Part shown: piece after piece, positions 1 through 64,000 of the stretch
Numbering within the stretch: position 1 is the stretch's first letter
How the letters are laid out: every line of letters begins with the position of its first letter
Assembly (NCBI GenBank): GCA_017622845.1
Contig: JAGAQJ010000010.1
Coordinates: forward strand, 52,418-116,417
DNA from: Lachnospiraceae bacterium
GTDB taxonomy: Bacteria > Bacillota > Clostridia > Lachnospirales > Lachnospiraceae
Direction of reading: 5' to 3'
DNA: 64,000 bases
Notes under the pieces: model-generated
Databases searched by the model: none
What the model saw: only the letters and a program-made list of their open reading frames with translations
Told to the model about the DNA's origin: nothing
Position numbers and translations under genes: made by a program

Positions 1-1334
1 ACCGACTGGTCATAATCCAATACAATCTGGCACGCCGTCCTGTTTCGTCCGATTACCACATCCCTGTTCAGCGGCGCCCTAAAGCTTCTGTCCGGCGAAT
101 AAACATCTGTTAATACAATATATGCTATCGGGCGCTGATGACCGGATTGCTGCATTGCCGCTCCATCTGATAATGCTTCTCTTAATTCCAGCTCCCTCTG
201 CATCATTAACGTCTGTGTCTGCCTCTTTTCCTTCTGTCGTTTTTTCCTGAAATGTCTGACTGCAATCCATGCGATTATCACAATCAGGACAAGAATCCAG
301 AATACAACTACGCACATAATAAATTTTACGGCTGATATTCTCTGGGAGTCGTCCTGTGTTTCCTCAACTGTCGTTTCGACAGCAGAAGCTTCCTCAACCG
401 TTTCCGGTTCTGTGCTTTCAAAAACCTCGGTGGTTTCCTCCTGCTTAACCTGCTGCGGCATCTTCATTTCCACAGAAACGCTCTGTTCCTGAAAATTAAT
501 TTTTACCGACCTTGTACTGCCATCCATCATATCTTCCGGCGGCACTGCCGCAATTTTTACGATCTGCCTGTCCCCGCCCAGTTCATCTGCTATGGCGCTT
601 ACCGCTTCTTCGGAGTCCAACAGGAAATATCCGGCGCTGCTCAGTCTTGCCAAGGCAAAAAACCTTTCAAGCTCATCATTGTTTTTACCGGTATTGCAGC
701 CGATTGTATAAATCGGATAGGGATTTTCCCTTATTAACTGATTCAATTCGTCTGTGGTATATCCTAATGACTCATTGTCAATTCCGTCAGCGATAATAAT
801 AATACGCCGGTACACATCCTTGGGATTGGCACTGTACTCTCTGCTGTAAAGCTCATACAGCATATCTGTTATATAGGTTTCCTGATTCTGGTATGTAATT
901 GACGCTGCAGCGTCTGTCAGTTCCTGCCGATTACCAGTATAATCTGTCAGGTAAGTAATCTCCCTGCTGAACACGCCAATTGCTATTTTCTCATTCCCGG
1001 CTTTTCCATCAATGAATTTCTGTAAAAAATCGAATATTCTTCCTCTTGTGTTTTGAGGGATTGACAAAGAATTATCAATCAAAATCAATGTTTCAAATTC
1101 TGAGTCCTCTATCGTCCGGCATGTTACCTGACTGCTTTGCGAAGCGCCAATCTGCACAGTTATATCCGACAGGCTGCTTCCTGCATTTTTCACATAAATT
1201 GAAATGTCCGTCTCTCCGGTATTTGCCTCCATAACGACCGGTTTCCCCTCTGCCCGGCATACACCACAGGATAATATCATCGACAACATCAGAGATGCTA
1301 TTGCGCTTTTCAACGTTTTGCCTTTTCCCTTCAT
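1..1334 (-). CDS. vWA-FHA membrane protein, C-terminus cut by the window edge
   Basis: The frame is open from an ATG at 1334 to base 3, giving about 444 residues without a stop. A signal-like hydrophobic N-terminus is followed by a von Willebrand A domain with a degenerate MIDAS start (LIDNSLS) and a later ADGIDNE motif. An acidic Thr/Glu-rich linker, one membrane helix (VVVFWILVLIVIIAWIAV) and a basic stretch follow. The visible end reads VVIGRNRTACQIVLDY, the typical start of an FHA phosphothreonine-binding domain (IGR..). The topology suggests an extracytoplasmic vWA sensor and a cytoplasmic FHA reader. It is the last gene seen in a minus-strand series with two kinase-fold proteins, so the FHA domain probably reads phosphothreonines made by the 6796-8883 kinase; this partner is inferred. 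Confidence 0.85.
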   Translation of the reverse strand, partial: MKGKGKTLKSAIASLMLSMILSCGVCRAEGKPVVMEANTGETDISIYVKNAGSSLSDITVQIGASQSSQVTCRTIEDSEFETLILIDNSLSIPQNTRGRIFDFLQKFIDGKAGNEKIAIGVFSREITYLTDYTGNRQELTDAAASITYQNQETYITDMLYELYSREYSANPKDVYRRIIIIADGIDNESLGYTTDELNQLIRENPYPIYTIGCNTGKNNDELERFFALARLSSAGYFLLDSEEAVSAIADELGGDRQIVKIAAVPPEDMMDGSTRSVKINFQEQSVSVEMKMPQQVKQEETTEVFESTEPETVEEASAVETTVEETQDDSQRISAVKFIMCVVVFWILVLIVIIAWIAVRHFRKKRQKEKRQTQTLMMQRELELREALSDGAAMQQSGHQRPIAYIVLTDVYSPDRSFRAPLNRDVVIGRNRTACQIVLDYDQS

Positions 1335-1404
1335 TTGCAATTTCCCCACTAACAAGCTGTTGTACTAGCCACTTGTAATCATTCCTTTATAGCGTCAGTG
1401 TGCA

Positions 1405-3543
1405 TTATGGTGTATCCGGTCCGCTGCGGTACCCCATTGAAATCTCATACTGAATCAATAAGTTGAGATTATATTTTTCATACGCATTCAGCGTACTTTC
1501 ATCAAAGCTCACGGAGGAAGGATGGTACCAGTCATAGGATGAAAAATATTCATTGACAGCCTGGTCGTTGAAAATTCTTCCATGGCGTGCAAAGATCTCA
1601 TATATTGCTAATTTTAGCTCATACTGTGACAAATGACTAATGTCGCTGTTTGTAAGGTTCACAGCATTACTATCCTCCAGTAAATAACCATTTGCAGATA
1701 CATGCCTGATACTGGCATCCATTCTGTTCCTGCCCAATACTGCATTAAAATAATCCCAAAATTCCAATACCTGACAATTGTTTCCTGTATTGGCAAGATT
1801 ATTGTCGATATACCTGAGAATCTCATCCGCACCCGTTCCGCTGCTGTTCATTGCAGTTATCTTCTCAATCACAAAGCTTGTATATGCTGATACCTTCCTG
1901 TCTTCAAAGTCTTCCTGCGTAATGGTGCCGTCATTGGCATATTCCTGTAATTGGGAAATAATCTCCTCTAACGCCGTCTCATCGCCCTGACTGACAGCCG
2001 TCAGCAGTTTATCGCCTGTCAAATAGTCAATATGTGCTGTTTTCATTGCTGCTTTCTTATCTGCAGCCTTCTGTCTGTCCGCATACTGCATTGCCCAGTC
2101 ATTGACGCTGAACCTGTCATACAGTGCAAGCTCCTCCTCAACAGCAGCAAACGCACTTTCATAATCCCCGGCGTTCATATCTGCATTAACAGCGCTCTCA
2201 AATTCGGAGTATTGACCCGCAATCGCCTGTTCCAATGTCTTGCAAAGCTTATCTTTTTCCTCTTCTGACACGGATGTCATATTCAGTGAAGTGACTGCAT
2301 CAATCACTCCTGTGTAATCGCCATTGTTCAGCATCGCCTCATAGGAGGCAGCGCTTTCGTTTTCCTCTAATGCACTTTCTGCAGGATTTTCTGCGGATTC
2401 CTCCGGTATATCCTCAATATCCTGAATATCCTGAACCACTTTTATCGTTTCCCCGGAAAGCAGATTTCTTCCCATGATAAAAGCAGATGTCCCCAAAGCG
2501 GCAATCAGAATAACCCCGATTACAGCCACGGCTATCGTACCGCCTTTTCCTGACTTTTTGTCTTTCTTTTTCTCTTTTTTCATCTTCCCTGTTTCAGGAG
2601 GCACAATTCCTGCGGATGCAGCAGTGTACGGCTGAGGAGCTGGATGCTGCTGCATCGGCTGCTGTACCGGCTGCGGAGTCGGCGGTTGTTGTACCGGCTG
2701 CTGTCCGGCTGTCTCCGTCACGCGGCAGAACGCCCTTTTGAATGCTGCCATCGCCTGAAATCTCTTTTGCGGCTCTATATTTAATCCCATCATGAGCGCT
2801 GCTTCCTCACTCGTCTCGATTGCAATGCCCAGCTTAGAGGGAGGCTGCAGCATATCCTGCTTCAATCTCGCACAAGCCTCCTGCGGCGCTGCTCCTGTAA
2901 TGCATCTGTAAACAGCAGCACACAGGGCATATACATCTGCAGCGGGAGTTATTGGCTGCTTTTGATACAATTCTATCGGCGCATACATGGCTCCCGCATC
3001 TGATATGCAGCCTGCGATACCTCCAAAGCCAATCAATTTCAGATTACCCTTGTTTGTAAAAATCAGATTATCGGGAGATATATTCTGATGTACCAGCCCC
3101 TTTCCATGGAGAATTGCCAGAGAGTCCATCACAGGCACCATCAACTCTTTAATCCGCTTCACCGGAAATTGCTTACCGCTCTCCGACAGATATTTTTCAA
3201 GGCTGACGCCCTCAACATATTCCATCACTGCATAAGCAGTATCGTTCTCCTCAAAAACATCAAGGACAGCAGCAATTCCTTTGAGTCCGCTATTTTCTTT
3301 TAATATCTGTGATTCTTTGATAAACTGTTCTTTTCTTTCCTGAAATCCCTCTTTGCCTGCCACCAATATATTATCCCCGGCACGCTCACAGAGCGTTTCG
3401 GGCAAAAACTCCCTTACCGCAATTTTCTCTCCTGTGAGTGTATTCCTTCCGCTATATGTAATGCCTGACGGGTTTTCTCCCATTACAGAATTGATTTGAT
3501 ATTTTTCCTTAATGATGCTGCTTACTTCCAAATACTTTCCCAT
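1405..3543 (-). CDS. Membrane Ser/Thr pseudokinase with YARHG domain
   Basis: I chose the ATG at 3543 (MGKYLEV) because GGAGGGG lies 6 nt upstream; an in-frame ATG further up has no such site. Residues about 15-280 have a bacterial Ser/Thr kinase fold, but the catalytic residues are changed: the VAIK lysine is Arg44 (IAVREF), HRD is HQN (Asn154), and DFG is GFG (Gly172). Asn159 of the catalytic loop is kept. A Pro/Gln-rich linker, one membrane helix near residues 340-365 and a long extracytoplasmic region follow. Near the C-terminus a YARHG-type motif (YEIFARHGRIF, then YDWYHPS) is present, a domain usually outside the cell. I infer a signalling scaffold without phosphotransfer activity. Confidence 0.85.
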   Translation of the reverse strand: MGKYLEVSSIIKEKYQINSVMGENPSGITYSGRNTLTGEKIAVREFLPETLCERAGDNILVAGKEGFQERKEQFIKESQILKENSGLKGIAAVLDVFEENDTAYAVMEYVEGVSLEKYLSESGKQFPVKRIKELMVPVMDSLAILHGKGLVHQNISPDNLIFTNKGNLKLIGFGGIAGCISDAGAMYAPIELYQKQPITPAADVYALCAAVYRCITGAAPQEACARLKQDMLQPPSKLGIAIETSEEAALMMGLNIEPQKRFQAMAAFKRAFCRVTETAGQQPVQQPPTPQPVQQPMQQHPAPQPYTAASAGIVPPETGKMKKEKKKDKKSGKGGTIAVAVIGVILIAALGTSAFIMGRNLLSGETIKVVQDIQDIEDIPEESAENPAESALEENESAASYEAMLNNGDYTGVIDAVTSLNMTSVSEEEKDKLCKTLEQAIAGQYSEFESAVNADMNAGDYESAFAAVEEELALYDRFSVNDWAMQYADRQKAADKKAAMKTAHIDYLTGDKLLTAVSQGDETALEEIISQLQEYANDGTITQEDFEDRKVSAYTSFVIEKITAMNSSGTGADEILRYIDNNLANTGNNCQVLEFWDYFNAVLGRNRMDASIRHVSANGYLLEDSNAVNLTNSDISHLSQYELKLAIYEIFARHGRIFNDQAVNEYFSSYDWYHPSSVSFDESTLNAYEKYNLNLLIQYEISMGYRSGPDTP

Positions 3544-3620
3544 TCGTTTCCCCTCCCTGCCTGATATCCTGCTCACTAACCTTTCATCAGTGAATGACAG
3601 TGTACATGAGCATATTTTAT

Positions 3621-3787
3621 ACTCGTATAACCCGTTTTAATTAACCTTACGTTTGACTTGCCTAAATTTCCATCTGCTGCGTTGTCGTCAATCGACGCAG
3701 CCACCGCTACGCCTCATTCCTCAGCCTTGCAGACTGAAAATTTATTCTGCGCCAAACATATAGGTAATTAAAACGGATTATACTAGT
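3621..3787. repeat. MITE-like repeat, family 1, copy A
   Basis: About 167 bp with imperfect terminal inverted repeats: the left end starts ACTCGTATAACCCGTTTTAA and the right end, read from the other strand, starts ACTAGTATAATCCGTTTTAA. The core (GTCGTCAATCGACGCAGCC, then CGCTACGCCTCATTCC) is shared with the elements at 49141 and 63701, although their ends differ. The right terminus covers the stop codon of the 3783-5408 gene. No coding capacity is visible. Confidence 0.8.
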
Positions 3788-5408
3788 TGATGCTGATACC
3801 TGCAATACATGTGTCCTGATATGTAGTTCCCTCATATACATCAAGAATCTCTATTTTCAGAGAATCCGTTCTGACGGGATTAATAAAGTTTACCTGACAT
3901 GGCTCATAATAATTATCATCCAGTTCAAATTGCCTTTGCGAGCCATCCGAAAACGTAACCTGTATTATTTTTATCCTGCCGTACTTCTCATAATCATCAG
4001 AATTGTTTCGGTTTCCGTTACGAATGGAAATCCCGTTCAACTCATGTGCCTCATCCAACGAAATACGAATATATTCTCCGATACCATTTCCTCTGACTCC
4101 CTCTGCCCACATCGTATCGTCGTCAGAATCAAAGGCATTCTCCAAGGGATATCCCTGCCGGGAAGAGGAGGCTTCTATCTCCATAATCGCCGAATTACTT
4201 ACTCTTTCCCGTTTCATCGGCTTCTGGCTGATAAATTTACTTTCCGATTCACCGTTATACTGCTTCGAATTGTATACCACTCTGATACCGCATTCACTAT
4301 CCGCCTGTTCTGTCGTATACCGGAAGGAATACAGATTCTCCTGAAACTGAAAAATGTCATAATAAAGGTCATATAATTCATCTATGGACGAAATCGCATA
4401 AAATTCACCGCCGCTTTCTCTTGCAATTTCTTCCATGTCCTGTGTCCAGTATGCCTGATTCATTTCCATGATAATATAAATAGGCACATGATAATAATTT
4501 GCAAGGGATATCAGCTCGTCCTTCGTAATACTGCTCGAATTATCTTCTCCATCGGTAAAGGCAAGAATATACTTCTGTCCCTGTTGGTTTATCGCCTGAT
4601 ACAGGCTGTTTTCCAAGGTGTCATACAGCGCGGTTCCACCGCCGGTATACAGATTGTTCAGTTCATTGCTTACTGCCTGGATATTACTGGTGTAGTCAAC
4701 CAGGGTTTCCCATCTGTCGTCAAAAACTGTCAGCGAAACATCATAGTTCCCACCCTGCATCTGGTTCAGCAGCTCCTGCGCCGCCTTGCATAATTGCGCA
4801 ATCGAATTGTCCATGCTGCCGCTTATATCCATAACCATTTCTACTGACCGTTTAGAGACATCTTCTTCCGAAAAGCTGAGGCTTCCGGCGACCTCTGCCC
4901 ACTCCTTATCCGCATTTGATTCCAATACCTGAATCTGCTGCGGCTGTATATCACGAATGAAGTTTCCCTCCAAATCCTCCAAGGAAAAATATACGGTAAT
5001 ATTGGGAAAATCACCGGTGTCTATCTGAACAATATTCAAATCCGACTGTTCCCTGTTTAACTCCGCTTCTAATTCTTCGTAAAGCTCCTTCATTTCTTCA
5101 TCGCCTGTTTCACGATATCCGCGTTTTAATATTTTGACAGCCTTTTGCGGCTCACCCATGGCAAGATATGCATCAGCCATGCCAAAATAAGCCTCTGTAT
5201 TCTTAGGCTCCAGCTCGATGACTACCTCATATGCCGCAATAGCCTGTTCATAATCCATATCCAGCAGATATTGCTGTCCCAGCTCCAACTGCTCCGACAC
5301 TCGTTTCGAAAAATTATCCTTGTACCAATATAGAAAAATATTGACGGCTATCAACAGCAGCACTAATATAGATATAATAAAAATTAAAACTTTCTTCCCA
5401 TTCTTCAT
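3783..5408 (-). CDS. Membrane-anchored TPR-vWA protein with discoidin-like domain
   Basis: 541 residues. An N-terminal membrane anchor (VLIFIISILVLLLIAVNIFLY) precedes TPR-like repeats (about 40-115). The vWA domain (about 185-370) has a full MIDAS DxSxS motif, MDISGSMD, and a later FTDGEDNS. The C-terminal about 140 residues resemble F5/8C or NADase-type glycan-binding modules (YPLENAFDSDDDTMWAEG, YIRISLDEAHELNGISIRNG). The N-terminal TPR layout resembles the next protein at 5469-6605, suggesting duplication of the anchor-TPR half. It probably works outside the membrane in binding or assembly. Its stop codon lies inside the terminal repeat of a MITE-like element. The ligand is unknown. Confidence 0.8.
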   Translation of the reverse strand: MKNGKKVLIFIISILVLLLIAVNIFLYWYKDNFSKRVSEQLELGQQYLLDMDYEQAIAAYEVVIELEPKNTEAYFGMADAYLAMGEPQKAVKILKRGYRETGDEEMKELYEELEAELNREQSDLNIVQIDTGDFPNITVYFSLEDLEGNFIRDIQPQQIQVLESNADKEWAEVAGSLSFSEEDVSKRSVEMVMDISGSMDNSIAQLCKAAQELLNQMQGGNYDVSLTVFDDRWETLVDYTSNIQAVSNELNNLYTGGGTALYDTLENSLYQAINQQGQKYILAFTDGEDNSSSITKDELISLANYYHVPIYIIMEMNQAYWTQDMEEIARESGGEFYAISSIDELYDLYYDIFQFQENLYSFRYTTEQADSECGIRVVYNSKQYNGESESKFISQKPMKRERVSNSAIMEIEASSSRQGYPLENAFDSDDDTMWAEGVRGNGIGEYIRISLDEAHELNGISIRNGNRNNSDDYEKYGRIKIIQVTFSDGSQRQFELDDNYYEPCQVNFINPVRTDSLKIEILDVYEGTTYQDTCIAGISIN

Positions 5409-5468
5409 TTTGATTCCCTGTCCCGCGACGATTCATAACTGTTTTGTAACTGTATGGTACCTTCACAG

Positions 5469-6605
5469 TTACCTGTTTTTCAAATATTCTATCTTCGATA
5501 CCGAAGATAAGTCTGAAATACTTACTCCCGAAATGTCTAAATAAGTCAGCTTCGCCAAGCCTTGTAATACTGTAAGATCATTCACGTTCGTATACGCAAG
5601 ATTCAATTCCTGCAGATTGGATAATTCCTGTAAAACGGTATAATCTGCTATGTAATCCCGTGCCAGACTAAGCCTGCGCAGGCGAGGCATGGAAGAGATG
5701 ACCTGAATGTCATTAACCGGCAGATTTTCCAAATACAGGGTATCCATCTGTTTCATTTTTCTCAGTACGGATATGTCGGATATTTGGTTTCCGCTTAAAT
5801 TCAGATATTCCAAATCCGATAATCCTTCCAACACTTCTATGTTCATTATCCGGTTATTGCTTAAATCAAGATGTACCAGATTCTTTAATTTTTTCAGTGA
5901 ATCGATGCTCTCTATCTGATTGTTACTCACATCGAGCCAGATCAGGTTGGATAATTTCTCCAATGGCTTCAAATCCGTAATTTGATTACCGGAAAGATAC
6001 AGTTCTTCCAGATTATCAAAATCCTTTAACATTGTTAAATCAGAAATCTCACTGTTATACAAATGCAGGCTCGTGATATTCGGCAAATTCTCTAAATCGC
6101 TCAAATCACGAATATTGCTTTCATACAGGTAAAAATCAGAAATCTCCCACAAATCGCTTAACATAATGTCCCTGTCCGTAATTCCTGTCATTTGACGGAC
6201 TGCCTGTTCCACGCCGGGGTCCCCCCACTCTATTTCCTTGTCTTTCCTTCCTGCTTCCTCCCATGGAAGCATTGTAATTTCCCCTGCAAGTGCATCATCC
6301 TGCGTCAATTGATAGCCTTTTTCCATGATATCCCTTGCTTTTTTTATCTCTCCGTTTGCCTTATATGCCTGTGCAAGTCCCTGATAAGCTTCCACATTCC
6401 TATTATCTTCTGCCAGAATTTCCCTGTAAACCTCTGCCGCTTCCTCATATTTCTCATCTTCCAGATACTTCTGCCCCTTTGTAAGCTGCCTGTCAATTCC
6501 GGAATCAGAATTCCTTGCGGAAAGAAGCAGCAAAGCACCGTTTACTCCCAGCAGCAGCAGAAAAACCATCATAACTATTATGATAATGGCTGTCTTTTTC
6601 TTCAT
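5469..6605 (-). CDS. Membrane-anchored TPR and leucine-rich-repeat protein
   Basis: The start is ATG at 6605 (MKKKTAIII) with GGAG 7 nt upstream; upstream TTG and ATG codons in frame are less well placed. There is one N-terminal membrane helix, about two TPR motifs (residues 30-95), then seven or more internalin-type 22-residue leucine-rich repeats (pattern LxxLxxLxLxxNxIxDI) to the C-terminus. The LRRs probably form an extracytoplasmic protein-binding surface. It follows a 42-residue membrane peptide whose stop codon is 30 nt upstream, and sits between the kinase and TPR-vWA genes. No enzyme motif is seen. Confidence 0.85.
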   Translation of the reverse strand: MKKKTAIIIIVMMVFLLLLGVNGALLLLSARNSDSGIDRQLTKGQKYLEDEKYEEAAEVYREILAEDNRNVEAYQGLAQAYKANGEIKKARDIMEKGYQLTQDDALAGEITMLPWEEAGRKDKEIEWGDPGVEQAVRQMTGITDRDIMLSDLWEISDFYLYESNIRDLSDLENLPNITSLHLYNSEISDLTMLKDFDNLEELYLSGNQITDLKPLEKLSNLIWLDVSNNQIESIDSLKKLKNLVHLDLSNNRIMNIEVLEGLSDLEYLNLSGNQISDISVLRKMKQMDTLYLENLPVNDIQVISSMPRLRRLSLARDYIADYTVLQELSNLQELNLAYTNVNDLTVLQGLAKLTYLDISGVSISDLSSVSKIEYLKNR

Positions 6606-6634
6606 AGTAATCTCCATCCCTGCAAAATATGTAT

Positions 6635-6763
6635 TCAATACTCATCCTTTAGTTTCCGCATCAGTTTCCTTCCGGCAGCTTTCCCCATCGTAAGATATAA
6701 AATAAACAGAATCATAGAAGTCAGCACGCATAACGCACCTGCCATTAATAATATCATACTCAT
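6635..6763 (-). CDS. 42-residue single-pass membrane peptide
   Basis: ATG at 6763 preceded by GCAGGAGGGACAG, a strong ribosome binding site. The peptide is one hydrophobic helix (MSMILLMAGALCVLTSMILF) followed by a basic tail ending KLKDEY. It is tightly placed between the kinase-TPR gene and the TPR-LRR gene, so it is probably a small partner or regulator of those membrane proteins. No homologous family is recognised. Confidence 0.65.
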   Translation of the reverse strand: MSMILLMAGALCVLTSMILFILYLTMGKAAGRKLMRKLKDEY

Positions 6764-6795
6764 ATCTGTCCCTCCTGCTTTTTACTCCACACCGC

Positions 6796-8883
6796 TTACA
6801 GCCAGCCGCCGCTTTGCAGGTCGCGAATCATATGATCCAGCATCAGCATCTCCGCATCTTCCTCCTCCTGCTGCTCATACAATTCCCTGCACTTATCATA
6901 ATAAATCTTCATCTGGCTGTAATCACGCTGACTGTTGCTCAAATACTGCTGCCGGTCCGCCTCCAAAAAAGCAAGCCTTTTATACACTCTGTAATTGCCG
7001 GGATAATCCGATGCTAATTTTAACAATACCGATTTTGCTGATTCAAAGTCCCGATTTTCTTCATATAAAATTGCCATGTTTTCCTGTAACTGATATGTGA
7101 CATAGCCATTCTGCATCAACTCCTGAAAAAGCGTCAAAGCCTTTTGGTTATAACTGACGACCTGCTCCGGATGTGCATCACCCTGACGCATGTAGGCATC
7201 TGCAAGATATTCCGTTATCACCATCTTTGCCTGTGTATCTGCCTGATTTCTTGCCGTTTCCAAAAGCGCAACTTCTTCATCAAGCCGGTTGTTATCACGC
7301 AGAACTGCCGCGCACAGCAGTACTGCACGCTTTTGCAATACAGCATCCTCTGTAATTTCCATTGCAGCTTTGAAATGTTCCACCGCTTCCTCAAATTGCT
7401 TTCTGACAACACACAGTTCGCCTTCTGCATAATGTATGGAATCATCTTCCAAATCCAGCCTTACAGCCTTTTCAAGAGCTTCTTCTGCCTGCTTCAACTT
7501 ACCCTGCTTTGCCAGAATAATACAGTAATCGCGATAATATAAGCTGTTTGCCTGATTATAGTTCAAAGCATTTTTCATCGCGTTTTCTGCCCTTCCATAG
7601 TCCTCCAGCTCATAATAAGAATTGGCTATCAGGTAAAACATATCACCGACTAATTTTTCCTGTTCCTCGTTTTTCATGATAATCTTCTGTGCATCAATGA
7701 TATCATTTCCTCTGTCTGCACATTCCTGATAAGAGCCTGCCTGATAATAATAATATAATTCCCTCTCATAAGCCTCTACTCTGCTCTCATATTCTTCCTC
7801 CAGAGATACCATGGCATCAATCGCCTTCTCGTATTCTTCCTTTTTAGCTGTTTTCTCTCCTTTGCGCAGCAATTCCTGATAATTCTGCTCTCTTTCCCTT
7901 ATGCCCTCTCTGATACCCATGCCAATCAGCATACTGCCGGCAAAGAACAAGAGTAACGATGCCAGAAACAGCGTTTTCTCTTTTCTTTTCTGTAAAATAT
8001 AACGCCTGTCCAGCTTATAGCAATTATTCACAGCCTCCAGATACTCTTGTCCTGTCTGATAGCGGTCGTCCGGGTCATATTCGATCATCTTATCTATGAT
8101 GATGGCAAAACCTCCGCTGACACCGGGAATCTCCTGTGCAGGCATCCTTGTATTGAAATTGGTGGCGGGCGGAAATCCTGCTAACAAGTGATATAATACG
8201 CATCCAAGGCTGTAGATATCAGAGCGCAAATCTGTTGCAATTTCTGCCTGAGAGATCTCTGCAGTATGCGCACAGCTTTGTATCATGCGGGCATCTCTGT
8301 ATTGTTCCGGTGATGAGTAGCTTCCGCTGATTCCTAAAATTCCTTTCATATTCGAATCAAGCGCAACGGAAACATTAAAGTCTATCAGACAAATATGTCC
8401 ATCCGGCATTAAGATAATATTAGCCGGTTTAATATCCGAATGAAGAATTGGAGGGTTCTGACTGTGCAGGTATGCCAGTGCCTCTCCCAGCTCTTTTGCC
8501 CACTGCAATACATTTTTCTGCGGAAATTTTCCATGTTGGGCAAGCGCTTTATCCAAAGGATTCCCCGGAATATAATCCATTACTGTATAGACTGCCTCCG
8601 GCGTTTCTATAAAATCATAGACCCTTGGCAGATACGGGTGCTTTAATTGCTTTAATACATATGCCTCATGCCGTGATTGAACCTTATCCCTTACCTCATC
8701 ACGGATTCTTTTGACAACTACATCTGTCTGAAGCCGTAAATGCCTTGCTTTATATACAACTCCTCCGCCTCCGGAACCAATTTTTCCCACAATCTGATAA
8801 GTTCCGCCTAATATCATACCTTCTTTTAGCATAAGCTGCCCTACTCTCTTAAACTGCTTTACCGCAAAAAACGCCAAAAGCAT
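6796..8883 (-). CDS. Membrane Ser/Thr protein kinase with TPR repeats
   Basis: The ATG at 8883 has AGAGG 4-8 nt upstream; an internal ATG (MLKEGM, residue 18) is possible. The kinase domain occupies about residues 29-285: a glycine-rich loop IGSGGGGVVY, Lys58 in VVVKRI, catalytic loop LHSDIKPAN with Asp and Asn intact (non-RD type, Ser instead of Arg) and DFN in place of DFG. These residues permit catalysis. One membrane helix (LFLASLLLFFAGSMLIGMGI) follows, then a long extracytoplasmic TPR array to the C-terminus. It is the only apparently active kinase here and the likely source of phosphothreonine for the FHA protein at 1-1334. Confidence 0.9.
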   Translation of the reverse strand: MLLAFFAVKQFKRVGQLMLKEGMILGGTYQIVGKIGSGGGGVVYKARHLRLQTDVVVKRIRDEVRDKVQSRHEAYVLKQLKHPYLPRVYDFIETPEAVYTVMDYIPGNPLDKALAQHGKFPQKNVLQWAKELGEALAYLHSQNPPILHSDIKPANIILMPDGHICLIDFNVSVALDSNMKGILGISGSYSSPEQYRDARMIQSCAHTAEISQAEIATDLRSDIYSLGCVLYHLLAGFPPATNFNTRMPAQEIPGVSGGFAIIIDKMIEYDPDDRYQTGQEYLEAVNNCYKLDRRYILQKRKEKTLFLASLLLFFAGSMLIGMGIREGIREREQNYQELLRKGEKTAKKEEYEKAIDAMVSLEEEYESRVEAYERELYYYYQAGSYQECADRGNDIIDAQKIIMKNEEQEKLVGDMFYLIANSYYELEDYGRAENAMKNALNYNQANSLYYRDYCIILAKQGKLKQAEEALEKAVRLDLEDDSIHYAEGELCVVRKQFEEAVEHFKAAMEITEDAVLQKRAVLLCAAVLRDNNRLDEEVALLETARNQADTQAKMVITEYLADAYMRQGDAHPEQVVSYNQKALTLFQELMQNGYVTYQLQENMAILYEENRDFESAKSVLLKLASDYPGNYRVYKRLAFLEADRQQYLSNSQRDYSQMKIYYDKCRELYEQQEEEDAEMLMLDHMIRDLQSGGWL

Positions 8884-8963
8884 TGTTCCTCTTTCAGCGT
8901 TTCTTTAAAGTCATTTCTATATTTAGAATAAGTCGTTACTATTCAGTACCCTCATAGTTACTT

Positions 8964-9003
8964 GCATCAAGTCATGCAATACCACTTCGGGGTGACTTGA
9001 TGC
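8964..9003. terminator. Perfect 11-bp stem-loop in the 8884-9064 gap
   Basis: GCATCAAGTCA and TGACTTGATGC form an 11-bp stem around an 18-nt loop between the FDPMTG gene and the kinase gene. There is no clear U-tract on the minus strand, so it may be a processing or attenuation hairpin rather than a classical terminator. Confidence 0.45.
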
Positions 9004-9064
9004 CTAATGCAATTTACACTTTCTCACGCACTCCGCAGCAAGTGCAGAGTGCTGTACTGAACAA

Positions 9065-10729
9065 TTAGAATAAATCTTCTAATAAATAGTACAGGTCGCT
9101 GTCATACAGCTCATCCTGAATTTCTTCCCCTAGTTCCATTAGCTCGTCTTCATCTGCATTTCCTAAGTCAAATTCCTTGCCGCTGTATTTTTCCATCTTT
9201 ACGTTCTTAGAAATTGTTAACTCGACATCCTCTAAATAAGGGCCATAATAGCTGCCTAACCTGTCTATTTTCATTGTTAATCCGGAACCGGATTTTGTAA
9301 GCTTACCCTCAATGCTGTAGGCACCCACACTGATTGTAACCTTATCATTTTCATAGTTGTATTCCAGACTTCCGATGTCCTGGCTTCTGCTTCCGTTTCC
9401 GTTTCTTGTCTTTAAGGTAAACTTTTCCTTAGAACCGTTATCCTCACCCTTTAACTGAACTCTGTAAGAGCCTGACTTAAAGGTCATGTTCTGCATTCTA
9501 TAATCACCGCCTTCAAAGCAAAGCTCCATTTTACCATCAAGGTCTTCGCCCTCCAGCCTGATTGCCGCAAGCTGATTTTTGTAAATATAGAAGGTGGCAT
9601 GAATATCTTCCATATCCTCAAATTCATCTCTCAGGTCGTCAAATTCATCCACAAGGTCTTCTGTGTCAAGCAGTTCATTATCGTACAGGAAAGCATAGTT
9701 ATTATTGATAATATCTTCCATGCCGTCTATGATATGGATAAAATTATTTCCTGTAACAATTGCTGTATAACCTTTGCAGTTGACATCCTTATCGTTAATC
9801 GTAAATTCTTCTTTTTCTGCATTGACAAGCTCAAGGCTGGTGAACTCTTTTAAAACAACCTTTGTCAGCTCTTTATAGATATCATTATTACTGCCTTGTG
9901 CAAAAGACTCCAGCATCGCATTCACGGTATCAATATCATCAATCTCGTCTACCAGATATCCTGTATTTTTCTCCTTATAGTTATATACAAATACTTTTTT
10001 TGATACAACAGGGATTTGAACCTTTACAGACTTCGAATCAATGCCTGCAAGCATCTCCACCTTGGGATAGCTTTCAAAATCCAGCAAAACAGATACCTGT
10101 TTTTCTTTTCCGCTGACTCTGGCTTCGCCGCTTATCTGATTGCCGTTCACTTCACCAGAGGCAGAAACGGTAAACTTATCTCCTGCCAAAGCGCTTAATG
10201 GCTCTAAGACTTTCATAATATGCGGCTGATCCTTAAAGGTATTGGCTGCTGCTTTCATTACCTTTCCGGACTTTCCAAGAAATAGTCCGGAGCTGATAAC
10301 TGCACATACCACCACTGCGAATACTGCAACGGCTGCTGCAATGCCGATAAAAATCGGTAACTTCTTCTTCTTTGCCTTAATCGGCTTTCCTGTCATCGGG
10401 TCAAAGCCTCCCGGCGCGTTCTGCTGCGCTGCGGCTGACTGATTAATCGGCTTTCCTGTCATCGGGTCAAAACCTCCCGGTGCGTTCTGCTGCGGCGCGG
10501 CTGACTGGTTAATCGGTTCTCCTGTCATCGGGTCAAAGCCTCCCGGTGCGTTCTGCTGCGGCGCGGCTGACTGGTTAATCGGTTCTCCTGTCATCGGGTC
10601 AAAACCTCCCGGTGCGTTCTGCTGCGGCGCGGCTGACTGGTTAATTGGTTCTCCTGTCATCGGGTCAAACTGTAAGCTGCTTTCCTCATTATCTTCAATT
10701 GGTTTTCCTGTCATTGGATCAAAAGTCAT
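9065..10729 (-). CDS. Membrane protein with N-terminal FDPMTGEP repeats
   Basis: 554 residues. The N-terminal about 125 residues are tandem copies of a module starting FDPMTG[EK]PI, mostly 22 residues long and joined by Gln/Ala/Pro-rich linkers. A Lys-rich stretch and one membrane helix (IAAAVAVFAVVVCAVISSGLF) follow. The remaining about 390 residues are an extracytoplasmic, charged, beta-rich domain of unknown family. Each repeat has one Thr in an invariant PMTG context, which could be a phosphorylation or docking site for the kinase and FHA proteins; this is inferred. It lies 39 nt downstream of the zinc-ribbon gene, probably in one transcript. Confidence 0.75.
   Translation of the reverse strand: MTFDPMTGKPIEDNEESSLQFDPMTGEPINQSAAPQQNAPGGFDPMTGEPINQSAAPQQNAPGGFDPMTGEPINQSAAPQQNAPGGFDPMTGKPINQSAAAQQNAPGGFDPMTGKPIKAKKKKLPIFIGIAAAVAVFAVVVCAVISSGLFLGKSGKVMKAAANTFKDQPHIMKVLEPLSALAGDKFTVSASGEVNGNQISGEARVSGKEKQVSVLLDFESYPKVEMLAGIDSKSVKVQIPVVSKKVFVYNYKEKNTGYLVDEIDDIDTVNAMLESFAQGSNNDIYKELTKVVLKEFTSLELVNAEKEEFTINDKDVNCKGYTAIVTGNNFIHIIDGMEDIINNNYAFLYDNELLDTEDLVDEFDDLRDEFEDMEDIHATFYIYKNQLAAIRLEGEDLDGKMELCFEGGDYRMQNMTFKSGSYRVQLKGEDNGSKEKFTLKTRNGNGSRSQDIGSLEYNYENDKVTISVGAYSIEGKLTKSGSGLTMKIDRLGSYYGPYLEDVELTISKNVKMEKYSGKEFDLGNADEDELMELGEEIQDELYDSDLYYLLEDLF
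10376..10723. repeat. 66-bp in-frame tandem repeats encoding FDPMTG modules
   Basis: The string CCTGTCATCGGGTCAAA recurs at 10389, 10455, 10521, 10587 and 10653, exactly 66 bp apart, with a diverged sixth copy 54 bp further on. The near-identity of units at DNA level indicates recent expansion or recombination, so repeat number probably varies between strains. Confidence 0.9.
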
Positions 10730-10768
10730 TTTTTATTCTCCTATTATATAATAATCTCTCATGAAACA

Positions 10769-11161
10769 TTAGCCTAAAGGTGAACCGCACTTACTGCAGA
10801 ATTTATAAATTCCTGCACTCTGGGCACCGCACTTAGGGCAGACTTTTACTGATTCCACAGACTGAGCAGTTCCTAAAATCTGCTTTTGCTCTGCCGCAAG
10901 CTGTTCAATCGCCTTCTTCTGCTGCTCGATTTCTTCGTACTTTCCCGTAATCTCGTGAACGATTTCCATAACTGCATCTTCGTAGCTTTCACCCGTTATT
11001 GTTTTTCCATATACAATTTCACCTATATTCATTTTCAATGTCTGTATTTCCTTTTCCAATGTTGAAATATAGGTCTTACATTTGGATTCCTCCATAAAAC
11101 TATTGGTCTTTACATTAATTGCTGTAAGTCCTTTTGAAAATGATTCTTTTAATGAAGCCAT
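10769..11161 (-). CDS. Zinc-ribbon protein with helical N-terminus
   Basis: 130 residues, ATG at 11161 with GGAGGAG just upstream. The first about 100 residues are charged and helical, likely coiled coil (KYEEIEQQKKAIEQLAAEQ). The C-terminus is a CxxC-x(n)-CxxC zinc ribbon (CPKCGAQSAGIYKFCSKCGS) as found fused to many bacterial membrane and signalling proteins. It appears to be the first gene of the signalling series and is probably cytoplasmic. Its partner is unknown. Confidence 0.75.
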   Translation of the reverse strand: MASLKESFSKGLTAINVKTNSFMEESKCKTYISTLEKEIQTLKMNIGEIVYGKTITGESYEDAVMEIVHEITGKYEEIEQQKKAIEQLAAEQKQILGTAQSVESVKVCPKCGAQSAGIYKFCSKCGSPLG

Positions 11162-11327
11162 AATCTCCTCCTCATAATCCCTCTCATTGCCATGTTTTGC
11201 TGCTATTTAGAAAATAATACACAAATTGTTACTTATTGTCTGAATAGTTGGAAAAATGTCATGCCCTTATATTAACATTCTTTTATGACAATCGCAAGTG
11301 CTTTGCACCATGTCATATCAATTTACT

Positions 11328-11480
11328 GTAACAGTTCAGCCTTTTATACATTCCTATCCGGACGAAAACGGCAGATAGTATCCCTCCGGCTGCCGTTTTC
11401 TGTTCATTAAAATCGTAAAATAGAATCGTTGTCAGTACACAGAAGTCCAGCAGAAATAATCCATAAGGCTGAACTGTTAC
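11328..11480. mobile_element. MITE-like element, family 2, with 9-bp target duplication
   Basis: A 153-bp non-coding element with perfect terminal inverted repeats GTAACAGTTCAGCCTT and AAGGCTGAACTGTTAC. It is flanked by the direct repeat CAATTTACT at 11319-11327 and 11481-11489, which fits a target-site duplication. The interior holds a hairpin, GGCAGATAGTATCCCTCCGGCTGCC-like in layout, also seen near 57270. Single ends of the same type occur at 41993, 47800, 49391 and 58711. Confidence 0.85.
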
Positions 11481-11548
11481 CAATTTACTGTCGATTTCCT
11501 TTATTTATGCCTTAAAAATAAACGAGAGCTGGCAATTTTGTTCCTCTC

Positions 11549-11719
11549 CTTACAGGCTCGTGTAAATCGAGTAGGCTCTGTCCTGCTCGCCGCACCGAGC
11601 CTGTGCTGCTTTGCTGCTGATTTCCTTACAGGCTCGTGTAAATCGAGTAGGCTCTGTCCTGCTCGCCGCACCGAGCCTGTGCTGCTTTGCTGCTGATTTC
11701 CTTACAGGCTCGTGTGCAT
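11549..11719. repeat. 76-bp tandem hairpin array downstream of a terminator
   Basis: Two exact 76-bp units plus a partial third: TACAGGCT begins at 11551, 11627 and 11703. Each unit contains GAGCCTGT and ACAGGCTC, which pair around GCTGCTTTGCTGC. A related array with an 84-bp period lies at 43831-44004. On the minus strand both begin right after a terminator U-tract, at UUUUUAUGCACACGAGCC. The open frame seen across this array is a repeat artefact. Confidence 0.85.
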
Positions 11720-11751
11720 AAAAAGCGCCGGTCAGAAATCTTCCGGCCGGC
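11720..11751 (-). terminator. Intrinsic terminator after the BspA-like gene
   Basis: On the minus strand GCCGGCCGG...CCGGCGC is followed by TTTTT, about 70 nt past the stop codon of the 11819-12853 gene. The tandem array begins immediately after the U-tract. Confidence 0.7.
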
Positions 11752-11818
11752 ATTCATTATGATTCGTTTTCAATAAAGCTCCCTTATCAATACTCCTTGT
11801 AACGAAACCTTCGCACAA

Positions 11819-12853
11819 TTAAGGAGTTGTCGTGTCTGATACGTAATCTGCTGTAACAGCATCCTGATATACCAGGGCATATACTGTAGATGGATAGTTT
11901 GTTGTAAATGTCATCGTTGCATCATTTGCATCTTCATCCTCTAAGATATTGATGACGCCGGTTCCTAACTGGATCAGCCGGAATTGTCTTCCCGGATATT
12001 GGAAGGCTTTTGGAATTGTCATAGTATAGGTTAATGGCTCGTCTGTATTTTTAACCACTCCTCTGACACTATTAATACTGATATTGTAGGCTGTTACATA
12101 TGTATTGTCTCCCAGTACAATCGAAAATGCCTCCAGCGCCGCTTTTCCCTGCTGCATACTGGAAATACTTGTGCTCATCGTATAATCCGGCTTGGGACTT
12201 ACAAAGCTCAGCTCACTCTTATAGTCATATATCGGATACTCCGGATTTGCATAAGTTGTCTTAGCATCCATCGGTGATAAATTGTCAATCTTTGGTGAAA
12301 CCATATTCTGTACCCATGCCGTCATGTAGTAGTTGGCAAGCTTATAATGATATTTTCCGTTAAAGCTCTGCATAAATGCTGCTATGCTGTCAAGGCTGTT
12401 ATATGGCACATTTCCAATATTCCGACTGACAATATCTGTTCCTGCAATCTCAAAGATACATCCGTCAGAGGCGCCGCCAAATGCAGCAGGGCTTTCAATG
12501 AAGGTACCTGCATACATTGATACCTGATGCAAATCCTTTAGATTAGAAAACGCCTCTGCCCCGATAGACGTAATATCCTTAGATATCACTAAAGCATAAA
12601 TCGTCTTATTATGCCATGGTCTGTTGCCTAAAACCTCTCTGTCATATGCCGGAACTGCTCCGTGTCCTTGAATATAAAGCGTTGTTCCCTGAATCTTTGC
12701 TGTTAAATTTGTATCCTGCCCGTCTGTGTAGGTCCATGTCTGTTCGCCGTTCTTCTGTGTCCAGCATGGTCCCTGCGCTGCAGCAGCCTTTGCAGGCATC
12801 CACAAAGCTGCTGCCATCGCTATCGCGCATAACATACTAATGAATTTCTTCAT
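11819..12853 (-). CDS. Secreted BspA-like leucine-rich repeat protein
   Basis: 344 residues with a clear signal peptide (cleavage probably after PAKAAAA) and a strong GGAGGGG site before ATG 12853. Residues about 40-120 resemble the first unit of BspA/LRR_5 proteins: a WTYTDGQ.. strand, then LVISKDITSIGAEAFSNLKDL. The C-terminal about 200 residues form a beta-rich domain of unknown family. There is no sortase motif or membrane anchor, so it is probably released or held by other contacts. It is monocistronic with its own terminator. Confidence 0.75.
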   Translation of the reverse strand: MKKFISMLCAIAMAAALWMPAKAAAAQGPCWTQKNGEQTWTYTDGQDTNLTAKIQGTTLYIQGHGAVPAYDREVLGNRPWHNKTIYALVISKDITSIGAEAFSNLKDLHQVSMYAGTFIESPAAFGGASDGCIFEIAGTDIVSRNIGNVPYNSLDSIAAFMQSFNGKYHYKLANYYMTAWVQNMVSPKIDNLSPMDAKTTYANPEYPIYDYKSELSFVSPKPDYTMSTSISSMQQGKAALEAFSIVLGDNTYVTAYNISINSVRGVVKNTDEPLTYTMTIPKAFQYPGRQFRLIQLGTGVINILEDEDANDATMTFTTNYPSTVYALVYQDAVTADYVSDTTTP

Positions 12854-13109
12854 GATGATTCCCCTCCTTTTCCTTTGGTTGTTTTTATTTTATCTTTCCA
12901 TATTTTTCTTGTCAATCATTATGTTCGGCTGGTCTGGATTATATATGCCGGATTTTACCCTCATTTGCCTGAACCATATATCTGACAGGTAAATACTACT
13001 CCGCCTAATTCTCTGATTTCAGTACTTTTATTCGATTCAATTCGTTTGTGTTATAACACCTCTCTCGCATTCGCATATTCTTAATTTCAACGATTCTTCC
13101 GAGTATGCA

Positions 13110-13940
13110 TTAAGCGTTCTGTTTAGCTTGTACTAACTCTTTATGATAAAAGTAATTGATATGTTTTATGGAACGGTCGTTACAATATCTCTCAATTTCA
13201 GCTGACAAATCATGCCAATATTGCATGTTTCCTTTTAGATAGACATCGCAATACAGCTCCATGAATTGAGGATAGGAATTTTTAATATAGCTAAGTATAT
13301 CCTGTTTATAGCTACCCCGTAAGTTTAAATTCTCAAACCAATATTCATCTACATAGTCTTTACTGTATTCAATTATTTCCCGAAAATCTGTTATTTCGGG
13401 AAAAATAGGGGACATAAACAAAACAGAATATATTCCATTTTTATGTAATTCCTGCAGCGCATTTAATCTTTCTGAAATACTGCCGGCATGATCCATATCT
13501 TTTCTGAATTGTTCATCTAATGTATTGATTGACACTGAAACTTTAAGATTTTTGCACTGCTTCAATAAATCAATATCTCTTAAAATCAAATCAGATTTTG
13601 TTGAAATATTCAGTTCACAATCTATTGATACTAATTGCTCTAATATTTTTCTTGTACTTTGATACTTTTTTTCATATTGATTATAACAGTCTGTTACCGA
13701 AGATAGAAAAACGGATTTACCCTGCAGCTTCTTTTTGTTTATTTGTTTGTCCCATCTCTTAATATCAATAAAACTTCCCCATTCTTCGCTATGATTTGTA
13801 AATCGCTTCATAAAACAGGCATAACAATACCTGCATCCATGAGGACATCCAATATATGGATTTATCACATAATCACTTGCCGGCAAATTTGATTTCGTTA
13901 CCAGATTTTTTACCAAAACCTCTTTTTCTACTATTTTCAT
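13110..13940 (-). CDS. SPL-like radical SAM protein
   Basis: Start at ATG 13940 (MKIVEKEVL), which overlaps the upstream stop as ATGA. The cluster motif CX3CX2C is CPHGCRYC in NPYIGCPHGCRYCYA, typical of the spore-photoproduct-lyase-like radical SAM group (also seen in the PA0069/Rv2578c type). 276 residues, short for SplB and without its C-terminal catalytic cysteine context, so DNA repair by photoproduct reversal is not shown. It is translationally coupled to the XRE/DUF5680 gene that the mobile element has split, so it may now lack its native promoter. Confidence 0.75.
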   Translation of the reverse strand: MKIVEKEVLVKNLVTKSNLPASDYVINPYIGCPHGCRYCYACFMKRFTNHSEEWGSFIDIKRWDKQINKKKLQGKSVFLSSVTDCYNQYEKKYQSTRKILEQLVSIDCELNISTKSDLILRDIDLLKQCKNLKVSVSINTLDEQFRKDMDHAGSISERLNALQELHKNGIYSVLFMSPIFPEITDFREIIEYSKDYVDEYWFENLNLRGSYKQDILSYIKNSYPQFMELYCDVYLKGNMQYWHDLSAEIERYCNDRSIKHINYFYHKELVQAKQNA

Positions 13941-14500
13941 AAAATTGTGCCCCCATGAAATATACATGAATACACTTTTTCTTGCTTACAATATATTTTT
14001 TCTTCACCGGAAAAGCTTTCAAAATCACCTTGCACCTGACAATGATAGATATAATCACCTTTTTGATAAAATTCCGGACCCCGAAACGGCATAACAGTCG
14101 ACACATGTGACAATGCTTCTTTTAAAAATGTAATATTAAAATTTTCGTTCATGCTCTGTCCATAATAATTCATTGCCCACACTGCATTATCTTTTATCCA
14201 AACACATTCTTCACCTGCGAATTTCTGATTTCCCAAATATGTATCAATGTACAAATAATCATTTTCATTATAACAAAAATCATGTGAATTAGGCTTTGAC
14301 GGCGTGACTTCATTTCCGCCTGCTGCATATGTATTATTTTTTGCTCTGACTAAGAAATTTCTAATATCATTATCCGGATAATTGGGGGCACAAAGAAAAT
14401 TTACCTCGCAAGTATCATTTTCTTTCACAAGCCTATCAATGGAAACTCTAAAAATTTCACTAAGCTTTATAAGATTCTGAATATCCGGAAAAGACTGCCC
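13937..14500 (-). pseudogene. 3' part of XRE/DUF5680 regulator split by the mobile element
   Basis: The frame covers the last part of an XRE helix-turn-helix (GQSFPDIQNLIKLSEIF) and a DUF5680-like domain (YLYIDTYLGNQKFAGEE, AVWAMNYYG). The first helices are missing here and are found at 38987-39106, ending KWENG. Joining the two through the shared GGG gives KWENG-QSFPDI in frame, a protein of about 224 residues. A TTG or other upstream codon could still allow a truncated product. This is a host gene, not element cargo. Confidence 0.9.
14498..14500. other. Left attachment junction of the mobile element
   Basis: The GGG (minus strand) is where host sequence (CAGTCTTTTCCGG) meets element sequence. 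Reading outward, the element end has TTGTCA 17 nt inside the core. The right junction at 38993-38995 has TTGTCA 16 nt inside, in inverted orientation. Serine integrases exchange strands at a 2-bp core, here probably GG. Confidence 0.75.
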
Positions 14501-14606
14501 CTCTTGTGTCAAGTAGTTGACAACATTTTCTTAAACTTTTTTCTTCCTCTCCATTATATCAGCTTTTGACAGATAATCTACCAAAAGCTGATACAATCTT
14601 ACTTCC

Positions 14607-16166
14607 TTAGTTGCTTCTGTTCGAGAACTTCCATCTCAATTCTATAGTCTTGTCTGCATAAACCACAATTTTTTCAAGCAGTGCATCCAGTAGCTCATCC
14701 GTAATCTCTATCACTTCCGAATTACCCTCTAAGAACTTTAAGCCACTGTTATCAGATGGCTTCTGGTTCTCCAGTACAAAGACTGCTTCCTTCTGCGCTT
14801 CAATCTTCTCCTTAATCCCGGAAATCATTACTTCATAGGATTCCTTCTGCATCAGATAGGTTTCCTTGTCTGTAATGCCTTTAGCATAGGATTCGTAAGC
14901 AGTACGAAGTTCCAGTTCTAATCTTCTGAGTGTGTCCTCCGCCATATTAAGGTGTTGCTTTGCCCCACGAATACGCTCGTTATGCTGTTCAATTTCCTTA
15001 TCTAAAAGAAGCTTAAGCTTTGCAAGCCCGGATATGTGTCTGGACAGTTCACCTTTTATGATGGTATCAAGGTCTGTCACAAGAATCCGGTGGGCACAGT
15101 TGTTTTTCTTTCTGTAATTCACATTACATTGAAAAAGCATTTTGCCTACCCTGTCCTTTTTGTAAATCATATTTCTGCCACAGCAGTCACAGACAACTCT
15201 TCCGGTATAGACAGATGCTCTTCTACCGATTGGCGTAAACCATGACGGAACCGTCCCTTTCATAGACTGTACCTGCTCATATTCCTCCATCGTAATAATG
15301 GCTTCATGGTGATTTGGTATCCGTTTCCATTCACTGACAGGCAACAGTTGCTTCTGCTTGGAGCCTACCGCCTTTACACGATACTTCCCATAAACAAATG
15401 TACCTGTGTACATCTCATTATTCAGAATGGAACTCACCTTATAATCGGTCCACAAAGGTTCTCCCTTGGTATAGAATGTTCCGTACAACCCTTTCCGTTC
15501 CAGATATTTTGCCGGAGTATCTATTCCTTTCCCATTCAGGGTACGGACTATTTCAGCAATCTTTGCACCACCGATACGCATGGCAAATATTCTGCGGACT
15601 ATCGCTGCCGCTTCCTCATCCACTTCAATCTTGTAGATACTCTCCTCTGACTTACGATAACCAAAAGGTGCACACACACCGATAAACATTCCGTTATCCT
15701 TCCTTGCATCAAGTGCCGTAATGATTTTATCAGACAAATCCTTGCTGTAGAAATCATACAGAAGTGACTTAAACTGCACATCTATATCTGCAATGCCACC
15801 GATATACTCATTACTGTCGTAATTATCATTAATTGCAATGAAGCGGATTCCCATAAAAGGAAATATCTGCTCTACATACTTCCCTGTTTCCAGATAATTT
15901 CTTGCAAATCGGGACATATCCTTTACGATAATACAGTCAACCTTCTTCTCCTTTACCAAATCCAACAGCTCCTGCATGGCAGGTCTGTCCATGTTAGTAC
16001 CGGAATATCCGTCATCACACTTTTCTATCACATGCATGGTACGTAAATCCTCATGGGCACCGATATATTCACGGATGATTCTGCGCTGGTTGGTAATGCT
16101 GTTACTCTCATCCGCATTCACATCATCCTCTATGGACAATCTCAAGTACATAATCAGATTAGCCAT
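14607..16166 (-). CDS. Large serine recombinase 1
   Basis: Start at ATG 16166 (MANLIMYLRLS), with GGAGAAAGG just upstream; it overlaps the previous recombinase by 8 bp. The resolvase-type catalytic domain has nucleophile Ser11 (YLRLS) and a VKDMSRFARNYLETG motif. A recombinase domain follows, then a zinc beta-ribbon (CDCCGRNM...CNVNYRKKNNCAHR) and a coiled-coil C-terminus. It is the distal gene of a three-recombinase operon ending about 100 bp from the left element end. It acts in integration or excision, together with the other two. Confidence 0.92.
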   Translation of the reverse strand: MANLIMYLRLSIEDDVNADESNSITNQRRIIREYIGAHEDLRTMHVIEKCDDGYSGTNMDRPAMQELLDLVKEKKVDCIIVKDMSRFARNYLETGKYVEQIFPFMGIRFIAINDNYDSNEYIGGIADIDVQFKSLLYDFYSKDLSDKIITALDARKDNGMFIGVCAPFGYRKSEESIYKIEVDEEAAAIVRRIFAMRIGGAKIAEIVRTLNGKGIDTPAKYLERKGLYGTFYTKGEPLWTDYKVSSILNNEMYTGTFVYGKYRVKAVGSKQKQLLPVSEWKRIPNHHEAIITMEEYEQVQSMKGTVPSWFTPIGRRASVYTGRVVCDCCGRNMIYKKDRVGKMLFQCNVNYRKKNNCAHRILVTDLDTIIKGELSRHISGLAKLKLLLDKEIEQHNERIRGAKQHLNMAEDTLRRLELELRTAYESYAKGITDKETYLMQKESYEVMISGIKEKIEAQKEAVFVLENQKPSDNSGLKFLEGNSEVIEITDELLDALLEKIVVYADKTIELRWKFSNRSN

Positions 16167-17913
16167 TTTCCTTTCTCCTTCCTTCGTTCCACCTTGTTTT
16201 CTTTGGTGCAATAAACGAATCCGTGTAATTTGCATCATCTCCCTTATGGAAACGATATTTTATCTCCATACATCTGTCTTCATTCAGTACAATCTCTGAA
16301 ATCAGAATCTTTACAAGCTCTGCTGTCAGAACGGACGCATCTTTTACGGATAAAAGAGCATTTACAAACTGCTTCTGCTCCCTTTTCTTCCGCCAAAATG
16401 CCTTCTGGTCCTTTTCTGCCTGCAAAAGCTTTTTCTCAAGGTTCTTTACTGCCTCAGCCTGCTTTTCGTTAGCACGCTGTAGCTCCTCCCTTGTGACTTC
16501 TCCTTTAACGTAGCTGCCATAATAAAGACTCCCTTCATATTCCAGACGCTCCTTTTGCTTCTGTAAGTCTGTAATCGCCGCCTGCATTTTATCTTCAACA
16601 GGCTGTGTCTGACTTTCCCAAGTTGCAAGAAGCTTCTTTTTATCCGGTACAAGCTCACCCATAAGCTTTCTTACCGATTCACTCACCAGTAAATCCAGCT
16701 GTTCCTCTGAAATCAAAATCTTATCCCCACGCTCCTCCATAGGAAAGCTGTTATGCCTGCACCGGTAATAATATTTCCTTACGTCTCCCTGCTCTGTATG
16801 AGCAATGGAAGATTCCCTGTGAATAAAATCCCCACAGACCGGACATTTCAAAATGCCCTTATACTTATCCTCCGTGGCTGGTAAATCCTCGCGGAACGTA
16901 CAGGACATCTTATCCCTTCGTTTCTCCACAATACTTCTGACTTCCATAAATAATTCTTTTGAAACAATCGGCTCGTGTGCATCTTCGTGGATAATCCAGT
17001 CCGCTTTATCTATGCGGTGCTTCTTTTCACCCGTGCAAAGGTTCGTCTTTGTCTTACCCTGATAAAGTGTACCAATATAGACTTCATTGGATAAAATCTT
17101 TGAAATGGTTCCATGTTGCCAGTCACAGAAAGGCTCGTCCTTTCCCACATATACAAGCTGTGTGGTTCTATATCCTTCCGGCGTTCTGACACCGTCATGG
17201 GTTAACTCCCCGGCTATGGCTCTTAAGCTCATACCATCCTTTGCCATCTGAAATATTCTTCTGACAATATCTGCCGCAGGCTCATCAATCACAAGCTGGT
17301 ATCCATCATCATTCTTTACTCTGTCATAACCATACGGCGCATTTCCTAATACACTTCCTCTCTCCATACAGCTTTCAAAAGCTGTGGTGATACGCTTTGA
17401 CACATCCTTTGCATACATGTCATTCACAAGATTCATAAGTGAAATCCCAAGTCCCTTGTTTCCATTACAGTCCTCTACAGTATCGAAATGGTCATTCACA
17501 GAAATAAATCTCACACCTAAGAAGGGCAGAATGGTTTCAATATAATTACCTGTTTCCAGATAATCACGACCAAATCTGGACAAATCCTTTACAATAATGC
17601 AGTTTATTCTCCCAGCTTTCACATCATCCATCATCCGTACAAAATCAGGTCTGGTAAAAGTGGTTCCTGACACACCCCTATCAAAATATTTCTGATACTG
17701 TGACAGCTCCGGCTTATCCTTTATGAAATTCTCCATAATCATAAACTGGCTCTCTATGGAATCACTTTTACGACCATCCTTTTCTACGGAAAGTCTGGCG
17801 TAAAGTGCCACACGGTACTGCTTTCCGGTTGTTACAGAAAGCAGTGTATTATCCGTACCCGTTGTACCATTACGCCCTGCAATTGCATTGTATCTTTCCG
17901 CTTTTCTTGCCAT
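16159..17913 (-). CDS. Large serine recombinase 2
   Basis: 584 residues. ATG at 17913 with GAAGGAGG upstream; this site overlaps the 3' end of recombinase 3. The nucleophile is Ser42 (YARLSVEKDG), displaced by an N-terminal extension. VKDLSRFGRDYLETG, the recombinase domain, a zinc ribbon (CPVCGDFIHRES...YYRCRH) and a long coiled coil follow. The three recombinases differ clearly in sequence and are not simple duplicates; many clostridial elements carry such trios. Confidence 0.92.
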   Translation of the reverse strand: MARKAERYNAIAGRNGTTGTDNTLLSVTTGKQYRVALYARLSVEKDGRKSDSIESQFMIMENFIKDKPELSQYQKYFDRGVSGTTFTRPDFVRMMDDVKAGRINCIIVKDLSRFGRDYLETGNYIETILPFLGVRFISVNDHFDTVEDCNGNKGLGISLMNLVNDMYAKDVSKRITTAFESCMERGSVLGNAPYGYDRVKNDDGYQLVIDEPAADIVRRIFQMAKDGMSLRAIAGELTHDGVRTPEGYRTTQLVYVGKDEPFCDWQHGTISKILSNEVYIGTLYQGKTKTNLCTGEKKHRIDKADWIIHEDAHEPIVSKELFMEVRSIVEKRRDKMSCTFREDLPATEDKYKGILKCPVCGDFIHRESSIAHTEQGDVRKYYYRCRHNSFPMEERGDKILISEEQLDLLVSESVRKLMGELVPDKKKLLATWESQTQPVEDKMQAAITDLQKQKERLEYEGSLYYGSYVKGEVTREELQRANEKQAEAVKNLEKKLLQAEKDQKAFWRKKREQKQFVNALLSVKDASVLTAELVKILISEIVLNEDRCMEIKYRFHKGDDANYTDSFIAPKKTRWNEGRRKENG

Positions 17914-17915
17914 TT

Positions 17916-19613
17916 CTACGATACCTCCTTCAAGAGTGCATTTGTCCCGCCAACCGGCTCTGCATCTGCATTCGTCGTACCTGCCTTCGCCTCAAGCTCA
18001 CCCTTAATCAAATCCACCGCCTTCGCCATTTCATTCCGGTACTTAAACACAATCTCAACTATCTTTCCCTCATACACTAAAATCTTGTCTATCAGGGAAA
18101 TCAAAAGCATACGGTCCAGCTTCTCTATCTCCATATTTTCACGAAATTCATCCAGCCACTGTCCTGCTACAATCCCGTTTTCATAAATTGATTTCACGGT
18201 TGCCTCCTGCACCTTAATCGCCTGTGCAATCTCCGAAAGCTTATTGCTGTAAATCTCACGATAGCGGTTAAACTGCTCCTGTGTAATAAGTTTCTCCTGC
18301 AAATCCGCATAAAGGGAAGTCTTCATGGCACTGTACTCCTGCTCCTTTTCCCGAAGTCTGGCAATCTCCTTATCACGGTTTAAGGCTTCCTCAAAATGAA
18401 TCTGTTTCTCGTCCAGAATAGCCAACAGCTTCTTTGTATCCGTAAGCTGTTTCACATACTTTTTCACTTCCCCAAGCACAATCTCATTTAATACATCCAC
18501 CTTGATGCTGTGGCGGGTACACTCCCTGCCTCTGTTATACCCGGAACAGATATAATACTCGTTCACGGTATCCTTATAAGTCACCTTTCTGCTGACCATA
18601 CCCCTTCCACAGTCCCCGCAAAAGACAAGCCCGGCATAAAGCTTCGGCTCCTTCATTGCTTTTTCTGCTCTGGTATCCCTTTTTAACAGTTCCTGCACCG
18701 CCTTAAAATCCGCTTCCGCTATGATAGGTGTATGGTTATGCTCCACCCTCACCCATGCTGATTTTGGCTTTTCAATGGTCTTTTTAACCTTGTAGCTTAC
18801 CTTTTCACGCTTGCCCTGCTCCAGCACTCCGATATAAATCTCGTTTGAAAGAATGCGTAAAATTGCCTTCGGTGTCCACTTCGCCTCCAGATTACGCTGA
18901 AAGCTGGTCTTATACCTTGCACCACTTGCTTTCTTATACTCCGCCGGCGAAAGGGTTTCCCTTTCATTAAGCTTTAGTGCAATGGAATTGGCACTAAGTC
19001 CCATCAGTTTCCAAGCAAAAATATCCTGCACCACCTTTGTCGCCTCTTCATCTGGCACAATTTTATTCTTATCCTGCTCATCCTTACGATACCCGTAACA
19101 GACAAAAGCGCCGATATACTCGCCATTCATCCGCTTTGCCTGCTGGTTACTGCGGGATTTTATGGAAATATCCCTGCAATAGCTTTCATTGACAAAGTTT
19201 TTCACGGGTACAATCATATATTTGTCACTGCTGTTTGCTGTAAGACTGTCATAGTGGTCATTAATAGCAATGAACCTAACATTCTTCTTTGGAAAATAAT
19301 TCTGGATATAATTGCCTGCACCAATGGATTCTCTTCCAAGTCTGGATAAATCCTTTACAATAATGCAGTCAATCTCTCCCCTTTCCACCATGGCAATCAT
19401 TTCTTGAAAAGCAGGTCTTTCATAATCGGTTCCTGTATAACCATCATCACAGACCTCTTTTACTAGTTCCACATCACTAAGCCCACGTACAAAATTTTCA
19501 ATCATCATACGCTGGCTTTTGATACTGTTACTTTCATCCAAGCCTCCACGTTTATCCTCGTCCTCCCTTGAAAGACGAAGATAGGCACAGGCACTGTATA
19601 TCTTATCATTCAT
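17916..19613 (-). CDS. Large serine recombinase 3
   Basis: 565 residues, first of the recombinase operon. Nucleophile Ser15 (AYLRLSRED), VKDLSRLGRESIGAGNY, then recombinase domain, zinc ribbon (CGDCGRGM...CSGYNRGRECTRH) and coiled coil. A perfect hairpin at 19631-19653 sits just before its ribosome binding site. It is preceded by a 63-residue gene and a structured non-coding region, which probably carry the promoter and control of the recombination module. Confidence 0.92.
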   Translation of the reverse strand: MNDKIYSACAYLRLSREDEDKRGGLDESNSIKSQRMMIENFVRGLSDVELVKEVCDDGYTGTDYERPAFQEMIAMVERGEIDCIIVKDLSRLGRESIGAGNYIQNYFPKKNVRFIAINDHYDSLTANSSDKYMIVPVKNFVNESYCRDISIKSRSNQQAKRMNGEYIGAFVCYGYRKDEQDKNKIVPDEEATKVVQDIFAWKLMGLSANSIALKLNERETLSPAEYKKASGARYKTSFQRNLEAKWTPKAILRILSNEIYIGVLEQGKREKVSYKVKKTIEKPKSAWVRVEHNHTPIIAEADFKAVQELLKRDTRAEKAMKEPKLYAGLVFCGDCGRGMVSRKVTYKDTVNEYYICSGYNRGRECTRHSIKVDVLNEIVLGEVKKYVKQLTDTKKLLAILDEKQIHFEEALNRDKEIARLREKEQEYSAMKTSLYADLQEKLITQEQFNRYREIYSNKLSEIAQAIKVQEATVKSIYENGIVAGQWLDEFRENMEIEKLDRMLLISLIDKILVYEGKIVEIVFKYRNEMAKAVDLIKGELEAKAGTTNADAEPVGGTNALLKEVS

Positions 19614-19630
19614 ACAATCAAATCCTTTCC

Positions 19631-19653
19631 CGGTGGCAACAGATGTGCCACCG
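19631..19653. promoter_or_regulatory. Hairpin ahead of recombinase 3
   Basis: CGGTGGCA and TGCCACCG form an 8-bp stem with a 7-nt loop. On the minus strand it is followed not by a U-tract but directly by the GGGAAAGG ribosome binding region, so it may limit translation or stabilise the recombinase message. On the plus strand it is followed by TTTTCTT. Confidence 0.45.
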
Positions 19654-19666
19654 TTTTCTTAATCTC

Positions 19667-19858
19667 TTAATATTTCAGCGAAGCAACCCTGTCGATATAG
19701 GCTGACAATAAATCCGTGATACTCTCACCTGTATCCGAAAATGTGCTAATTACCTTGTATTCCCCATACTGTGTGGTGTTCATATCCCCGGCAATCTTAC
19801 AACTCTTTATATCTTCTGTTGCCTCACTGACAGCTTGTTGTTCCATCAATTTGTCCAT
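19667..19858 (-). CDS. 63-residue protein upstream of the recombinases
   Basis: ATG at 19858 preceded by GAGGAAG. The peptide is acidic, has no membrane helix and ends ESITDLLSAYIDRVASLKY. Similar small proteins ahead of serine recombinases in clostridial elements are annotated as hypothetical. A role in directionality or regulation would fit the position but is not shown. Confidence 0.6.
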   Translation of the reverse strand: MDKLMEQQAVSEATEDIKSCKIAGDMNTTQYGEYKVISTFSDTGESITDLLSAYIDRVASLKY

Positions 19859-19908
19859 CTATCTAACTTCCTCCGTGTTCACCTAACATTCATTGTGAAA
19901 CGCAGAAA

Positions 19909-20045
19909 GACCGCCTTCATGGCATCAGAGTCTTCCTGCGTATACATCCCCGGAAACTGTCATAAAAGTTTCCGAAAGGTATACTGCTATCAAAACAGAT
20001 AACGGGTATCTGCTTCTTTTACTCTGTCTGCCATGAAAAGCGGTC
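19909..20045. ncRNA. Multibranched inverted-repeat region, possible structured RNA
   Basis: GACCGCCTTCATGGCA (19909) pairs with TGCCATGAAAAGCGGTC (20029-20045) to close a 137-nt domain. Inside it, GTATAC...GTATAC closes a second stem topped by GGAAACT/AGTTTCC, and CAGATA/TATCTG forms a third hairpin. This nested layout is unlikely by chance and suggests a structured RNA or folded DNA control site upstream of the recombinase operon. Strand is undecided, and no known riboswitch class is recognised. Confidence 0.5.
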
Positions 20046-20862
20046 ACTTAATCAAATGTGCTTCTTAATTTTTCTCTTGCACTCACTATTGCTTTACATT
20101 CAAACTTATTCAGTTGTCCGGTTGCATTCACCCGACACTTGGCTGGCTGGGCTCCCTGTCGGCTCCGGTAATCCGGCGTTATCAGTTACGGTATCTTTTT
20201 TATGGTGGAAGATTCAACCACCTGCAACCTGTGAGTCAGATTATACATCAAAATCTCCCGGCTGGCAATCGAAGATTTATAAACTTTTCGATTCCTCCGG
20301 TTTGGGCGGTAACGCACTCCTCGTCCATCTGGCTGTGCCCTGACCCTGATGCCACTTTCTCACATACACTGGATAAAGTAAAAGATTTGAATTCCCATGT
20401 TCCGTAAGGTAAAAGGCAAAAGTATCCTAGGGAAATTCATTTGTTTTTTTGCATCTTACCTTACGAAACATCTGTGAAAAGGACGTTTGCTGTTCACCTT
20501 ATGAAGAATGTTACCATTGCAGGTAACCTTACAGCCACTGTGCCAGTCTGTCACAGCCTGCGTGGGCCTCTTCTGCTCAAGATCCTCTCCCACCCTTTAC
20601 GGAAGTGTCATTATATCTTCGCTCGTCCGGTTATCTGCCGGAGTCTTGGCGTAAGTTTGTTGTTCTTCATAAGCAGCTATTCAGTTGTATGACGAAAATC
20701 TCTATTTGATTTTCTATTTTCGTTTTCGATTATAGTTGACTTTTTTCTAAATTTCAACTAATATTGTTATAAATCGTATTGATAATCGCTATTCTATTTT
20801 TAATCTGTTAACGATTTTCGCTAAAATTAAAATGAGAATTCATACAGAGAAAGGCTGATATT
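20046..20862. other. Non-coding region between recombinase module and DUF6076 gene
   Basis: The open frames here lack ribosome binding sites and protein-like composition. The region holds a 13-bp inverted repeat at 20400-20468 (TTCCGTAAGGTAA / TTACCTTACGAAA), a duplicated TATTCAGTTGT string near 20105 and 20676, and an AT-rich segment from about 20690 that is the likely promoter zone of the plus-strand DUF6076 gene. Confidence 0.5.
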
Positions 20863-22167
20863 ATGAGCGTTTATGAGAATTTTGAAATAATAAAAGATAC
20901 CCTTGGATATGCACATTTATCCACAGAAGAGATAATTGCAAAGGGACATTTGTCTGAAACATCCATTGCACAGATTGATAAAAAGATGGAAGACGCACAC
21001 GACCTGCTATGCCACTTCCCTATCGGATACACCTATGACGAAAACAAGGTATCCTGCTACCGAATTGCTTTAAGTGAGCAGTTTCAGGTATTAAAGGAAT
21101 ACCCTGCCGGAACAAGCATTTTAGATTTTATTGCACTGGAAACAGAAGACATTGTTGCATATATGAAAAATATGTCTGAGAACATCACTACAATGATTGA
21201 ACAGAAGGCTTCCACACCGGATGCAGACGGAATTATCCGATTTGATTTTACAGACATAACCAAAACAGTCGTAGACTCCACACTGGCAGCACTCCACAAC
21301 GATAACTTTTTTCTTTTCCTCGTGAACTGCTGTTTCCTTCAATATGTAACGGAGCTGTTTGTCTATAACTTTTATCCGTTCATTGCACTGGAGCATTATA
21401 AAAAAATCTTAGGGGATGCATTTTATTATGATGAAGATACCGACATTCTGATGCCGGAAGAAGACGGTGGCTTGTATGATATTGCAGAATTTATTAACTA
21501 CGGCATACGCATGACCGCAGCATTCTTAGATTACCAGAAAGATTTATTGCAGAGCGATTTTGATATGCTCCTAATGAAAGATAAGCTGTTTGCCGAGTAT
21601 GATACCTTGCAGTATCTCTATCTCATGGAGTCCAAGGACAATATGCGTGATACCTATACCAGTACAAGCTTCAATACACACCTTATGCCTATTGGTGTTC
21701 ATGCATTTAATCACCTTGATGTGGTAAACAAAATCATCGACGAAAATATGCCAGTCAGAGAAGTCTACGACATCAACTCCGTGCATGACTGGTTCCGCTA
21801 TGAATTTATGTATCTTGCCAAAGGAAATGTACTGTACAAGCAATGTAAGAACTGTGGCAGATTCTTCATTCCTTCCGGCAGATCTGACAGCGAATACTGT
21901 GAGCGTATTGACACCGCCAGCGGCAAAACCTGCAAGGAAGTCGGCGCCATCAACACCTTTGCCAAAAAACACGAAAATGATGAAATCCATCAGGCGTACA
22001 CAAAAGCATACCGCCGGATGGACTCCAGAAAACGCACTATGTATATTTCCAAGAAAGAATTTACCGAATGGAGCAAAACTGCCCGTGAGAAACGCAAAAT
22101 GTGTGAAGAAGGGCAGATTTCCCTTGAAGAATTTCAGGCTTGGCTAGATGAGAGTAAGTGTAGGTAG
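20863..22167 (+). CDS. DUF6076-like protein with C-terminal zinc-binding motif
   Basis: 434 residues, ATG at 20863 with AAAGG upstream. The bulk is helical with no recognised catalytic motif. The C-terminal part has CKNCGRFFIPSGRSDSEYC followed by a further Cys (GKTC), a zinc-knuckle layout typical of DUF6076-type proteins on clostridial mobile elements, then a basic helical tail. It is the only plus-strand gene in the element and faces the end of the RiPP operon. DNA or RNA binding is possible; the function is unknown. Confidence 0.7.
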   Translation: MSVYENFEIIKDTLGYAHLSTEEIIAKGHLSETSIAQIDKKMEDAHDLLCHFPIGYTYDENKVSCYRIALSEQFQVLKEYPAGTSILDFIALETEDIVAYMKNMSENITTMIEQKASTPDADGIIRFDFTDITKTVVDSTLAALHNDNFFLFLVNCCFLQYVTELFVYNFYPFIALEHYKKILGDAFYYDEDTDILMPEEDGGLYDIAEFINYGIRMTAAFLDYQKDLLQSDFDMLLMKDKLFAEYDTLQYLYLMESKDNMRDTYTSTSFNTHLMPIGVHAFNHLDVVNKIIDENMPVREVYDINSVHDWFRYEFMYLAKGNVLYKQCKNCGRFFIPSGRSDSEYCERIDTASGKTCKEVGAINTFAKKHENDEIHQAYTKAYRRMDSRKRTMYISKKEFTEWSKTAREKRKMCEEGQISLEEFQAWLDESKCR

Positions 22168-22346
22168 TTCCTCACTATGTAATAGTAAGCGATAAGTTTT
22201 GGATATTTCTTAATTTATTGCTCATACTTCCCCCTATTAATGTATTGATTTAACTTTCCCCATCAATAATCCTTCTTCTTTTATGTGTTGACTGAAAATG
22301 CGGAATTCCTGCCCACCATTATTAACAAAATCTTTAGAATATTTAC

Positions 22347-23216
22347 TTACATTATAATTTTCTTTACATTTCCACTCATAATCATATAAATCTCTTCCTC
22401 AGAGAAGTTATTCTCTCTTAAGCTACATAAAATCGTCTGATACCCAGATGCTTCATACAACGCATCTGGGATTTTTATATCTTGTTTAAAGACTTTTGAG
22501 AAATGATCCAAATCCATAAAATCAGGTCCCAATGCTACATTTTCTGCTCCTACACATTTCGCAAAATACAATATTTGAGAAATAATATCACGGACAATTC
22601 CCATATCATTTTCATATGTATCATGCGAAACCTTAGACACCAAATCATTAACAAACGGTATTCCAAATAAGCATCCTCTATTCAACAACCTTTCAATTGT
22701 ATCTTTTGATATCGCATTTGTACGAGGATGGATTGTTTCAATAAGTTCACTGCACACACAATGGGATACAATCACCCTTCCGCTATACTTGTCCAATATA
22801 CACCTTATTTCATAGTCATCTAAATGACTCAAATCAAGAATAAGATCATTTTCAATTAATGCATATAATAATTGATGCCCCAATTCAGTCAACCCAGTTT
22901 TTTTATCAAAATAAACATTTGTCTTTGAATGAAATAATTGAACCACAGCAAGTCCCATATCTTTTGCTTTTTTAAGAGATTTAATCTCTCTGAGCAAAGC
23001 TATATTTTCTATCGCAAACCTCACTGTACTTTTCAAATATTTCTTGTTATGCCAAAAAATACACTCCTCTAAAGAACTAAAGACATCATAATCTCCATAA
23101 TACTTCATCAGTAAATCAGGATATATTTCCAATGCAACTATACTTGTTTCAACATCAACTCTTTCAAGTAGTCTTTGAGGTAAATAGTGCGTATGTATAA
23201 AAGATACCTTATTCAT
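22347..23216 (-). CDS. M19 dipeptidase-like metalloprotein of the RiPP operon
   Basis: 289 residues, overlapping the preceding radical SAM gene by 8 bp. It resembles renal (membrane) dipeptidases of family M19: GLTELGHQLLYAL, DLSHL and IVSHCVC carry the two family histidines, an AIEN motif supplies the bridging Glu, and ALGPDFMD the late Asp. The N-terminal metal pair, normally HxD, is HTH (His8, His10). M19 enzymes cleave dipeptides, and GliJ of gliotoxin synthesis cleaves Cys-Gly, so a role in trimming or releasing the Cys-rich product is plausible. It is shorter than typical M19 enzymes. Function within the pathway is inferred. Confidence 0.75.
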   Translation of the reverse strand: MNKVSFIHTHYLPQRLLERVDVETSIVALEIYPDLLMKYYGDYDVFSSLEECIFWHNKKYLKSTVRFAIENIALLREIKSLKKAKDMGLAVVQLFHSKTNVYFDKKTGLTELGHQLLYALIENDLILDLSHLDDYEIRCILDKYSGRVIVSHCVCSELIETIHPRTNAISKDTIERLLNRGCLFGIPFVNDLVSKVSHDTYENDMGIVRDIISQILYFAKCVGAENVALGPDFMDLDHFSKVFKQDIKIPDALYEASGYQTILCSLRENNFSEEEIYMIMSGNVKKIIM

Positions 23217-24159
23217 ATGTTATCCCCCAAGGCAAACAACAATTCATGCACACAGGATGGTATTCTCCCTCAATCATACTATTTCGAAATTCCCATGCCC
23301 TTTCACTATTCCAGATTTCTTCGAATGAATTACTCAGAAGATTTCCGATAATATAGTTTTGTTCACAACAGAACTTCACATCTCCATCAGCTCCAATAAA
23401 AACGTGTTGCCATGGAGAAACACAAAGTTTTTTCTTTAATTGATTCCTCTTTTCATATGGATTAAATGAAAATCCCAAACCAAGTTCTTTTGCCAACTGT
23501 TCACATTTTAATATATACTCTTCAAACAGCTCTCTCTCATCACATTGGTCAAGTTTTAATCTGCACCATGTATCTATATCTGGCATACATTCTCTTACTT
23601 CTGAAACATGTAGAAAATCAACACCAACTTGCTTAGCTAATCTAATAAGCGACTCAATGCAATGATAGTTCTCTTTGGTAGCAACCATATTTATTATGTA
23701 CGAGAAGTTAGCATTACCAATTGTCTTTCTCCTTTCACCTATTACTTTAAGCGTGCTTACAATTTTGTCAAAATTACCCACTGGACGATTTAATCTATAT
23801 GAGTCAAAACCAGCTCCATCTAAAGACACAATCAGTTCCATGTTACTCATCACAAAATCATCAATTTGTGCATCACTAATCAATGACGCATTTGTAATAA
23901 GAATTTTTTTAATGCTAGGAAATTGTTTTGCTGAATCAAATAGCCTTTTAAAATGAGGTGATAATAAAGACTCCCCCGTTCCTTGTAATTCTATCTCATT
24001 TGCATATGGTAATAATTCTTCTATAACCGTATCTAGCACTGCTTCCGGCATATCATTACCATAGTCTACAAATCCATGTTTACATGTTATACACTTAAAA
24101 TTACATCTACTAGTAACTTCAATATGCAACCTTTTAGGATACCTTTGTTTAAGATTCAA
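23209..24159 (-). CDS. Radical SAM/SPASM enzyme 3 of the RiPP operon
   Basis: 316 residues. The CX3CX2C motif is CNFKCITC in EVTSRCNFKCITC. A partial barrel follows, and the C-terminus has a short SPASM-type cysteine set (CVSPW...CC...CMNCC). The start overlaps the UvrA-like gene by 11 bp. It is distinct from the two paired SPASM enzymes near the precursor and could perform a later modification. Substrate unknown. Confidence 0.85.
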   Translation of the reverse strand: MNLKQRYPKRLHIEVTSRCNFKCITCKHGFVDYGNDMPEAVLDTVIEELLPYANEIELQGTGESLLSPHFKRLFDSAKQFPSIKKILITNASLISDAQIDDFVMSNMELIVSLDGAGFDSYRLNRPVGNFDKIVSTLKVIGERRKTIGNANFSYIINMVATKENYHCIESLIRLAKQVGVDFLHVSEVRECMPDIDTWCRLKLDQCDERELFEEYILKCEQLAKELGLGFSFNPYEKRNQLKKKLCVSPWQHVFIGADGDVKFCCEQNYIIGNLLSNSFEEIWNSERAWEFRNSMIEGEYHPVCMNCCLPWGITYE

Positions 24160-25852
24160 CTAATTTCCCTCCCATTAATCCGTTTAAAAGTTTTTTAGGA
24201 CAATTCTCTGGCAACCCCTCATACATAATTTTTCCATCCTGCAAATATATAATCCAATCTGACATATAAACAAAATACGGATTATTTTCTGCTATAACCA
24301 CGGAGTTATTCTTTTCAATAAGTTTCTGTAATGATTCCATTACACAAGGTAAATCCATCATATGAAGCCCTTTTGCTGGTGAATCAAGAATAAATAAGCA
24401 TCTATCTCCGAGTTTTTTCGATAATTCCTTTGTAATTTTTATTCTCTGACTCTCACCACCACTTAACGAACCTGATGGCTGTCCTAATCTTAAATACGAC
24501 AATCCTATTTTATTTATAAAATCAATTTTTTCAGTAAGAATCCGTTTTTTTGAATCTTTCGAGTAGATTTTATACAATTCTTGACACGAAGAAGACAATA
24601 CATCTCCTATTGACATATCACTCTCTTTGACACTTAAAGTATTTTCATTATATCTCTTGCCATTGCAAGCATCACAAACTTCATAAATCTGCTCATCATC
24701 GATTTTGACCTCAAAACTTCCTCTTCCTTTGCACTTTTGACATTGTCCACTAGAATTGAAAGAGAAATCACTTTTATCAAATTTCAACTGTTCCTCTATT
24801 GCCTTATTAAGATATATATTACGTAAACTTTCCATAATGCTAGTATATGTAGCCGGAGTACTCATCGCATTATTGCCTATCGGTGCTTGATCTATCATAT
24901 AAGGTCTACGCAAATTATTTTTACCATCTATAGCACCATCTATACCTTCTCTGTTTTTCCAAGCTGAAGCAGATTTATCACACGCTCTATAAATAATATC
25001 AAGTAGAGAGCTTTTACCGCCTCCCGATGGTCCACATATGGTAACAATTCCACTAAAAGGAATTGTTAAATCTAAATTCTTGAAACCATGATAATTAATA
25101 TCACCTATATTAATTCCTTTGCTCAGTTTATTATGAATTGAAGCTGTTTCTTTAAGTAAATTTATCATTTCCTTCCAACTTTTCGACTTCTTATATTCTG
25201 ATGTGTCGCCTTCGAAAGTAACTTCTCCACCATATTCGCCCGCATCAGGACCTAATTCAATTACATAATCAGATTGCTCTATAATCGGCACAGCATGCTC
25301 AACCGACAATATAGAATAACCAAAATCAACCAAACGTCTGAAACATTTTGCAATTTTTCGAGCCTCATTTATGCTTAGCCCGGCTCCTAGTTCGTCAACT
25401 ATCAATAGTTCTGCTTCTGTTTTCAAAAGCATCTTTATAAAACGTAACTTATTATATTTTGTTAAATTTAATTCTCGAATCAAATCTCCTGTGCAAATTC
25501 TTTCTAGTTCAAGAATTTGCAACAGTTCAGTAAGTAGCATTTTCTTTTCTTTCTTGATTTTCTTGTTGTTTTCAATATATTTCCCAATGCTGTCTGATGA
25601 TATTCCCAAGAATCCTGCTATAGTCTGATCCGAATTCGGAATAAAAGCTTTTTGTTTAAACAGAACTGGTTCCAATGGAACTGTTACATTTTGTAGTTTT
25701 TTCATATAACCAGACATGACAACATTTACAGCAAGTGTTGATTTTCCACTTCCACTTTTTCCAACAAAAACAACATATCTATCAAGAGGGATTTGAATAC
25801 TGACATTTTTTAAATTATTAACATTTGCATTTATTACAGCTATACAACGCAT
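24149..25852 (-). CDS. Miniature UvrA-like ABC ATPase with one degenerate ATP site
   Basis: 567 residues versus about 940 for UvrA; ATG at 25852 with GGAGGAG upstream, 3 nt after the methyltransferase. The first ATPase half has Walker A GKSGSGKST, Walker B LLIVDE and SVEH switch His, but its signature is lost (LNLTKYNK). It lacks the UvrB-binding region and first zinc finger. The second half has GPSGGGKSS, the UvrA-specific IDQAPIGNNAMSTPATYT, zinc finger CQKCKGRG...CDACNGKR and LSGGESQR, but Walker B Glu is Ser (FILDSPAKGLH) and the switch His is Asn (AENN). One composite site is therefore intact and the other degenerate. It may give self-protection or act on DNA; repair activity is unlikely. 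Confidence 0.88.
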   Translation of the reverse strand: MRCIAVINANVNNLKNVSIQIPLDRYVVFVGKSGSGKSTLAVNVVMSGYMKKLQNVTVPLEPVLFKQKAFIPNSDQTIAGFLGISSDSIGKYIENNKKIKKEKKMLLTELLQILELERICTGDLIRELNLTKYNKLRFIKMLLKTEAELLIVDELGAGLSINEARKIAKCFRRLVDFGYSILSVEHAVPIIEQSDYVIELGPDAGEYGGEVTFEGDTSEYKKSKSWKEMINLLKETASIHNKLSKGINIGDINYHGFKNLDLTIPFSGIVTICGPSGGGKSSLLDIIYRACDKSASAWKNREGIDGAIDGKNNLRRPYMIDQAPIGNNAMSTPATYTSIMESLRNIYLNKAIEEQLKFDKSDFSFNSSGQCQKCKGRGSFEVKIDDEQIYEVCDACNGKRYNENTLSVKESDMSIGDVLSSSCQELYKIYSKDSKKRILTEKIDFINKIGLSYLRLGQPSGSLSGGESQRIKITKELSKKLGDRCLFILDSPAKGLHMMDLPCVMESLQKLIEKNNSVVIAENNPYFVYMSDWIIYLQDGKIMYEGLPENCPKKLLNGLMGGKLVES

Positions 25853-25855
25853 CCT

Positions 25856-26605
25856 CTATCTCCTCCTTTCAAATTCGAAAACAATAGTCATTGGCACATT
25901 TCTCATTCGCTCCATTAATGTATTATCCGAGTCATAATTCATATATTTAAACGATGCAGCCTCAATATTAGGTCTGGGTTCTTGTATTGCTTTTACTTCC
26001 CAACCATTTCCTTTAAACGCATTATAAATATATGAAATACTGTAATGAACTCGTTCCAATAAGACTTTGTTTTTATTACCATATGGTATAAAGTCCACTC
26101 TACCATCATCAAAATAAGATTTCATTCTTTGTTCTTCTACATCATTTCCATATAAAGCAGTCCACATTGGATGAAATTTTGAGACAAAGCATCTTGAACC
26201 AATTCTGGTTATCTGATTTAATTCAGAAAAAAACTCATCATCAATTCTAAGATAGTCTAGTGAACCCCAAAATGTTATTATCTCAAACGGATTTCCATCA
26301 TACTCTTTCAAATATGATTTCAAATCACAGTTTAAAAAAGTACACGAATCTCTAGCATATTGTTTATTTGCCTTATCGATCGCTGAAGACGCAATATCTA
26401 TTCCTACAGTTCTAACTTTTCCCACAGAATGCATCAAATAAGTATTTGTCCCTTCGCCGCAACCAATATCTAATATACTATCTGCATGCCCCACAACATC
26501 ATTAGGATCAAGCCCTTTCAATCCCAACCCTGTATGGATATTCTGAACATCAAATGTAGCTAAATCATTAAATTCTTCAGCATACCTATTCCATCCATCG
26601 CTCAT
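25856..26605 (-). CDS. Class I SAM-dependent methyltransferase of the RiPP operon
   Basis: Start at ATG 26605 (MSDGWN) with GAGAGG upstream. SAM motif I is ILDIGCGEGTNTYLM, followed by GIDIASSAID (motif II) and ITFWGSLDYL. 249 residues, the usual size for small-molecule or peptide N-, O- or S-methyltransferases. It lies 14 nt downstream of the B12-type radical SAM gene. Its target is probably the precursor core or termini, inferred from the operon. Confidence 0.88.
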   Translation of the reverse strand: MSDGWNRYAEEFNDLATFDVQNIHTGLGLKGLDPNDVVGHADSILDIGCGEGTNTYLMHSVGKVRTVGIDIASSAIDKANKQYARDSCTFLNCDLKSYLKEYDGNPFEIITFWGSLDYLRIDDEFFSELNQITRIGSRCFVSKFHPMWTALYGNDVEEQRMKSYFDDGRVDFIPYGNKNKVLLERVHYSISYIYNAFKGNGWEVKAIQEPRPNIEAASFKYMNYDSDNTLMERMRNVPMTIVFEFERRR

Positions 26606-26619
26606 CAAAACACCTCTCT

Positions 26620-28641
26620 TTAGTTATTATCATAATAGCCGTACCACTTTAATGAATTGAACCGATTACCATAATTAAATTCAATTACATTTTCACCTTC
26701 ATATGGCAGAATTTCTTCAGGATTATCATTAGTCAGTTCCAAAATGCCTTCGTTTATCAACTCATATAATGTGTTTGTATTCAATCCTAAAGCAATTAAT
26801 TCAACAGGAGTAAAACTACGTCCCTCTAATTTCATGATCATTTCTGCGTTATTATCTTTTAAAAATACAATACCATCTCTTCGTCTCCATTTGCTGATAA
26901 CGCGATTATCATAATCAATCACAACCGACTCATGAATTTTTAATATTGAATTTCTATATAAAGTAATTTTGCGACTACTTCTTTCCAATAACTTTGCCAT
27001 CGCAATAGTGTGACCTGTAGAAATCAAAACATCGGCCGGTGAATATTTTTCGTCAAAAGACATTCTTAAAGAACGAATTTGTTCCTTTATATGTTGGTTA
27101 CTAAAACTATATGATGCACTATGCCAACCTTCATCCTCCATGTTTTCCAACTCCAATTGATAATTCAGCTCTTTTGCTATCAGCGAATTACCATACATAA
27201 TGAACTCTGAGCAATTATAATTATCAGGATGAGATTTTTCATCAAGAATGAATTTCATCGTTTCTATTCGATCTTCATCAGTTTCCCCAGGAAATGCAAA
27301 CATAATATACGTGTGAACTAAAATACCATGCTTTCTGCATAACTGAATTATTGCAGAAGCATTTTCTATCTTAGTTCCTTTATCCATCAAATCGAGCACA
27401 TGCTGAGAACCCGATTCTAACCCAAATTTAATAAACACACATCCTGCTTTCGCTAACAACTCAATAAACTCTTCATCTACGAATGGTGGGTCAAATCGAG
27501 AATTCGTTCCCCACTTGATTTTTACATCATTTTCAATAAGTTTCTTGCAGAATTTTTTCATAATTGGAACAGGTATTGCACTGTCTAGAAAATATATGCA
27601 ATCAATATCTCCATTCTTTGCATTTTCAACGCAAAAATCAATCATTTCTTCAGCATTATATTTACTATCAAGACATGAATGATACTCCTTATCTGTACAA
27701 AACTTACACTTTCCCCAATAGCATTGATATGTAAAACGCAAAGGAAGAACTCTTAATGGCGAAAAATAATTATCTAACTCCTGTCCAATAATAGTTGGTG
27801 GGCACACGGATATTTTTTGATTACATATCTTTTCTGCCGGAATATAATATGCTCTACTTTCGCTCTTTTCACCCTTATCAAATAACCCCTGCATATTATT
27901 ACCATTTTCTTTTAAATACCAAATCAAGGCTTCTCCTTCACCAGCATTAACAAAATCACAATAGGTAGCTATTGGTCCGATAGAGTCACCTGAATTAATA
28001 AAAGAATTTACAAAACCACCCCCAACAATGATTTTGTTATCTGGATGTAATTCGTTTAATAATTTGCAAACCATTATGGCAAAAAATAACTGGCTTTCAA
28101 ATGTAATATTAATTCCTATCACCTGAGTATTAGAAATATTCATTGCTGAAATCCATTTTTTTATCAATGCACATATGTCCGACTGATAAAATTTGTTAAT
28201 AAAACATTCAATATCTTTCCAAATATTCCATCTATAAGGCGAATCCACTCCATCTAGTCGAAATCTTAAATTCTTAAACCTCATAGAATATAAGTCATAA
28301 CTACAACGTATATAGTCTACCAACCGCCAATAATACTCTGTTGTAGTACAATTCTTTAATTCTCGTTTCAAATCACTGTAATCTTTGATTTTTTCAAATG
28401 ACCCCAAAAATTTTCTATAAGAAAGAACCTCTATTTTATCCAATTCATTCTCAATAATAATATTCTCTTCTGACATATGATTATCAATAATCTCTTGTAA
28501 AAAGAAATTATTAAAATTATATATATCCATCTTATAACCGATTTTTTCTGCATATCCAGCAATCTGATATGGCCCCAATAAAGGAACCGTAGGTTCACAC
28601 GCTGGTGGAATAATATATTTCATATTTACTGTGTTTGACAT
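26620..28641 (-). CDS. B12-binding-type radical SAM enzyme of the RiPP operon
   Basis: Start at ATG 28641 (MSNTVNMKY) with AGGAGG 4 nt upstream. The N-terminal about 230 residues resemble a cobalamin-binding fold (PTVPLLGPYQIAGYAEKIGY, then IIVGGGF). The cluster motif is CYWGKCKFC, a CX4CX2C spacing. A barrel with IKFGLESGSQHVLDLMDKGT and FAFPGETDEDR follows, then a C-terminal domain of unknown role. Class B radical SAM enzymes typically methylate sp3 carbons, so C-methylation of the peptide is the first hypothesis. A stem-loop with a U-tract directly precedes its ribosome binding site. Confidence 0.87.
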   Translation of the reverse strand: MSNTVNMKYIIPPACEPTVPLLGPYQIAGYAEKIGYKMDIYNFNNFFLQEIIDNHMSEENIIIENELDKIEVLSYRKFLGSFEKIKDYSDLKRELKNCTTTEYYWRLVDYIRCSYDLYSMRFKNLRFRLDGVDSPYRWNIWKDIECFINKFYQSDICALIKKWISAMNISNTQVIGINITFESQLFFAIMVCKLLNELHPDNKIIVGGGFVNSFINSGDSIGPIATYCDFVNAGEGEALIWYLKENGNNMQGLFDKGEKSESRAYYIPAEKICNQKISVCPPTIIGQELDNYFSPLRVLPLRFTYQCYWGKCKFCTDKEYHSCLDSKYNAEEMIDFCVENAKNGDIDCIYFLDSAIPVPIMKKFCKKLIENDVKIKWGTNSRFDPPFVDEEFIELLAKAGCVFIKFGLESGSQHVLDLMDKGTKIENASAIIQLCRKHGILVHTYIMFAFPGETDEDRIETMKFILDEKSHPDNYNCSEFIMYGNSLIAKELNYQLELENMEDEGWHSASYSFSNQHIKEQIRSLRMSFDEKYSPADVLISTGHTIAMAKLLERSSRKITLYRNSILKIHESVVIDYDNRVISKWRRRDGIVFLKDNNAEMIMKLEGRSFTPVELIALGLNTNTLYELINEGILELTNDNPEEILPYEGENVIEFNYGNRFNSLKWYGYYDNN

Positions 28642-28651
28642 TTTTCCTCCT

Positions 28652-28704
28652 AAAAAAATTAGTCGCACCGAAATACTAGGAATAGTATTTTCTGAACGAC
28701 TAAT
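28652..28704 (-). terminator. Nested stem-loop with U-tract inside the RiPP operon
   Basis: On the minus strand ATTAGTCG...CGACTAAT encloses AAATACTA...TAGTATTT and is followed by TTTTTTT and then the AGGAGG of the B12 radical SAM gene. It looks like a leaky intrinsic terminator or attenuator lowering expression of the distal enzymes relative to precursor, SPASM enzymes and recognition protein. Confidence 0.7.
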
Positions 28705-28719
28705 TAAAAATCATAATTA

Positions 28720-28983
28720 TTAAACTGGCTCGATAAGATTAAGTTTCTCAAAACCTTCTACCAATTCAACTACTTTTTCTCTTACTGAATCTGCGTTATA
28801 TTGCTTTGATACTTCATCAATGATGTCCTTTACTGAATTCTCTCCATTTATCATCGTCCATACAACTTTTCCATCTTCATTAAGTGATAAAGCTGGGGTG
28901 CTCTTAGATACAATTAAGAGTCCAAAACTCTCTTCTCTTGCTTTTACCCCTTCCACTAATCTATAAACAGTCAATTCATTCAT
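28720..28983 (-). CDS. PqqD-like RiPP recognition element
   Basis: 87 residues; ATG at 28983 preceded by GAAGGAGG and overlapping the stop of the upstream radical SAM gene. It has the PqqD-type winged-helix pattern: LSLNEDGKVVWTMINGENS, then VKDIIDEVSKQYN and a C-terminal helix ending EKLNLIEPV. Stand-alone proteins of this type bind the leader peptide and present it to the modifying radical SAM enzyme. Its position between the SPASM pair and the B12 enzyme supports this role. Confidence 0.88.
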   Translation of the reverse strand: MNELTVYRLVEGVKAREESFGLLIVSKSTPALSLNEDGKVVWTMINGENSVKDIIDEVSKQYNADSVREKVVELVEGFEKLNLIEPV

Positions 28984-30004
28984 TGTCAGCAACCTCCTTC
29001 ATTTTACAATATGGGTCTGGTCCATCTATTTTATTGGAACACGCCAACGCAGCCGCTCTACAACCACCTCTACAGATTTTAAAGTTAGCACATTTCTTAC
29101 AATAATCTGGAACATCAAGTCCACATATATGATTACAGTATATCTCTGATTTTCTCTTCATTTCTGCAAATGTCTCACTAAGAATATTACCAATCTGCAG
29201 TCGTGACATGCCACACATTAACACATTACCATTAATATCAATATAAAATCTAGAAGCACCAAAATGACAATACTCGCTATAATGGTTTAGATTCTTTGGC
29301 AATGCACAATATGGTACAGAATTTGCAAGCAAAACATAAAAATTCTTATTCAAACAACTTTCAAGAAAGTCATCTGCCTGTTCTAACACTTCAACTAGTT
29401 GCTCTGTAGAAATACTCAAATAGGCATTATCTGCTCCAACTCCAGTAGGGGTAAATCGAGTAAGTGTCATCCCATTAACGCCCATATCGTGTAATTTTCT
29501 AATCGTATTAGGAAAATCCGAAATATTTTCCGTTGTAAGCACAAAATTTGAAGCTGAATTTACTCCCTGTGAAATCAAGTGTTCCAGTGCCGCATAAGCT
29601 TGCTCATAACTTCCCTCTACTAAAGTGAGTTTTTCATGTAACTCCTTATCTCCATGGAGCGATACATTAACACCATATACACCCTTGCTTTTCAATATCT
29701 TAGCAATTTTTTCATCAATTAGTGTTCCGTTAGTCTGAACCATTACCTTGTCAAAATACTTACAACATTTATCTAATATTTCAGTAAACAACGGATGACT
29801 TATTGGTTCTCCACCTGTAAGGATAATCTCCAAAACACCCATCTCATGCAAACGTTCTATAATATCAAAGACCCTGTCTGATATTAACGGATTCTGACTA
29901 TTATAACAAAATTTACACTTCAAATTACACTGTTCCGTTAATTCTACCTCTACCCTTGTTGGATTCATTCCAATATTGAGTTCCAACAACCTATTATTCT
30001 CCAT
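28976..30004 (-). CDS. Radical SAM/SPASM peptide maturase 2
   Basis: Start at ATG 30004 (MENNRLLELN), overlapping the previous gene; longer in-frame starts upstream run through that gene. The cluster motif is CNLKCKFC in ELTEQCNLKCKFCYN, with ILTGGEPI. The C-terminal SPASM domain has its cysteines in CHFGASRF, LMCGMSRL, CNHICGLDVPDYCKKC and KICRGGC, fitting two auxiliary clusters. 342 residues. Enzymes of this type form thioether or carbon crosslinks at cysteines in sactipeptides and ranthipeptides. Confidence 0.92.
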   Translation of the reverse strand: MENNRLLELNIGMNPTRVEVELTEQCNLKCKFCYNSQNPLISDRVFDIIERLHEMGVLEIILTGGEPISHPLFTEILDKCCKYFDKVMVQTNGTLIDEKIAKILKSKGVYGVNVSLHGDKELHEKLTLVEGSYEQAYAALEHLISQGVNSASNFVLTTENISDFPNTIRKLHDMGVNGMTLTRFTPTGVGADNAYLSISTEQLVEVLEQADDFLESCLNKNFYVLLANSVPYCALPKNLNHYSEYCHFGASRFYIDINGNVLMCGMSRLQIGNILSETFAEMKRKSEIYCNHICGLDVPDYCKKCANFKICRGGCRAAALACSNKIDGPDPYCKMKEVADNE

Positions 30005-31019
30005 CTGCGTAGCCCCATTTCTTTGTACGAACTTTTTCTCCACACGAAATAATAGACTCGTCGTAAACCACGCAGCCACCCTTACATCTTTTCACCTCAG
30101 AGCACTCCTGACACCCTATAGGTATATGGCACAAATGTTCGTATTTTGTCCATCCTTCAGCTTTCCATATTTCTGAAAATGATTTACTATTGAGATCTCC
30201 AATTACATCATCTGAAATTGTACATGGAGTAACCTTTCCAACTGGACTTATTCTTGCAAGACCATATCCATACTGACATGGGATATTTAATATTCGTAAT
30301 TTCTCATAATATTCTTTATCAACTTCACAATATGGAACTGGTCCAGGAAGGCTAACATCTGAAATACTCGGAAAATCTTCTTTAACTTTCATTAACATGT
30401 CAATTAATTCCATAGTCATCTTAGAATCCATTAACATTTTTTTATTCTTGCTATCATTCAATATGTATCGGGTAGAACACAAAGCATAACAATCTAATTC
30501 AGCACAGAGTTTTCCAATATTATATATATTCTTATAATTTTCAGCTGATGTACATACATTTACCTCAACATTCACTCCGTGGCGTCTCCAAGTTTTTATG
30601 CCCTCAACAACATCTTTATACGCACCTATACGCCCTGTCATCCTATCATGTTCCTTTTCATCCGAATGCAAAATAGAAGTACAGACACTCTTCATATAAC
30701 GAGAAATAAATTCTGCCATATCGTCGGTAACTAATGTAGAATTAGTGTTCATATGTAACTCAAACCCCAATTCATATGCGTATTGAATAATTTCTTTGAT
30801 ATCTTTTCTTGTTAATGGCTCTCCACCATTAAAATTAATTCTAAAAACATTCATTTCTCGTAATTGATCAAGAACATTCTTAACCTGCTCTGTCGTGAGC
30901 TCATTGCCTGTTACATGTCCCAATGGATTGTAACAAAAATAACACTTGTTATTACACTTCTCTGTTAATTCAAATTGTACATAAAACGGAGCATTCGCCC
31001 TATTTATTTTCTCTATCAT
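29994..31019 (-). CDS. Radical SAM/SPASM peptide maturase 1
   Basis: Start at ATG 31019 (MIEKINRAN) with AAAGGATGG upstream. CX3CX2C is CNNKCYFC in ELTEKCNNKCYFCYN; the glycine-rich NFNGGEPL follows. C-terminal SPASM cysteines lie in CQYGYGLARI, VTPCTIS, CHIPIGCQEC and VKRCKGGC. 341 residues, nearly the same length and layout as the next gene, so the pair probably arose by duplication and may act as a complex or in sequence. It lies 57 nt downstream of the precursor gene. Confidence 0.92.
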   Translation of the reverse strand: MIEKINRANAPFYVQFELTEKCNNKCYFCYNPLGHVTGNELTTEQVKNVLDQLREMNVFRINFNGGEPLTRKDIKEIIQYAYELGFELHMNTNSTLVTDDMAEFISRYMKSVCTSILHSDEKEHDRMTGRIGAYKDVVEGIKTWRRHGVNVEVNVCTSAENYKNIYNIGKLCAELDCYALCSTRYILNDSKNKKMLMDSKMTMELIDMLMKVKEDFPSISDVSLPGPVPYCEVDKEYYEKLRILNIPCQYGYGLARISPVGKVTPCTISDDVIGDLNSKSFSEIWKAEGWTKYEHLCHIPIGCQECSEVKRCKGGCVVYDESIISCGEKVRTKKWGYADGE

Positions 31020-31076
31020 AACAACCATCCTTTCATGTTGAGAATGACGCAAACAACGGGAGCTAATAAAAAAAGA

Positions 31077-31226
31077 TTATTTGCATGCTGAACATGCTGA
31101 ACATGCTGTACATGCACAACATGCATCCATCTCTCTCTGGTCAAAAACAACATCTGCTCTTTCAGGATTTGAAAAAGGCTCAACAAACGGATCAAAAATT
31201 TCAAGCTGTGGATTGAACTCTCTCAT
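31077..31226 (-). CDS. 49-residue Cys-rich RiPP precursor peptide
   Basis: ATG at 31226 with GGAAGGAGG upstream, stop TAA at 31077-31079. The leader (residues 1-35) is acidic and aromatic (FNPQLEIFDPFVEPF) with no cysteine. The last 14 residues are CCACTACSACSACK: six cysteines at 36, 37, 39, 42, 45 and 48, mostly three apart. The codons for SAC repeat as 9-bp units. It heads an operon of two SPASM radical SAM enzymes and a PqqD-like protein, as expected for a sactipeptide- or ranthipeptide-type precursor. No Gly-Gly leader cleavage site is present. Confidence 0.88.
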   Translation of the reverse strand: MREFNPQLEIFDPFVEPFSNPERADVVFDQREMDACCACTACSACSACK

Positions 31227-31297
31227 GATTAGTTCCTCCTTCCATAAAACATTAAACTGTAACCTAATAAAAATACGTCATTCTCTCGACGAAAGTT

Positions 31298-31372
31298 CCT
31301 CCTTAAATTTGCTCCTCACAAATCTCGCAAAAGCATTGTAATTACGCGGATTTCAGGGCATTTTAAAGGAGG
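31298..31372 (-). promoter_or_regulatory. Possible anti-SD pairing in the precursor leader RNA
   Basis: Within a 160-nt untranslated leader, CCTCCTTTAAA (31362-31372) can pair with a downstream TTTAAGGAGG (31298-31307); GGAGCAAAT also occurs twice nearby. The paired segment contains a Shine-Dalgarno-like sequence without a gene of its own, so it may compete with or mimic the true site before 31226. Confidence 0.4.
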
Positions 31373-31393
31373 CGATTTGCTCCCTATATTGTC

Positions 31394-31421
31394 ATTATAC
31401 CATATTTTTTCTTATTATCAA
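31394..31421 (-). promoter_or_regulatory. SigA-type promoter of the RiPP operon
   Basis: Minus strand: -35 TTGATA (31416-31421), 16-bp spacer, -10 TATAAT (31394-31399) with an extended -10 TGG just before it. Transcription would start near 31387, giving a 160-nt leader before the precursor gene. Confidence 0.75.
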
Positions 31422-31995
31422 CAGATTTATACAAAAACATCAAAAAATCTATTATTTTTTGTGAAATTATACATTTCCGCCCTCGGTATTGATGCGTTCC
31501 CCTGCTATATATGCCGCCCTATACATTCTGCAAAATCACTAGCGATTAAGTATCGTTTTCCTTTAGTCAGCCCTGCACACAAACTTATGCCATATTTCTG
31601 CAGGCATAATATATTTTACAAAATGTCCATTTCCTAAAGTAAAAATTATACCAACAGTTGGAAATAGATTTTTGGTATACAATCAAATTTTACTATTCAA
31701 GCAATTGTTTTACCAGTAGTATCACGACTTAATCTTACATAACACCACACTTTTATCGGATGGCATAGTGTTTCTATGTCCTGCTTCGGTTCACCACAAC
31801 GCTAGTATAACTCATGTTAATTAACGAGTTGTTTTGCTTTTCACAAATATGATATATAAGGTTATTAAAGCAGTTAATTAATTGCAACGGGTAATACTAG
31901 ATATCATTTGCTAGCGACTATACTTGCAAGAACAAAATAACATCTTGAAGTCGTCATATCCGCCTTTGCGTTTTCAATAACACGTATCTGCAAAG
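31422..31995. other. AT-rich gap between RiPP operon and GNAT gene
   Basis: No supported gene on either strand: short frames without ribosome binding sites. The region separates the RiPP promoter from the mobilization module and is a likely junction where the cargo was acquired. TTAATTAA-type strings near 31818 and 31876 are noted, with no clear operator. Confidence 0.4.
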
Positions 31996-32030
31996 TAAAA
32001 AGTGTATGGAGGAATAGTTTCCATACACCT
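31996..32030 (-). terminator. Terminator after the GNAT gene
   Basis: On the minus strand GTGTATGG...CCATACAC is followed by TTTTTAC, about 20 nt past the GNAT stop codon. Confidence 0.8.
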
Positions 32031-32046
32031 TCATTTACTATTATTT

Positions 32047-32658
32047 TTAAAGTAATCTCAAAAGCTGCACAAGTTCATGTGTTTCTGATTCACCCGATAC
32101 AGTTTGTCTAGTATCAAAACGCTTAAAACCATAATTTTCATAAAACGAAAGCAGTTTCTCTTTATTATCTGCTTCCACAAATGCCACCATACCGCCAGCC
32201 TGATATTGCAAAAGCTGTGTTTGTCTGATAGCTGCTTCCAAAAGTTCTTGACCTGTTATGCGTCCCTTTGCTCTTTCATTGAAATTCTTTCCAAGCTGAG
32301 CTATCAGATACGCTGCCAGATTATAAGTATGCTCATTCTTATCAATTTCACTAAACCTTGCAAGCTTTCTCTTAACGGTATTGCTAAATGGTTCGGACTT
32401 TACAACAAGGGGTTTGATAGTAATAGAAAAATACCCCAACAGTTCTGCATCCTCCAATGATAATACCAAATATGTAACTGCCTGATGTTTTTTGGCAAAG
32501 TCAATTGCCTGCTCTTTTAAAAATCGCTCAACATCCGGATTTAAGGGACAAGAAAACTCGGAAAGGAGTTGTACTAAAGTTTCCTCTCCGAGCCTTTTAT
32601 CCTCATTTTCTAAATACTCACGGATGTTCAACACAATAAAATTATTTGCTGGTTGCAT
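32047..32658 (-). CDS. GNAT acetyltransferase, probable toxin of a TA pair
   Basis: 203 residues. GNAT-fold features include the QLGKNFNERAKGRITGQELLEAA acetyl-CoA loop region (R-x-x-G-type) and the terminal FYENYGFKRF motif common to this family. It overlaps the upstream 64-residue gene by 17 bp, as in GNAT toxin-antitoxin modules of the TacT/AtaT kind that acetylate charged tRNA. Such pairs are common on mobilizable elements and would help retention. Toxicity is inferred from family and layout only. Confidence 0.7.
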   Translation of the reverse strand: MQPANNFIVLNIREYLENEDKRLGEETLVQLLSEFSCPLNPDVERFLKEQAIDFAKKHQAVTYLVLSLEDAELLGYFSITIKPLVVKSEPFSNTVKRKLARFSEIDKNEHTYNLAAYLIAQLGKNFNERAKGRITGQELLEAAIRQTQLLQYQAGGMVAFVEADNKEKLLSFYENYGFKRFDTRQTVSGESETHELVQLLRLL

Positions 32659-32836
32659 CCGCTTTCTTCCTTCTCTCCATGAATTTTAAAATATTATCTG
32701 TACCCTGCAAGTAGGTTACATTGATCGGTACACGAGGTGTTCTGTCGTTGGCAGATGCTTCAATAGCATCGGCAAACATCTCCACCTGTTTCTGACCGGA
32801 TATGATAAAATTCTTAGTGATACTTGAAGTTGCCAT
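32642..32836 (-). CDS. 64-residue partner of the GNAT protein, possible antitoxin
   Basis: ATG at 32836 with AAAGGAGG upstream. It begins MATSSITKNFIISGQKQV and ends with a basic helix (ILKFMERRKKADATSK). It is not an obvious ribbon-helix-helix DUF1778 antitoxin, but the overlapping stop/start arrangement with the GNAT gene suggests a functional pair. Confidence 0.6.
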   Translation of the reverse strand: MATSSITKNFIISGQKQVEMFADAIEASANDRTPRVPINVTYLQGTDNILKFMERRKKADATSK

Positions 32837-32962
32837 ATTAACACCTCCTTTTTCAGTATGGCTCGTATTGATTTTTTCATACTTTCCTAACTTTATTTTA
32901 TTACCAAACATCAGTTTTTGCAACTGGATTTTTGTGAAATTTATATTAAAATTCTTATTTGC

Positions 32963-33029
32963 ATTATATGTGATGGCACACGTCCAAATTATGGCTTTCT
33001 CATAAACAATATGTGCCATCACATATAAT
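32963..33029. repeat. Perfect 18-bp inverted repeat beside the relaxase gene
   Basis: ATTATATGTGATGGCACA (32963-32980) and TGTGCCATCACATATAAT (33012-33029) are exact complements with a 31-bp spacer, right after the relaxase stop codon. It could end relaxase transcription, act as an operator for the TA promoter, or be a plasmid-like control site. Confidence 0.7.
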
Positions 33030-33038
33030 CTTTGCTCA

Positions 33039-34916
33039 TTACAAACATCTGGACTTCGGTTCTATCTTCTTGTCCTGTTCCTTTTCTGCTTCTTTCTCTT
33101 CTCTCTTTATCTGTGCTACCACCAACTCTAATCTCATAAATTCATCCAACATATCATCACTATACCGATAAACAACACCGATGGAATCCAGCTTGCTTAT
33201 AAACCTCTGAATAGCATCCTGTACACTGCATTCCGCTATTCCAAGCCATTCCACCTTCTCTTTATCCGTAAGTACTTCGTAGCGTTCCTTTGTCATATCA
33301 GGTGTAGCAAAATTCTGTAAATCTGTATATGCTTCATCTACACCCTCAATATATTCTTCTATCGGCTCATACAGTTTTGTGACTGTCTCTGACTCATTGA
33401 CGCCATAGTTCAACTCTTGTTCTGAAATTACATCGCCTTCTTCTTGTAATACTTCCGTTGCAGCCAGCTCCCTTTCAGCCACTTCGACTTCAGGCAGTAC
33501 ATCAGCAACATCAATCTGCTCAGCCTCATCGACTTCTATATCCAATTTTGACTTTACTGCTTCATATACTTCAACCTCGTCATAAACCTCACTCTCCACA
33601 TACAAAATATCACTTCCTTCAAACTCCGGCACATCCACCATATAAAGGTTCTCCACATCCACATCAAGTGGTATTTCCATATGTGCAAAGGTGCTTTCAC
33701 TGATACAGCGGTTAATGGTTGCACATTCCCTTTTTGCTTCCTTCCGCCTCTCTTTAAGTTCTGCCAGCTGCTCCCTGTAATGAGCCTCATGATACAGATA
33801 AACAGTCACATCCCCATCCTTTTCGTATTGGTACTTGTATCGGGCATGCTCCTTGTAAAGCTCCTTCTTTTTTGCATCAATATCTACAATCTTCTGTTCC
33901 GCCGTCTGCTTTGCCCGGAATACATCCTCCCAGCCGTTTATACCCTCACGGTTTAGAAAAAGATACTCCTCCTGCAACTCCTTCATGCGGACAAGGTCCT
34001 GCTGATACCTTGTGTACTTGTATTGAAATCGGCATTTCTGCACCACACACATACGATACAACTTTCCATAATACCGCTGTTGAAAAGCATTAGCCGGTTT
34101 CTTATGCAAAGCATAGCCCGAATGATATACAGGCGGCTCCACATACTTATAGGGCCGCTCCTGTTCATAATAGGTCTGTAAATTCTGCACCGAAAATTCT
34201 TCATCCAGTGTATCCAGTCTCCTGCTGCGCCTCATACCTTCTGCCTTTACGGAAATATGGGCACCTATCTTAACCTCATAGCCAAGTTTTTCCATAAGAA
34301 AAACAAATTCCTCAAAGCTTTCTGCCTTATTTCTGCAATACTGCATATCCCCCGTGATAAAATCGCCCCAGCTCTGCTCCTTTTCCCACTGCTTGCGATT
34401 CATATTCACAGGGTCTTTGCTGTATTCTGCCGCAACAATGGACAAACCATATTCCTCACACAGTCTGTTGGTTATGGGCTGTATCACATTCTTCCAGTCC
34501 CCTTTTTTGTAAGTATACTTCCTGCCCGTAACCATATTTACACTGTTGAATACAAGATGCCCGTGCAGGTGATCCTTATCCGTATGGACACTGAATACGC
34601 CCTCATATTCACCGCCCAAAAACTCCTCTGCAAATCGTCTGGTAATCTCATACATCTGCGCCTTGGTTCCTTCTCCCGGCTTTAGGGATATGATAAAATG
34701 ATACCCCTGCCTTCCCCCGGTCTGTCCGAACATTTCCTTTGTGCCTATCATCTGCTCATATGCAAAATCCGGCAGGCAGTTAATACCGCCCACCAGACTT
34801 CCATTTTCCGTCTTCCCCTCATTACAGATATAAGCTATGGAATGCTTCAGATGTGCCGACACATTGCCATGCTCCGCTGATTTCATACACATAATCTTTG
34901 TTATCGCCATACTCAT
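33039..34916 (-). CDS. MOBP-type relaxase
   Basis: Start at ATG 34916, overlapping the MobC stop as ATGA; the upstream GTG is a weaker choice. The relaxase domain (about residues 1-170) carries the triad motif TDKDHLHGHLVFNSVN (HxH metal ligands) and a YHFIISLKPGE strand, as in VirD2/MobA-like MOBP proteins. A catalytic tyrosine is likely in the N-terminal part. The C-terminal half is a charged helical and coiled-coil region with an acidic tail. It nicks oriT and pilots the strand in a helper conjugation system. Confidence 0.9.
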   Translation of the reverse strand: MSMAITKIMCMKSAEHGNVSAHLKHSIAYICNEGKTENGSLVGGINCLPDFAYEQMIGTKEMFGQTGGRQGYHFIISLKPGEGTKAQMYEITRRFAEEFLGGEYEGVFSVHTDKDHLHGHLVFNSVNMVTGRKYTYKKGDWKNVIQPITNRLCEEYGLSIVAAEYSKDPVNMNRKQWEKEQSWGDFITGDMQYCRNKAESFEEFVFLMEKLGYEVKIGAHISVKAEGMRRSRRLDTLDEEFSVQNLQTYYEQERPYKYVEPPVYHSGYALHKKPANAFQQRYYGKLYRMCVVQKCRFQYKYTRYQQDLVRMKELQEEYLFLNREGINGWEDVFRAKQTAEQKIVDIDAKKKELYKEHARYKYQYEKDGDVTVYLYHEAHYREQLAELKERRKEAKRECATINRCISESTFAHMEIPLDVDVENLYMVDVPEFEGSDILYVESEVYDEVEVYEAVKSKLDIEVDEAEQIDVADVLPEVEVAERELAATEVLQEEGDVISEQELNYGVNESETVTKLYEPIEEYIEGVDEAYTDLQNFATPDMTKERYEVLTDKEKVEWLGIAECSVQDAIQRFISKLDSIGVVYRYSDDMLDEFMRLELVVAQIKREEKEAEKEQDKKIEPKSRCL

Positions 34917-35254
34917 CGCCACCTTTCCACCAACTGTTTCATCAGTTTTATTACCTCTTCCAGTGCCCGTGTCATCTTAAGCACATCCACATTTCCAAAC
35001 CACTTGGACTCATTACAGTGCTTTGCCATCTGGTTGATGTTAGTGGCAATTCCGCTAATCTGACGGATAAGGTTTCTTCTGTCCTCTACATGGGTTACAT
35101 CCACTCCACCATGCACAATCAGCTCACGCAGATACTTACTCTCGTTCATTCCGGCAGCCTTGGCATCCTCCGACAGTTTGCGAAGCTCATACTCCGATAG
35201 TCGGAACGTCCGGTTCTGCCTTGCCGTACACTTTTTTGTTATCTGTTTCTCCAT
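34913..35254 (-). CDS. mobC: MobC-like relaxosome accessory protein
   Basis: 113 residues with GGAGG before ATG 35254. Ribbon-helix-helix N-terminus (TFRLSEYELRKLSEDAKAAG) and the MobC signature IRQISGIATNINQMAKHCN. It probably binds oriT DNA next to its own gene and helps relaxase nicking. It is translationally coupled to the relaxase. Confidence 0.9.
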   Translation of the reverse strand: MEKQITKKCTARQNRTFRLSEYELRKLSEDAKAAGMNESKYLRELIVHGGVDVTHVEDRRNLIRQISGIATNINQMAKHCNESKWFGNVDVLKMTRALEEVIKLMKQLVERWR

Positions 35255-35385
35255 CTAAAAATCCTCCAATCATTCCAATCGTTGCTACACTCTTTCTGCT
35301 CACAGAAATCTCCTTTATCGCGGTGAACAGAATTCTTTCAGATAAAAACTGCAAGATACGGAAATCGCAATGCGTTTCCAATCTT

Positions 35386-35407
35386 GTTAGGGGCAAAAGC
35401 CCCTAAC
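35386..35407. other. Likely oriT hairpin upstream of mobC
   Basis: GTTAGGGGC-AAAA-GCCCCTAAC is a perfect 9-bp stem with a 4-nt loop, followed by two CCGATATTT direct repeats. Its position in the non-coding segment before mobC-relaxase matches oriT nic-region hairpins of MOBP elements. Confidence 0.65.
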
Positions 35408-35466
35408 ACCCCGATATTTATACCGATATTTCACAGGAATCTACCCTTGCAGATGAATTTCTGTAA

Positions 35467-35529
35467 AACAAAAGGCAGGACTACCGGCGAAAATGTAATA
35501 CACATTCTGCCAATATCCTACCTTTTGTT
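35467..35529. repeat. Second stem-loop in the oriT region
   Basis: AACAAAAGG and CCTTTTGTT close a long hairpin with a further GGCAG/CTGCC pairing inside. Together with the 35386 hairpin it fills the otherwise empty 35255-35674 gap, consistent with relaxosome binding sites. Confidence 0.5.
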
Positions 35530-35674
35530 ATACAAACCGTTATACGGATAAAAGAGCAATATAAAAACTGTCAAACACATCCGGCTCATTTGAACCATTT
35601 TGTTTCACAGTTTTTACTTATTTTTGCTATTCTGTTTTACGGTTTGTTTGACAAATCTTGTCGCCTGCCACTTC

Positions 35675-36193
35675 TTAATCTTCCTCATCATCCCCGAACA
35701 TGGCAGACAAAGAAGCCAGTGCCCCATCATCCAGCGGCTTATCGGACAACTCCAAGTTATTTTCCGGTAAATTTTCCACCATTTCCTTCACTGGTTCTGT
35801 CGGCTCTGCTGGTGTCACAGGTGGTATGGGCATCACATTCATTCCCTGCATCTGCATCATGGCAGGGACAGCCACATAACCACCTGCCTGCTGTCCCATT
35901 GCACTAATAATGGTTGCCAGAATCCTTGTAACTGCATCCTGCATGATTTGTTCGTTGTCTGCCTTACTCTGCTTGGCAAAATCCCTTATAAACTCCTGCA
36001 TAAGCTCCATGGCACTCATCTCTTCCCGAAATCGGATTTCTCCACGGGCAAAACACAGGATTGCCCACTTTACAGCCTCCGTCAGAGAATCATAATACTC
36101 ACCCTCATAGACCACTTGATCCAACCACTCCATGATTTCCTTATCCTCCCGGTTCTTATCATTCAACCGAAATGCAATCGTCCTTGTTGCCAT
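35675..36193 (-). CDS. ParR-like partition partner protein
   Basis: 172 residues. A basic N-terminus (MATRTIAFRLNDKNREDKE) resembles a ribbon-helix-helix strand, followed by helices, a Met/Pro-rich segment and an acidic C-terminal tail (SAMFGDDEED). It lies 3 nt downstream of a ParM-like actin gene, the order of parM-parR operons, where ParR binds the centromere and its acidic tail contacts the filament. The assignment rests mainly on this context. Confidence 0.6.
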   Translation of the reverse strand: MATRTIAFRLNDKNREDKEIMEWLDQVVYEGEYYDSLTEAVKWAILCFARGEIRFREEMSAMELMQEFIRDFAKQSKADNEQIMQDAVTRILATIISAMGQQAGGYVAVPAMMQMQGMNVMPIPPVTPAEPTEPVKEMVENLPENNLELSDKPLDDGALASLSAMFGDDEED

Positions 36194-36196
36194 AGA

Positions 36197-37171
36197 CTAC
36201 ACCTCCAGATTCTGTGCTAAGTACTGATAACCGAGAGCATTGGCACGGACATCTGTTACATATCGCACATTTTCTCCGGTACAACTACCAAAACGCCTCA
36301 TAACTCCGGCTCCGCCACCCACATACACCACATTGGTAAAATCAAAGTCTATTTTCAATTCACGAAGCTTGGCTTCCACTTCAAGAGCATATCTTTTCAG
36401 CCCTGCATTGATGGTAGCCATAATGGATTCCTTATTCTTGGCAATGGCATTGGTATCTCCCGTTTCAATCACTTCATTAATGATATACTCCGGCACTTCC
36501 TTACCATACTTTGCAATGCACTCCTTCTGAATACGGTCAATGGCAGTAATCAGTCCCTGCTGGTAAGTGTGGCACTCATCAAGAACGGGAACCTTATTCA
36601 CCACTGACATAATATCCAGTGTCCAAGAACCGCAGTCCACCGCTGTCAACCTGTCCATACCTTCCATTCGGTTGGCAATGGCAGCATGGCACTGTGCAAA
36701 TACTCTTACCTTTCCAAAATGCACCACATATCGTACTCCTTCATAGTGAAAGGACACTTTTTCATTGGAACGGAGATAATTCCTAAATTCCTTCTTTTCC
36801 TTGCCATAAAGAGTAAGCGGAACACCCACCGCAAGATTTACCTTAACTGCTTTCGCCTCCGTACGTTCTCTTAATTCCTTGGCAATGGCAGCCAGTGTCA
36901 GAAGATAATAATTTTCATTCTCCGTCTTGGTTTCCTGCTTACCCATTCTACCCTGACCGATAACATATTTTCTGCCTCGAAACTCAAGCAGATTATCCTT
37001 TGTGGCAGGCATGGTCTGTAATTCCGTAATACCATTCTCAAAAATGATACTTGGAGTCTTAATGGAACTCCACCCGTGGTCAATGGCAATCAGAAATTCA
37101 GGAATTAGTTCCGTAAAGTTTCTTCCTTCCAAAGTGTTCAAGTTACTTTCTTTTCTCATAATCTCTGTCAT
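36197..37171 (-). CDS. parM: ParM/StbA-like actin-family ATPase
   Basis: Start at ATG 37171 (MTEIMRKES) with AAGAGG upstream. Actin-fold motifs: phosphate 1 LIAIDHGWSSIKT, phosphate 2 TAVDCGSWTLDIM and adenosine motif VVYVGGGAGVM. 324 residues, the usual ParM length. It would form filaments that segregate the excised circular form. Such a system on an integrated element suggests a period of extrachromosomal maintenance. Confidence 0.85.
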   Translation of the reverse strand: MTEIMRKESNLNTLEGRNFTELIPEFLIAIDHGWSSIKTPSIIFENGITELQTMPATKDNLLEFRGRKYVIGQGRMGKQETKTENENYYLLTLAAIAKELRERTEAKAVKVNLAVGVPLTLYGKEKKEFRNYLRSNEKVSFHYEGVRYVVHFGKVRVFAQCHAAIANRMEGMDRLTAVDCGSWTLDIMSVVNKVPVLDECHTYQQGLITAIDRIQKECIAKYGKEVPEYIINEVIETGDTNAIAKNKESIMATINAGLKRYALEVEAKLRELKIDFDFTNVVYVGGGAGVMRRFGSCTGENVRYVTDVRANALGYQYLAQNLEV

Positions 37172-37231
37172 AAATACCTCTTTCTCCGGCAATCCGGGTG
37201 CCGGTCCCTTGCATAATCTTTTTCCCACTGT

Positions 37232-37253
37232 AAAAGGTGGCAGCAAAGCCACC
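37232..37253 (-). terminator. Terminator between tnpV and parM-like genes
   Basis: Minus strand GGTGGC-TTTGCT-GCCACC followed by TTTTA, right after the tnpV stop. Confidence 0.7.
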
Positions 37254-37275
37254 ACCTTCCATAAAAAACAATTCA

Positions 37276-37635
37276 CTAATGATACTGATACACAATATCC
37301 ATAAGTACTGTTTCTTCCGCCACTGTCTTTGCCTGCTCACGCAGTTTCCACATTTCTATGGTGGAACCGAGATTCACAGGCAGATGCTTTCTCATATGCT
37401 GACTAATCATTACATCCAACATTTCATAAGCTTCCTCATTGACCTTATGCGCCGTCCGGTTGACACATCCAAGTCTTGTGAGTGTACGAAATCTTCCCTT
37501 GTGATTTTCCTTTATATAGGTTAACCACAGCAGTCCATACTTTCCCACTGCCGATAATTCCATGTCAGCAGGGATAGTCAGTAATGGATACAAAATACCG
37601 TCCTTTTCCACATAAGGAATATCTACCTTTCCCAA
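37276..37635 (-). CDS. tnpV: TnpV-like transposon protein
   Basis: 119 residues starting at TTG 37635, with GGAGG 9 nt upstream; the nearby ATG is in another frame. It matches the TnpV family pattern of clostridial transposons such as Tn4451: YPLLTIPADMELSAVGKYG, a helical middle and a C-terminal VLMDIVYQYH. The family's function is not known. Confidence 0.75.
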   Translation of the reverse strand: MGKVDIPYVEKDGILYPLLTIPADMELSAVGKYGLLWLTYIKENHKGRFRTLTRLGCVNRTAHKVNEEAYEMLDVMISQHMRKHLPVNLGSTIEMWKLREQAKTVAEETVLMDIVYQYH

Positions 37636-37667
37636 AGTTCATCGCCTCCTCTCTCAAAATATCCGCC

Positions 37668-38510
37668 TTAACGATAGCAACGGAACTCATAGAACTCTAC
37701 GCTGTTGCCTTGATAAACTCCGGCACACTCAATATAAAAGTAAGGTTCCACTTCCAGTACCATCATTCCGGCTATGTAATCTGCAATCTCTTCCTCACTG
37801 CAAAGCCTCTCCCCACTGATAGTAGAAGCAAGGTTTAAATTCGTTTCCACAAATACGGAATAGTAACCGCAACCATCATAGGGATAATATTCATCGTATT
37901 CTTCCTGCGTAATCTTACCTTCTACAAGCAATCTGTCCAGATTTTCGGGAAGTGTTATCATTCCTACAGCTTTACACTTTTTCACGGCAAGCCTAGCCAC
38001 ACGGTCTGCATCATATCCCACATATTCTGCCTGCGGTATGTTGAAGGTAATCTCAAACACCGGACTTCCGTCAGCAGGATTTCCTCTGTCATCTGTAACA
38101 GGTGGCGTTTCATCTTCCGTTGCAGAAACTTCCGTGGATGTAGCCGGTGGTGTCTGCTCCGGTGTGGTTGGTTGTTGTTCCTCAGGTGATGTGGCAGGCT
38201 CAGTAGTAACCGTTTCCGGCTCACTCGGTGCTTCTGTTGTTGATGGCTCCGTATCAGTTTCCATTGTAGTCGTATCGACTGTAGGTTCTTCCGTATTTGA
38301 AGCTTCCACATTAGAACTGTCTCCGCTCTGTTCCTCAGATTCAGATATTTCCGATTGCTCCGTTCTCACAGATGTATCAGAATCATCTACTGCTACAACA
38401 TCATCTGAAACAACCACGCTCTCTGTATTATCTTCTGGAATACCACCAGAACATCCCAAAACCATCAAAACACTCCATAGCATAAACAATAACCATACTT
38501 TCTTTAACAT
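37668..38510 (-). CDS. Ser/Thr/Glu-rich lipoprotein
   Basis: 280 residues; ATG at 38510 with GAAAGGAG upstream. A lipoprotein signal peptide ends MVLGC|SGG. Residues about 30-145 are a low-complexity Ser/Thr/Glu/Pro linker (TTMETDTEPSTTEAP), then a globular domain with two C-terminal cysteines (FYIECAGVYQ, EFRCYR). It is probably surface-exposed through the wall and may take part in mating contact. It is the second gene of the element's right-end operon. Confidence 0.75.
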   Translation of the reverse strand: MLKKVWLLFMLWSVLMVLGCSGGIPEDNTESVVVSDDVVAVDDSDTSVRTEQSEISESEEQSGDSSNVEASNTEEPTVDTTTMETDTEPSTTEAPSEPETVTTEPATSPEEQQPTTPEQTPPATSTEVSATEDETPPVTDDRGNPADGSPVFEITFNIPQAEYVGYDADRVARLAVKKCKAVGMITLPENLDRLLVEGKITQEEYDEYYPYDGCGYYSVFVETNLNLASTISGERLCSEEEIADYIAGMMVLEVEPYFYIECAGVYQGNSVEFYEFRCYR

Positions 38511-38525
38511 AGAAATCGCTCCTTT

Positions 38526-38687
38526 CTACTGTGGTACTGCTGCTTTTGCAAAAATCAGAAAGACCCTTGCCACCAGTACAAATAACAACAAAAACAACTT
38601 TGCTCCGTAAAGAACTGCTTTTAAAATAAAAAGCACACTCTTCAAAAGAAACTTCACTACTGCAATCAAAATACTTCCAAATCCCAT
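38526..38687 (-). CDS. 53-residue hydrophobic membrane peptide
   Basis: ATG at 38687 with AAGGAGG upstream, stop at 38526. The peptide is hydrophobic with periodic lysines (IAVVKFLLKSVLFILKAVLY) and ends AKAAVPQ. It is first in the operon before the lipoprotein gene. It could be a membrane partner or a small toxin-like peptide; no family is recognised. Confidence 0.65.
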   Translation of the reverse strand: MGFGSILIAVVKFLLKSVLFILKAVLYGAKLFLLLFVLVARVFLIFAKAAVPQ

Positions 38688-38756
38688 ACAGGACCTCCTT
38701 TCCGGACATTTCCCTTACAAGTGACCAAACTTAAGGAAATGCTATCACTACTTGCT

Positions 38757-38776
38757 CCGATGCAGCCACGCATCGG
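38757..38776. repeat. Short perfect hairpin at the element's right end
   Basis: CCGATGC and GCATCGG form a 7-bp stem next to the strong terminator at 38783-38840. Confidence 0.5.
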
Positions 38777-38782
38777 AAGGGT

Positions 38783-38840
38783 AAAAAAATACACCATCCC
38801 AAACTTTACTTCTTTTCGAAGTCTAAGCTTAAGATGGTGT
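38783..38840 (-). terminator. Strong terminator insulating the element's right-end operon
   Basis: On the minus strand ACACCATC...GATGGTGT encloses ACTTC/GAAGT and is followed by ATTTTTTT. It would stop transcription entering from the host XRE promoter before the element's first gene at 38687. Confidence 0.85.
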
Positions 38841-38986
38841 AGTCCATACCCACTCTTGGTTTCATATTCAGTTTTGCCGGTGCCTTTCTCCACCGATTTT
38901 ACCGTAACTGATTAAAAAGATATAGTTGGACTAACCTCTGAAACGCCCTATTTATAAGGCATTCTTAAGCTTGTCACTATTATATC

Positions 38987-39106
38987 TCAATCCCCGTTTT
39001 CCCATTTGGTTACTGATTGTCTGGATATACCTAATTTTACTCCCAATTCTTCCTGAGACATTCTCATATTTGTTCTTAATAATTGCAGCTTTATTCTAAA
39101 TTCCAT
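38987..39106 (-). pseudogene. 5' part of the XRE/DUF5680 regulator split by the element
   Basis: ATG at 39106 with AAGGAGG upstream. 39 residues: FRIKLQLLRTNMRMSQEELG, then KLGISRQSVTKWENGD and a stop contributed by element DNA. This is the N-terminal three helices of an XRE HTH; the rest lies at 13937-14497. The join falls at AAC GGG CAG. The native promoter remains on this side, so the short peptide may still be expressed. Confidence 0.9.
38993..38995. other. Right attachment junction of the mobile element
   Basis: GGG on the minus strand, shared with 14498-14500. Element DNA lies to the left and host DNA (AAAACGGG side) to the right. An inward TTGTCA motif lies 16 nt from the core, mirrored at the left end. 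Confidence 0.75.
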
Positions 39107-39539
39107 TACAAAATTCCTCCTTAAAATAATTATACTTTAACGCGCCTTCATAAACAATCTACTGATACGTTCCTGTCAGGCAACCATAAGGTGCCTAAAT
39201 ACTATTCTCTTATTTTGCCGTAGTTTCTGTTATCTTTTCTTATCTAATATGTTACTGTTCACTCCGTTCCGGTAAGCATACGTTTTTTCACGTGGCTTGC
39301 AGAGCCATAATCAGCAGTAAATGCTAAGTCCTGTCTGAACAGTAACTCTGATATCTATTTATTATTTCGTTTTCCCTAAAAAGGAACCCTTTTTCTGAAA
39401 AAACAATTATGGTACAATGTACATGTAAGCAATGAGCAGTGCCGTCTGTTGAATGGCACAACGGCTGCCTGCTGACGTTTTGCCAGACAACAGACGGATA
39501 GGGCGAAGCCCCTGAACGAGAAAATGCAAAAGGAAAGGC
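39107..39539. other. Intergenic region between XRE fragment and secreted protein
   Basis: Divergent promoter region. No gene is supported. A GC-rich segment (39425-39500) has imperfect inverted repeats around CCGTCTGTTG and CAACAGACGG, which could form a leader hairpin for the 39540 gene. Confidence 0.45.
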
Positions 39540-40514
39540 TTGATAACTGATATGAAATGTATTATGAATAAAAATTTGACTGCAAAATGTCTATCTCTAC
39601 TACTTATGACTTTTTTGACGGCGGCTCTTATCGTCGGCATGAGTCCTCTTATACCTGTCTATGCCGCTGAAAACGGATATTCCTACTTGCTGATGCCTAC
39701 GCAGATTACGAAAATCAACAATACTTACTTTATCGTAGACTGCAACCATAATCAGATCATTTATTCCGATAATCTCGGAACCGAGCTTCGATACTGGCAG
39801 GTCATGACACGAAATACCCAAAGTCCGCACGCCATTACAAGTGACGGTGAGATTTATATGGTAACAGATACCGACAATAACCGCATTCTTACCTTTGAAA
39901 AGAAATACGACGGCTTTAAGCCTCTGCAAACCTTTGAAAATGTTGGTATCAGACCGCATTACGCATACTATGATTACACAGACGGGCTGTTTTATGCGTG
40001 GAGCTCCATGACCGGCGAAATGTATATTTATCAGAAAACTCCGGGTACAAAATCCCTCACTCTGCAGGAGGTAAAATCAATACCGGAGCTGAACGATTGC
40101 TATGTCCGCTCCTTCACAATATTAGGTGATGTCATTCTCTTTCCTGCCGTAGAATTAGGAAGTATCCTAATGGTCGATAAAAACACCTTTGAAGTGATTC
40201 ATACATATCCTGTTGATGACAGCATCGCGGGTATGGTACAAATCAGCGCAGTTGACGGATATTTCTTCCTTACTGTATCTACAGACAGGCAGTATAATCA
40301 ACAGGCTTCAACTGTTATTCGCGCTAAAAGTCTTGAAGACCTTAGCAATGGAAACTACGAAAGCCTCTATCACCTGTTCGGAGGCAACGGTACTCCATAT
40401 TATGTCTCTCACTTTGATGGAGCGTATTATATGATTCATGAAAATGCTGCTCCAAATGTATACCGTTTTCATGCTGAAAATAATTCCATCTATGATATTA
40501 AGGGAATGTTTTAA
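39540..40514 (+). CDS. Secreted beta-propeller-like protein
   Basis: 324 residues counted from TTG 39540, with AAGGAAAGG close upstream; ATG 39552 (MKCIMNKN) is an alternative. The signal peptide probably ends VYA|AEN. The mature part has repeated strands typical of NHL or YncE-like propellers (YFIVDCNHNQIIYSD, IYMVTDTDNNRILTFE, ILMVDKNTFEVIHTYP). There are no anchors or catalytic motifs. Function unknown; it is probably extracellular binding. Confidence 0.7.
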   Translation: MITDMKCIMNKNLTAKCLSLLLMTFLTAALIVGMSPLIPVYAAENGYSYLLMPTQITKINNTYFIVDCNHNQIIYSDNLGTELRYWQVMTRNTQSPHAITSDGEIYMVTDTDNNRILTFEKKYDGFKPLQTFENVGIRPHYAYYDYTDGLFYAWSSMTGEMYIYQKTPGTKSLTLQEVKSIPELNDCYVRSFTILGDVILFPAVELGSILMVDKNTFEVIHTYPVDDSIAGMVQISAVDGYFFLTVSTDRQYNQQASTVIRAKSLEDLSNGNYESLYHLFGGNGTPYYVSHFDGAYYMIHENAAPNVYRFHAENNSIYDIKGMF

Positions 40515-40526
40515 GGGTCAGCACAT

Positions 40527-40560
40527 AAAAAGACCGCGCAAAACACTGCGCGGTCTTTTT
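40527..40560. terminator. Bidirectional terminator
   Basis: AAAAAGACCGCGCA and TGCGCGGTCTTTTT form a 14-bp symmetric stem. It follows the 39540 gene closely on the plus strand and could also end the ackA message from the minus strand. Confidence 0.9.
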
Positions 40561-40670
40561 ATGCGCTGACATGTGCAGAAGAAAGAAACCGCTCAATCGG
40601 CACACATGTCGCACGTCGAGCAGCCGTTTTGACATTCAGCAGACGGCACTGCTCATGGCTTTCGCGTACA

Positions 40671-41864
40671 TTATTTCACAAGTGCAAAGGTCTGTCTTGC
40701 AATCGCAAGCTCCTCGTTGGTAGGTACGCACAAAAGCGCAACCTTGCTTCCTTCCTTCGAAATCACTCTGTCCTCGCCTCTGACATTGTTCTTCTCAAGG
40801 TCAATCTCTGTTCCGAGATATCCTAAGTATTTTGCAATTTCTACACGTCCCGAAATGTTATTTTCACCGACGCCCGCTGTAAATGCAATCGCATCGACAC
40901 CGTTCATGGCAGCGGCATATGCGCCGATATACTTCGCTACGCTGTAATAAAATGCATCCAGAGTCACTGCTGCAAGCTTATTTCCTTCATTTGCTGCTGC
41001 CTCAATGTCTCTGAAATCGGATGAAACGCCTGACATTCCAAGCACACCGGATTTTTTGTTTAACACGTTGTTCATCTCTGCTGACGTGAGGTTCTCTTTC
41101 TGACAGATAAAGTCGCAGATTGCAGGGTCGATATTACCGGAGCGTGTACCCATAATGATACCCTCAAGCGGTGTCAGTCCCATAGAGGTATCTACACATT
41201 TGCCATGGTCTACGGCTGATACGGAACCGCCATTTCCCAGATGGCACACGATAATCTTTAAGTCCTCTCTTGTCTTTCCGAGAATCTGTGCCGCTCTTGC
41301 AGAAACATAATCATGGCTTGTTCCATGGAAGCCATAACGACGAACCTTGTATTTTTCATAATACTCATGCGGAAGTCCGTACAGGTAAGCTTTTTCCGGC
41401 ATTGTCTGGTGGAAGGCTGTGTCAAAAACTGCTACCATAGGCACATTGGGCATAATCTCCCTGCAGGAATTAATGCCAATCAGATTGGCAGGATTGTGGA
41501 GCGGTGCAAGGTCATTGCACTCCTCAATCGCCTTCATAACCTCATCATCGATGACGACAGACGAAGCAAATTTCTCTCCGCCATGTACGACACGATGTCC
41601 GACTGCATGAATCTCGTCAAGAGACTCAACCACGCCATGCTCTTTATTTGTCAGTGCATCAATAACAAGCTTTACGGCTACGGTATGGTTCGGCATCGGT
41701 GTCTCAATTCTTACCTTATCCTTGCCAGCCGGTGTATGCGTCAGTACACTTCCGTCAATGCCGATGCGCTCGCAAAGACCTTTTGCAAGCACCGCCTCCG
41801 AATCGCTGTTGATAAGCTGATATTTCAGAGATGAGCTTCCACAATTGATTACTAAAATATTCAT
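40671..41864 (-). CDS. ackA: Acetate kinase
   Basis: 397 residues, the full family length; ATG at 41864 with GGAGG upstream. Signatures include [16 protein letters not shown] at the N-terminus, [32 protein letters not shown] and [20 protein letters not shown]. It converts acetyl phosphate and ADP to acetate and ATP, the energy-conserving end of acetogenic fermentation. The usual partner pta is not adjacent here. Confidence 0.97.
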
Positions 41865-42022
41865 TAATCCTTACCTCCAAATTTTGCTGCCGGGTCACAC
41901 TCCGGTTGTCCTGTTTTGTATGTTTATTATAATACAATTTTTCGCAAAATGAAAGCGCTTACATGAATTTTTTTATTATATTTTTGCAGCAATTCAGCCC
42001 TATGGACTATTTTAGTCAGAAC

Positions 42023-42252
42023 GAAGGGCGGCAGTTCTATGCCGGTACAGGCGATTGGACTCCAAATGCGAATTTTCTAATGGGTGATGCTAAGCCTTCC
42101 AAACCATCCGCGACCGGACTCTGCGCGCCGTCCATGGACGCGTTTCGTCCTAAATCCGCGTCCATGCGGATTTTCGCTGATGTATCGAATCACCCATAAG
42201 AAAATGTCAGCATTCTCCGCCAGCCTGTTCCGGCATAGGACTGCCGCCCTTC
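42023..42252. repeat. 230-bp long-hairpin repeat between ackA and proS
   Basis: GAAGGGCGGCAGTTCTATGC (42023) pairs with its near complement ending at 42252, and TTTTCTAATGGGTGAT with ATCACCCATAAGAAAA inside it. The left flank (TTCAGCCCTATGGACTATTTTA) matches the family-2 element end. The right arm (CATTCTCC.CCAGCCTGT...CTGCCGCCCTTCTG) recurs at 57318-57375. It is a dispersed structured element; no coding is supported. Confidence 0.8.
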
Positions 42253-42338
42253 TGCGTACTGACAACTTTCAATGAACAGAAAACGTCAGACAGTATCCTG
42301 CAGGCTGCCCGGTGGAGAATGGTGATATTTGAACCAAA

Positions 42339-43778
42339 TTAGTATGCTCTTCCCCAGTAAACCATTTTCTTAGCAGGTTTTCCACAGCAGATGCAGGTGC
42401 TGCTAATCTGTTCCTGTTCAAACGGCATACAACGGCTTGTTGCTGCAAGCTCGTCCTTAATCTTGTCCTCGCAAGCCTGCTCTCCGCACCACATAGCCTT
42501 TACAAAGCCCGGCTTATTGTTTATAATATCACAGAATTCCTCCCATGCTGCAGCGCTGTAGGTATGCTTCTCCAGATGCGCCTTTGCCGCCTCATACATA
42601 TCCTTCTGAATCGTATCAAGCAGCTCTGCTGCCTTAATTTCAACCTCGTCAAGGCTTACTTCAAGCTTCTCTCTCGTATCACGGCGGACAAACACACACT
42701 TATTATTTTCAATATCCTTTGGTCCGATTTCAATTCTAAATGGTACGCCTCTCATCTCGCACTCGCTGAATTTCCATCCCGGACTCTTATCCGTATCATC
42801 AACCTTGACGCGGAAGCCCTTATCAAGCAGGCGGCTCTTAATCTCATAAGCTTTGTCAAGCACACCCTCCTTCTTCTGCTGGATTGGAATCACCATAATC
42901 TGCGTAGGAGCTACCTTAGGCGGAAGCTTCAAGCCGGAATCATCACCGTGTACCATAATCACTCCTCCAATCAGACGTGTTGACAGTCCCCATGAAGTTT
43001 GATGGCAGTATTTTAAAGAGTTATCCTTATCAGTGTATTGAATGCCGAAAGCCTTTGCAAAGCCGTCTCCGAAGTTATGGCTTGTGCCGGACTGAAGCGC
43101 TTTTCCATCATGCATCAGCGCCTCGATTGTATACGTGGCCTCTGCACCTGCAAACTTTTCTTTCTCGGTCTTCTGTCCTTTCACTACCGGAATCGCAAGA
43201 ACATCTCTTAAAAAGTCAGCATATACATTGAGCATCTGAATTGTTCTTTCTTCGGCCTCCTCTGCTGTCGCATGAATCGTATGACCCTCCTGCCATAAAA
43301 ACTCACGGCTTCTTAAGAAAGGACGTGTCGTCTTCTCCCAACGGACTACGGAGCACCACTGGTTATATACCTTTGGCAAATCTCTGTAGGACTGCACTTC
43401 ATTTTTATAAAAATCACAAAACAGCGTTTCCGATGTGGGACGCACGCACAGTCTCTCCTGAAGCGGCTCCAATCCGCCATGTGTCACCCATGCAACCTCC
43501 GGCGCAAAGCCTTCCACATGGTCCTTCTCCTTCTGAAGCAGGCTCTCCGGTATAAACATCGGCATGTATACATTCTCCACACCTGTCTTTTTGAACGCTG
43601 CGTCAAGCTGCTGCTGTATCTGTTCCCAGATTGCATATCCGGCAGGCTTGATAATCATACAGCCCTTTACGCTGGAGTAATCGCAAAGCTCTGCTTTCTT
43701 CACCACATCGGTGTACCATTGTGCAAAATCCTCCTCCATAGAGGTAATTGCTTCTACAAGTTTCTTGTCGTTTGCCAT
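42339..43778 (-). CDS. proS: Prolyl-tRNA synthetase, short (archaeal/eukaryal-like) type
   Basis: 479 residues with the typical end [10 protein letters not shown]. Class II motifs: [23 protein letters not shown] (motif 2 region) and [29 protein letters not shown]. It lacks the editing insertion of the long bacterial form. It charges tRNA-Pro. A T-box leader with a probable CCU specifier precedes it, so expression rises when tRNA-Pro is uncharged. A hairpin array lies between the T-box and the start codon. Confidence 0.97.
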
Positions 43779-43830
43779 TTTTTTCTTCCTTTCCCGTCAG
43801 CTCTGCTGACAATCTTCCCTGGGTGACCGT

Positions 43831-44004
43831 GTGCATTCGAGCAGCGGAACGCATTTCTCCGCTGCTCACGCGCCGAGCCTGTGCAGCTTGCTGCTAATTT
43901 CCTTACAGGCTAATGTGCATTCGAGCAGCGGAACGCATTTCTCCGCTGCTCACGCGCCGAGCCTGTGCAGCTTGCTGCTAATTTCCTTACAGGCTCGTGT
44001 GCAT
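43831..44004. repeat. 84-bp tandem hairpin array between T-box and proS
   Basis: GTGCAT starts at 43831, 43915 and 43999, exactly 84 bp apart. Each unit has GAGCAGCGGA/TCCGCTGCTC and GAGCCTGT/ACAGGCTC stems. The second module is shared with the 76-bp array at 11549. It would be transcribed as part of the proS leader whenever the T-box reads through. Confidence 0.85.
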
Positions 44005-44283
44005 AAAAACGCCGCACAACCGCCCCTCTATAGGGGCCTGTCATGCGGCGTTACCACCCTGATTTTACTCATCTTACCGTTATCGCCGGCGCTGCGCTGT
44101 ATTTCTAAGCTGTCAGATATGCAGTCTGCTGTCAGCCGCATGCGGCTTGACCGGACAATGCTGCCACGCGCTTATTCATACAGGACTCCAAGGCAGGTTC
44201 CAAAGCTTATCCCTTAAAAATCTCACACCAGATGATTTTCTCTCTGAAAGCTTCCGCTTTGTACTAGTCCTTTTCTTCGTCAT
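44005..44283 (-). promoter_or_regulatory. T-box riboswitch controlling proS
   Basis: On the minus strand the leader has a Stem I region with AGAGAG and a GGAACCTGCC specifier-loop candidate (CCU, proline). The conserved T-box sequence AGGGTGGTAACGCCGC is at 44045-44060. A terminator, GCCGC...GCGGCGTTTTT (44005-44050), competes with the antiterminator. Uncharged tRNA-Pro binding would permit readthrough into proS. Confidence 0.9.
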
Positions 44284-44507
44284 GTCTCATTTTGTTGTTT
44301 CCTGATTGTGTGTTTATTTTAGAACAGACTTTGCTGTTTGTCAATACACACAGTTCGTAGGAAACATAATTATAATGTTTTTTCATACATTTAATTGGAT
44401 TTTGTGTTCATATTCTCATATTTCAGCTATGTTATTTGAGGTTTTCAAATTTTTTAGAAACAAAATAGAACCACAGCTTTCCATTTTGATATATTAGCCT
44501 TCATGAT

Positions 44508-44846
44508 TCATATTCCAATAGATGGATTTTCATCCACCAGCTTTACCTGCTCATCTAACGCTGTCAAATACAACTGCATTTTTCCTGCATATTCTGCTTC
44601 AAATTCTCCTATCTTCCATTCGATTGCCGCTAAGCTTCTCAATCTTCGATGAAACAATAGTAAATCAATATATAAATCCCGACTTCCCACTGTCAAATTA
44701 TATTGATTTCCAATAAATGTGAAATCACCACCCATTTCAATCAAAAAAGCCCTAATATTGTTCACTAACTGCATTTCCAGTTCATGCTCTGAATATTCTG
44801 GTGATAGTTCAGCAAAATCAAAAGTATATTCATCCTTTACTGCCAA
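44508..44846 (-). pseudogene. Fragment of a YhcG/DUF1016-type PDDEXK nuclease
   Basis: 112 codons matching the C-terminal nuclease domain: YTFDFAELSPEYSEHELE, FTFIGNQYNLTVGSRDLYID, and a changed catalytic region AAIEWKIGEFEAEYAGKMQLYL. It ends prematurely at NPSIGI and lacks the N-terminal half, so it is a remnant. Intact relatives are linked to defence islands. Confidence 0.8.
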
Positions 44847-45041
44847 TTTTGCCTTGCCGCTGTATTGACTTATATTCTATATTGTTTAATTTTGATGCCT
44901 CCATTACCGATGCATATTCTTGAAGTATATTTCCCTCGTCATCTATTTTAGCAATTCTTCTTACTTTACCAGCATTTGTCAATCTTAAATCAAAAGTTAT
45001 ATCTATAGTTTCAGGTATATCTTCCCCTGCAGAGAACTTTT
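44830..45041 (-). pseudogene. Coding remnant with NUMOD1-like motif
   Basis: A frame without a start reads DLRLTNAGKVRRIAKIDDEG followed by LQEYASVMEASKLNNIEY, the Y-x-S-x-x-EA-x-x-L pattern of NUMOD1 modules in homing endonuclease-like proteins. It runs into the YhcG fragment. Likely debris from a decayed mobile or nuclease gene. Confidence 0.5.
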
Positions 45042-45112
45042 ATTGTATTATATTTATCTTTCGACTTTCCCTCAAATCCCTGAAAGCCTTGATTTTACTC
45101 AATAAATTATAG

Positions 45113-45187
45113 TTATTCAATGATAGTAGCAACCCTGCCTGAACCAACAGTTCTACCCCCTTCACGGTTTTCTGTGTGGGAAATCGG
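45113..45187 (-). pseudogene. 3'-terminal remnant of an EF-Tu gene
   Basis: The minus-strand frame ending at 45113 reads ENREGGRTVGSGRVATIIE then stop, matching the EF-Tu C-terminus (REGGRTVGSGVVATIIE). Only about 24 codons remain, and sequence further upstream is unrelated. This suggests an element once integrated at, or captured, the end of a tuf gene. Confidence 0.8.
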
Positions 45188-45460
45188 CTTGATTTTATGT
45201 GATTTTTAGGGCTTTTTCGGTGTTTTTTTCTTTGATGTACACCTTGTATCTGACGTTTTTCGGATTTTTGTTATCATAGTGTTATCACGAAGCAAATCGC
45301 GTCTGTTTTGCTTTCAATGCGTTTTTAATGCGCCTTCTTTACTTCGTCCTACATAGTTTTAAAAGATAGTCAAAAGATAGAAACTGCCTAAAATCAAGTT
45401 TTTTGTCAGCTTTATCTTAAATTTTGAATATTTTCAAAAGATAATCAAAAGATAGAAGTC
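45188..45460. other. Non-coding junction region
   Basis: AT-rich sequence between the tuf remnant and the AlbA_2 gene. It holds direct repeats of AAAAGATARTCAAAAGATAGAA around 45360 and 45430. No gene or terminator is convincing; it may be the edge of a decayed insertion. Confidence 0.4.
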
Positions 45461-46972
45461 CTATTCCTTTGTTTTGAGATTATCTAACGCAATTTGAAGC
45501 TGCGTGATTTTTTCATCGGATGTTTCTCTAATGATATACCTTGTCGCCGGTCCATTGCCTATCTTTTGCACTAATTTTTTTTCATCTAATGTCTCCAACC
45601 ACTTTCTTATTTTATAATCTGACAAGCCTGTCTCTTCACGCATCTTTGAAACGGAAATGGGTTTAGCGCTTTTTAAGATAACTCTCAAAATAGTTTTTGC
45701 CTCATCTTCCAATTCGGGATATGAATCAGCAAAATCTATATTCCATATCCTCAAATCCGTTTTTTCAATATCTGTATATACTTCCGGAGTATGCACACCG
45801 CCTAATGCTGTTGTTGTGTAAATTAGCGGTCCACCATAACCTTGTCGCTCCGATGCGCCCAACCATCGAAACATCTTCATAATAATCTCATTTCGCGGTC
45901 TGGAATCTCCACCGGTTCGGAATTGCTGCAAAGATACCAGCATCTTTCCCGGATTCAGAAAGTGAAACCAACCATCGAAAACCTCAATTTTTATACTTGG
46001 ATATGCCTGTACATAATCAGCATGTGCAAGGCAGTTGATCAAGCACTCTCTCAACACTTCATCAAAATCAGACAATGGCATCCGAAGCTGCCCCTCGTCC
46101 AATTCAAAAGACTCTTTTAACAATATCTTCATTTTTTCATATACAATTGAGTAAAAGTTAAATATATTCATCTCATAATCACTTGGTTCATCATCCGATA
46201 CCCGGTCAATCCAACGCGGATTATGTCCCTTGCGATTAAAATAATCCAAGTGATAATGCGGATACACTTCCTTTATCGTGCGTTCCTGTCCTAAAAATAA
46301 TAGTGCTCCCCGCCTAAGTTTCACCTCGCCCGACACACGGTCCACAAAACAAGCGCCTATCTCCGTCAAAAAATCCTGATTTGACATTTCAAGATATTTC
46401 TTCTTAGGAAAACGCTTATTTACTTTTTCTTTATAAGTAATCACAGAATCCATGTCTAAATCGTCAATCGTAAAATGTTCTATCGGCAGGCTGTCATGGC
46501 AAGGCATGGCATTTCGTTCAAATGCTTCTAATTCCTGTTTCGTAGCCCTGCGGTCACCGTCACCTGTTCTGATAAAAGTGTTTTCTCTCTTCCCATTAAA
46601 ATAAACAGGTTTCATAGACTCGGGAGCCTCTTTTACGTATACAATCATTATTTCAGCTCCGTCTATATTGACAACTTGGACATCCTCATTATCTACACTT
46701 CTATAATTTATCTTGTTCGGATTTGACAGCATATCCCACAAATTTATCTGTGCTTTAGATATATTTCCGACTCCCTGAATCGTATTCACAGGATTACCCT
46801 CAATAACACCAAGCAAAATCCACCCTCCCGATGTATTACAAAATGCAGAATATGATTCCCAAAAAGCAGCTGGCAGTTCCCCCGCTTTCTTCAACTCAAC
46901 AAAATATTTCTCATGAATATTGATAATCCAATCTTTTAATTCTTCTATATTTTTAAAATCAGGCTGCTCCAT
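45461..46972 (-). CDS. AlbA_2/Schlafen-type ATP-binding DNA-associated regulator
   Basis: 503 residues. The N-terminal AlbA_2 (AAA_4) domain has FVELKKAGELPAAFWESYSA and FCNTSGGWILLGV. The middle has a GHKL-like ATPase region (LINCLAHADYV, FLNPGKML, GASERQGYGG), and the C-terminus a winged helix (ISVSKMREETGLSDYKIRKW). Proteins of this layout are putative transcriptional regulators, often near mobile or defence genes. It sits next to YhcG and tuf remnants. Confidence 0.85.
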   Translation of the reverse strand: MEQPDFKNIEELKDWIINIHEKYFVELKKAGELPAAFWESYSAFCNTSGGWILLGVIEGNPVNTIQGVGNISKAQINLWDMLSNPNKINYRSVDNEDVQVVNIDGAEIMIVYVKEAPESMKPVYFNGKRENTFIRTGDGDRRATKQELEAFERNAMPCHDSLPIEHFTIDDLDMDSVITYKEKVNKRFPKKKYLEMSNQDFLTEIGACFVDRVSGEVKLRRGALLFLGQERTIKEVYPHYHLDYFNRKGHNPRWIDRVSDDEPSDYEMNIFNFYSIVYEKMKILLKESFELDEGQLRMPLSDFDEVLRECLINCLAHADYVQAYPSIKIEVFDGWFHFLNPGKMLVSLQQFRTGGDSRPRNEIIMKMFRWLGASERQGYGGPLIYTTTALGGVHTPEVYTDIEKTDLRIWNIDFADSYPELEDEAKTILRVILKSAKPISVSKMREETGLSDYKIRKWLETLDEKKLVQKIGNGPATRYIIRETSDEKITQLQIALDNLKTKE

Positions 46973-47030
46973 GCAATCAATATACCTCCCATTTGCTTGT
47001 CTAAATTATATTCAGCAAAAGCTTCTTTCC

Positions 47031-47170
47031 TTATCTACGCACTCTAAATCCATACTCTTCCTTTAACATCTCAAAAATTTCAAAAGCTACCGGACATATT
47101 TCTATCGTATCTAATATACTCAGCAAGCTTGATAGTCTCTCCGGCTGATCAGTATACTCTGCATTCCTAT
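47031..47170 (-). pseudogene. Short coding remnant without start
   Basis: About 46 codons reading ERLSSLLSILDTIEICPVAF and ending FEMLKEEYGFRVRR, protein-like in composition but without a start codon or ribosome binding site. Parent gene not recognised. The rest of the 46973-47354 gap shows nothing else. Confidence 0.35.
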
Positions 47171-47354
47171 TTTATTATGCAGTATTTTTATTAATAAAGC
47201 AATAAAATTCATTAAAACAGGAAACAGGAGCAGATTTCCCTGCTCCATACTTTATAAACTCTGCTTCCATCTTATTCCCATCAAATCTGCATCATTTTTG
47301 CATCATTTTTCCATTCTTTTTCTGTATGCTGGCACCCGAATCCTATAAAACAAA

Positions 47355-47398
47355 AGCACCGCATGAACGACTCTCGGATAAGTCTTTCATACGGTGCT
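47355..47398 (-). terminator. Terminator after the 91-residue membrane protein gene
   Basis: AGCACCG.ATGA and TCAT.CGGTGCT form a long stem; on the minus strand TTTTGTTTT follows. Confidence 0.8.
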
Positions 47399-47418
47399 GA
47401 CACCTCGATTTTATATGA

Positions 47419-47694
47419 TTAGAGTTCATCTGCAATCGGCGCTGTTGATACAACTGTTGCAACAACCGAGATGACTACGGCAATGATAATCAGCAGCATA
47501 CCGCCCATAAGAATTATCACAGCTCCACCGCCGTCCTCAGCCGCACCTGCCTCCTGCTGCTCCGCAACCTCTGCCTGTACTTCCTCAGCCGCATGTGCCG
47601 TTGACACTCCAAAGGAAAAAGCTGAGAGAAATATCCCCAAAATCATAGCAAGCATCAGTCTCAATATCCTGTAAGAAATGTTATGTTTTATCAT
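47419..47694 (-). CDS. Small exported membrane protein
   Basis: 91 residues, GAAGGTGG before ATG 47694. Signal peptide with AHA|AEE cleavage, an Ala/Glu/Gln-rich acidic segment, then a hydrophobic C-terminal helix (VIILMGGMLLIIIAVVISVV). Probably anchored with its acidic part outside. No family recognised. Confidence 0.6.
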   Translation of the reverse strand: MIKHNISYRILRLMLAMILGIFLSAFSFGVSTAHAAEEVQAEVAEQQEAGAAEDGGGAVIILMGGMLLIIIAVVISVVATVVSTAPIADEL

Positions 47695-47836
47695 TTATTC
47701 CACCTTCTCCAATCTCAGATTCATTTCAATAGCTGCTTTTAGTGTAACATACAATCGCATAAATGTGAATTAATTTTAGAAAATTACCGGAACTCTTCGC
47801 AACAGTTGAGCCTTATGGATTATTTTAGCTCTCCGC

Positions 47837-48649
47837 TTACAGCGCCGCAGACGTGCCGCCCTTCACCTCGACAAAGCGCTCATCATCAACGCACAGCCAC
47901 AGGCTTTGCACACAGGGGTTGTACACAAAGGAACCGTCTGCCGCAAACTGCGCCATTTTGACCACGTCCATATAGTCTACAATCTGTATATTTGTGGCGT
48001 ACCAGATATCGTCACGTCCTCCGGCAAGCTTACAGAACTCTTCCATAACATTCCAGTTATCGTTTTTGGTAAACTCATAGCTGTGTCCCCACACATACAT
48101 CACATACAGATATTGTTTTTTCTTTAAATCCACAAACTGCTGCCCAAGCTCCAGCAGGTTATGGTCATGATGGCAGGTTGCCTTCCACTGCAGGAAGTTG
48201 TCAGGCATGGCAAAGCTGTCCGAATTTCCGACAATCCTTCCGTACCGGATACCAAGCGCCGGAAGCATATCACATATTTCCTTTGAATAAGAACCGTTCG
48301 GATAAGCAAGTCCGCGCACCGGATAGCCCATCAGCTCCTCCAGCTTTTTCCTGTCCTCTATGATTTCCTGTGCCACACTTGCAAGCGGGCAGCGCTCAAT
48401 CGTCGGGTGCGATACGGTGTGGCATGCCACCTCATGTCCCTTGTAAAGCGCTCTGTACTCAGACTGAGGAATCCGCACCGGGTCTCCCTCTAATCCACTA
48501 TTGACATTAAAGGTTCCTTTTATGCCATATTTGTTAAAAATTTCAACGAGCCTTCTGTCTTCATGCTTGCCGTCATCATAGCTCATTGTCAGTACCTTAT
48601 GCTTTCCTCCCGGAAAACATGCATATATTTTTTTGATGTTTGTTTTCAT
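47837..48649 (-). CDS. Polysaccharide deacetylase (NodB homology)
   Basis: Start at ATG 48649 (MKTNIKK) with GGGGG upstream. NodB motifs: LTMSYDDGKHED (motif 1, Asp pair; Tyr replaces the usual Phe), CHTVSHPTIE (HxxxH metal site) and GLAYPNGSY. About 270 residues, no signal peptide, so it is perhaps intracellular or acts on precursor sugars. It removes N- or O-acetyl groups from glycans; the substrate is not known. Confidence 0.88.
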   Translation of the reverse strand: MKTNIKKIYACFPGGKHKVLTMSYDDGKHEDRRLVEIFNKYGIKGTFNVNSGLEGDPVRIPQSEYRALYKGHEVACHTVSHPTIERCPLASVAQEIIEDRKKLEELMGYPVRGLAYPNGSYSKEICDMLPALGIRYGRIVGNSDSFAMPDNFLQWKATCHHDHNLLELGQQFVDLKKKQYLYVMYVWGHSYEFTKNDNWNVMEEFCKLAGGRDDIWYATNIQIVDYMDVVKMAQFAADGSFVYNPCVQSLWLCVDDERFVEVKGGTSAAL

Positions 48650-48708
48650 ATGTGCCCCCTGATACAATATCTCATTTTATTCTTTATTGGACAATCGGAA
48701 ATCCTGCA

Positions 48709-49119
48709 CTACTGTTTCATTCGCTCCTTTTTTACGTTATTCTCAAAGTGCGCCACCAGCCTGCGCCCGTCTTCCTCGTCTGCATTTTCAAGCGCATGGA
48801 TAAATTCCTCCAGCGGTCCTCTTGTCTCATCATCTGCGAGCGCGAGCGAATGCCTGAGGCTTGTGATGTAATCCGCAAGACACTCGCTGAATTCAAAAGA
48901 AACCCTGCCATCGGGAAGCATCGTAATATTAAGTGTATATGCGACATTTGTCCACACTACCTTCTGTGTCATGGCGCACAGCTCTTTTGCCTTTTTCAGA
49001 AAATGAAGCCCTGCTTCCGTTCTATCTAAAATGTCCTCAAGGGTTACTCCCAAAAAATCAAAATCCTCCTGCGACGCGATACATTCTACCTTCAAATCAG
49101 CTTTTTTCCTGTATTCCAT
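48709..49119 (-). CDS. MecA-like adaptor domain protein
   Basis: 136 residues. CIASQEDFDFLGVTLEDILD and AGLHFLKKAKELC resemble the N-terminal substrate-binding domain of MecA adaptors, and the rest keeps the DGRVSFEFSECLADY beta-helix pattern. It is shorter than MecA, so ClpC binding is uncertain. Possibly a degenerate or specialised adaptor. Confidence 0.5.
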   Translation of the reverse strand: MEYRKKADLKVECIASQEDFDFLGVTLEDILDRTEAGLHFLKKAKELCAMTQKVVWTNVAYTLNITMLPDGRVSFEFSECLADYITSLRHSLALADDETRGPLEEFIHALENADEEDGRRLVAHFENNVKKERMKQ

Positions 49120-49140
49120 GCTGCACCCCCATTCACATCC

Positions 49141-49303
49141 TGGTACAACGAATCATAAATAACTGCCTCTTTGACTTGCCTGATTTTTCATCTGCGGCGT
49201 TGTTGTCAATCGACACAGCCACCGCTACGCCTCATTCCTCCGCCTTGCATAGGAAACAATCATTATGCGTCAATGTATCAGAAACTTATTATTCGTTGTA
49301 CCA
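49141..49303. repeat. MITE-like repeat, family 1, copy B
   Basis: 163 bp bounded by TGGTACAACGAATCATAA and TTATTATTCGTTGTACCA, near-perfect inverted repeats. The core is shared with the 3621 and 63701 copies (CATCTGCGGCGTTGTTGTCA, CCACCGCTACGCCTCATTCC). Confidence 0.85.
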
Positions 49304-49390
49304 GACCGTATCCTGCATTTATTATATGCTTGTACTTTGAAATATGCAATACAATTCAGCCATACATTTCCTGACACATGTAACACCTGC

Positions 49391-49427
49391 CGTAACAGTT
49401 CAGCCGTATGGATTATTTTAATCAGGT
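49391..49427. repeat. Single family-2 repeat end
   Basis: GTAACAGTTCAGCCGTATGG followed by ATTATTTTAATCAG, matching the end of the 11328-11480 element. No partner end is found close by, so it is a relic or solo end. Confidence 0.65.
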
Positions 49428-49494
49428 AAATTGCATGGACGCAAATTTAGGCGAGACGGAGGCATGGAGTCCGACCCGGGCCGGACTGCACAAA

Positions 49495-49545
49495 GGAAGC
49501 TGCAGCAACAGGCATCTCCCTCCTTAACCCATTGCTGCAGCTTCC
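49495..49545 (-). terminator. Terminator after the 49571-49957 gene
   Basis: GGAAGCTGCAGCAA and TTGCTGCAGCTTCC form a 14-bp stem; TTTG follows on the minus strand. A second hairpin (AGTCCG/CGGACT) lies next to it. Confidence 0.6.
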
Positions 49546-49570
49546 TTGATGCGTTCCGCATAACGCAAGA

Positions 49571-49957
49571 TCATTCTTCCTCATCTACCATATCCGTATG
49601 AAACATCAGTAAGAATTCCGCTCCGTTTTTAATGATCAGCTTCATTACTACACCTTTTCCGTCTACTGATATTTTAGAGCTTACCTTCTTTACGGTGTCA
49701 AGATTCAGTTGAACCGTGGTAAACATGTCGTCGCTTACCAGACACATGACCCTGCCGATGACCTTTACCTCGGAACAGATCACCGAAAATGACATGTTGA
49801 GTCCGGTTCCGTCTGTCACGTCTTCTATCGTTGATAGTGCGATTGGTATATTTTTAACATCCATTAATACTGAAATCAGGCTATCAGCGTCATTTACGAT
49901 CAGCAGACGGCTGCGCATAACCTCTAAATAATTTGTCCAGTTCTGCATTCCATCCAT
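49571..49957 (-). CDS. Small cytoplasmic protein of unknown function
   Basis: 128 residues with GGAGG before ATG 49957. No signal peptide or membrane helix. Alternating hydrophobic strands (SFSVICSEVKVIGRVMCLV, GVVMKLIIKNGAEFLLMFH) suggest a small beta domain. Acidic C-terminus. Monocistronic with its own terminator. Family not recognised. Confidence 0.7.
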   Translation of the reverse strand: MDGMQNWTNYLEVMRSRLLIVNDADSLISVLMDVKNIPIALSTIEDVTDGTGLNMSFSVICSEVKVIGRVMCLVSDDMFTTVQLNLDTVKKVSSKISVDGKGVVMKLIIKNGAEFLLMFHTDMVDEEE

Positions 49958-50184
49958 ATTCTGGCCTCCTTTGTGTTACTCCCCTTTTCATGAGTTCCTG
50001 CAAAATACAAGGCCTGTTCTCTGACATACCAAAGATATTGACTCCTTTTCGCCTTTATCGTCTGACTGAAATATCTCATACTATTATTATACTTTTAATT
50101 GAAAAAACTGTCAACTCATAAAGTGTGTTATTTTTTTCAGAATATTCTGTCAATATTACTGTTTACGTCCTGCCGTTTGCACCC

Positions 50185-50901
50185 TTATAAATTCTGCTTA
50201 TTGGTACCTGTTTTCTGTGTAAGCAGTAATATTTTATTTGTATCCAACGCAAATTCCATTTTTTTGCCCGTAACGGGGTGGCGCAATGTCAGCCTGTCGG
50301 CCAAAAGCGCTGTGTTGTTTCTGCCAAGCTGTTTTGACAACTCTTTCGAATATTCCGTGCCGTATTTGGCATCTCCAAGAAGCGGAAAGCCTGCATGGGA
50401 CATCTGTACTCTGATTTGGTGATGCCTCCCCGTGAACAGCTCAATTTCCACTAAGGAATACGCCCTGCCCTCCTGCACTTCAAAGCTCTCCAAAAGCTTC
50501 CAGTAAAGCCTTGCTTCTTTTGCACCTTTGAGGTCCTTTGATACAACCTTTGACAGATTGGTGCGTCCGTCTTTTAACAGATAGTCGGACAGGCTGCCCT
50601 CTGATGCCCGGGGCACTCCTGCCACAAGCGCTGCATACCTTTTGGAAAGACTTCCGTTCTGCAGTCCGGCACTAAGCTTTTGTGCCGCATTTTGATTCTT
50701 GGCAAATACCAGCAGTCCTTCTACCGGCTGGTCCAGCCTGTGAATGACTCCGATATAAGTGTCCTCACCCTTTTTCTTCCGATAATTTCTTAGCTCCGAA
50801 ACAATGTCTGCCTGACCGATTTTTGCTGTTTCTGTTGCAATTCCGGCAGGTTTGTGCACTACAAGCAGCGCATTGTCCTCGTATAATATCATTTTATCCA
50901 T
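50185..50901 (-). CDS. RluA-family pseudouridine synthase
   Basis: Start at ATG 50901 (MDKMILYED) with AGGAA upstream. The catalytic motif HRLDQPVEGLLVFAK has the active-site Asp. Other family strings are LLVVHKPAGIATE, GRHHQIRVQMSHAGFPLLGDAKYG and LRHPVTGK. 238 residues, without an S4 domain. It isomerises uridine in rRNA or tRNA; the exact target cannot be assigned. Confidence 0.9.
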   Translation of the reverse strand: MDKMILYEDNALLVVHKPAGIATETAKIGQADIVSELRNYRKKKGEDTYIGVIHRLDQPVEGLLVFAKNQNAAQKLSAGLQNGSLSKRYAALVAGVPRASEGSLSDYLLKDGRTNLSKVVSKDLKGAKEARLYWKLLESFEVQEGRAYSLVEIELFTGRHHQIRVQMSHAGFPLLGDAKYGTEYSKELSKQLGRNNTALLADRLTLRHPVTGKKMEFALDTNKILLLTQKTGTNKQNL

Positions 50902-51032
50902 TTTATAATTTCCTATGCTTTGATGAAATCCAAATCCGGTGTACTGACACACTCATTTCTCAACTCCCCATCAAATCAGAGAAAATCATGCAGCAGTTCA
51001 GCCTTCGGCTTCCCGGCAGCATTTTTTTATAG

Positions 51033-51091
51033 AAAAATATGCTCCCCTCAAAACGGCAGGTCTTATTCTCTGCCTGTGCTGAAGGGAGCAC
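51033..51091 (-). terminator. Terminator after the chemotaxis receptor
   Basis: On the minus strand TGTGCTCCCTTCA...TGAGGGGAGCATA with an internal GGCAG/CTGCC stem is followed by TTTTTCT. Confidence 0.85.
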
Positions 51092-51114
51092 ACCGATTGT
51101 TTTTCGTTCCTGAT

Positions 51115-52846
51115 TTATTTCTTATGTAATACAAATTTTTCTACTAAGCTATCCAGTTCTGCTGCTCTTGCTGCCAGCTCCTCGCTGATAGCAGAGCATT
51201 CCTGAGAAGCTGCCGCATTCTGCTGTGTTACCAGCGAAATCTGCTCAATGCCGGACTCTACCTGTCCCAGCACCTTTGCCTGGCTGTCTGCATTTTCGCT
51301 TACATCCTTTGCAGTTGTTGCAAAGCTCTGCATCTCTGTAATGATATTCTCAAATGCGACTGCAGTTTTTTCTGTTATCTTATTTCCCTTTTCAATTTCC
51401 TCAACGGTTTTTCCAATCAGTTCCTTCGTGCTTACTACTGCCTGAGCGCTGTCGGTTGCCAGCTTTCCTATCTGGTCTGCCACTACTGCAAAGCCTTTGC
51501 CTGCCTCTCCTGCTCTGGCAGCTTCAATCGATGCATTCAGCGCCAGCAGGCTTGTCTGAGATGCAATCTCCTCGATTGTAATGATAATCGCTTCAATTTC
51601 ACCGGAAATTTCCTGAATGCGGTGCATTTCATCCTGAAGCGCCTGCATCTGAACTCTTTCTTCCTCTGCCACCTTGACGGACTGTAATGCTTCATCATAT
51701 GCAGACTCTGTCTGCTTTGCACTGTTCATTGCCATCTCGCTTACTGTCGTAATGGTAGCGGTCAGTTCTTCCACAGCGCTTGCCTGCTCACCGGTTCCTT
51801 CTGACAAATCCGCTGCGGCATGTGCAATCTCCTCTGAACCGGTATCCACCTGATGAGATGCTTCCTGAATCTGGGTTAATGTTTTATTGAACTCTCTTAA
51901 TATGAAAACAAAGGATTCCTTAATGCTTGCAAAGTCTCCAAGAAAATCTGTAATCTCATTAAAGTTCTTTGTCAAATCACCCTTGGCGATATTCGTAAGC
52001 GTTTCGGAAATCTCTCTCACATAGGCATCCAGATTGTTCATCGTTCCGCGCATTGCTTCCGATAAAACACCAAGCTCATCCTCCGACTCATAGACCACCA
52101 GCTTGGCGGCTGACATATCTCCGGTATACATAATTCTGGCTGCCTCCGTAAGCTCCTTTACGGGCGCTGAGATTGCAGCAGTTACCTTTGTTGAGACTGC
52201 CACTGCGATTGCTGTAATCGCTATCAACATAACAATGCCGATAATCAGCAGGATAGTTGATGTCAGCTCAGCGGATTTGCAATATTTTTCCGCTGTATTA
52301 TCTATGGCGATGTTTAATTCTTCTATCTGTACTTTGACCTCGTCTACTGCCGGCTTATAATAGGTATTGTTATACTCACGCGCAGCTTCAAAATCTCCCT
52401 GCTGCAAATACTCTAAAACCTTTATCCGGTACCCGGCAATTTCATTCTGCAGCTTATCATTGATGCTTTCAAGCAAATCTGTGTTTTCTTTTGTCAGAAG
52501 ATTATCTTTCATCACATCATATGCTTCATCCATCAATGCCAAATTTGTATTAACGGTTTTTTTCAAGCTGAGGATAGTTCTCGTCGATATGTTCTGCTCC
52601 TTCTGCCAAAACACGGTTTACTGCCCTTTGAATGTCCAGCTGAGGATAATACAGCTGGCTGCTGTATTTCGTGTTTATCGTTGGTCCTTCATATAATTTC
52701 ACCAGACGGTTGTCGATATATTTCAAGGCACATAACAACACTACGATTAGCACAAACGTACTTACAATAATAATACCATGAGAATACATTAATTTTCTCT
52801 TAATAGGCCAGTTCTTAAATTTGTGATCAAAACTTTTACTTTGCAA
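51115..52846 (-). pseudogene. Methyl-accepting chemotaxis protein, frameshifted at a poly-A tract
   Basis: The first 98 codons (start 52846, one membrane helix, start of a four-helix sensor) end [10 protein letters not shown]-stop. The continuation in another frame from [10 protein letters not shown] holds the rest of the sensor, a second membrane helix, HAMP and a full signalling domain with the hairpin tip [24 protein letters not shown]. The switch falls at a run of seven A (52558-52564 on the coding strand); six A would restore one protein of about 577 residues. It may be a real mutation, slippage-based phase variation or a sequencing error. Confidence 0.85.
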
Positions 52847-53086
52847 TTTTTTGTCCCCCTATTGTCATCATTTTTTCTTAAACGGTCAAATTACGCTGTT
52901 TTATTTTCGATAATCATTTTTAAAAGCGACCTGCTTTCCGACACCTGCTTCATGTCCAAAGTCTTTTCCCTGCATCCTCCTTTCATGCCAAAACAACGAT
53001 TCAGGAAAAATAATCCTTACATAAAATTAGTTGTTGTATGTGAAAAAATTAATTCATCTGACAGAATTTTTATGCCTTTCTGTTAA

Positions 53087-53115
53087 GTTATAATACTATT
53101 TTTTTGTCATGTCAA
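53087..53115 (-). promoter_or_regulatory. SigA-type promoter of the chemotaxis receptor
   Basis: Minus strand TTGACA (53110-53115), 17-bp spacer, TATAAC (53087-53092). The untranslated leader is about 230 nt. A family-2 repeat end (GTAACAGTTCAGC) lies just upstream near 53146. The rest of the 52847-53176 gap shows nothing else. Confidence 0.75.
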
Positions 53116-53182
53116 CTATATTTTTGCAGAATATTGTCAGGAAAGTAACAGTTCAGCAAAATTGGTTCCGATTCCGCATACT

Positions 53183-53212
53183 AAAAAATCCCCCGCCTTA
53201 CAGCGGAGGATT
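53183..53212 (-). terminator. Terminator of the two-component operon
   Basis: AATCCTCCGC-TGTAAG-GCGGGGGATT followed by TTTT on the minus strand, right after the response regulator stop. Confidence 0.85.
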
Positions 53213-53216
53213 CCGT

Positions 53217-53906
53217 TTACAGCTTGAATCGGTAGCCTACTCCCCAAATCGTCTCGATATATTGAGGCTTTGAGGTATCTGTCTCGATTTTCTCACGTAT
53301 TTTCTTGATATGAACGGTAACGGTCGCGATATCGCCGATGGAATCCATATCCCAGATTTCCCGGAAAATCTCCTCCTTTGTAAATACATGGTTTGGATTT
53401 TCCGCAAGGAAGGTCAGAAGGTCAAACTCCTTTGTCGTAAAGGTTTTCTCCGTGCCGTCTACAAAAACGCGCCTTGCCGTCTTGTCGATACGGATTCCTC
53501 TGATTTCTACAATATCATTCTCCTTGGTATGGCTTCCGACAAGTCTGTTGTAACGCGCCATATGCGCTTTGACACGCGCCACAAGCTCACTGGGGCTGAA
53601 CGGCTTTGTCAGATAATCGTCTGCACCAAGTCCCAATCCGCGGATTTTGTCAATATCATCCTTCTTGGCTGATACCATCAGGATTGGCACATCCTTATCC
53701 TCGCGTATACGCTTGCAAATCTCGAATCCATCAATCCCCGGAAGCATCAGGTCCAGAATTATCAAATCAAAATCCTCAGCAAGCGCCGTCGCAAGTCCTG
53801 TGTCTCCGCTGTTTTCTATCTTTACCTCAAAATCATTTAATTCCAGATAATCCTTTTCCAGCTCTGCAATTGCTTCTTCGTCTTCTACGATTAATATTCT
53901 GCTCAT
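53217..53906 (-). CDS. OmpR-family response regulator
   Basis: 229 residues. Receiver domain with DLIILDLMLPGIDG (phospho-Asp), VEDEEA acidic pair and Lys in YLTKPFSPSEL; a winged-helix output domain ends TIWGVGYRFKL. AGGAGG precedes ATG 53906. The kinase gene at 53944-55095 lies upstream in the same direction with a 37-nt gap, so kinase comes after regulator only in map order; in transcription the kinase gene is first. Signal unknown. Confidence 0.92.
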   Translation of the reverse strand: MSRILIVEDEEAIAELEKDYLELNDFEVKIENSGDTGLATALAEDFDLIILDLMLPGIDGFEICKRIREDKDVPILMVSAKKDDIDKIRGLGLGADDYLTKPFSPSELVARVKAHMARYNRLVGSHTKENDIVEIRGIRIDKTARRVFVDGTEKTFTTKEFDLLTFLAENPNHVFTKEEIFREIWDMDSIGDIATVTVHIKKIREKIETDTSKPQYIETIWGVGYRFKL

Positions 53907-53943
53907 GTCTTATTCATCCTCCTAATATAAAAGTATCACAATC

Positions 53944-55095
53944 TTAAATAATGACCTCATCGTCCTTCTTCTCCGTATACTTGCGCAGTACAAAGTGCAT
54001 ACAGGTTCCTTCGCCTTCTTTGCTTGTCGCCCACACATAACCGCCATGGTCTTCTATAATTTTCTTTACAATGCTTAGTCCGATTCCGCTGCCGCCCTGA
54101 AGAGAATTTCTCGAAGAATCTGTCCTGTAAAAACGCTCAAATATATTTCCGATATCTTTGGAGGCAATTCCCTTTCCGTCATCTTCAAGCTCAATTTTCA
54201 CGGATTCGCCCTCGTCCAGAATCCGGATGTCAATGACACCATTGTCATGCCCCATATATTTCACGCTGTTGCTGATAATATTGTTAATCACCTTTTTCAA
54301 CTGTTCGGGGTCAGCGACAACACAGGTATCCGCAGGCACCAGATTCGTGAAATTAAGGTGTATGTTTTTGGACTCAAGGTCAAGACCGACCTCCTCCACA
54401 CAGTCTGAGAAGTAATCAGAGACATTTAAAATATGAAAATGATATGGTATTTTATTGGAGTCAATCCCTGAATATGTGGTAAGTTCGTTTATCAGCTTGT
54501 CCATATCATTTGCCTTGTTATAAATGGTCTTGATGTATTTATCCATCTTCTCCGGCGTGTCCGCCACACCGTCCATAATGCCCTCCACATAGCCTTTTAT
54601 GGAGGTAATCGGAGTCTTGAGGTCATGGGAAATATTGCTTACCAGCTCCTTGGATTTCTTCTCGTTCTGCGCCTTTTCCTCCTCATTTTCCTTTAACTGC
54701 AGGCGCATCTGCTCGTAGTTTTCAAACAGCTTTCCCATCTCGTCCTCGCGTGCCTCTGTCATATGATAGTCAAAGTCGCCCTCCGCAATATGCTGCATGG
54801 CAGCGCTCAGCTCTTTCAATGGTTTATAGATGTCCTTGTTAATCCATGCCGTGATGATTCCGCTTGTCATAATCAGTATCACAACCATTGCGACTACCAA
54901 AGACCGCATCAGGCGCTTATTGATCATGGCGCCGATCATGATGTCCTCCTTGGTCAGCTCATGTATCACGTCAATATTTTCATGATACCCGAAGCCGAAA
55001 AATACCAGGATTCCGCATATCAACGGGACAAGTATAATTGCAAGAAAAAGCACCATCAGCTTTGCTTTGAGCTTCATACGCAGCTTCTTTTTCAT
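53944..55095 (-). CDS. Membrane sensor histidine kinase
   Basis: 383 residues with two membrane helices (residues about 11-32 and 65-85), a very short outside loop, HAMP (YKPLKELSAAMQHIAEGDF), HisKA with VSNISHDLKTPITSIKGY (phospho-His) and HATPase with GSGIGLSIVKKIIEDHGGYVW. The small sensor loop suggests sensing in or near the membrane. It partners the 53217-53906 regulator. Confidence 0.92.
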   Translation of the reverse strand: MKKKLRMKLKAKLMVLFLAIILVPLICGILVFFGFGYHENIDVIHELTKEDIMIGAMINKRLMRSLVVAMVVILIMTSGIITAWINKDIYKPLKELSAAMQHIAEGDFDYHMTEAREDEMGKLFENYEQMRLQLKENEEEKAQNEKKSKELVSNISHDLKTPITSIKGYVEGIMDGVADTPEKMDKYIKTIYNKANDMDKLINELTTYSGIDSNKIPYHFHILNVSDYFSDCVEEVGLDLESKNIHLNFTNLVPADTCVVADPEQLKKVINNIISNSVKYMGHDNGVIDIRILDEGESVKIELEDDGKGIASKDIGNIFERFYRTDSSRNSLQGGSGIGLSIVKKIIEDHGGYVWATSKEGEGTCMHFVLRKYTEKKDDEVII

Positions 55096-55206
55096 AGAAA
55101 ATCCCTTCTTTGCTTCTCTTTCATTTCATGTATTTAGTATAACATATCCTTTTTTAAAATATAGTGTTTCGGGCATTTGTTAATTTATTTTTTATGGATT
55201 AAAGAC

Positions 55207-57081
55207 TTATTTTACTGATGGAGGAATGGAACCGCGCTTCCTGCTCTCAAAATAGATAAACCTGTCAATTGCGTCAAGAATATCCGCAAAATCCTCTCTC
55301 GGCGCAAGCTCCACATAACGCTCCAAAAGCTCATTTTCCTGCTCTTTAAACCGCCCATAAAAAATGTCAAAAAGGTTATGCCCTCTCATGCAGACCTTGA
55401 TATCCTCCATATGCGCCTTCACGTCCTGTATTGTTTCAAAATCCGCGCCGATACGCTCCCTTAGCTGCCTGCCGCTTTTGAGCCGGTACAGATACTCCTT
55501 CCATTTTTCAAGAAATATCTCATAAAAGGCTTCTTCTGTATCAATCACTCCGAGCGCACACATAATATGCGGATTCAGGAAATAATTTTCAAAGGAATAA
55601 TAGTGCAGCACGAGGACATTTTTCGGCGTCACACGCGGAAGATGATCCGCATCGCGCAGATTCTGCTCCTCATAATGCGCACAGAGCTGTTTCTTCAAAA
55701 GGTTTGGGTCTTTGCCGTCGCCGTCGCGTATCATAAGAAACTGATCCTTAATATATATCTGGTTCATGTATTTGAGATTCGCGTAAGTCTTAATATTGGT
55801 GCAGGAGTTTGTCGTGATAATGGCAATCCTTGAAAGCCTGCCCTCACGGTCATACATTTCTGAGTAATATTTGCGCAGCAGCAGCGGAAGCCTGCTTTTA
55901 TCCTGCTTTCCCTCTACAATAAACACAAAGTTTACATTCATCAAATCATTGGCAGTATATCCGAGGTCATCTAATATGACACTGATGTCAGTTTTCTCCC
56001 GTACTGCCGGAAAACCGTCTGCACCTGTAACCATCTGCCGAATCTGCCTGCTGTTAAAGTTCGGAAGGAGATTGGGCGAGTGTGTTGAAAAAATCACCTG
56101 ATGCTTTTTGGATAAGCGGTACAAGATATCACCGGAGGTTCTTTGCAGCGTCGGATGCAGGAAAATTTCCGGGTCCTCAATCATAATAATGCTCGGACTT
56201 TGATTTTCATCCTCCGCATAGGTCTCAAGGAGCGAAAGCATATAGATACTGCGCATTCCTTTTCCCATGCGCTCAATGGGTCTTGTTGTCCGGGAAGCTG
56301 CATGATAAATTTCTGTTGTCACGGTCAGCATGCTTTTCACATCACGGTTCATGGAATACAATACCTGCTCCTGCCCTCCGTTTTTTCGGAAATTATCATT
56401 TACCTTCTTGGCAAACTGGTCCAGATTAAGCTGATACAGCTTATAATCCAGCAGCTTGAGCGCCTCAAATGCCGTCAGCTTTTCGGGGTTCTTCTGGTTA
56501 ATCAGCCCAATACATGAAAAGCAGTGGTTGCATCTCTTAGCCTGGTCAAAAATGCAGCAGTTTGCGCGCATTTTCTTAAGCTGCGCATCCTCCTGCAGCA
56601 AAAGCATATCATTTTGAAATTGTGCGAGATTGCGCTCTGCATCGACATAATAAATCTTTGGAAATACTTCTTGAATATACGGGTTATTTTTGCGGAATCC
56701 GTCTTCGTAGCGGATTCCCCCGTTTCTGTTTGCGACAAATGTAAATGAAAGAATCCCTTCCTTATAAGAAGGGAGCTTTTTCCTGAAATCGCTTTTCCAC
56801 GCATCAAGCCTGTGATACCTGCTGATGCTGCCGCTTTGCTGCAGCCTAATCAAATCCTCTTCCTCAACAGCAAGGGAAACTGCTATCTCAATATTAGAAC
56901 CGTCCTCGCTGAAATCCTCCGGCCGGAGCCGGTAGTCTCCCCCGACAGTCCTGATGGCGTCAAGAATTGTTGTTTTTCCGGTATTATTCTGCCCTACCAG
57001 AATCAGTGAATTTTCGATATCGTTAATCTGAAGATGCTGGATTGATTTGAAGTGATTGATTTGTATTCTTTCTATGCGCAT
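55207..57081 (-). CDS. OLD-family ATPase/TOPRIM endonuclease-like protein
   Basis: Start at ATG 57081 (MRIERIQI) with AGGAGG upstream. ABC-type ATPase: Walker A LVGQNNTGKTTIL, Walker B SIIMIEDPEIFLHP and IFSTHSPNLLP. A TOPRIM region follows (FVFIVEGKQDKSRLP, MIRDGDGKD). A cysteine cluster (CCIFDQAKRCNHCFSCIG) interrupts the ATPase and probably binds a metal. OLD proteins act in anti-phage defence or DNA processing; no gajB partner gene is adjacent. Confidence 0.85.
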   Translation of the reverse strand: MRIERIQINHFKSIQHLQINDIENSLILVGQNNTGKTTILDAIRTVGGDYRLRPEDFSEDGSNIEIAVSLAVEEEDLIRLQQSGSISRYHRLDAWKSDFRKKLPSYKEGILSFTFVANRNGGIRYEDGFRKNNPYIQEVFPKIYYVDAERNLAQFQNDMLLLQEDAQLKKMRANCCIFDQAKRCNHCFSCIGLINQKNPEKLTAFEALKLLDYKLYQLNLDQFAKKVNDNFRKNGGQEQVLYSMNRDVKSMLTVTTEIYHAASRTTRPIERMGKGMRSIYMLSLLETYAEDENQSPSIIMIEDPEIFLHPTLQRTSGDILYRLSKKHQVIFSTHSPNLLPNFNSRQIRQMVTGADGFPAVREKTDISVILDDLGYTANDLMNVNFVFIVEGKQDKSRLPLLLRKYYSEMYDREGRLSRIAIITTNSCTNIKTYANLKYMNQIYIKDQFLMIRDGDGKDPNLLKKQLCAHYEEQNLRDADHLPRVTPKNVLVLHYYSFENYFLNPHIMCALGVIDTEEAFYEIFLEKWKEYLYRLKSGRQLRERIGADFETIQDVKAHMEDIKVCMRGHNLFDIFYGRFKEQENELLERYVELAPREDFADILDAIDRFIYFESRKRGSIPPSVK

Positions 57082-57259
57082 GACTGCCTCCTGCTTCATT
57101 CATTTCTGTTCAGCCTCACGGCTTCCTGTTGCCGGGTTTGGACATTTCTCCGTCATCGTCTTACTATGATGGTCTTACTGTAATAATCCTGCTGCTTTAA
57201 CAGGTATATTATTATCATACTATATTCAGATGCATTTGGAAATTGAAACTGCAAAAGGC

Positions 57260-57375
57260 GGGACGAAAATGGCAGATAGTATCCCTCCGGCTGCCATGGT
57301 TCCGAATGGGAATTTCACCATTCTCCACCAGCCTGTCCCTGCACAGGGCTGCCGCCCTTCTGGGTACTGGCAACT
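57260..57375. repeat. Composite dispersed repeat upstream of perR
   Basis: The first part (GGCAGATAGTATCCCTCCGG with closing CTGCC) matches the interior of the 11328 element. The second (CATTCTCCACCAGCCTGT...GGGCTGCCGCCCTTCTG) matches the right arm of the 42023 hairpin. It shows that the repeat families mix modules. The remaining 57100-57410 sequence has no gene. Confidence 0.7.
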
Positions 57376-57418
57376 GTTTTATTTTATATTTTTTTGAAAA
57401 AATATTAAAAATTTTCCA

Positions 57419-57464
57419 TTGACATTTTATAATAAAGCAATTATAATAACAGTAATCATTACTG
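57419..57464 (+). promoter_or_regulatory. perR promoter with Per/Fur-type operator
   Basis: TTGACA (57419-57424), 17-bp spacer, TATAAT (57442-57447), a near-consensus SigA promoter. Immediately after the -10 lies CAGTAATCATTACTG (57450-57464), a perfect 7-1-7 palindrome in the style of Per boxes. It suggests autorepression of perR and peroxide control of the rubrerythrin gene. Confidence 0.85.
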
Positions 57465-57565
57465 ATATCGTTTTCAGCAGTGATTATGATTATCAGGTAA
57501 ATTGATTATTACCTGCGATATCTATAATGTCGACAGGCATCCAAGAAAGGCAGGGGTATATGGTT

Positions 57566-57961
57566 ATGAAATTCAGCCGCCAAAGGGCAGCAATCCTCTC
57601 CTTCCTGGAGTCCCGTAAGGATCATCCGACTGCCGAGCTTGTCTATTCCGGCGTAAAAGAAGAATTTCCAAGCATCAGTCTTGGAACTGTCTACCGCAAC
57701 TTAAATCAGTTGTCGGAGGCAGGCATGATAGCAAAACATAGTTTTGGGGTTTTAGGTGTTGACCACTTTGACTACAACACGAACCCACATCAGCATTTTG
57801 TATGCAGTCAGTGCAATGCTGTCATTGATTTACCTGTCAATGACCATGACTTCTCTTCCATTGACGCGGAGGCGGCAAAAGGCTTTGACGGATTAATACA
57901 GGGACACCGGCTATATTTCTGCGGTATTTGCAGAGATTGTCTTAACAAAAATCAGGTGTGA
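57566..57961 (+). CDS. perR: Fur-family peroxide regulator, PerR-like
   Basis: ATG 57566 (MKFSRQR) has GGGG 9 nt upstream; ATGs at 57527 and 57560 are less well placed. Fur DNA-binding helices (SISLGTVYRNLNQLSEAG), the metal-site HFDYNTNPHQHFVCSQC and a second CxxC pair (CGICRDC). The HFDYNTNPHQHF string is PerR-like. It is followed by the rubrerythrin gene, its probable target and operon partner. Confidence 0.88.
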   Translation: MKFSRQRAAILSFLESRKDHPTAELVYSGVKEEFPSISLGTVYRNLNQLSEAGMIAKHSFGVLGVDHFDYNTNPHQHFVCSQCNAVIDLPVNDHDFSSIDAEAAKGFDGLIQGHRLYFCGICRDCLNKNQV

Positions 57962-58052
57962 TGTGATGAATGCCAGCGAGTTTCACGAGCGGCGAATGAC
58001 GATCATAAACAAAGTTTATGATAGTTGATTAAATTAAAGGAGGAATATTAAA

Positions 58053-58592
58053 ATGAAATTTGTATGTAGTGTTTGCGGTTACGTTTATGAGGGAGATCAG
58101 GCACCGGAGAAGTGCCCGCAGTGCGGTGTTCCTGCTGATAAGTTCGTTGCACAGGGCGGCGAAAAGACATGGGCTGCCGAGCATGTTGTAGGTGTTGCAC
58201 AGGGTGTCAGCGAGGATATTCTTGAGGATTTAAGAGCAAACTTCAACGGCGAGTGCACAGAGGTTGGTATGTACTTAGCAATGGCAAGAGTTGCTCACAG
58301 AGAGGGCTATCCTGAAATCGGTCTTTACTGGGAGAAGGCAGCTTATGAAGAAGCAGAGCATGCTGCTAAGTTTGCAGAGCTTTTAGGTGAGGTTGTAACA
58401 GACTCTACAAAGAAAAATCTTGAGATGCGTGTAGAGGCTGAGAACGGCGCTACTGCAGGTAAATTTGACCTTGCAAAGCGCGCTAAGGCAGCAAATCTTG
58501 ACGCTATCCATGATACAGTACATGAGATGGCCAGAGACGAGGCTCGTCACGGCAAGGCATTCGAGGGTCTTCTTAAGAGATACTTTGGTTAA
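58053..58592 (+). CDS. rbr: Reverse-order rubrerythrin (peroxide reductase)
   Basis: 179 residues with GGAGG before ATG 58053. The rubredoxin domain comes first ([10 protein letters not shown]...CPQCGVP), then a ferritin-like diiron domain ([44 protein letters not shown]). This order is typical of clostridial reverse rubrerythrins, which reduce H2O2 with NAD(P)H-derived electrons. A hairpin (ATCATAAAC/GTTTATGAT) lies between perR and this gene. Confidence 0.95.
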
Positions 58593-58626
58593 TTCCATGC
58601 CATAAAACCAATGATATAAATCATAT

Positions 58627-58670
58627 AAGGCTGTGCAGAAAAAATGAAATTCTGCACAGCCTTATTTTTA
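58627..58670 (+). terminator. Terminator of the perR-rubrerythrin operon
   Basis: AAGGCTGTGCAGAA and TTCTGCACAGCCTT form a 14-bp stem followed by ATTTTT. Confidence 0.92.
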
Positions 58671-58704
58671 CACACAAGCCCATAAAATTTCATGTCGGGC
58701 GACC

Positions 58705-59904
58705 TCAGGGTCTGCATGGCTGAACTGTTACCCAAAATTCCGGTATCCACTCACCAGCATTATTGTCAAGATTTAGTATGAAGGCCGGTTGAGCGGTATC
58801 ATCCGTATAGATATAATACGTGTCCCAGCTTCCATGCGTTATATAAGTATCCTCATACACCAGTCTTCCCATTTCATCAAAGTAGCTGTCCCAGGTTGTC
58901 CCCCATGTGGCAAAGGCAGCGCTGTTATGCTGGTAGTAACGGCACTTCAGTACTCCATTATCATAGTATTCATAGTTTATTTCCAAAAGGCACTGGGGCT
59001 CCGTATCATCTGCCATATATGACAGGATTCCGAAAGCATCATAATGCCTGATTCGCCCCGCCTCATCATATTCCACATTTTCCTCGACATTATCTGCACA
59101 GTCCCAAACGCTATAGCCTTCATAGATGGATTCCGTTTTAAAGAAATCTCTGCCCAGATTCGTATTGCGGGGTGTTCCCTCTTGAACACCTTCAAACATG
59201 AATCCATACATTCCTGTGGCAATGAAGGTTGTCGGATCACGCTCGTAGCAGCGAATGCCGCACCCTTTTTGTGTCTGCTCGTCATAGTAAAATGTAAGGC
59301 GCTTCTGACCCTCTAAATCGGTGTATTCATAAAAAGGCTCCGCACTGTCAAAGCCCATGCTTACAATGAAATCCTCCTCATTCTGATACCAGTATTGTTT
59401 GTGCTCCTGCGCGGAATAAACATAAATACCGCTATGAACCATTTCTTCGTCCTGCTCTGCTGTAAGCTCTGTCGTATATGTCCATAAATTTGCGTCGATT
59501 ATTTCCTGCGGAAATGTTTTCTGATAATCAAAACGCAGACCGCCATTTATGAATTGAACGCTGTAACCGCTCCGCTCTTCTCTTATCTGCATGTTCCTAA
59601 TAAGAAGCTCGTCTTTCCCGTCATAATCTGCATCATCAATACAGTAAGCATAGCCCTCCCTGCCTGCATACTCCTGATTTAAAAGCGCTTCATACAGTCC
59701 CTCTGCCATTTGCACTGATTCTTTTGTTTCCTCTGGTATCCATGCCATTGTTGTTTCGCCTGCCGCTTCCTCAACGTTATCTTTCGATGCAGAAACCGTT
59801 TCGTCTGTCTCTGCTTCAGCCATTTCGTTCTGCTGCAAAGCTCCGCAGGCAGCCAGTACCATGCTCACTCCTCCGACAACTGCTATTATATTTGTTTTCT
59901 TCAT
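58705..59904 (-). CDS. Lipoprotein of unknown function
   Basis: Start at ATG 59904 (MKKTNIIAV) with GGAGAG upstream. Lipobox MVLAAC. Mature part: acidic linker, a YAYCIDDADYDGKDELLIRN segment resembling calcium-binding-type surface proteins, then repeated YDEAGR/YDNGVLK strands. The last residues (VTVQPCRP) and stop are encoded by a family-2 repeat end (GGCTGAACTGTTAC at 58711). Surface role unknown. Confidence 0.75.
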   Translation of the reverse strand: MKKTNIIAVVGGVSMVLAACGALQQNEMAEAETDETVSASKDNVEEAAGETTMAWIPEETKESVQMAEGLYEALLNQEYAGREGYAYCIDDADYDGKDELLIRNMQIREERSGYSVQFINGGLRFDYQKTFPQEIIDANLWTYTTELTAEQDEEMVHSGIYVYSAQEHKQYWYQNEEDFIVSMGFDSAEPFYEYTDLEGQKRLTFYYDEQTQKGCGIRCYERDPTTFIATGMYGFMFEGVQEGTPRNTNLGRDFFKTESIYEGYSVWDCADNVEENVEYDEAGRIRHYDAFGILSYMADDTEPQCLLEINYEYYDNGVLKCRYYQHNSAAFATWGTTWDSYFDEMGRLVYEDTYITHGSWDTYYIYTDDTAQPAFILNLDNNAGEWIPEFWVTVQPCRP

Positions 59905-60002
59905 TCTGTCTCTCTCCATTGGGTGCCCACTCCCCCTTATCGTTTCCCTTGTATTATATCTTCCTAAAAGGTATTACGAACCCTTCACCGTTTCGGCATC
60001 AA

Positions 60003-61118
60003 TCAGCTTAAAGCAGGAAGCTTCATCTCAATTACAGTTCCCTTATCAGAGCTTTTTACCACCTGCACGCTGCCTCCATGCATTTCGGCAATATCCCGTA
60101 CCAGCGCAAGACCGAGTCCGGCCCCGCCCATGGCCCTGCTGCGGGATTTATCCACCCGGACAAAGGGTTCAAAGATATCCATCCGGTTTTCTGCGGCAAT
60201 ACCAATCCCTGTATCCTCCACGCAAAGCACTGCACATCCATTTTCCATACGCGCCCCTACGGTCACGCTTCCATTGGGACGGTTGTATTTGACAGCATTA
60301 TACACAGCCCGGTAGAGAAGCAAATCGCTGCCTGTCACCTCAGCATCGCCGGGATGCTGACAGAGCGTTACTTTTTTCTCGTCCGCAGCCTGCGCCAAGT
60401 CGCATAAAACTTCTTCAATCAGCGCCGATAAGCAAACATGGTCATTGCGCGGCGCTGTCTCCAGTTCAGTCATCTCCAGCAGCATCTTCACCAGATGAGA
60501 AAGCCGTTCCGTCTGCTCCGACACCTTTTGAAGCGTCTCAGCATATTCTTCCGCAGATGGATTTTCCTGCTTCTTCAATACGTCCAGTTTTGTCCGCATA
60601 ACTGCCAGCGGGGTACGCAGCTCATGAGCGGCATTGGCGGAAAACTGCCGCTGTACCATAAACGCACTGTCCAGCCGAGTCAGCATCCGGTTAAAGGAAC
60701 GGGTCAACTGTGCGATTTCATCGTCTGTATGGGGAATTTCAAGCGGTTCAGACAAATTCTGTGCCTGAATTTTCTCCATATGACCGCTGAACTCCCTAAG
60801 CGGAGCCAGCGCCCGGCCTGCCAGAAAGTAAGTGAATACACCGGCAAGCAATATCACCGCCAAGGTAATAAGGATGCTCTGGATGCTAAATGCTTCCGTA
60901 GACTTATGGATTTGCGCCTGCAAATCGGGATACAGGCTGGCCACATCAAACATAAAAGCGTCCTGTCCATTGGGCGCTACTTCGATCATATAGGTTTCTA
61001 TTTCGTTGATGCGCATAATAGCGGAGCTGCTGATGAACAGGTTTAACAGCAGACAGGCCGCTGCAACCAGTGCCGCTGCCATCAGCGTTAAACGCCATTG
61101 AAGGGACAATCGTTTCAT
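60003..61118 (-). CDS. Membrane sensor histidine kinase
   Basis: 371 residues, starting at an ATGA overlap with the response regulator. Two membrane helices flank an outside domain of about 70 residues. HAMP, HisKA (FSANAAHELRTPLAVMRTKL, phospho-His) and HATPase (GGAGLGLALVRDIAEMHGG) follow. Its gene order and the adjacent plus-strand TlpA-like cluster suggest control of redox or envelope functions; this is inferred from position. Confidence 0.92.
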   Translation of the reverse strand: MKRLSLQWRLTLMAAALVAAACLLLNLFISSSAIMRINEIETYMIEVAPNGQDAFMFDVASLYPDLQAQIHKSTEAFSIQSILITLAVILLAGVFTYFLAGRALAPLREFSGHMEKIQAQNLSEPLEIPHTDDEIAQLTRSFNRMLTRLDSAFMVQRQFSANAAHELRTPLAVMRTKLDVLKKQENPSAEEYAETLQKVSEQTERLSHLVKMLLEMTELETAPRNDHVCLSALIEEVLCDLAQAADEKKVTLCQHPGDAEVTGSDLLLYRAVYNAVKYNRPNGSVTVGARMENGCAVLCVEDTGIGIAAENRMDIFEPFVRVDKSRSRAMGGAGLGLALVRDIAEMHGGSVQVVKSSDKGTVIEMKLPALS

Positions 61119-61792
61119 GTCGGCGTACCTCCTATCAGATAACCCTGCCCCACCTTATTCTGTATCGGGTCATACCCAAGCACAGACCGTAGTTTCTTTC
61201 GCAGAGAAGAAACGTGCACCCTGATGGAATTGCTGAAGCTGTCTACGCTGCCATCCCACAGATGTTCCAGCATTTCTTCCTGACTGATTACTTCGCCCTG
61301 ATGGAGAAGCAGATACTCCAAAAGAGCTGCTTCCTTTCGTGTCAGGGACAATAATTCCCCTTTTGCATACGCTTCCCGTGATTTGGTATCAAAGGAAACC
61401 TCTCCGCATATCAGCCTGACGTCTTTCTGAACAAATTTCCGCCGGGTTAAACTGCGGACGCGTGCTTCTAATTCCTCAAAGTGAAAAGGTTTTGTGAGAT
61501 AGTCGCTGGCACCTGCATCAAGTCCTTCCACCTTGTCTTTTATCTGTCCCCGGGCCGATAAAATCAACACACATGTTTCCATATTTTCAGCCCGCAAACG
61601 CTGTAGTATCTCCATGCCATCCATGCCGGGAAGGTTTAAATCCAGCAAAATCAAATCATAATTTTCCACACGGCACAATTCTAATCCTTCAGCTCCGTCA
61701 TGGCAGACATCCACCTCATAGCCGTCCAGCCGCAGACCCTCTGCGATGGAATGGCATAACGCCGTCTCATCTTCTATTATCAATAAATGCAT
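61115..61792 (-). CDS. OmpR-family response regulator
   Basis: 225 residues: receiver with DLILLDLNLPGMDG and YLTKPFHFEEL, winged-helix domain ending NKVGQGYLIGG. Start at 61792. Divergent from the thioredoxin-like gene at 61955, with which it shares a 160-bp promoter region; a regulatory link is likely but not shown. Confidence 0.92.
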   Translation of the reverse strand: MHLLIIEDETALCHSIAEGLRLDGYEVDVCHDGAEGLELCRVENYDLILLDLNLPGMDGMEILQRLRAENMETCVLILSARGQIKDKVEGLDAGASDYLTKPFHFEELEARVRSLTRRKFVQKDVRLICGEVSFDTKSREAYAKGELLSLTRKEAALLEYLLLHQGEVISQEEMLEHLWDGSVDSFSNSIRVHVSSLRKKLRSVLGYDPIQNKVGQGYLIGGTPT

Positions 61793-61954
61793 TTATTTTA
61801 CCTCCTGCCTGCTTTGTATCATGCTTAAATCAGTATAACAGATTACAGATAAAGTCTCTATGAATTTATTTTGAAATATTCAGAACCATCTTAACAAAGA
61901 TTTTATATCATTTATGTTATGATAGCATCATCAAACGAAAGGAGATATTTTGCT

Positions 61955-62599
61955 ATGAGAAAAAAAGGAAAAAAGTTCTGCACCATAATTGGGGCCGGCG
62001 CTCTGTTTATGATGATTTTGACCGGTTGTTCTTCCAATGAACCATCCGTATCACGCCCAAATCAAAATACCAGCCAGCCGGTTTCTATGGAACCGGAGAA
62101 TACATCCGCCAATGCGGCAGATAGTGCTTCCAGTACATCAGCAGGTGATTTTACTACACAGGACGTATATGGAAATTCTTTTGATAAAGAGAGGTTTCAG
62201 GATTATGATCTTACTCTGGTGAATGTATTTACTACATGGTGCACACCATGCGTAGAAGAAATGCCGGATTTGGAAAAGCTCTATCAGCAGATGAAGGACA
62301 AGGGTGTAAATGTTGTCGGCGTGGTGCTGGATATGTTAAACGAAAAAGGTGAAATTGTCCAAAGCGATTTGGAACGGGCGCAGACGTTAGTGGAGCGCAC
62401 TGGCGTAACTTATCCGGTGCTGCTGCCGGACAGCACCTATATGAACGGACGTCTTATCGGGATTGAAGGTTTCCCGGAAACCTTTTTCATAGATAAGAAT
62501 GGTAATCTCATCGGGGAAACTTACAGCGGAAGCAGAAGTCTGGAGGACTGGCTTTCTATTGTGGAACAGGAGCTTGCCAGCCTTAAGGAGGACAGCTAA
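61955..62599 (+). CDS. TlpA/ResA-like thioredoxin lipoprotein
   Basis: ATG 61955 (MRKKGKKF) with GGAG upstream. Lipobox ILTGC; Ser/Asn-rich linker; thioredoxin fold with active site TTWCTPCVEEMP and EGFPETFFIDKNGN cis-Pro region. It is anchored outside the membrane and probably reduces or relays electrons to exposed disulfides. It forms an operon with the CD1871A-like peptide and the NapH-like ferredoxin protein. Confidence 0.9.
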   Translation: MRKKGKKFCTIIGAGALFMMILTGCSSNEPSVSRPNQNTSQPVSMEPENTSANAADSASSTSAGDFTTQDVYGNSFDKERFQDYDLTLVNVFTTWCTPCVEEMPDLEKLYQQMKDKGVNVVGVVLDMLNEKGEIVQSDLERAQTLVERTGVTYPVLLPDSTYMNGRLIGIEGFPETFFIDKNGNLIGETYSGSRSLEDWLSIVEQELASLKEDS

Positions 62600-62600
62600 A

Positions 62601-62750
62601 ATGCGCCGCCTTGCATCATGCCGCTGGAGCGGCGCAGGGGTGGCTGCATTAGGTCTTATAATGATGGGATACGGCATCTGGCGCGGTGAGGCGGCAACAG
62701 TATTTACAAAGGCTGTCCGTATCTGTTTGGAGTGTATTGGCATTGGATAA
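62601..62750 (+). CDS. CD1871A-family CXXC peptide
   Basis: 49 residues; AAGGAGG just upstream of ATG 62601. A short hydrophobic helix (VAALGLIMMGYGIW), then the family end VRICLECIGIG with a CXXC pair. This peptide family is seen beside 4Fe-4S membrane proteins in Clostridia. Its CXXC may relay electrons between the ferredoxin protein and the TlpA-like protein. Confidence 0.85.
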   Translation: MRRLASCRWSGAGVAALGLIMMGYGIWRGEAATVFTKAVRICLECIGIG

Positions 62751-63612
62751 GAGAAAACATATAAAAAAGAAAATAAGTGAATGGCCCCGTCACAGAATAC
62801 AGGCACTTTGGGCACTGCTGACCAACAGCCATCTCATCGGCTTTGTTCAGGGCAAACTATATAAGGGCAGCTTAAAAAAACTCTGCGTACCAGGCTTGAA
62901 CTGTTATTCCTGCCCTGGTGCGGTAGGTGCCTGCCCTATCGGGGCAATGCAGGCCGTTATCGGAAGCTGGAATTTTAAATTTACCTTTTATGTGGCTGGG
63001 TTTTTGATATTTATCGGCGCGCTGGCAGGCCGGTTTGTCTGCGGATGGCTGTGCCCGTTCGGGCTGATACAGGATTTGCTGCACAAAATCCCATTTCCAA
63101 AAAAAATCAAGACCTTCCGGAGCGATAAGCTGCTGCGCAAGCTGAAATATGTCATTCTGACTATTTTTGTCATTTTACTTCCGATGTTTTTGGTAGATGT
63201 TATGGGCCAGGGTGCGCCCTACTTCTGCAAACTCATTTGTCCGGCAGGCACGCTGGAGGGAGGCATCCCACTTGTCCTGCTGAACAAATCCCTGCACAGT
63301 GCGTTGGGCTGGCTGTATGTGTGGAAGAATGTGCTGCTTGTTGCCACAATACTGCTTTCCATTATTATTTACCGTCCTTTCTGCAAATACATCTGTCCAC
63401 TTGGAGCCATCTATTCGGTATTCAATCCGATTTCAGTGTTTCAATACCGGGTGGACAGAAGTAAGTGCGTGAAGTGCGGCGCCTGCTCGAAAGCATGTAA
63501 AATGGGCTGCGACCCGGTACAGAATGCCAACCAGCCGGAGTGCATCCGATGCGGCCTGTGCAAAAAGACGTGTCCCACCGAGGCGATTACCTCCGACTGC
63601 TTAAAAAATTAG
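62743..63612 (+). CDS. NapH/YccM-like membrane 4Fe-4S protein
   Basis: The start is taken as TTG 62743, overlapping the CXXC peptide stop, with GGAG 10 nt upstream. About five membrane helices carry NCYSCPGAVGACPIGA, CGWLCPFGLIQ, LICPAGTLEGG and CKYICPLGAIYS. The C-terminus has a double ferredoxin motif (CVKCGACSKACKMGC, CIRCGLCKKTCPTEA). It probably moves electrons across the membrane to the thioredoxin-like lipoprotein. Confidence 0.88.
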   Translation: MDKRKHIKKKISEWPRHRIQALWALLTNSHLIGFVQGKLYKGSLKKLCVPGLNCYSCPGAVGACPIGAMQAVIGSWNFKFTFYVAGFLIFIGALAGRFVCGWLCPFGLIQDLLHKIPFPKKIKTFRSDKLLRKLKYVILTIFVILLPMFLVDVMGQGAPYFCKLICPAGTLEGGIPLVLLNKSLHSALGWLYVWKNVLLVATILLSIIIYRPFCKYICPLGAIYSVFNPISVFQYRVDRSKCVKCGACSKACKMGCDPVQNANQPECIRCGLCKKTCPTEAITSDCLKN

Positions 63613-63700
63613 AGTCAAACAACATCAAATCCGTCTGTGGTTATTCCGATATTGTTACCCTTCAGAATATTTTTTCGAGTGTGCATGACAAATCGTTGTA

Positions 63701-63865
63701 CTAGTACAGCGAATAATAAATAACTGCCACTTTGACTTGTCTGATTTTTCATCTGCGGCGTTGTCGTCAATTGACGTAGCCACCGCTACGCCTCATTCCT
63801 CCGCCTTGCATATGAAACAATCATTCTGCGTCAATGTATCAGAAACTTATTATTCGTTGTACTAG
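63701..63865. repeat. MITE-like repeat, family 1, copy C
   Basis: 165 bp bounded by CTAGTACAGCGAATAATAA and TTATTATTCGTTGTACTAG. Same core as copies at 3621 and 49141. Its outer left edge abuts another inverted end (AATCGTTGTACTAG), and its right CTAG abuts an insertion sequence end. Confidence 0.85.
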
Positions 63866-63949
63866 AGCGTGTTTGAAAAATAAAAAATGCACAAAAAATA
63901 TGTTCATCTCTCTTTTTTATGGTAAAATAAAGAAAAAGGGGTGTTGATT
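63862..63949. mobile_element. Left end of an IS5-type insertion sequence
   Basis: AGCGTGTTTGAAAAATAAAA directly follows CTAG of the family-1 repeat and precedes a transposase start. GAGCGTGTTTGAAAA-type ends are common in IS5-family elements. The right end lies outside the window. Confidence 0.65.
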
Positions 63950-64000
63950 ATGTTGAGGCGTTATGAATTGACTGATCAGGAATGGGAACAGATAGCTCCA
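63950..64000 (+). CDS. IS5-family transposase, N-terminus only
   Basis: ATG 63950 with GGGG upstream begins MLRRYELTDQEWEQIAP, the standard opening of IS5-group DDE transposases. The gene runs off the window, so completeness cannot be judged. Confidence 0.85.
   Translation, partial: MLRRYELTDQEWEQIAP

Follow-up and report, generated by a model that had tools for sequence, protein, structure and literature searches.

A stretch of 64,000 nucleotides from a Lachnospiraceae bacterium (hereafter the window) carries on its minus strand, between positions 22347 and 31384, one operon of nine open reading frames (ORFs) that is best read as the pathway of an undescribed RiPP class, a reading to which we attach a probability of about 0.6 together with the roles proposed below for its PqqD-like, radical SAM, M19-type and UvrA-like proteins. 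All nine ORFs point in the same direction, separated by short gaps or overlapping, and from 5' to 3' they encode a precursor peptide, the radical SAM enzymes rSAM1 and rSAM2, a PqqD-like protein, a cobalamin-type radical SAM enzyme, a methyltransferase, a UvrA-like ATPase, a further radical SAM enzyme (rSAM3) and an M19 hydrolase. These gene identities and their single direction had been proposed in an earlier note on this DNA, and the ORF list, Pfam and NCBIfam agree with them.

The precursor (31077-31226, minus strand, as all genes below) is a peptide of 49 aa that starts at an ATG with an AGGAGG-type ribosome site and ends in CCACTACSACSACK, where Cys occupies every third position. A homologous precursor, displaying a conserved leader and an (ACx)n core, is found in all seven loci that carry the cassette, the leader motif being FxPxxEVFDPFxxPF in the nearest copies, and purifying selection acts on it. 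No family of Pfam or NCBIfam fits the window peptide, and comparison of the precursors with NCBIfam up to E 10 returned a single meaningless match. The 14-residue core of the earlier note is putative, as is the boundary that sets CCACTACSACSACK off as the core.

rSAM1 (29994-31019), rSAM2 (28976-30004) and the PqqD-like leader-recognition protein (28720-28992; Pfam 36.1 bits, cut-off 23.4) are, together with the precursor, common to the seven loci, PqqD being weakest in L028 (26%, E 3e-5). For rSAM1 and rSAM2, positions 31019 and 30004 are better starts than those in the ORF list. Pfam recognises Radical_SAM in four cassette proteins, and SPASM in rSAM1 and in rSAM3 (23209-24159), whose gene occurs in the window, L022, L027 and L028. 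The previous description of these proteins as SPASM enzymes thus stands by Pfam for rSAM1 and rSAM3 and not for rSAM2, for which Pfam makes no SPASM call and the assignment comes from a CX2CX5CX3C motif and full-length NCBIfam matches to SPASM families. The cluster cysteines of rSAM1 are intact, with one SPASM Cys changed in the L028 copy. A small precursor, made of leader and core, adjoins a leader-binding protein and tailoring enzymes, the gene-level arrangement of a RiPP locus. Within it, PqqD would bind the conserved leader and so offer the (Ala-Cys-x)n tail at the C-terminus to rSAM1 and rSAM2. These two enzymes may modify the evenly spaced Cys residues, most likely through thioether cross-links as in sactipeptides and ranthipeptides.

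Like the sactipeptide and ranthipeptide pathways (SkfB, AlbA, StsB, PapB), the cassette pairs a Cys-rich precursor with a radical SAM enzyme of the SPASM type, and SkfB is the closest solved structure to rSAM1. It differs from them in that its radical SAM/SPASM enzymes are two or three distinct proteins, in its stand-alone PqqD and its period-3 Cys core, as well as in the additional UvrA-like, B12-type and M19 genes. Neither is any maturase cut-off reached among the matches listed: rSAM1 scores 83 bits against 625 for StsB, 76 against 300 for SkfB and 57 against 340 for PapB (best 25 of 71 families), and rSAM2 83 against 340 for PapB (best 25 of 77 families). Indeed, no NCBIfam model is reached at cut-off by any of the nine proteins among the matches listed (best 25 for each) which, together with the precursor belonging to no family and with the open-access literature searched holding no description of the cassette, agrees with the pathway having been called uncharacterised.

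The named families that score best are PqqE for rSAM1 and MftC for rSAM2 (128 bits each, with cut-offs of 381 and 265), and both make cofactors, not cross-linked peptides, an observation that counts against the RiPP reading. A PQQ- or mycofactocin-like pathway, in which the peptide tail would become a small redox cofactor or a metal-binding molecule freed by the M19 hydrolase, would account for these scores, and also for the PqqD/MftB-like partner, the hydrolase in place of an exporter and the lack of a recognised immunity gene. Such a pathway is nonetheless unlikely: the scores stay far under the cut-offs, at about a third to half of them, the Cys-repeat core is not the tail motif of PqqA or MftA, inspection of the ORF lists by eye revealed neither a conserved dehydrogenase nor a client enzyme next to the cassettes, and sporadic mobile spread is unlike that of a housekeeping cofactor.

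In the RiPP pathway preferred here, rSAM3, the cobalamin-type enzyme and the methyltransferase would decorate the product further by C- or S/N/O-methylation. Residues 13-580 of the cobalamin-type enzyme (26620-28668) match the TsrM fold, a layout that MiaB and RimO share, and Pfam calls no B12-binding domain in it, cobalamin binding being predicted. Its N-terminal Rossmann-type domain, as judged from this fold match, and its radical SAM domain are like those of TsrM, OxsB, AprD4 and MgmA, from which it differs by a CX4CX2C motif, an insert in the first domain and a C-terminal extension of ~100 residues. The class I SAM methyltransferase (25856-26608), assigned by Pfam, is present only in the window, L022 and L027. 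Finally, the M19 dipeptidase-like protein (22347-23216; Pfam Peptidase_M19 93.9 bits, cut-off 26) belongs to the family of GliJ and renal dipeptidase and keeps the presumed metal and arginine positions, the residues that we take to be its metal ligands being invariant in the five copies. Relative to those enzymes it has 289 aa with a shorter N-terminal half, and its first motif is HxH instead of HxD. This putative metal hydrolase may trim the product, so that the claim that the pathway has no leader peptidase is not firm.

The window cassette was also said to hold no transporter, which is the case, and no exporter gene lies inside any of the five complete cassettes, suggesting that the product probably stays in the cell. 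On the contrary, the 12.2-kb stretch of L028 has an ABC exporter on the opposite strand and is devoid of UvrA-like, B12-type, methyltransferase and M19 genes, so that these four may be dispensable and retention may not be universal.

The UvrA-like ATPase (24149-25852) is a reduced protein of 567 aa, recognised by Pfam as an ABC ATPase and scoring 369.5 bits with the NCBIfam UvrA model (cut-off 1147). It is not the host's own UvrA, a 972-aa UvrA frame being present elsewhere in the host. In all five copies of the cassette protein one ATP site is intact and the other degenerate, the signature of NBD1 and the Walker-B Glu of NBD2 being gone in each of them. The UvrB-binding domain is likewise missing from all five, while the insertion domain is missing in the window, L022 and L027, and a shorter stretch takes its place in L023 and L029. 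This one-site ATPase would act on the peptide or on the peptide's target, and not in DNA excision repair.

UvrA-like proteins are also found in self-resistance, as reportedly is DrrC, a relative of Ecm16. The cassette might by analogy make an antibacterial peptide that is secreted and targets DNA, the producer being protected by the UvrA-like ATPase, since Ecm16, according to the available portion of its description, is UvrA-like, sits in a biosynthetic cluster, also lacks the UvrB-binding domain and gives resistance to the DNA-binding drug of its own cluster (PMC10192343). The same portion, however, describes Ecm16 with both ATP sites and with an insertion domain required for DNA binding and resistance (PMC10192343), whereas the window protein has no such domain and one of its ATP sites is degenerate, as in all copies. 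With exporters absent from the complete cassettes, and with L028 having an exporter-like gene but no UvrA-like one in its 12.2-kb stretch, a secreted antibacterial appears distinctly improbable.

Upstream of the RiPP genes, a promoter-like site (TTGATA-16-TATAAT, 11/12, extended -10; 31394-31421, minus strand) is the best of 50 matches in a 10.2-kb stretch, a number no higher than chance (49.9 in shuffles); promoter-like hexamers are seen by eye at the equivalent place in L022, L026 and L027. It is followed by a conserved 5' leader (31276-31384, minus strand) with two GGGAGCAAAT-like boxes, covering 78 nt from the start of the first to the end of the second, and then a weak terminator-like hairpin (31291-31276). 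This leader is found in four of the seven loci, L026 having a variant, and matched no Rfam family. Considering that (i) the helix of the alignment fold differs from the single-sequence folds, and (ii) the alignment holds zero pairs with changes on both sides, that is, no compensatory change, no leader structure is claimed.

Six further loci were found in other Bacillota, Spirochaetota, Alphaproteobacteria and Desulfovibrio, and this recurrence of the core set indicates that the window cassette is not a product of chance. Three Bacillota loci share the nine-gene order, and so does the spirochaete up to the limit of its contig; L026 is truncated by a contig end. A search for relatives returned 61 loci in total, L030 being the same locus as L023, and the counts leave out L031, L062 and 54 other distant loci. 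L031 and L062, ~30% identical to rSAM1, were not counted as relatives because neither has a precursor-like ORF. That seven loci are known in all also counts against the RiPP reading.

With the top three candidates scored per genome, the B12-type query found the cassette in one of 299 family genomes and the UvrA-like query in one of 391 class genomes, each time the host itself; four distant B12-type matches in class genomes were dropped, their neighbourhoods being without the cassette. The B12-type query had no close relative in viral contigs or species genomes and no phage match, and the UvrA-like and rSAM1 queries had no relative in viral contigs. Among the matches listed in plasmids, those to rSAM1 (8 of 442 records) are radical SAM/PqqE-type or unannotated proteins at 26-28%, and those to the UvrA-like protein (15 of 764 records) reach 32-34%, no record covering 80% of the query. 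Such rarity might reflect an island that has decayed or does not function and still has its genes by chance, which we regard as very improbable considering that the ORFs are open both in the window and in the complete relatives, that purifying selection acts on the precursor and that the gene order is preserved.

Phylogeny supports that the cassette has spread horizontally, across phyla, as formerly suggested from AT content and from its position inside an element. The AT-rich character itself holds in the window, where the cassette has 33.2% GC versus 40.5% and 42.2% in the adjoining DNA, and is reversed in L028, with 38.4% in the cassette part and 35.8% in the rest. A relaxase, MobC, a ParM-like protein, TnpV and three large serine recombinases in the window are consistent with the mobilizable element that had been described, and a search for its ends gave no convincing direct repeats.

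Of the six loci in which one flank or both can be read, four have a defence system, known or predicted, within 1.4 kb of the cassette. In L023, BREX (BrxL E 5e-211, PglZ, BrxC) is at 0.4 kb and a SIR2 protein at 0.2 kb; RdrA/RdrB-like (RADAR) genes are at 0.2 kb in L029, AbiEi/AbiEii at 0.8 kb in L026, and TOTE primase, from a predicted defence system, at 1.4 kb in L022, together with a PLD protein at 0.7 kb. These neighbours bring in a role that is compatible with RiPP chemistry, namely chemical anti-phage immunity, in which the modified Cys-repeat peptide would hit phage inside the cell and the UvrA-like protein would serve as sensor, delivery or protection factor, the cassette being at home in defence islands. 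Retention in the cell would fit such a role, and part of the literature gives it a precedent in intracellular anti-phage lanthipeptides, some of them in defence islands (PMC12360287); those carry lanthionine and come from Actinomycetota, whereas the present cassette has radical SAM enzymes and a hypothetical phage effect.

Nine of ten chosen neighbours match defence families at E 1e-20 or better, the ten having been picked by eye, so that their comparison with controls is not blind. At the same threshold, 94 proteins (ORFs of at least 200 aa) around eight other radical SAM loci of the 61, of which L038 and L041 are near-copies, gave single members for type I restriction and methylase, for PD-T4-6, for mad6 and for a kinase, besides mad3 (5) and mad2 (2) (best 25 of 39 families). 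The 64 proteins farther out in four host genomes, excluding L100 (a continuation of L023 on its BREX side) and ORFs of >2,500 aa, contained one member each of Cas6, SoFic, ankyrin and PDC-M72A, besides mad3 (5). Both controls hold some real defence genes, and the published null, as given in the accessible text, amounts to 6 regions among 200 taken at random, each of 30 genes (PMC12715929). On the other side, no defence system was seen beside the cassette in the window or in L028, PADLOC giving weak or generic matches for six and three neighbours, respectively; L027 has almost no flank, and in L026 a transposase fragment separates AbiE from the cassette. Moreover, lanthipeptide clusters in general adjoin defence genes according to that same text (PMC12715929), so that shared hot spots may explain the adjacency. 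An anti-phage role is therefore put forward tentatively, as rather unlikely, and more doubtful still is its extended form, a mobile radical SAM RiPP immune system with an intracellular Cys-repeat effector, a one-site UvrA-like ATPase sensing or clearing DNA altered by peptide or phage, and control of the operon by a switch-like leader RNA.

With the proposed pathway, the RiPPs would gain a class that has a precursor family to itself, and the literature searched offers no precedent for the combination of a radical SAM/SPASM pair with PqqD, a B12-type enzyme, a one-site UvrA-like ATPase and an M19 hydrolase. In its UvrA-like protein, a fold known from DNA repair has apparently been recruited to peptide biosynthesis, losing one ATP site. 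Should the defence-island signal prove robust, the cassette would be a radical SAM counterpart of the anti-phage lanthipeptides, and the reach of small peptides as intracellular immunity would become directly testable.

Nine open reading frames lie on the minus strand of the window (31226-22347), with hardly any gap between neighbours, and encode, in this order, a 49-aa peptide, two SPASM-type radical SAM enzymes (rSAM1 and rSAM2), a PqqD protein, a cobalamin-type (B12-type) radical SAM enzyme, a methyltransferase, a UvrA-like ATPase, a third SPASM-type enzyme (rSAM3) and an M19-type hydrolase. The single direction of the set agrees with the earlier note, and these identities are backed by Pfam and NCBIfam searches, with one exception: the SPASM assignment proposed for the first two radical SAM enzymes held for rSAM1, while rSAM2, where a Cys motif supports it, received no Pfam call. 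The gene for the 49-aa precursor is preceded by a clear ribosome site, and the top-scoring promoter match of the searched stretch is found at 31421-31394. The view of this pathway as uncharacterised is sustained by the absence of any Pfam or NCBIfam family for the precursor, by no NCBIfam model reaching its curated cut-off among the matches listed (the best 25 at most per window protein), and by searches of an open-access library, among whose listed papers no description of the gene combination, or of the core or leader strings, was found; this last absence is no proof, since most subscription papers and preprints lie outside that scope. Directly upstream of the cassette, two small adjoining genes (32047-33022), possibly a toxin-antitoxin pair, were matched by neither Pfam nor NCBIfam, the larger one being GNAT-like by eye and having no PADLOC match.

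The cassette is rare. The B12-type query matched one of 299 genomes of the family and the UvrA-like query, at E 1e-75, one of 391 of the class, each time the host itself; the rSAM2 query, at E 1e-35, matched three of 299 of the phylum, the host among them, yielding cassettes in another Bacillota genome (L022) and in Thermincola (L023). Three to six candidates were scored per genome in these searches. A three-sequence rSAM1 profile gave 61 loci among 84,980 species genomes, five of them with at least 45% identity, namely those of a spirochaete of the Spirochaetaceae (L026), another Lachnospiraceae (L027), an alphaproteobacterium (L028), Desulfovibrio sp. A2 (L029) and Thermincola (L030, the L023 locus found a second time), misses being likely because this search rested on two short patterns only. 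Neither a seven-sequence profile at E 1e-70 (1/199, 1/3 and 1/198) nor rSAM1 alone at E 1e-50 (1/3 and 1/10) retrieved any further locus, every match being the starting genome.

Precursor, rSAM1, rSAM2 and PqqD are present in all seven loci. The four nearest, the window, L022, L027 and L026, are of one type, with all nine genes in identical order in the first three (plus one extra gene 3' of the precursor in L027) and the first five in L026 before its contig ends. The insert between precursor and rSAM1 in L027 (691-1491) encodes a 266-aa protein that looks by eye like a nucleotide cyclase, with no PADLOC, Pfam or NCBIfam match. A second type, represented by L023 and L029, has a UvrA-like protein of 731 or 711 aa, M19 and three B12-type radical SAM genes, and neither rSAM3 nor methyltransferase was detected in it; within the Thermincola cassette (L023), a 451-aa protein (8422-9777) matched no Pfam or NCBIfam family. 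In the 12.2 kb examined, L028 holds only precursor, rSAM1, rSAM2, PqqD and rSAM3, a reduced set adjoining an ABC exporter on the opposite strand; its precursor, encoded at 822-1034, is a longer variant that has 70 residues and the tail CSACSACSACSSACCACTACGSW.

The precursors are alignable across leader and core, with M1, F4, P6, E9, F11, F14, P17 and F18 invariant in the former and C36, A38, C39, A41, C42, A44 and C45 in the latter. Among the four nearest, dN values of 0.16-0.26, with dS saturated and not estimable, argue for selection on the amino acid sequence. Six of the seven precursors (all but L028) form 15 pairs, each with 9 to 22 shared residues that are encoded by different codons.

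Ahead of the precursor gene, an RNA leader (window 31276-31384) is conserved in four of the seven loci. The window, L022 and L027 have in common two GGGAGCAAAT-like boxes, which together cover 78-79 nt close to where the transcript is expected to start, with a variant in L026, and this pattern is absent elsewhere in 1.40 Mb of loci sequence, save for copies of the same loci. Either box could be the pairing partner of one CTCC stretch, a weak terminator-like hairpin then following in the window. Folding z values, which range from -5.2 in L027 to 0.05 in L022, make a fold suggestive in some of the loci but fall short of proof. The leader, for which an Rfam search gave no match, is possibly a new cis-regulatory RNA. 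Elsewhere in the window, a TwoAYGGAY candidate cis-regulatory RNA (42057-42222; Rfam RF01731, 86.5 bits) is flanked by the genes for acetate kinase and prolyl-tRNA synthetase.

The rSAM1 of the window is 70% identical to that of the spirochaete and 67% to that of the other Lachnospiraceae, the true host UvrA giving 59% and 82% in the same comparisons. The tree places the spirochaete copy inside the Bacillota copies (96/92), in agreement with the horizontal spread proposed in the earlier note, and pairs Thermincola with Desulfovibrio (93/100). The cassette is AT-richer than more distant host sequence in five of the six loci compared (window, L022, L026, L029 and, against one of its two flanks, L023), L028 showing the opposite trend. 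Relaxase, MobC, ParM-like, TnpV and three large serine recombinase genes surround the window cassette and bear out its mobilizable setting; the element's ends were looked for and not found. Beside recombinases, and adjoining a DUF5680 gene, lies a radical SAM gene (13110-14512) whose product resembles 'radical SAM mobile pair protein B' (NCBIfam 328.8 bits, cut-off 410), and an intergenic tandem repeat with a unit of ~75 bp by eye occupies 11161-11819. In L022, a tRNA gene (12774-12848), a possible integration site, separates the cassette from TOTE genes.

Of the six loci in which one flank or both can be read, four have a known or predicted defence system adjoining the cassette, these being BREX and SIR2 in L023, RADAR-like in L029, AbiE in L026 and TOTE in L022; L027, with too short a contig, is outside this count, and the window and L028 show weak or generic PADLOC matches only (six and three proteins, respectively). 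The ten neighbour proteins behind these assignments were chosen by eye, so that the comparison is not blind. Two sets of ORFs, all of at least 200 aa, served as controls: 94 proteins from the surroundings of eight other radical SAM loci, of which two are near-copies, and 64 from more distant parts of four of the host genomes, leaving aside one stretch on the BREX side. With counts pooled over control loci, each set included a few genuine defence genes (type I restriction in the first, Cas6 in the second). The published background stands at 6 of 200 random 30-gene regions, lanthipeptide clusters being themselves enriched near defence genes (PMC12715929), and intracellular lanthipeptides shield Streptomyces from phage (PMC12360287). 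Considering together the defence neighbours, their non-blind choice, the controls and these published precedents, anti-phage immunity stands as a live but unproven role of the cassette.
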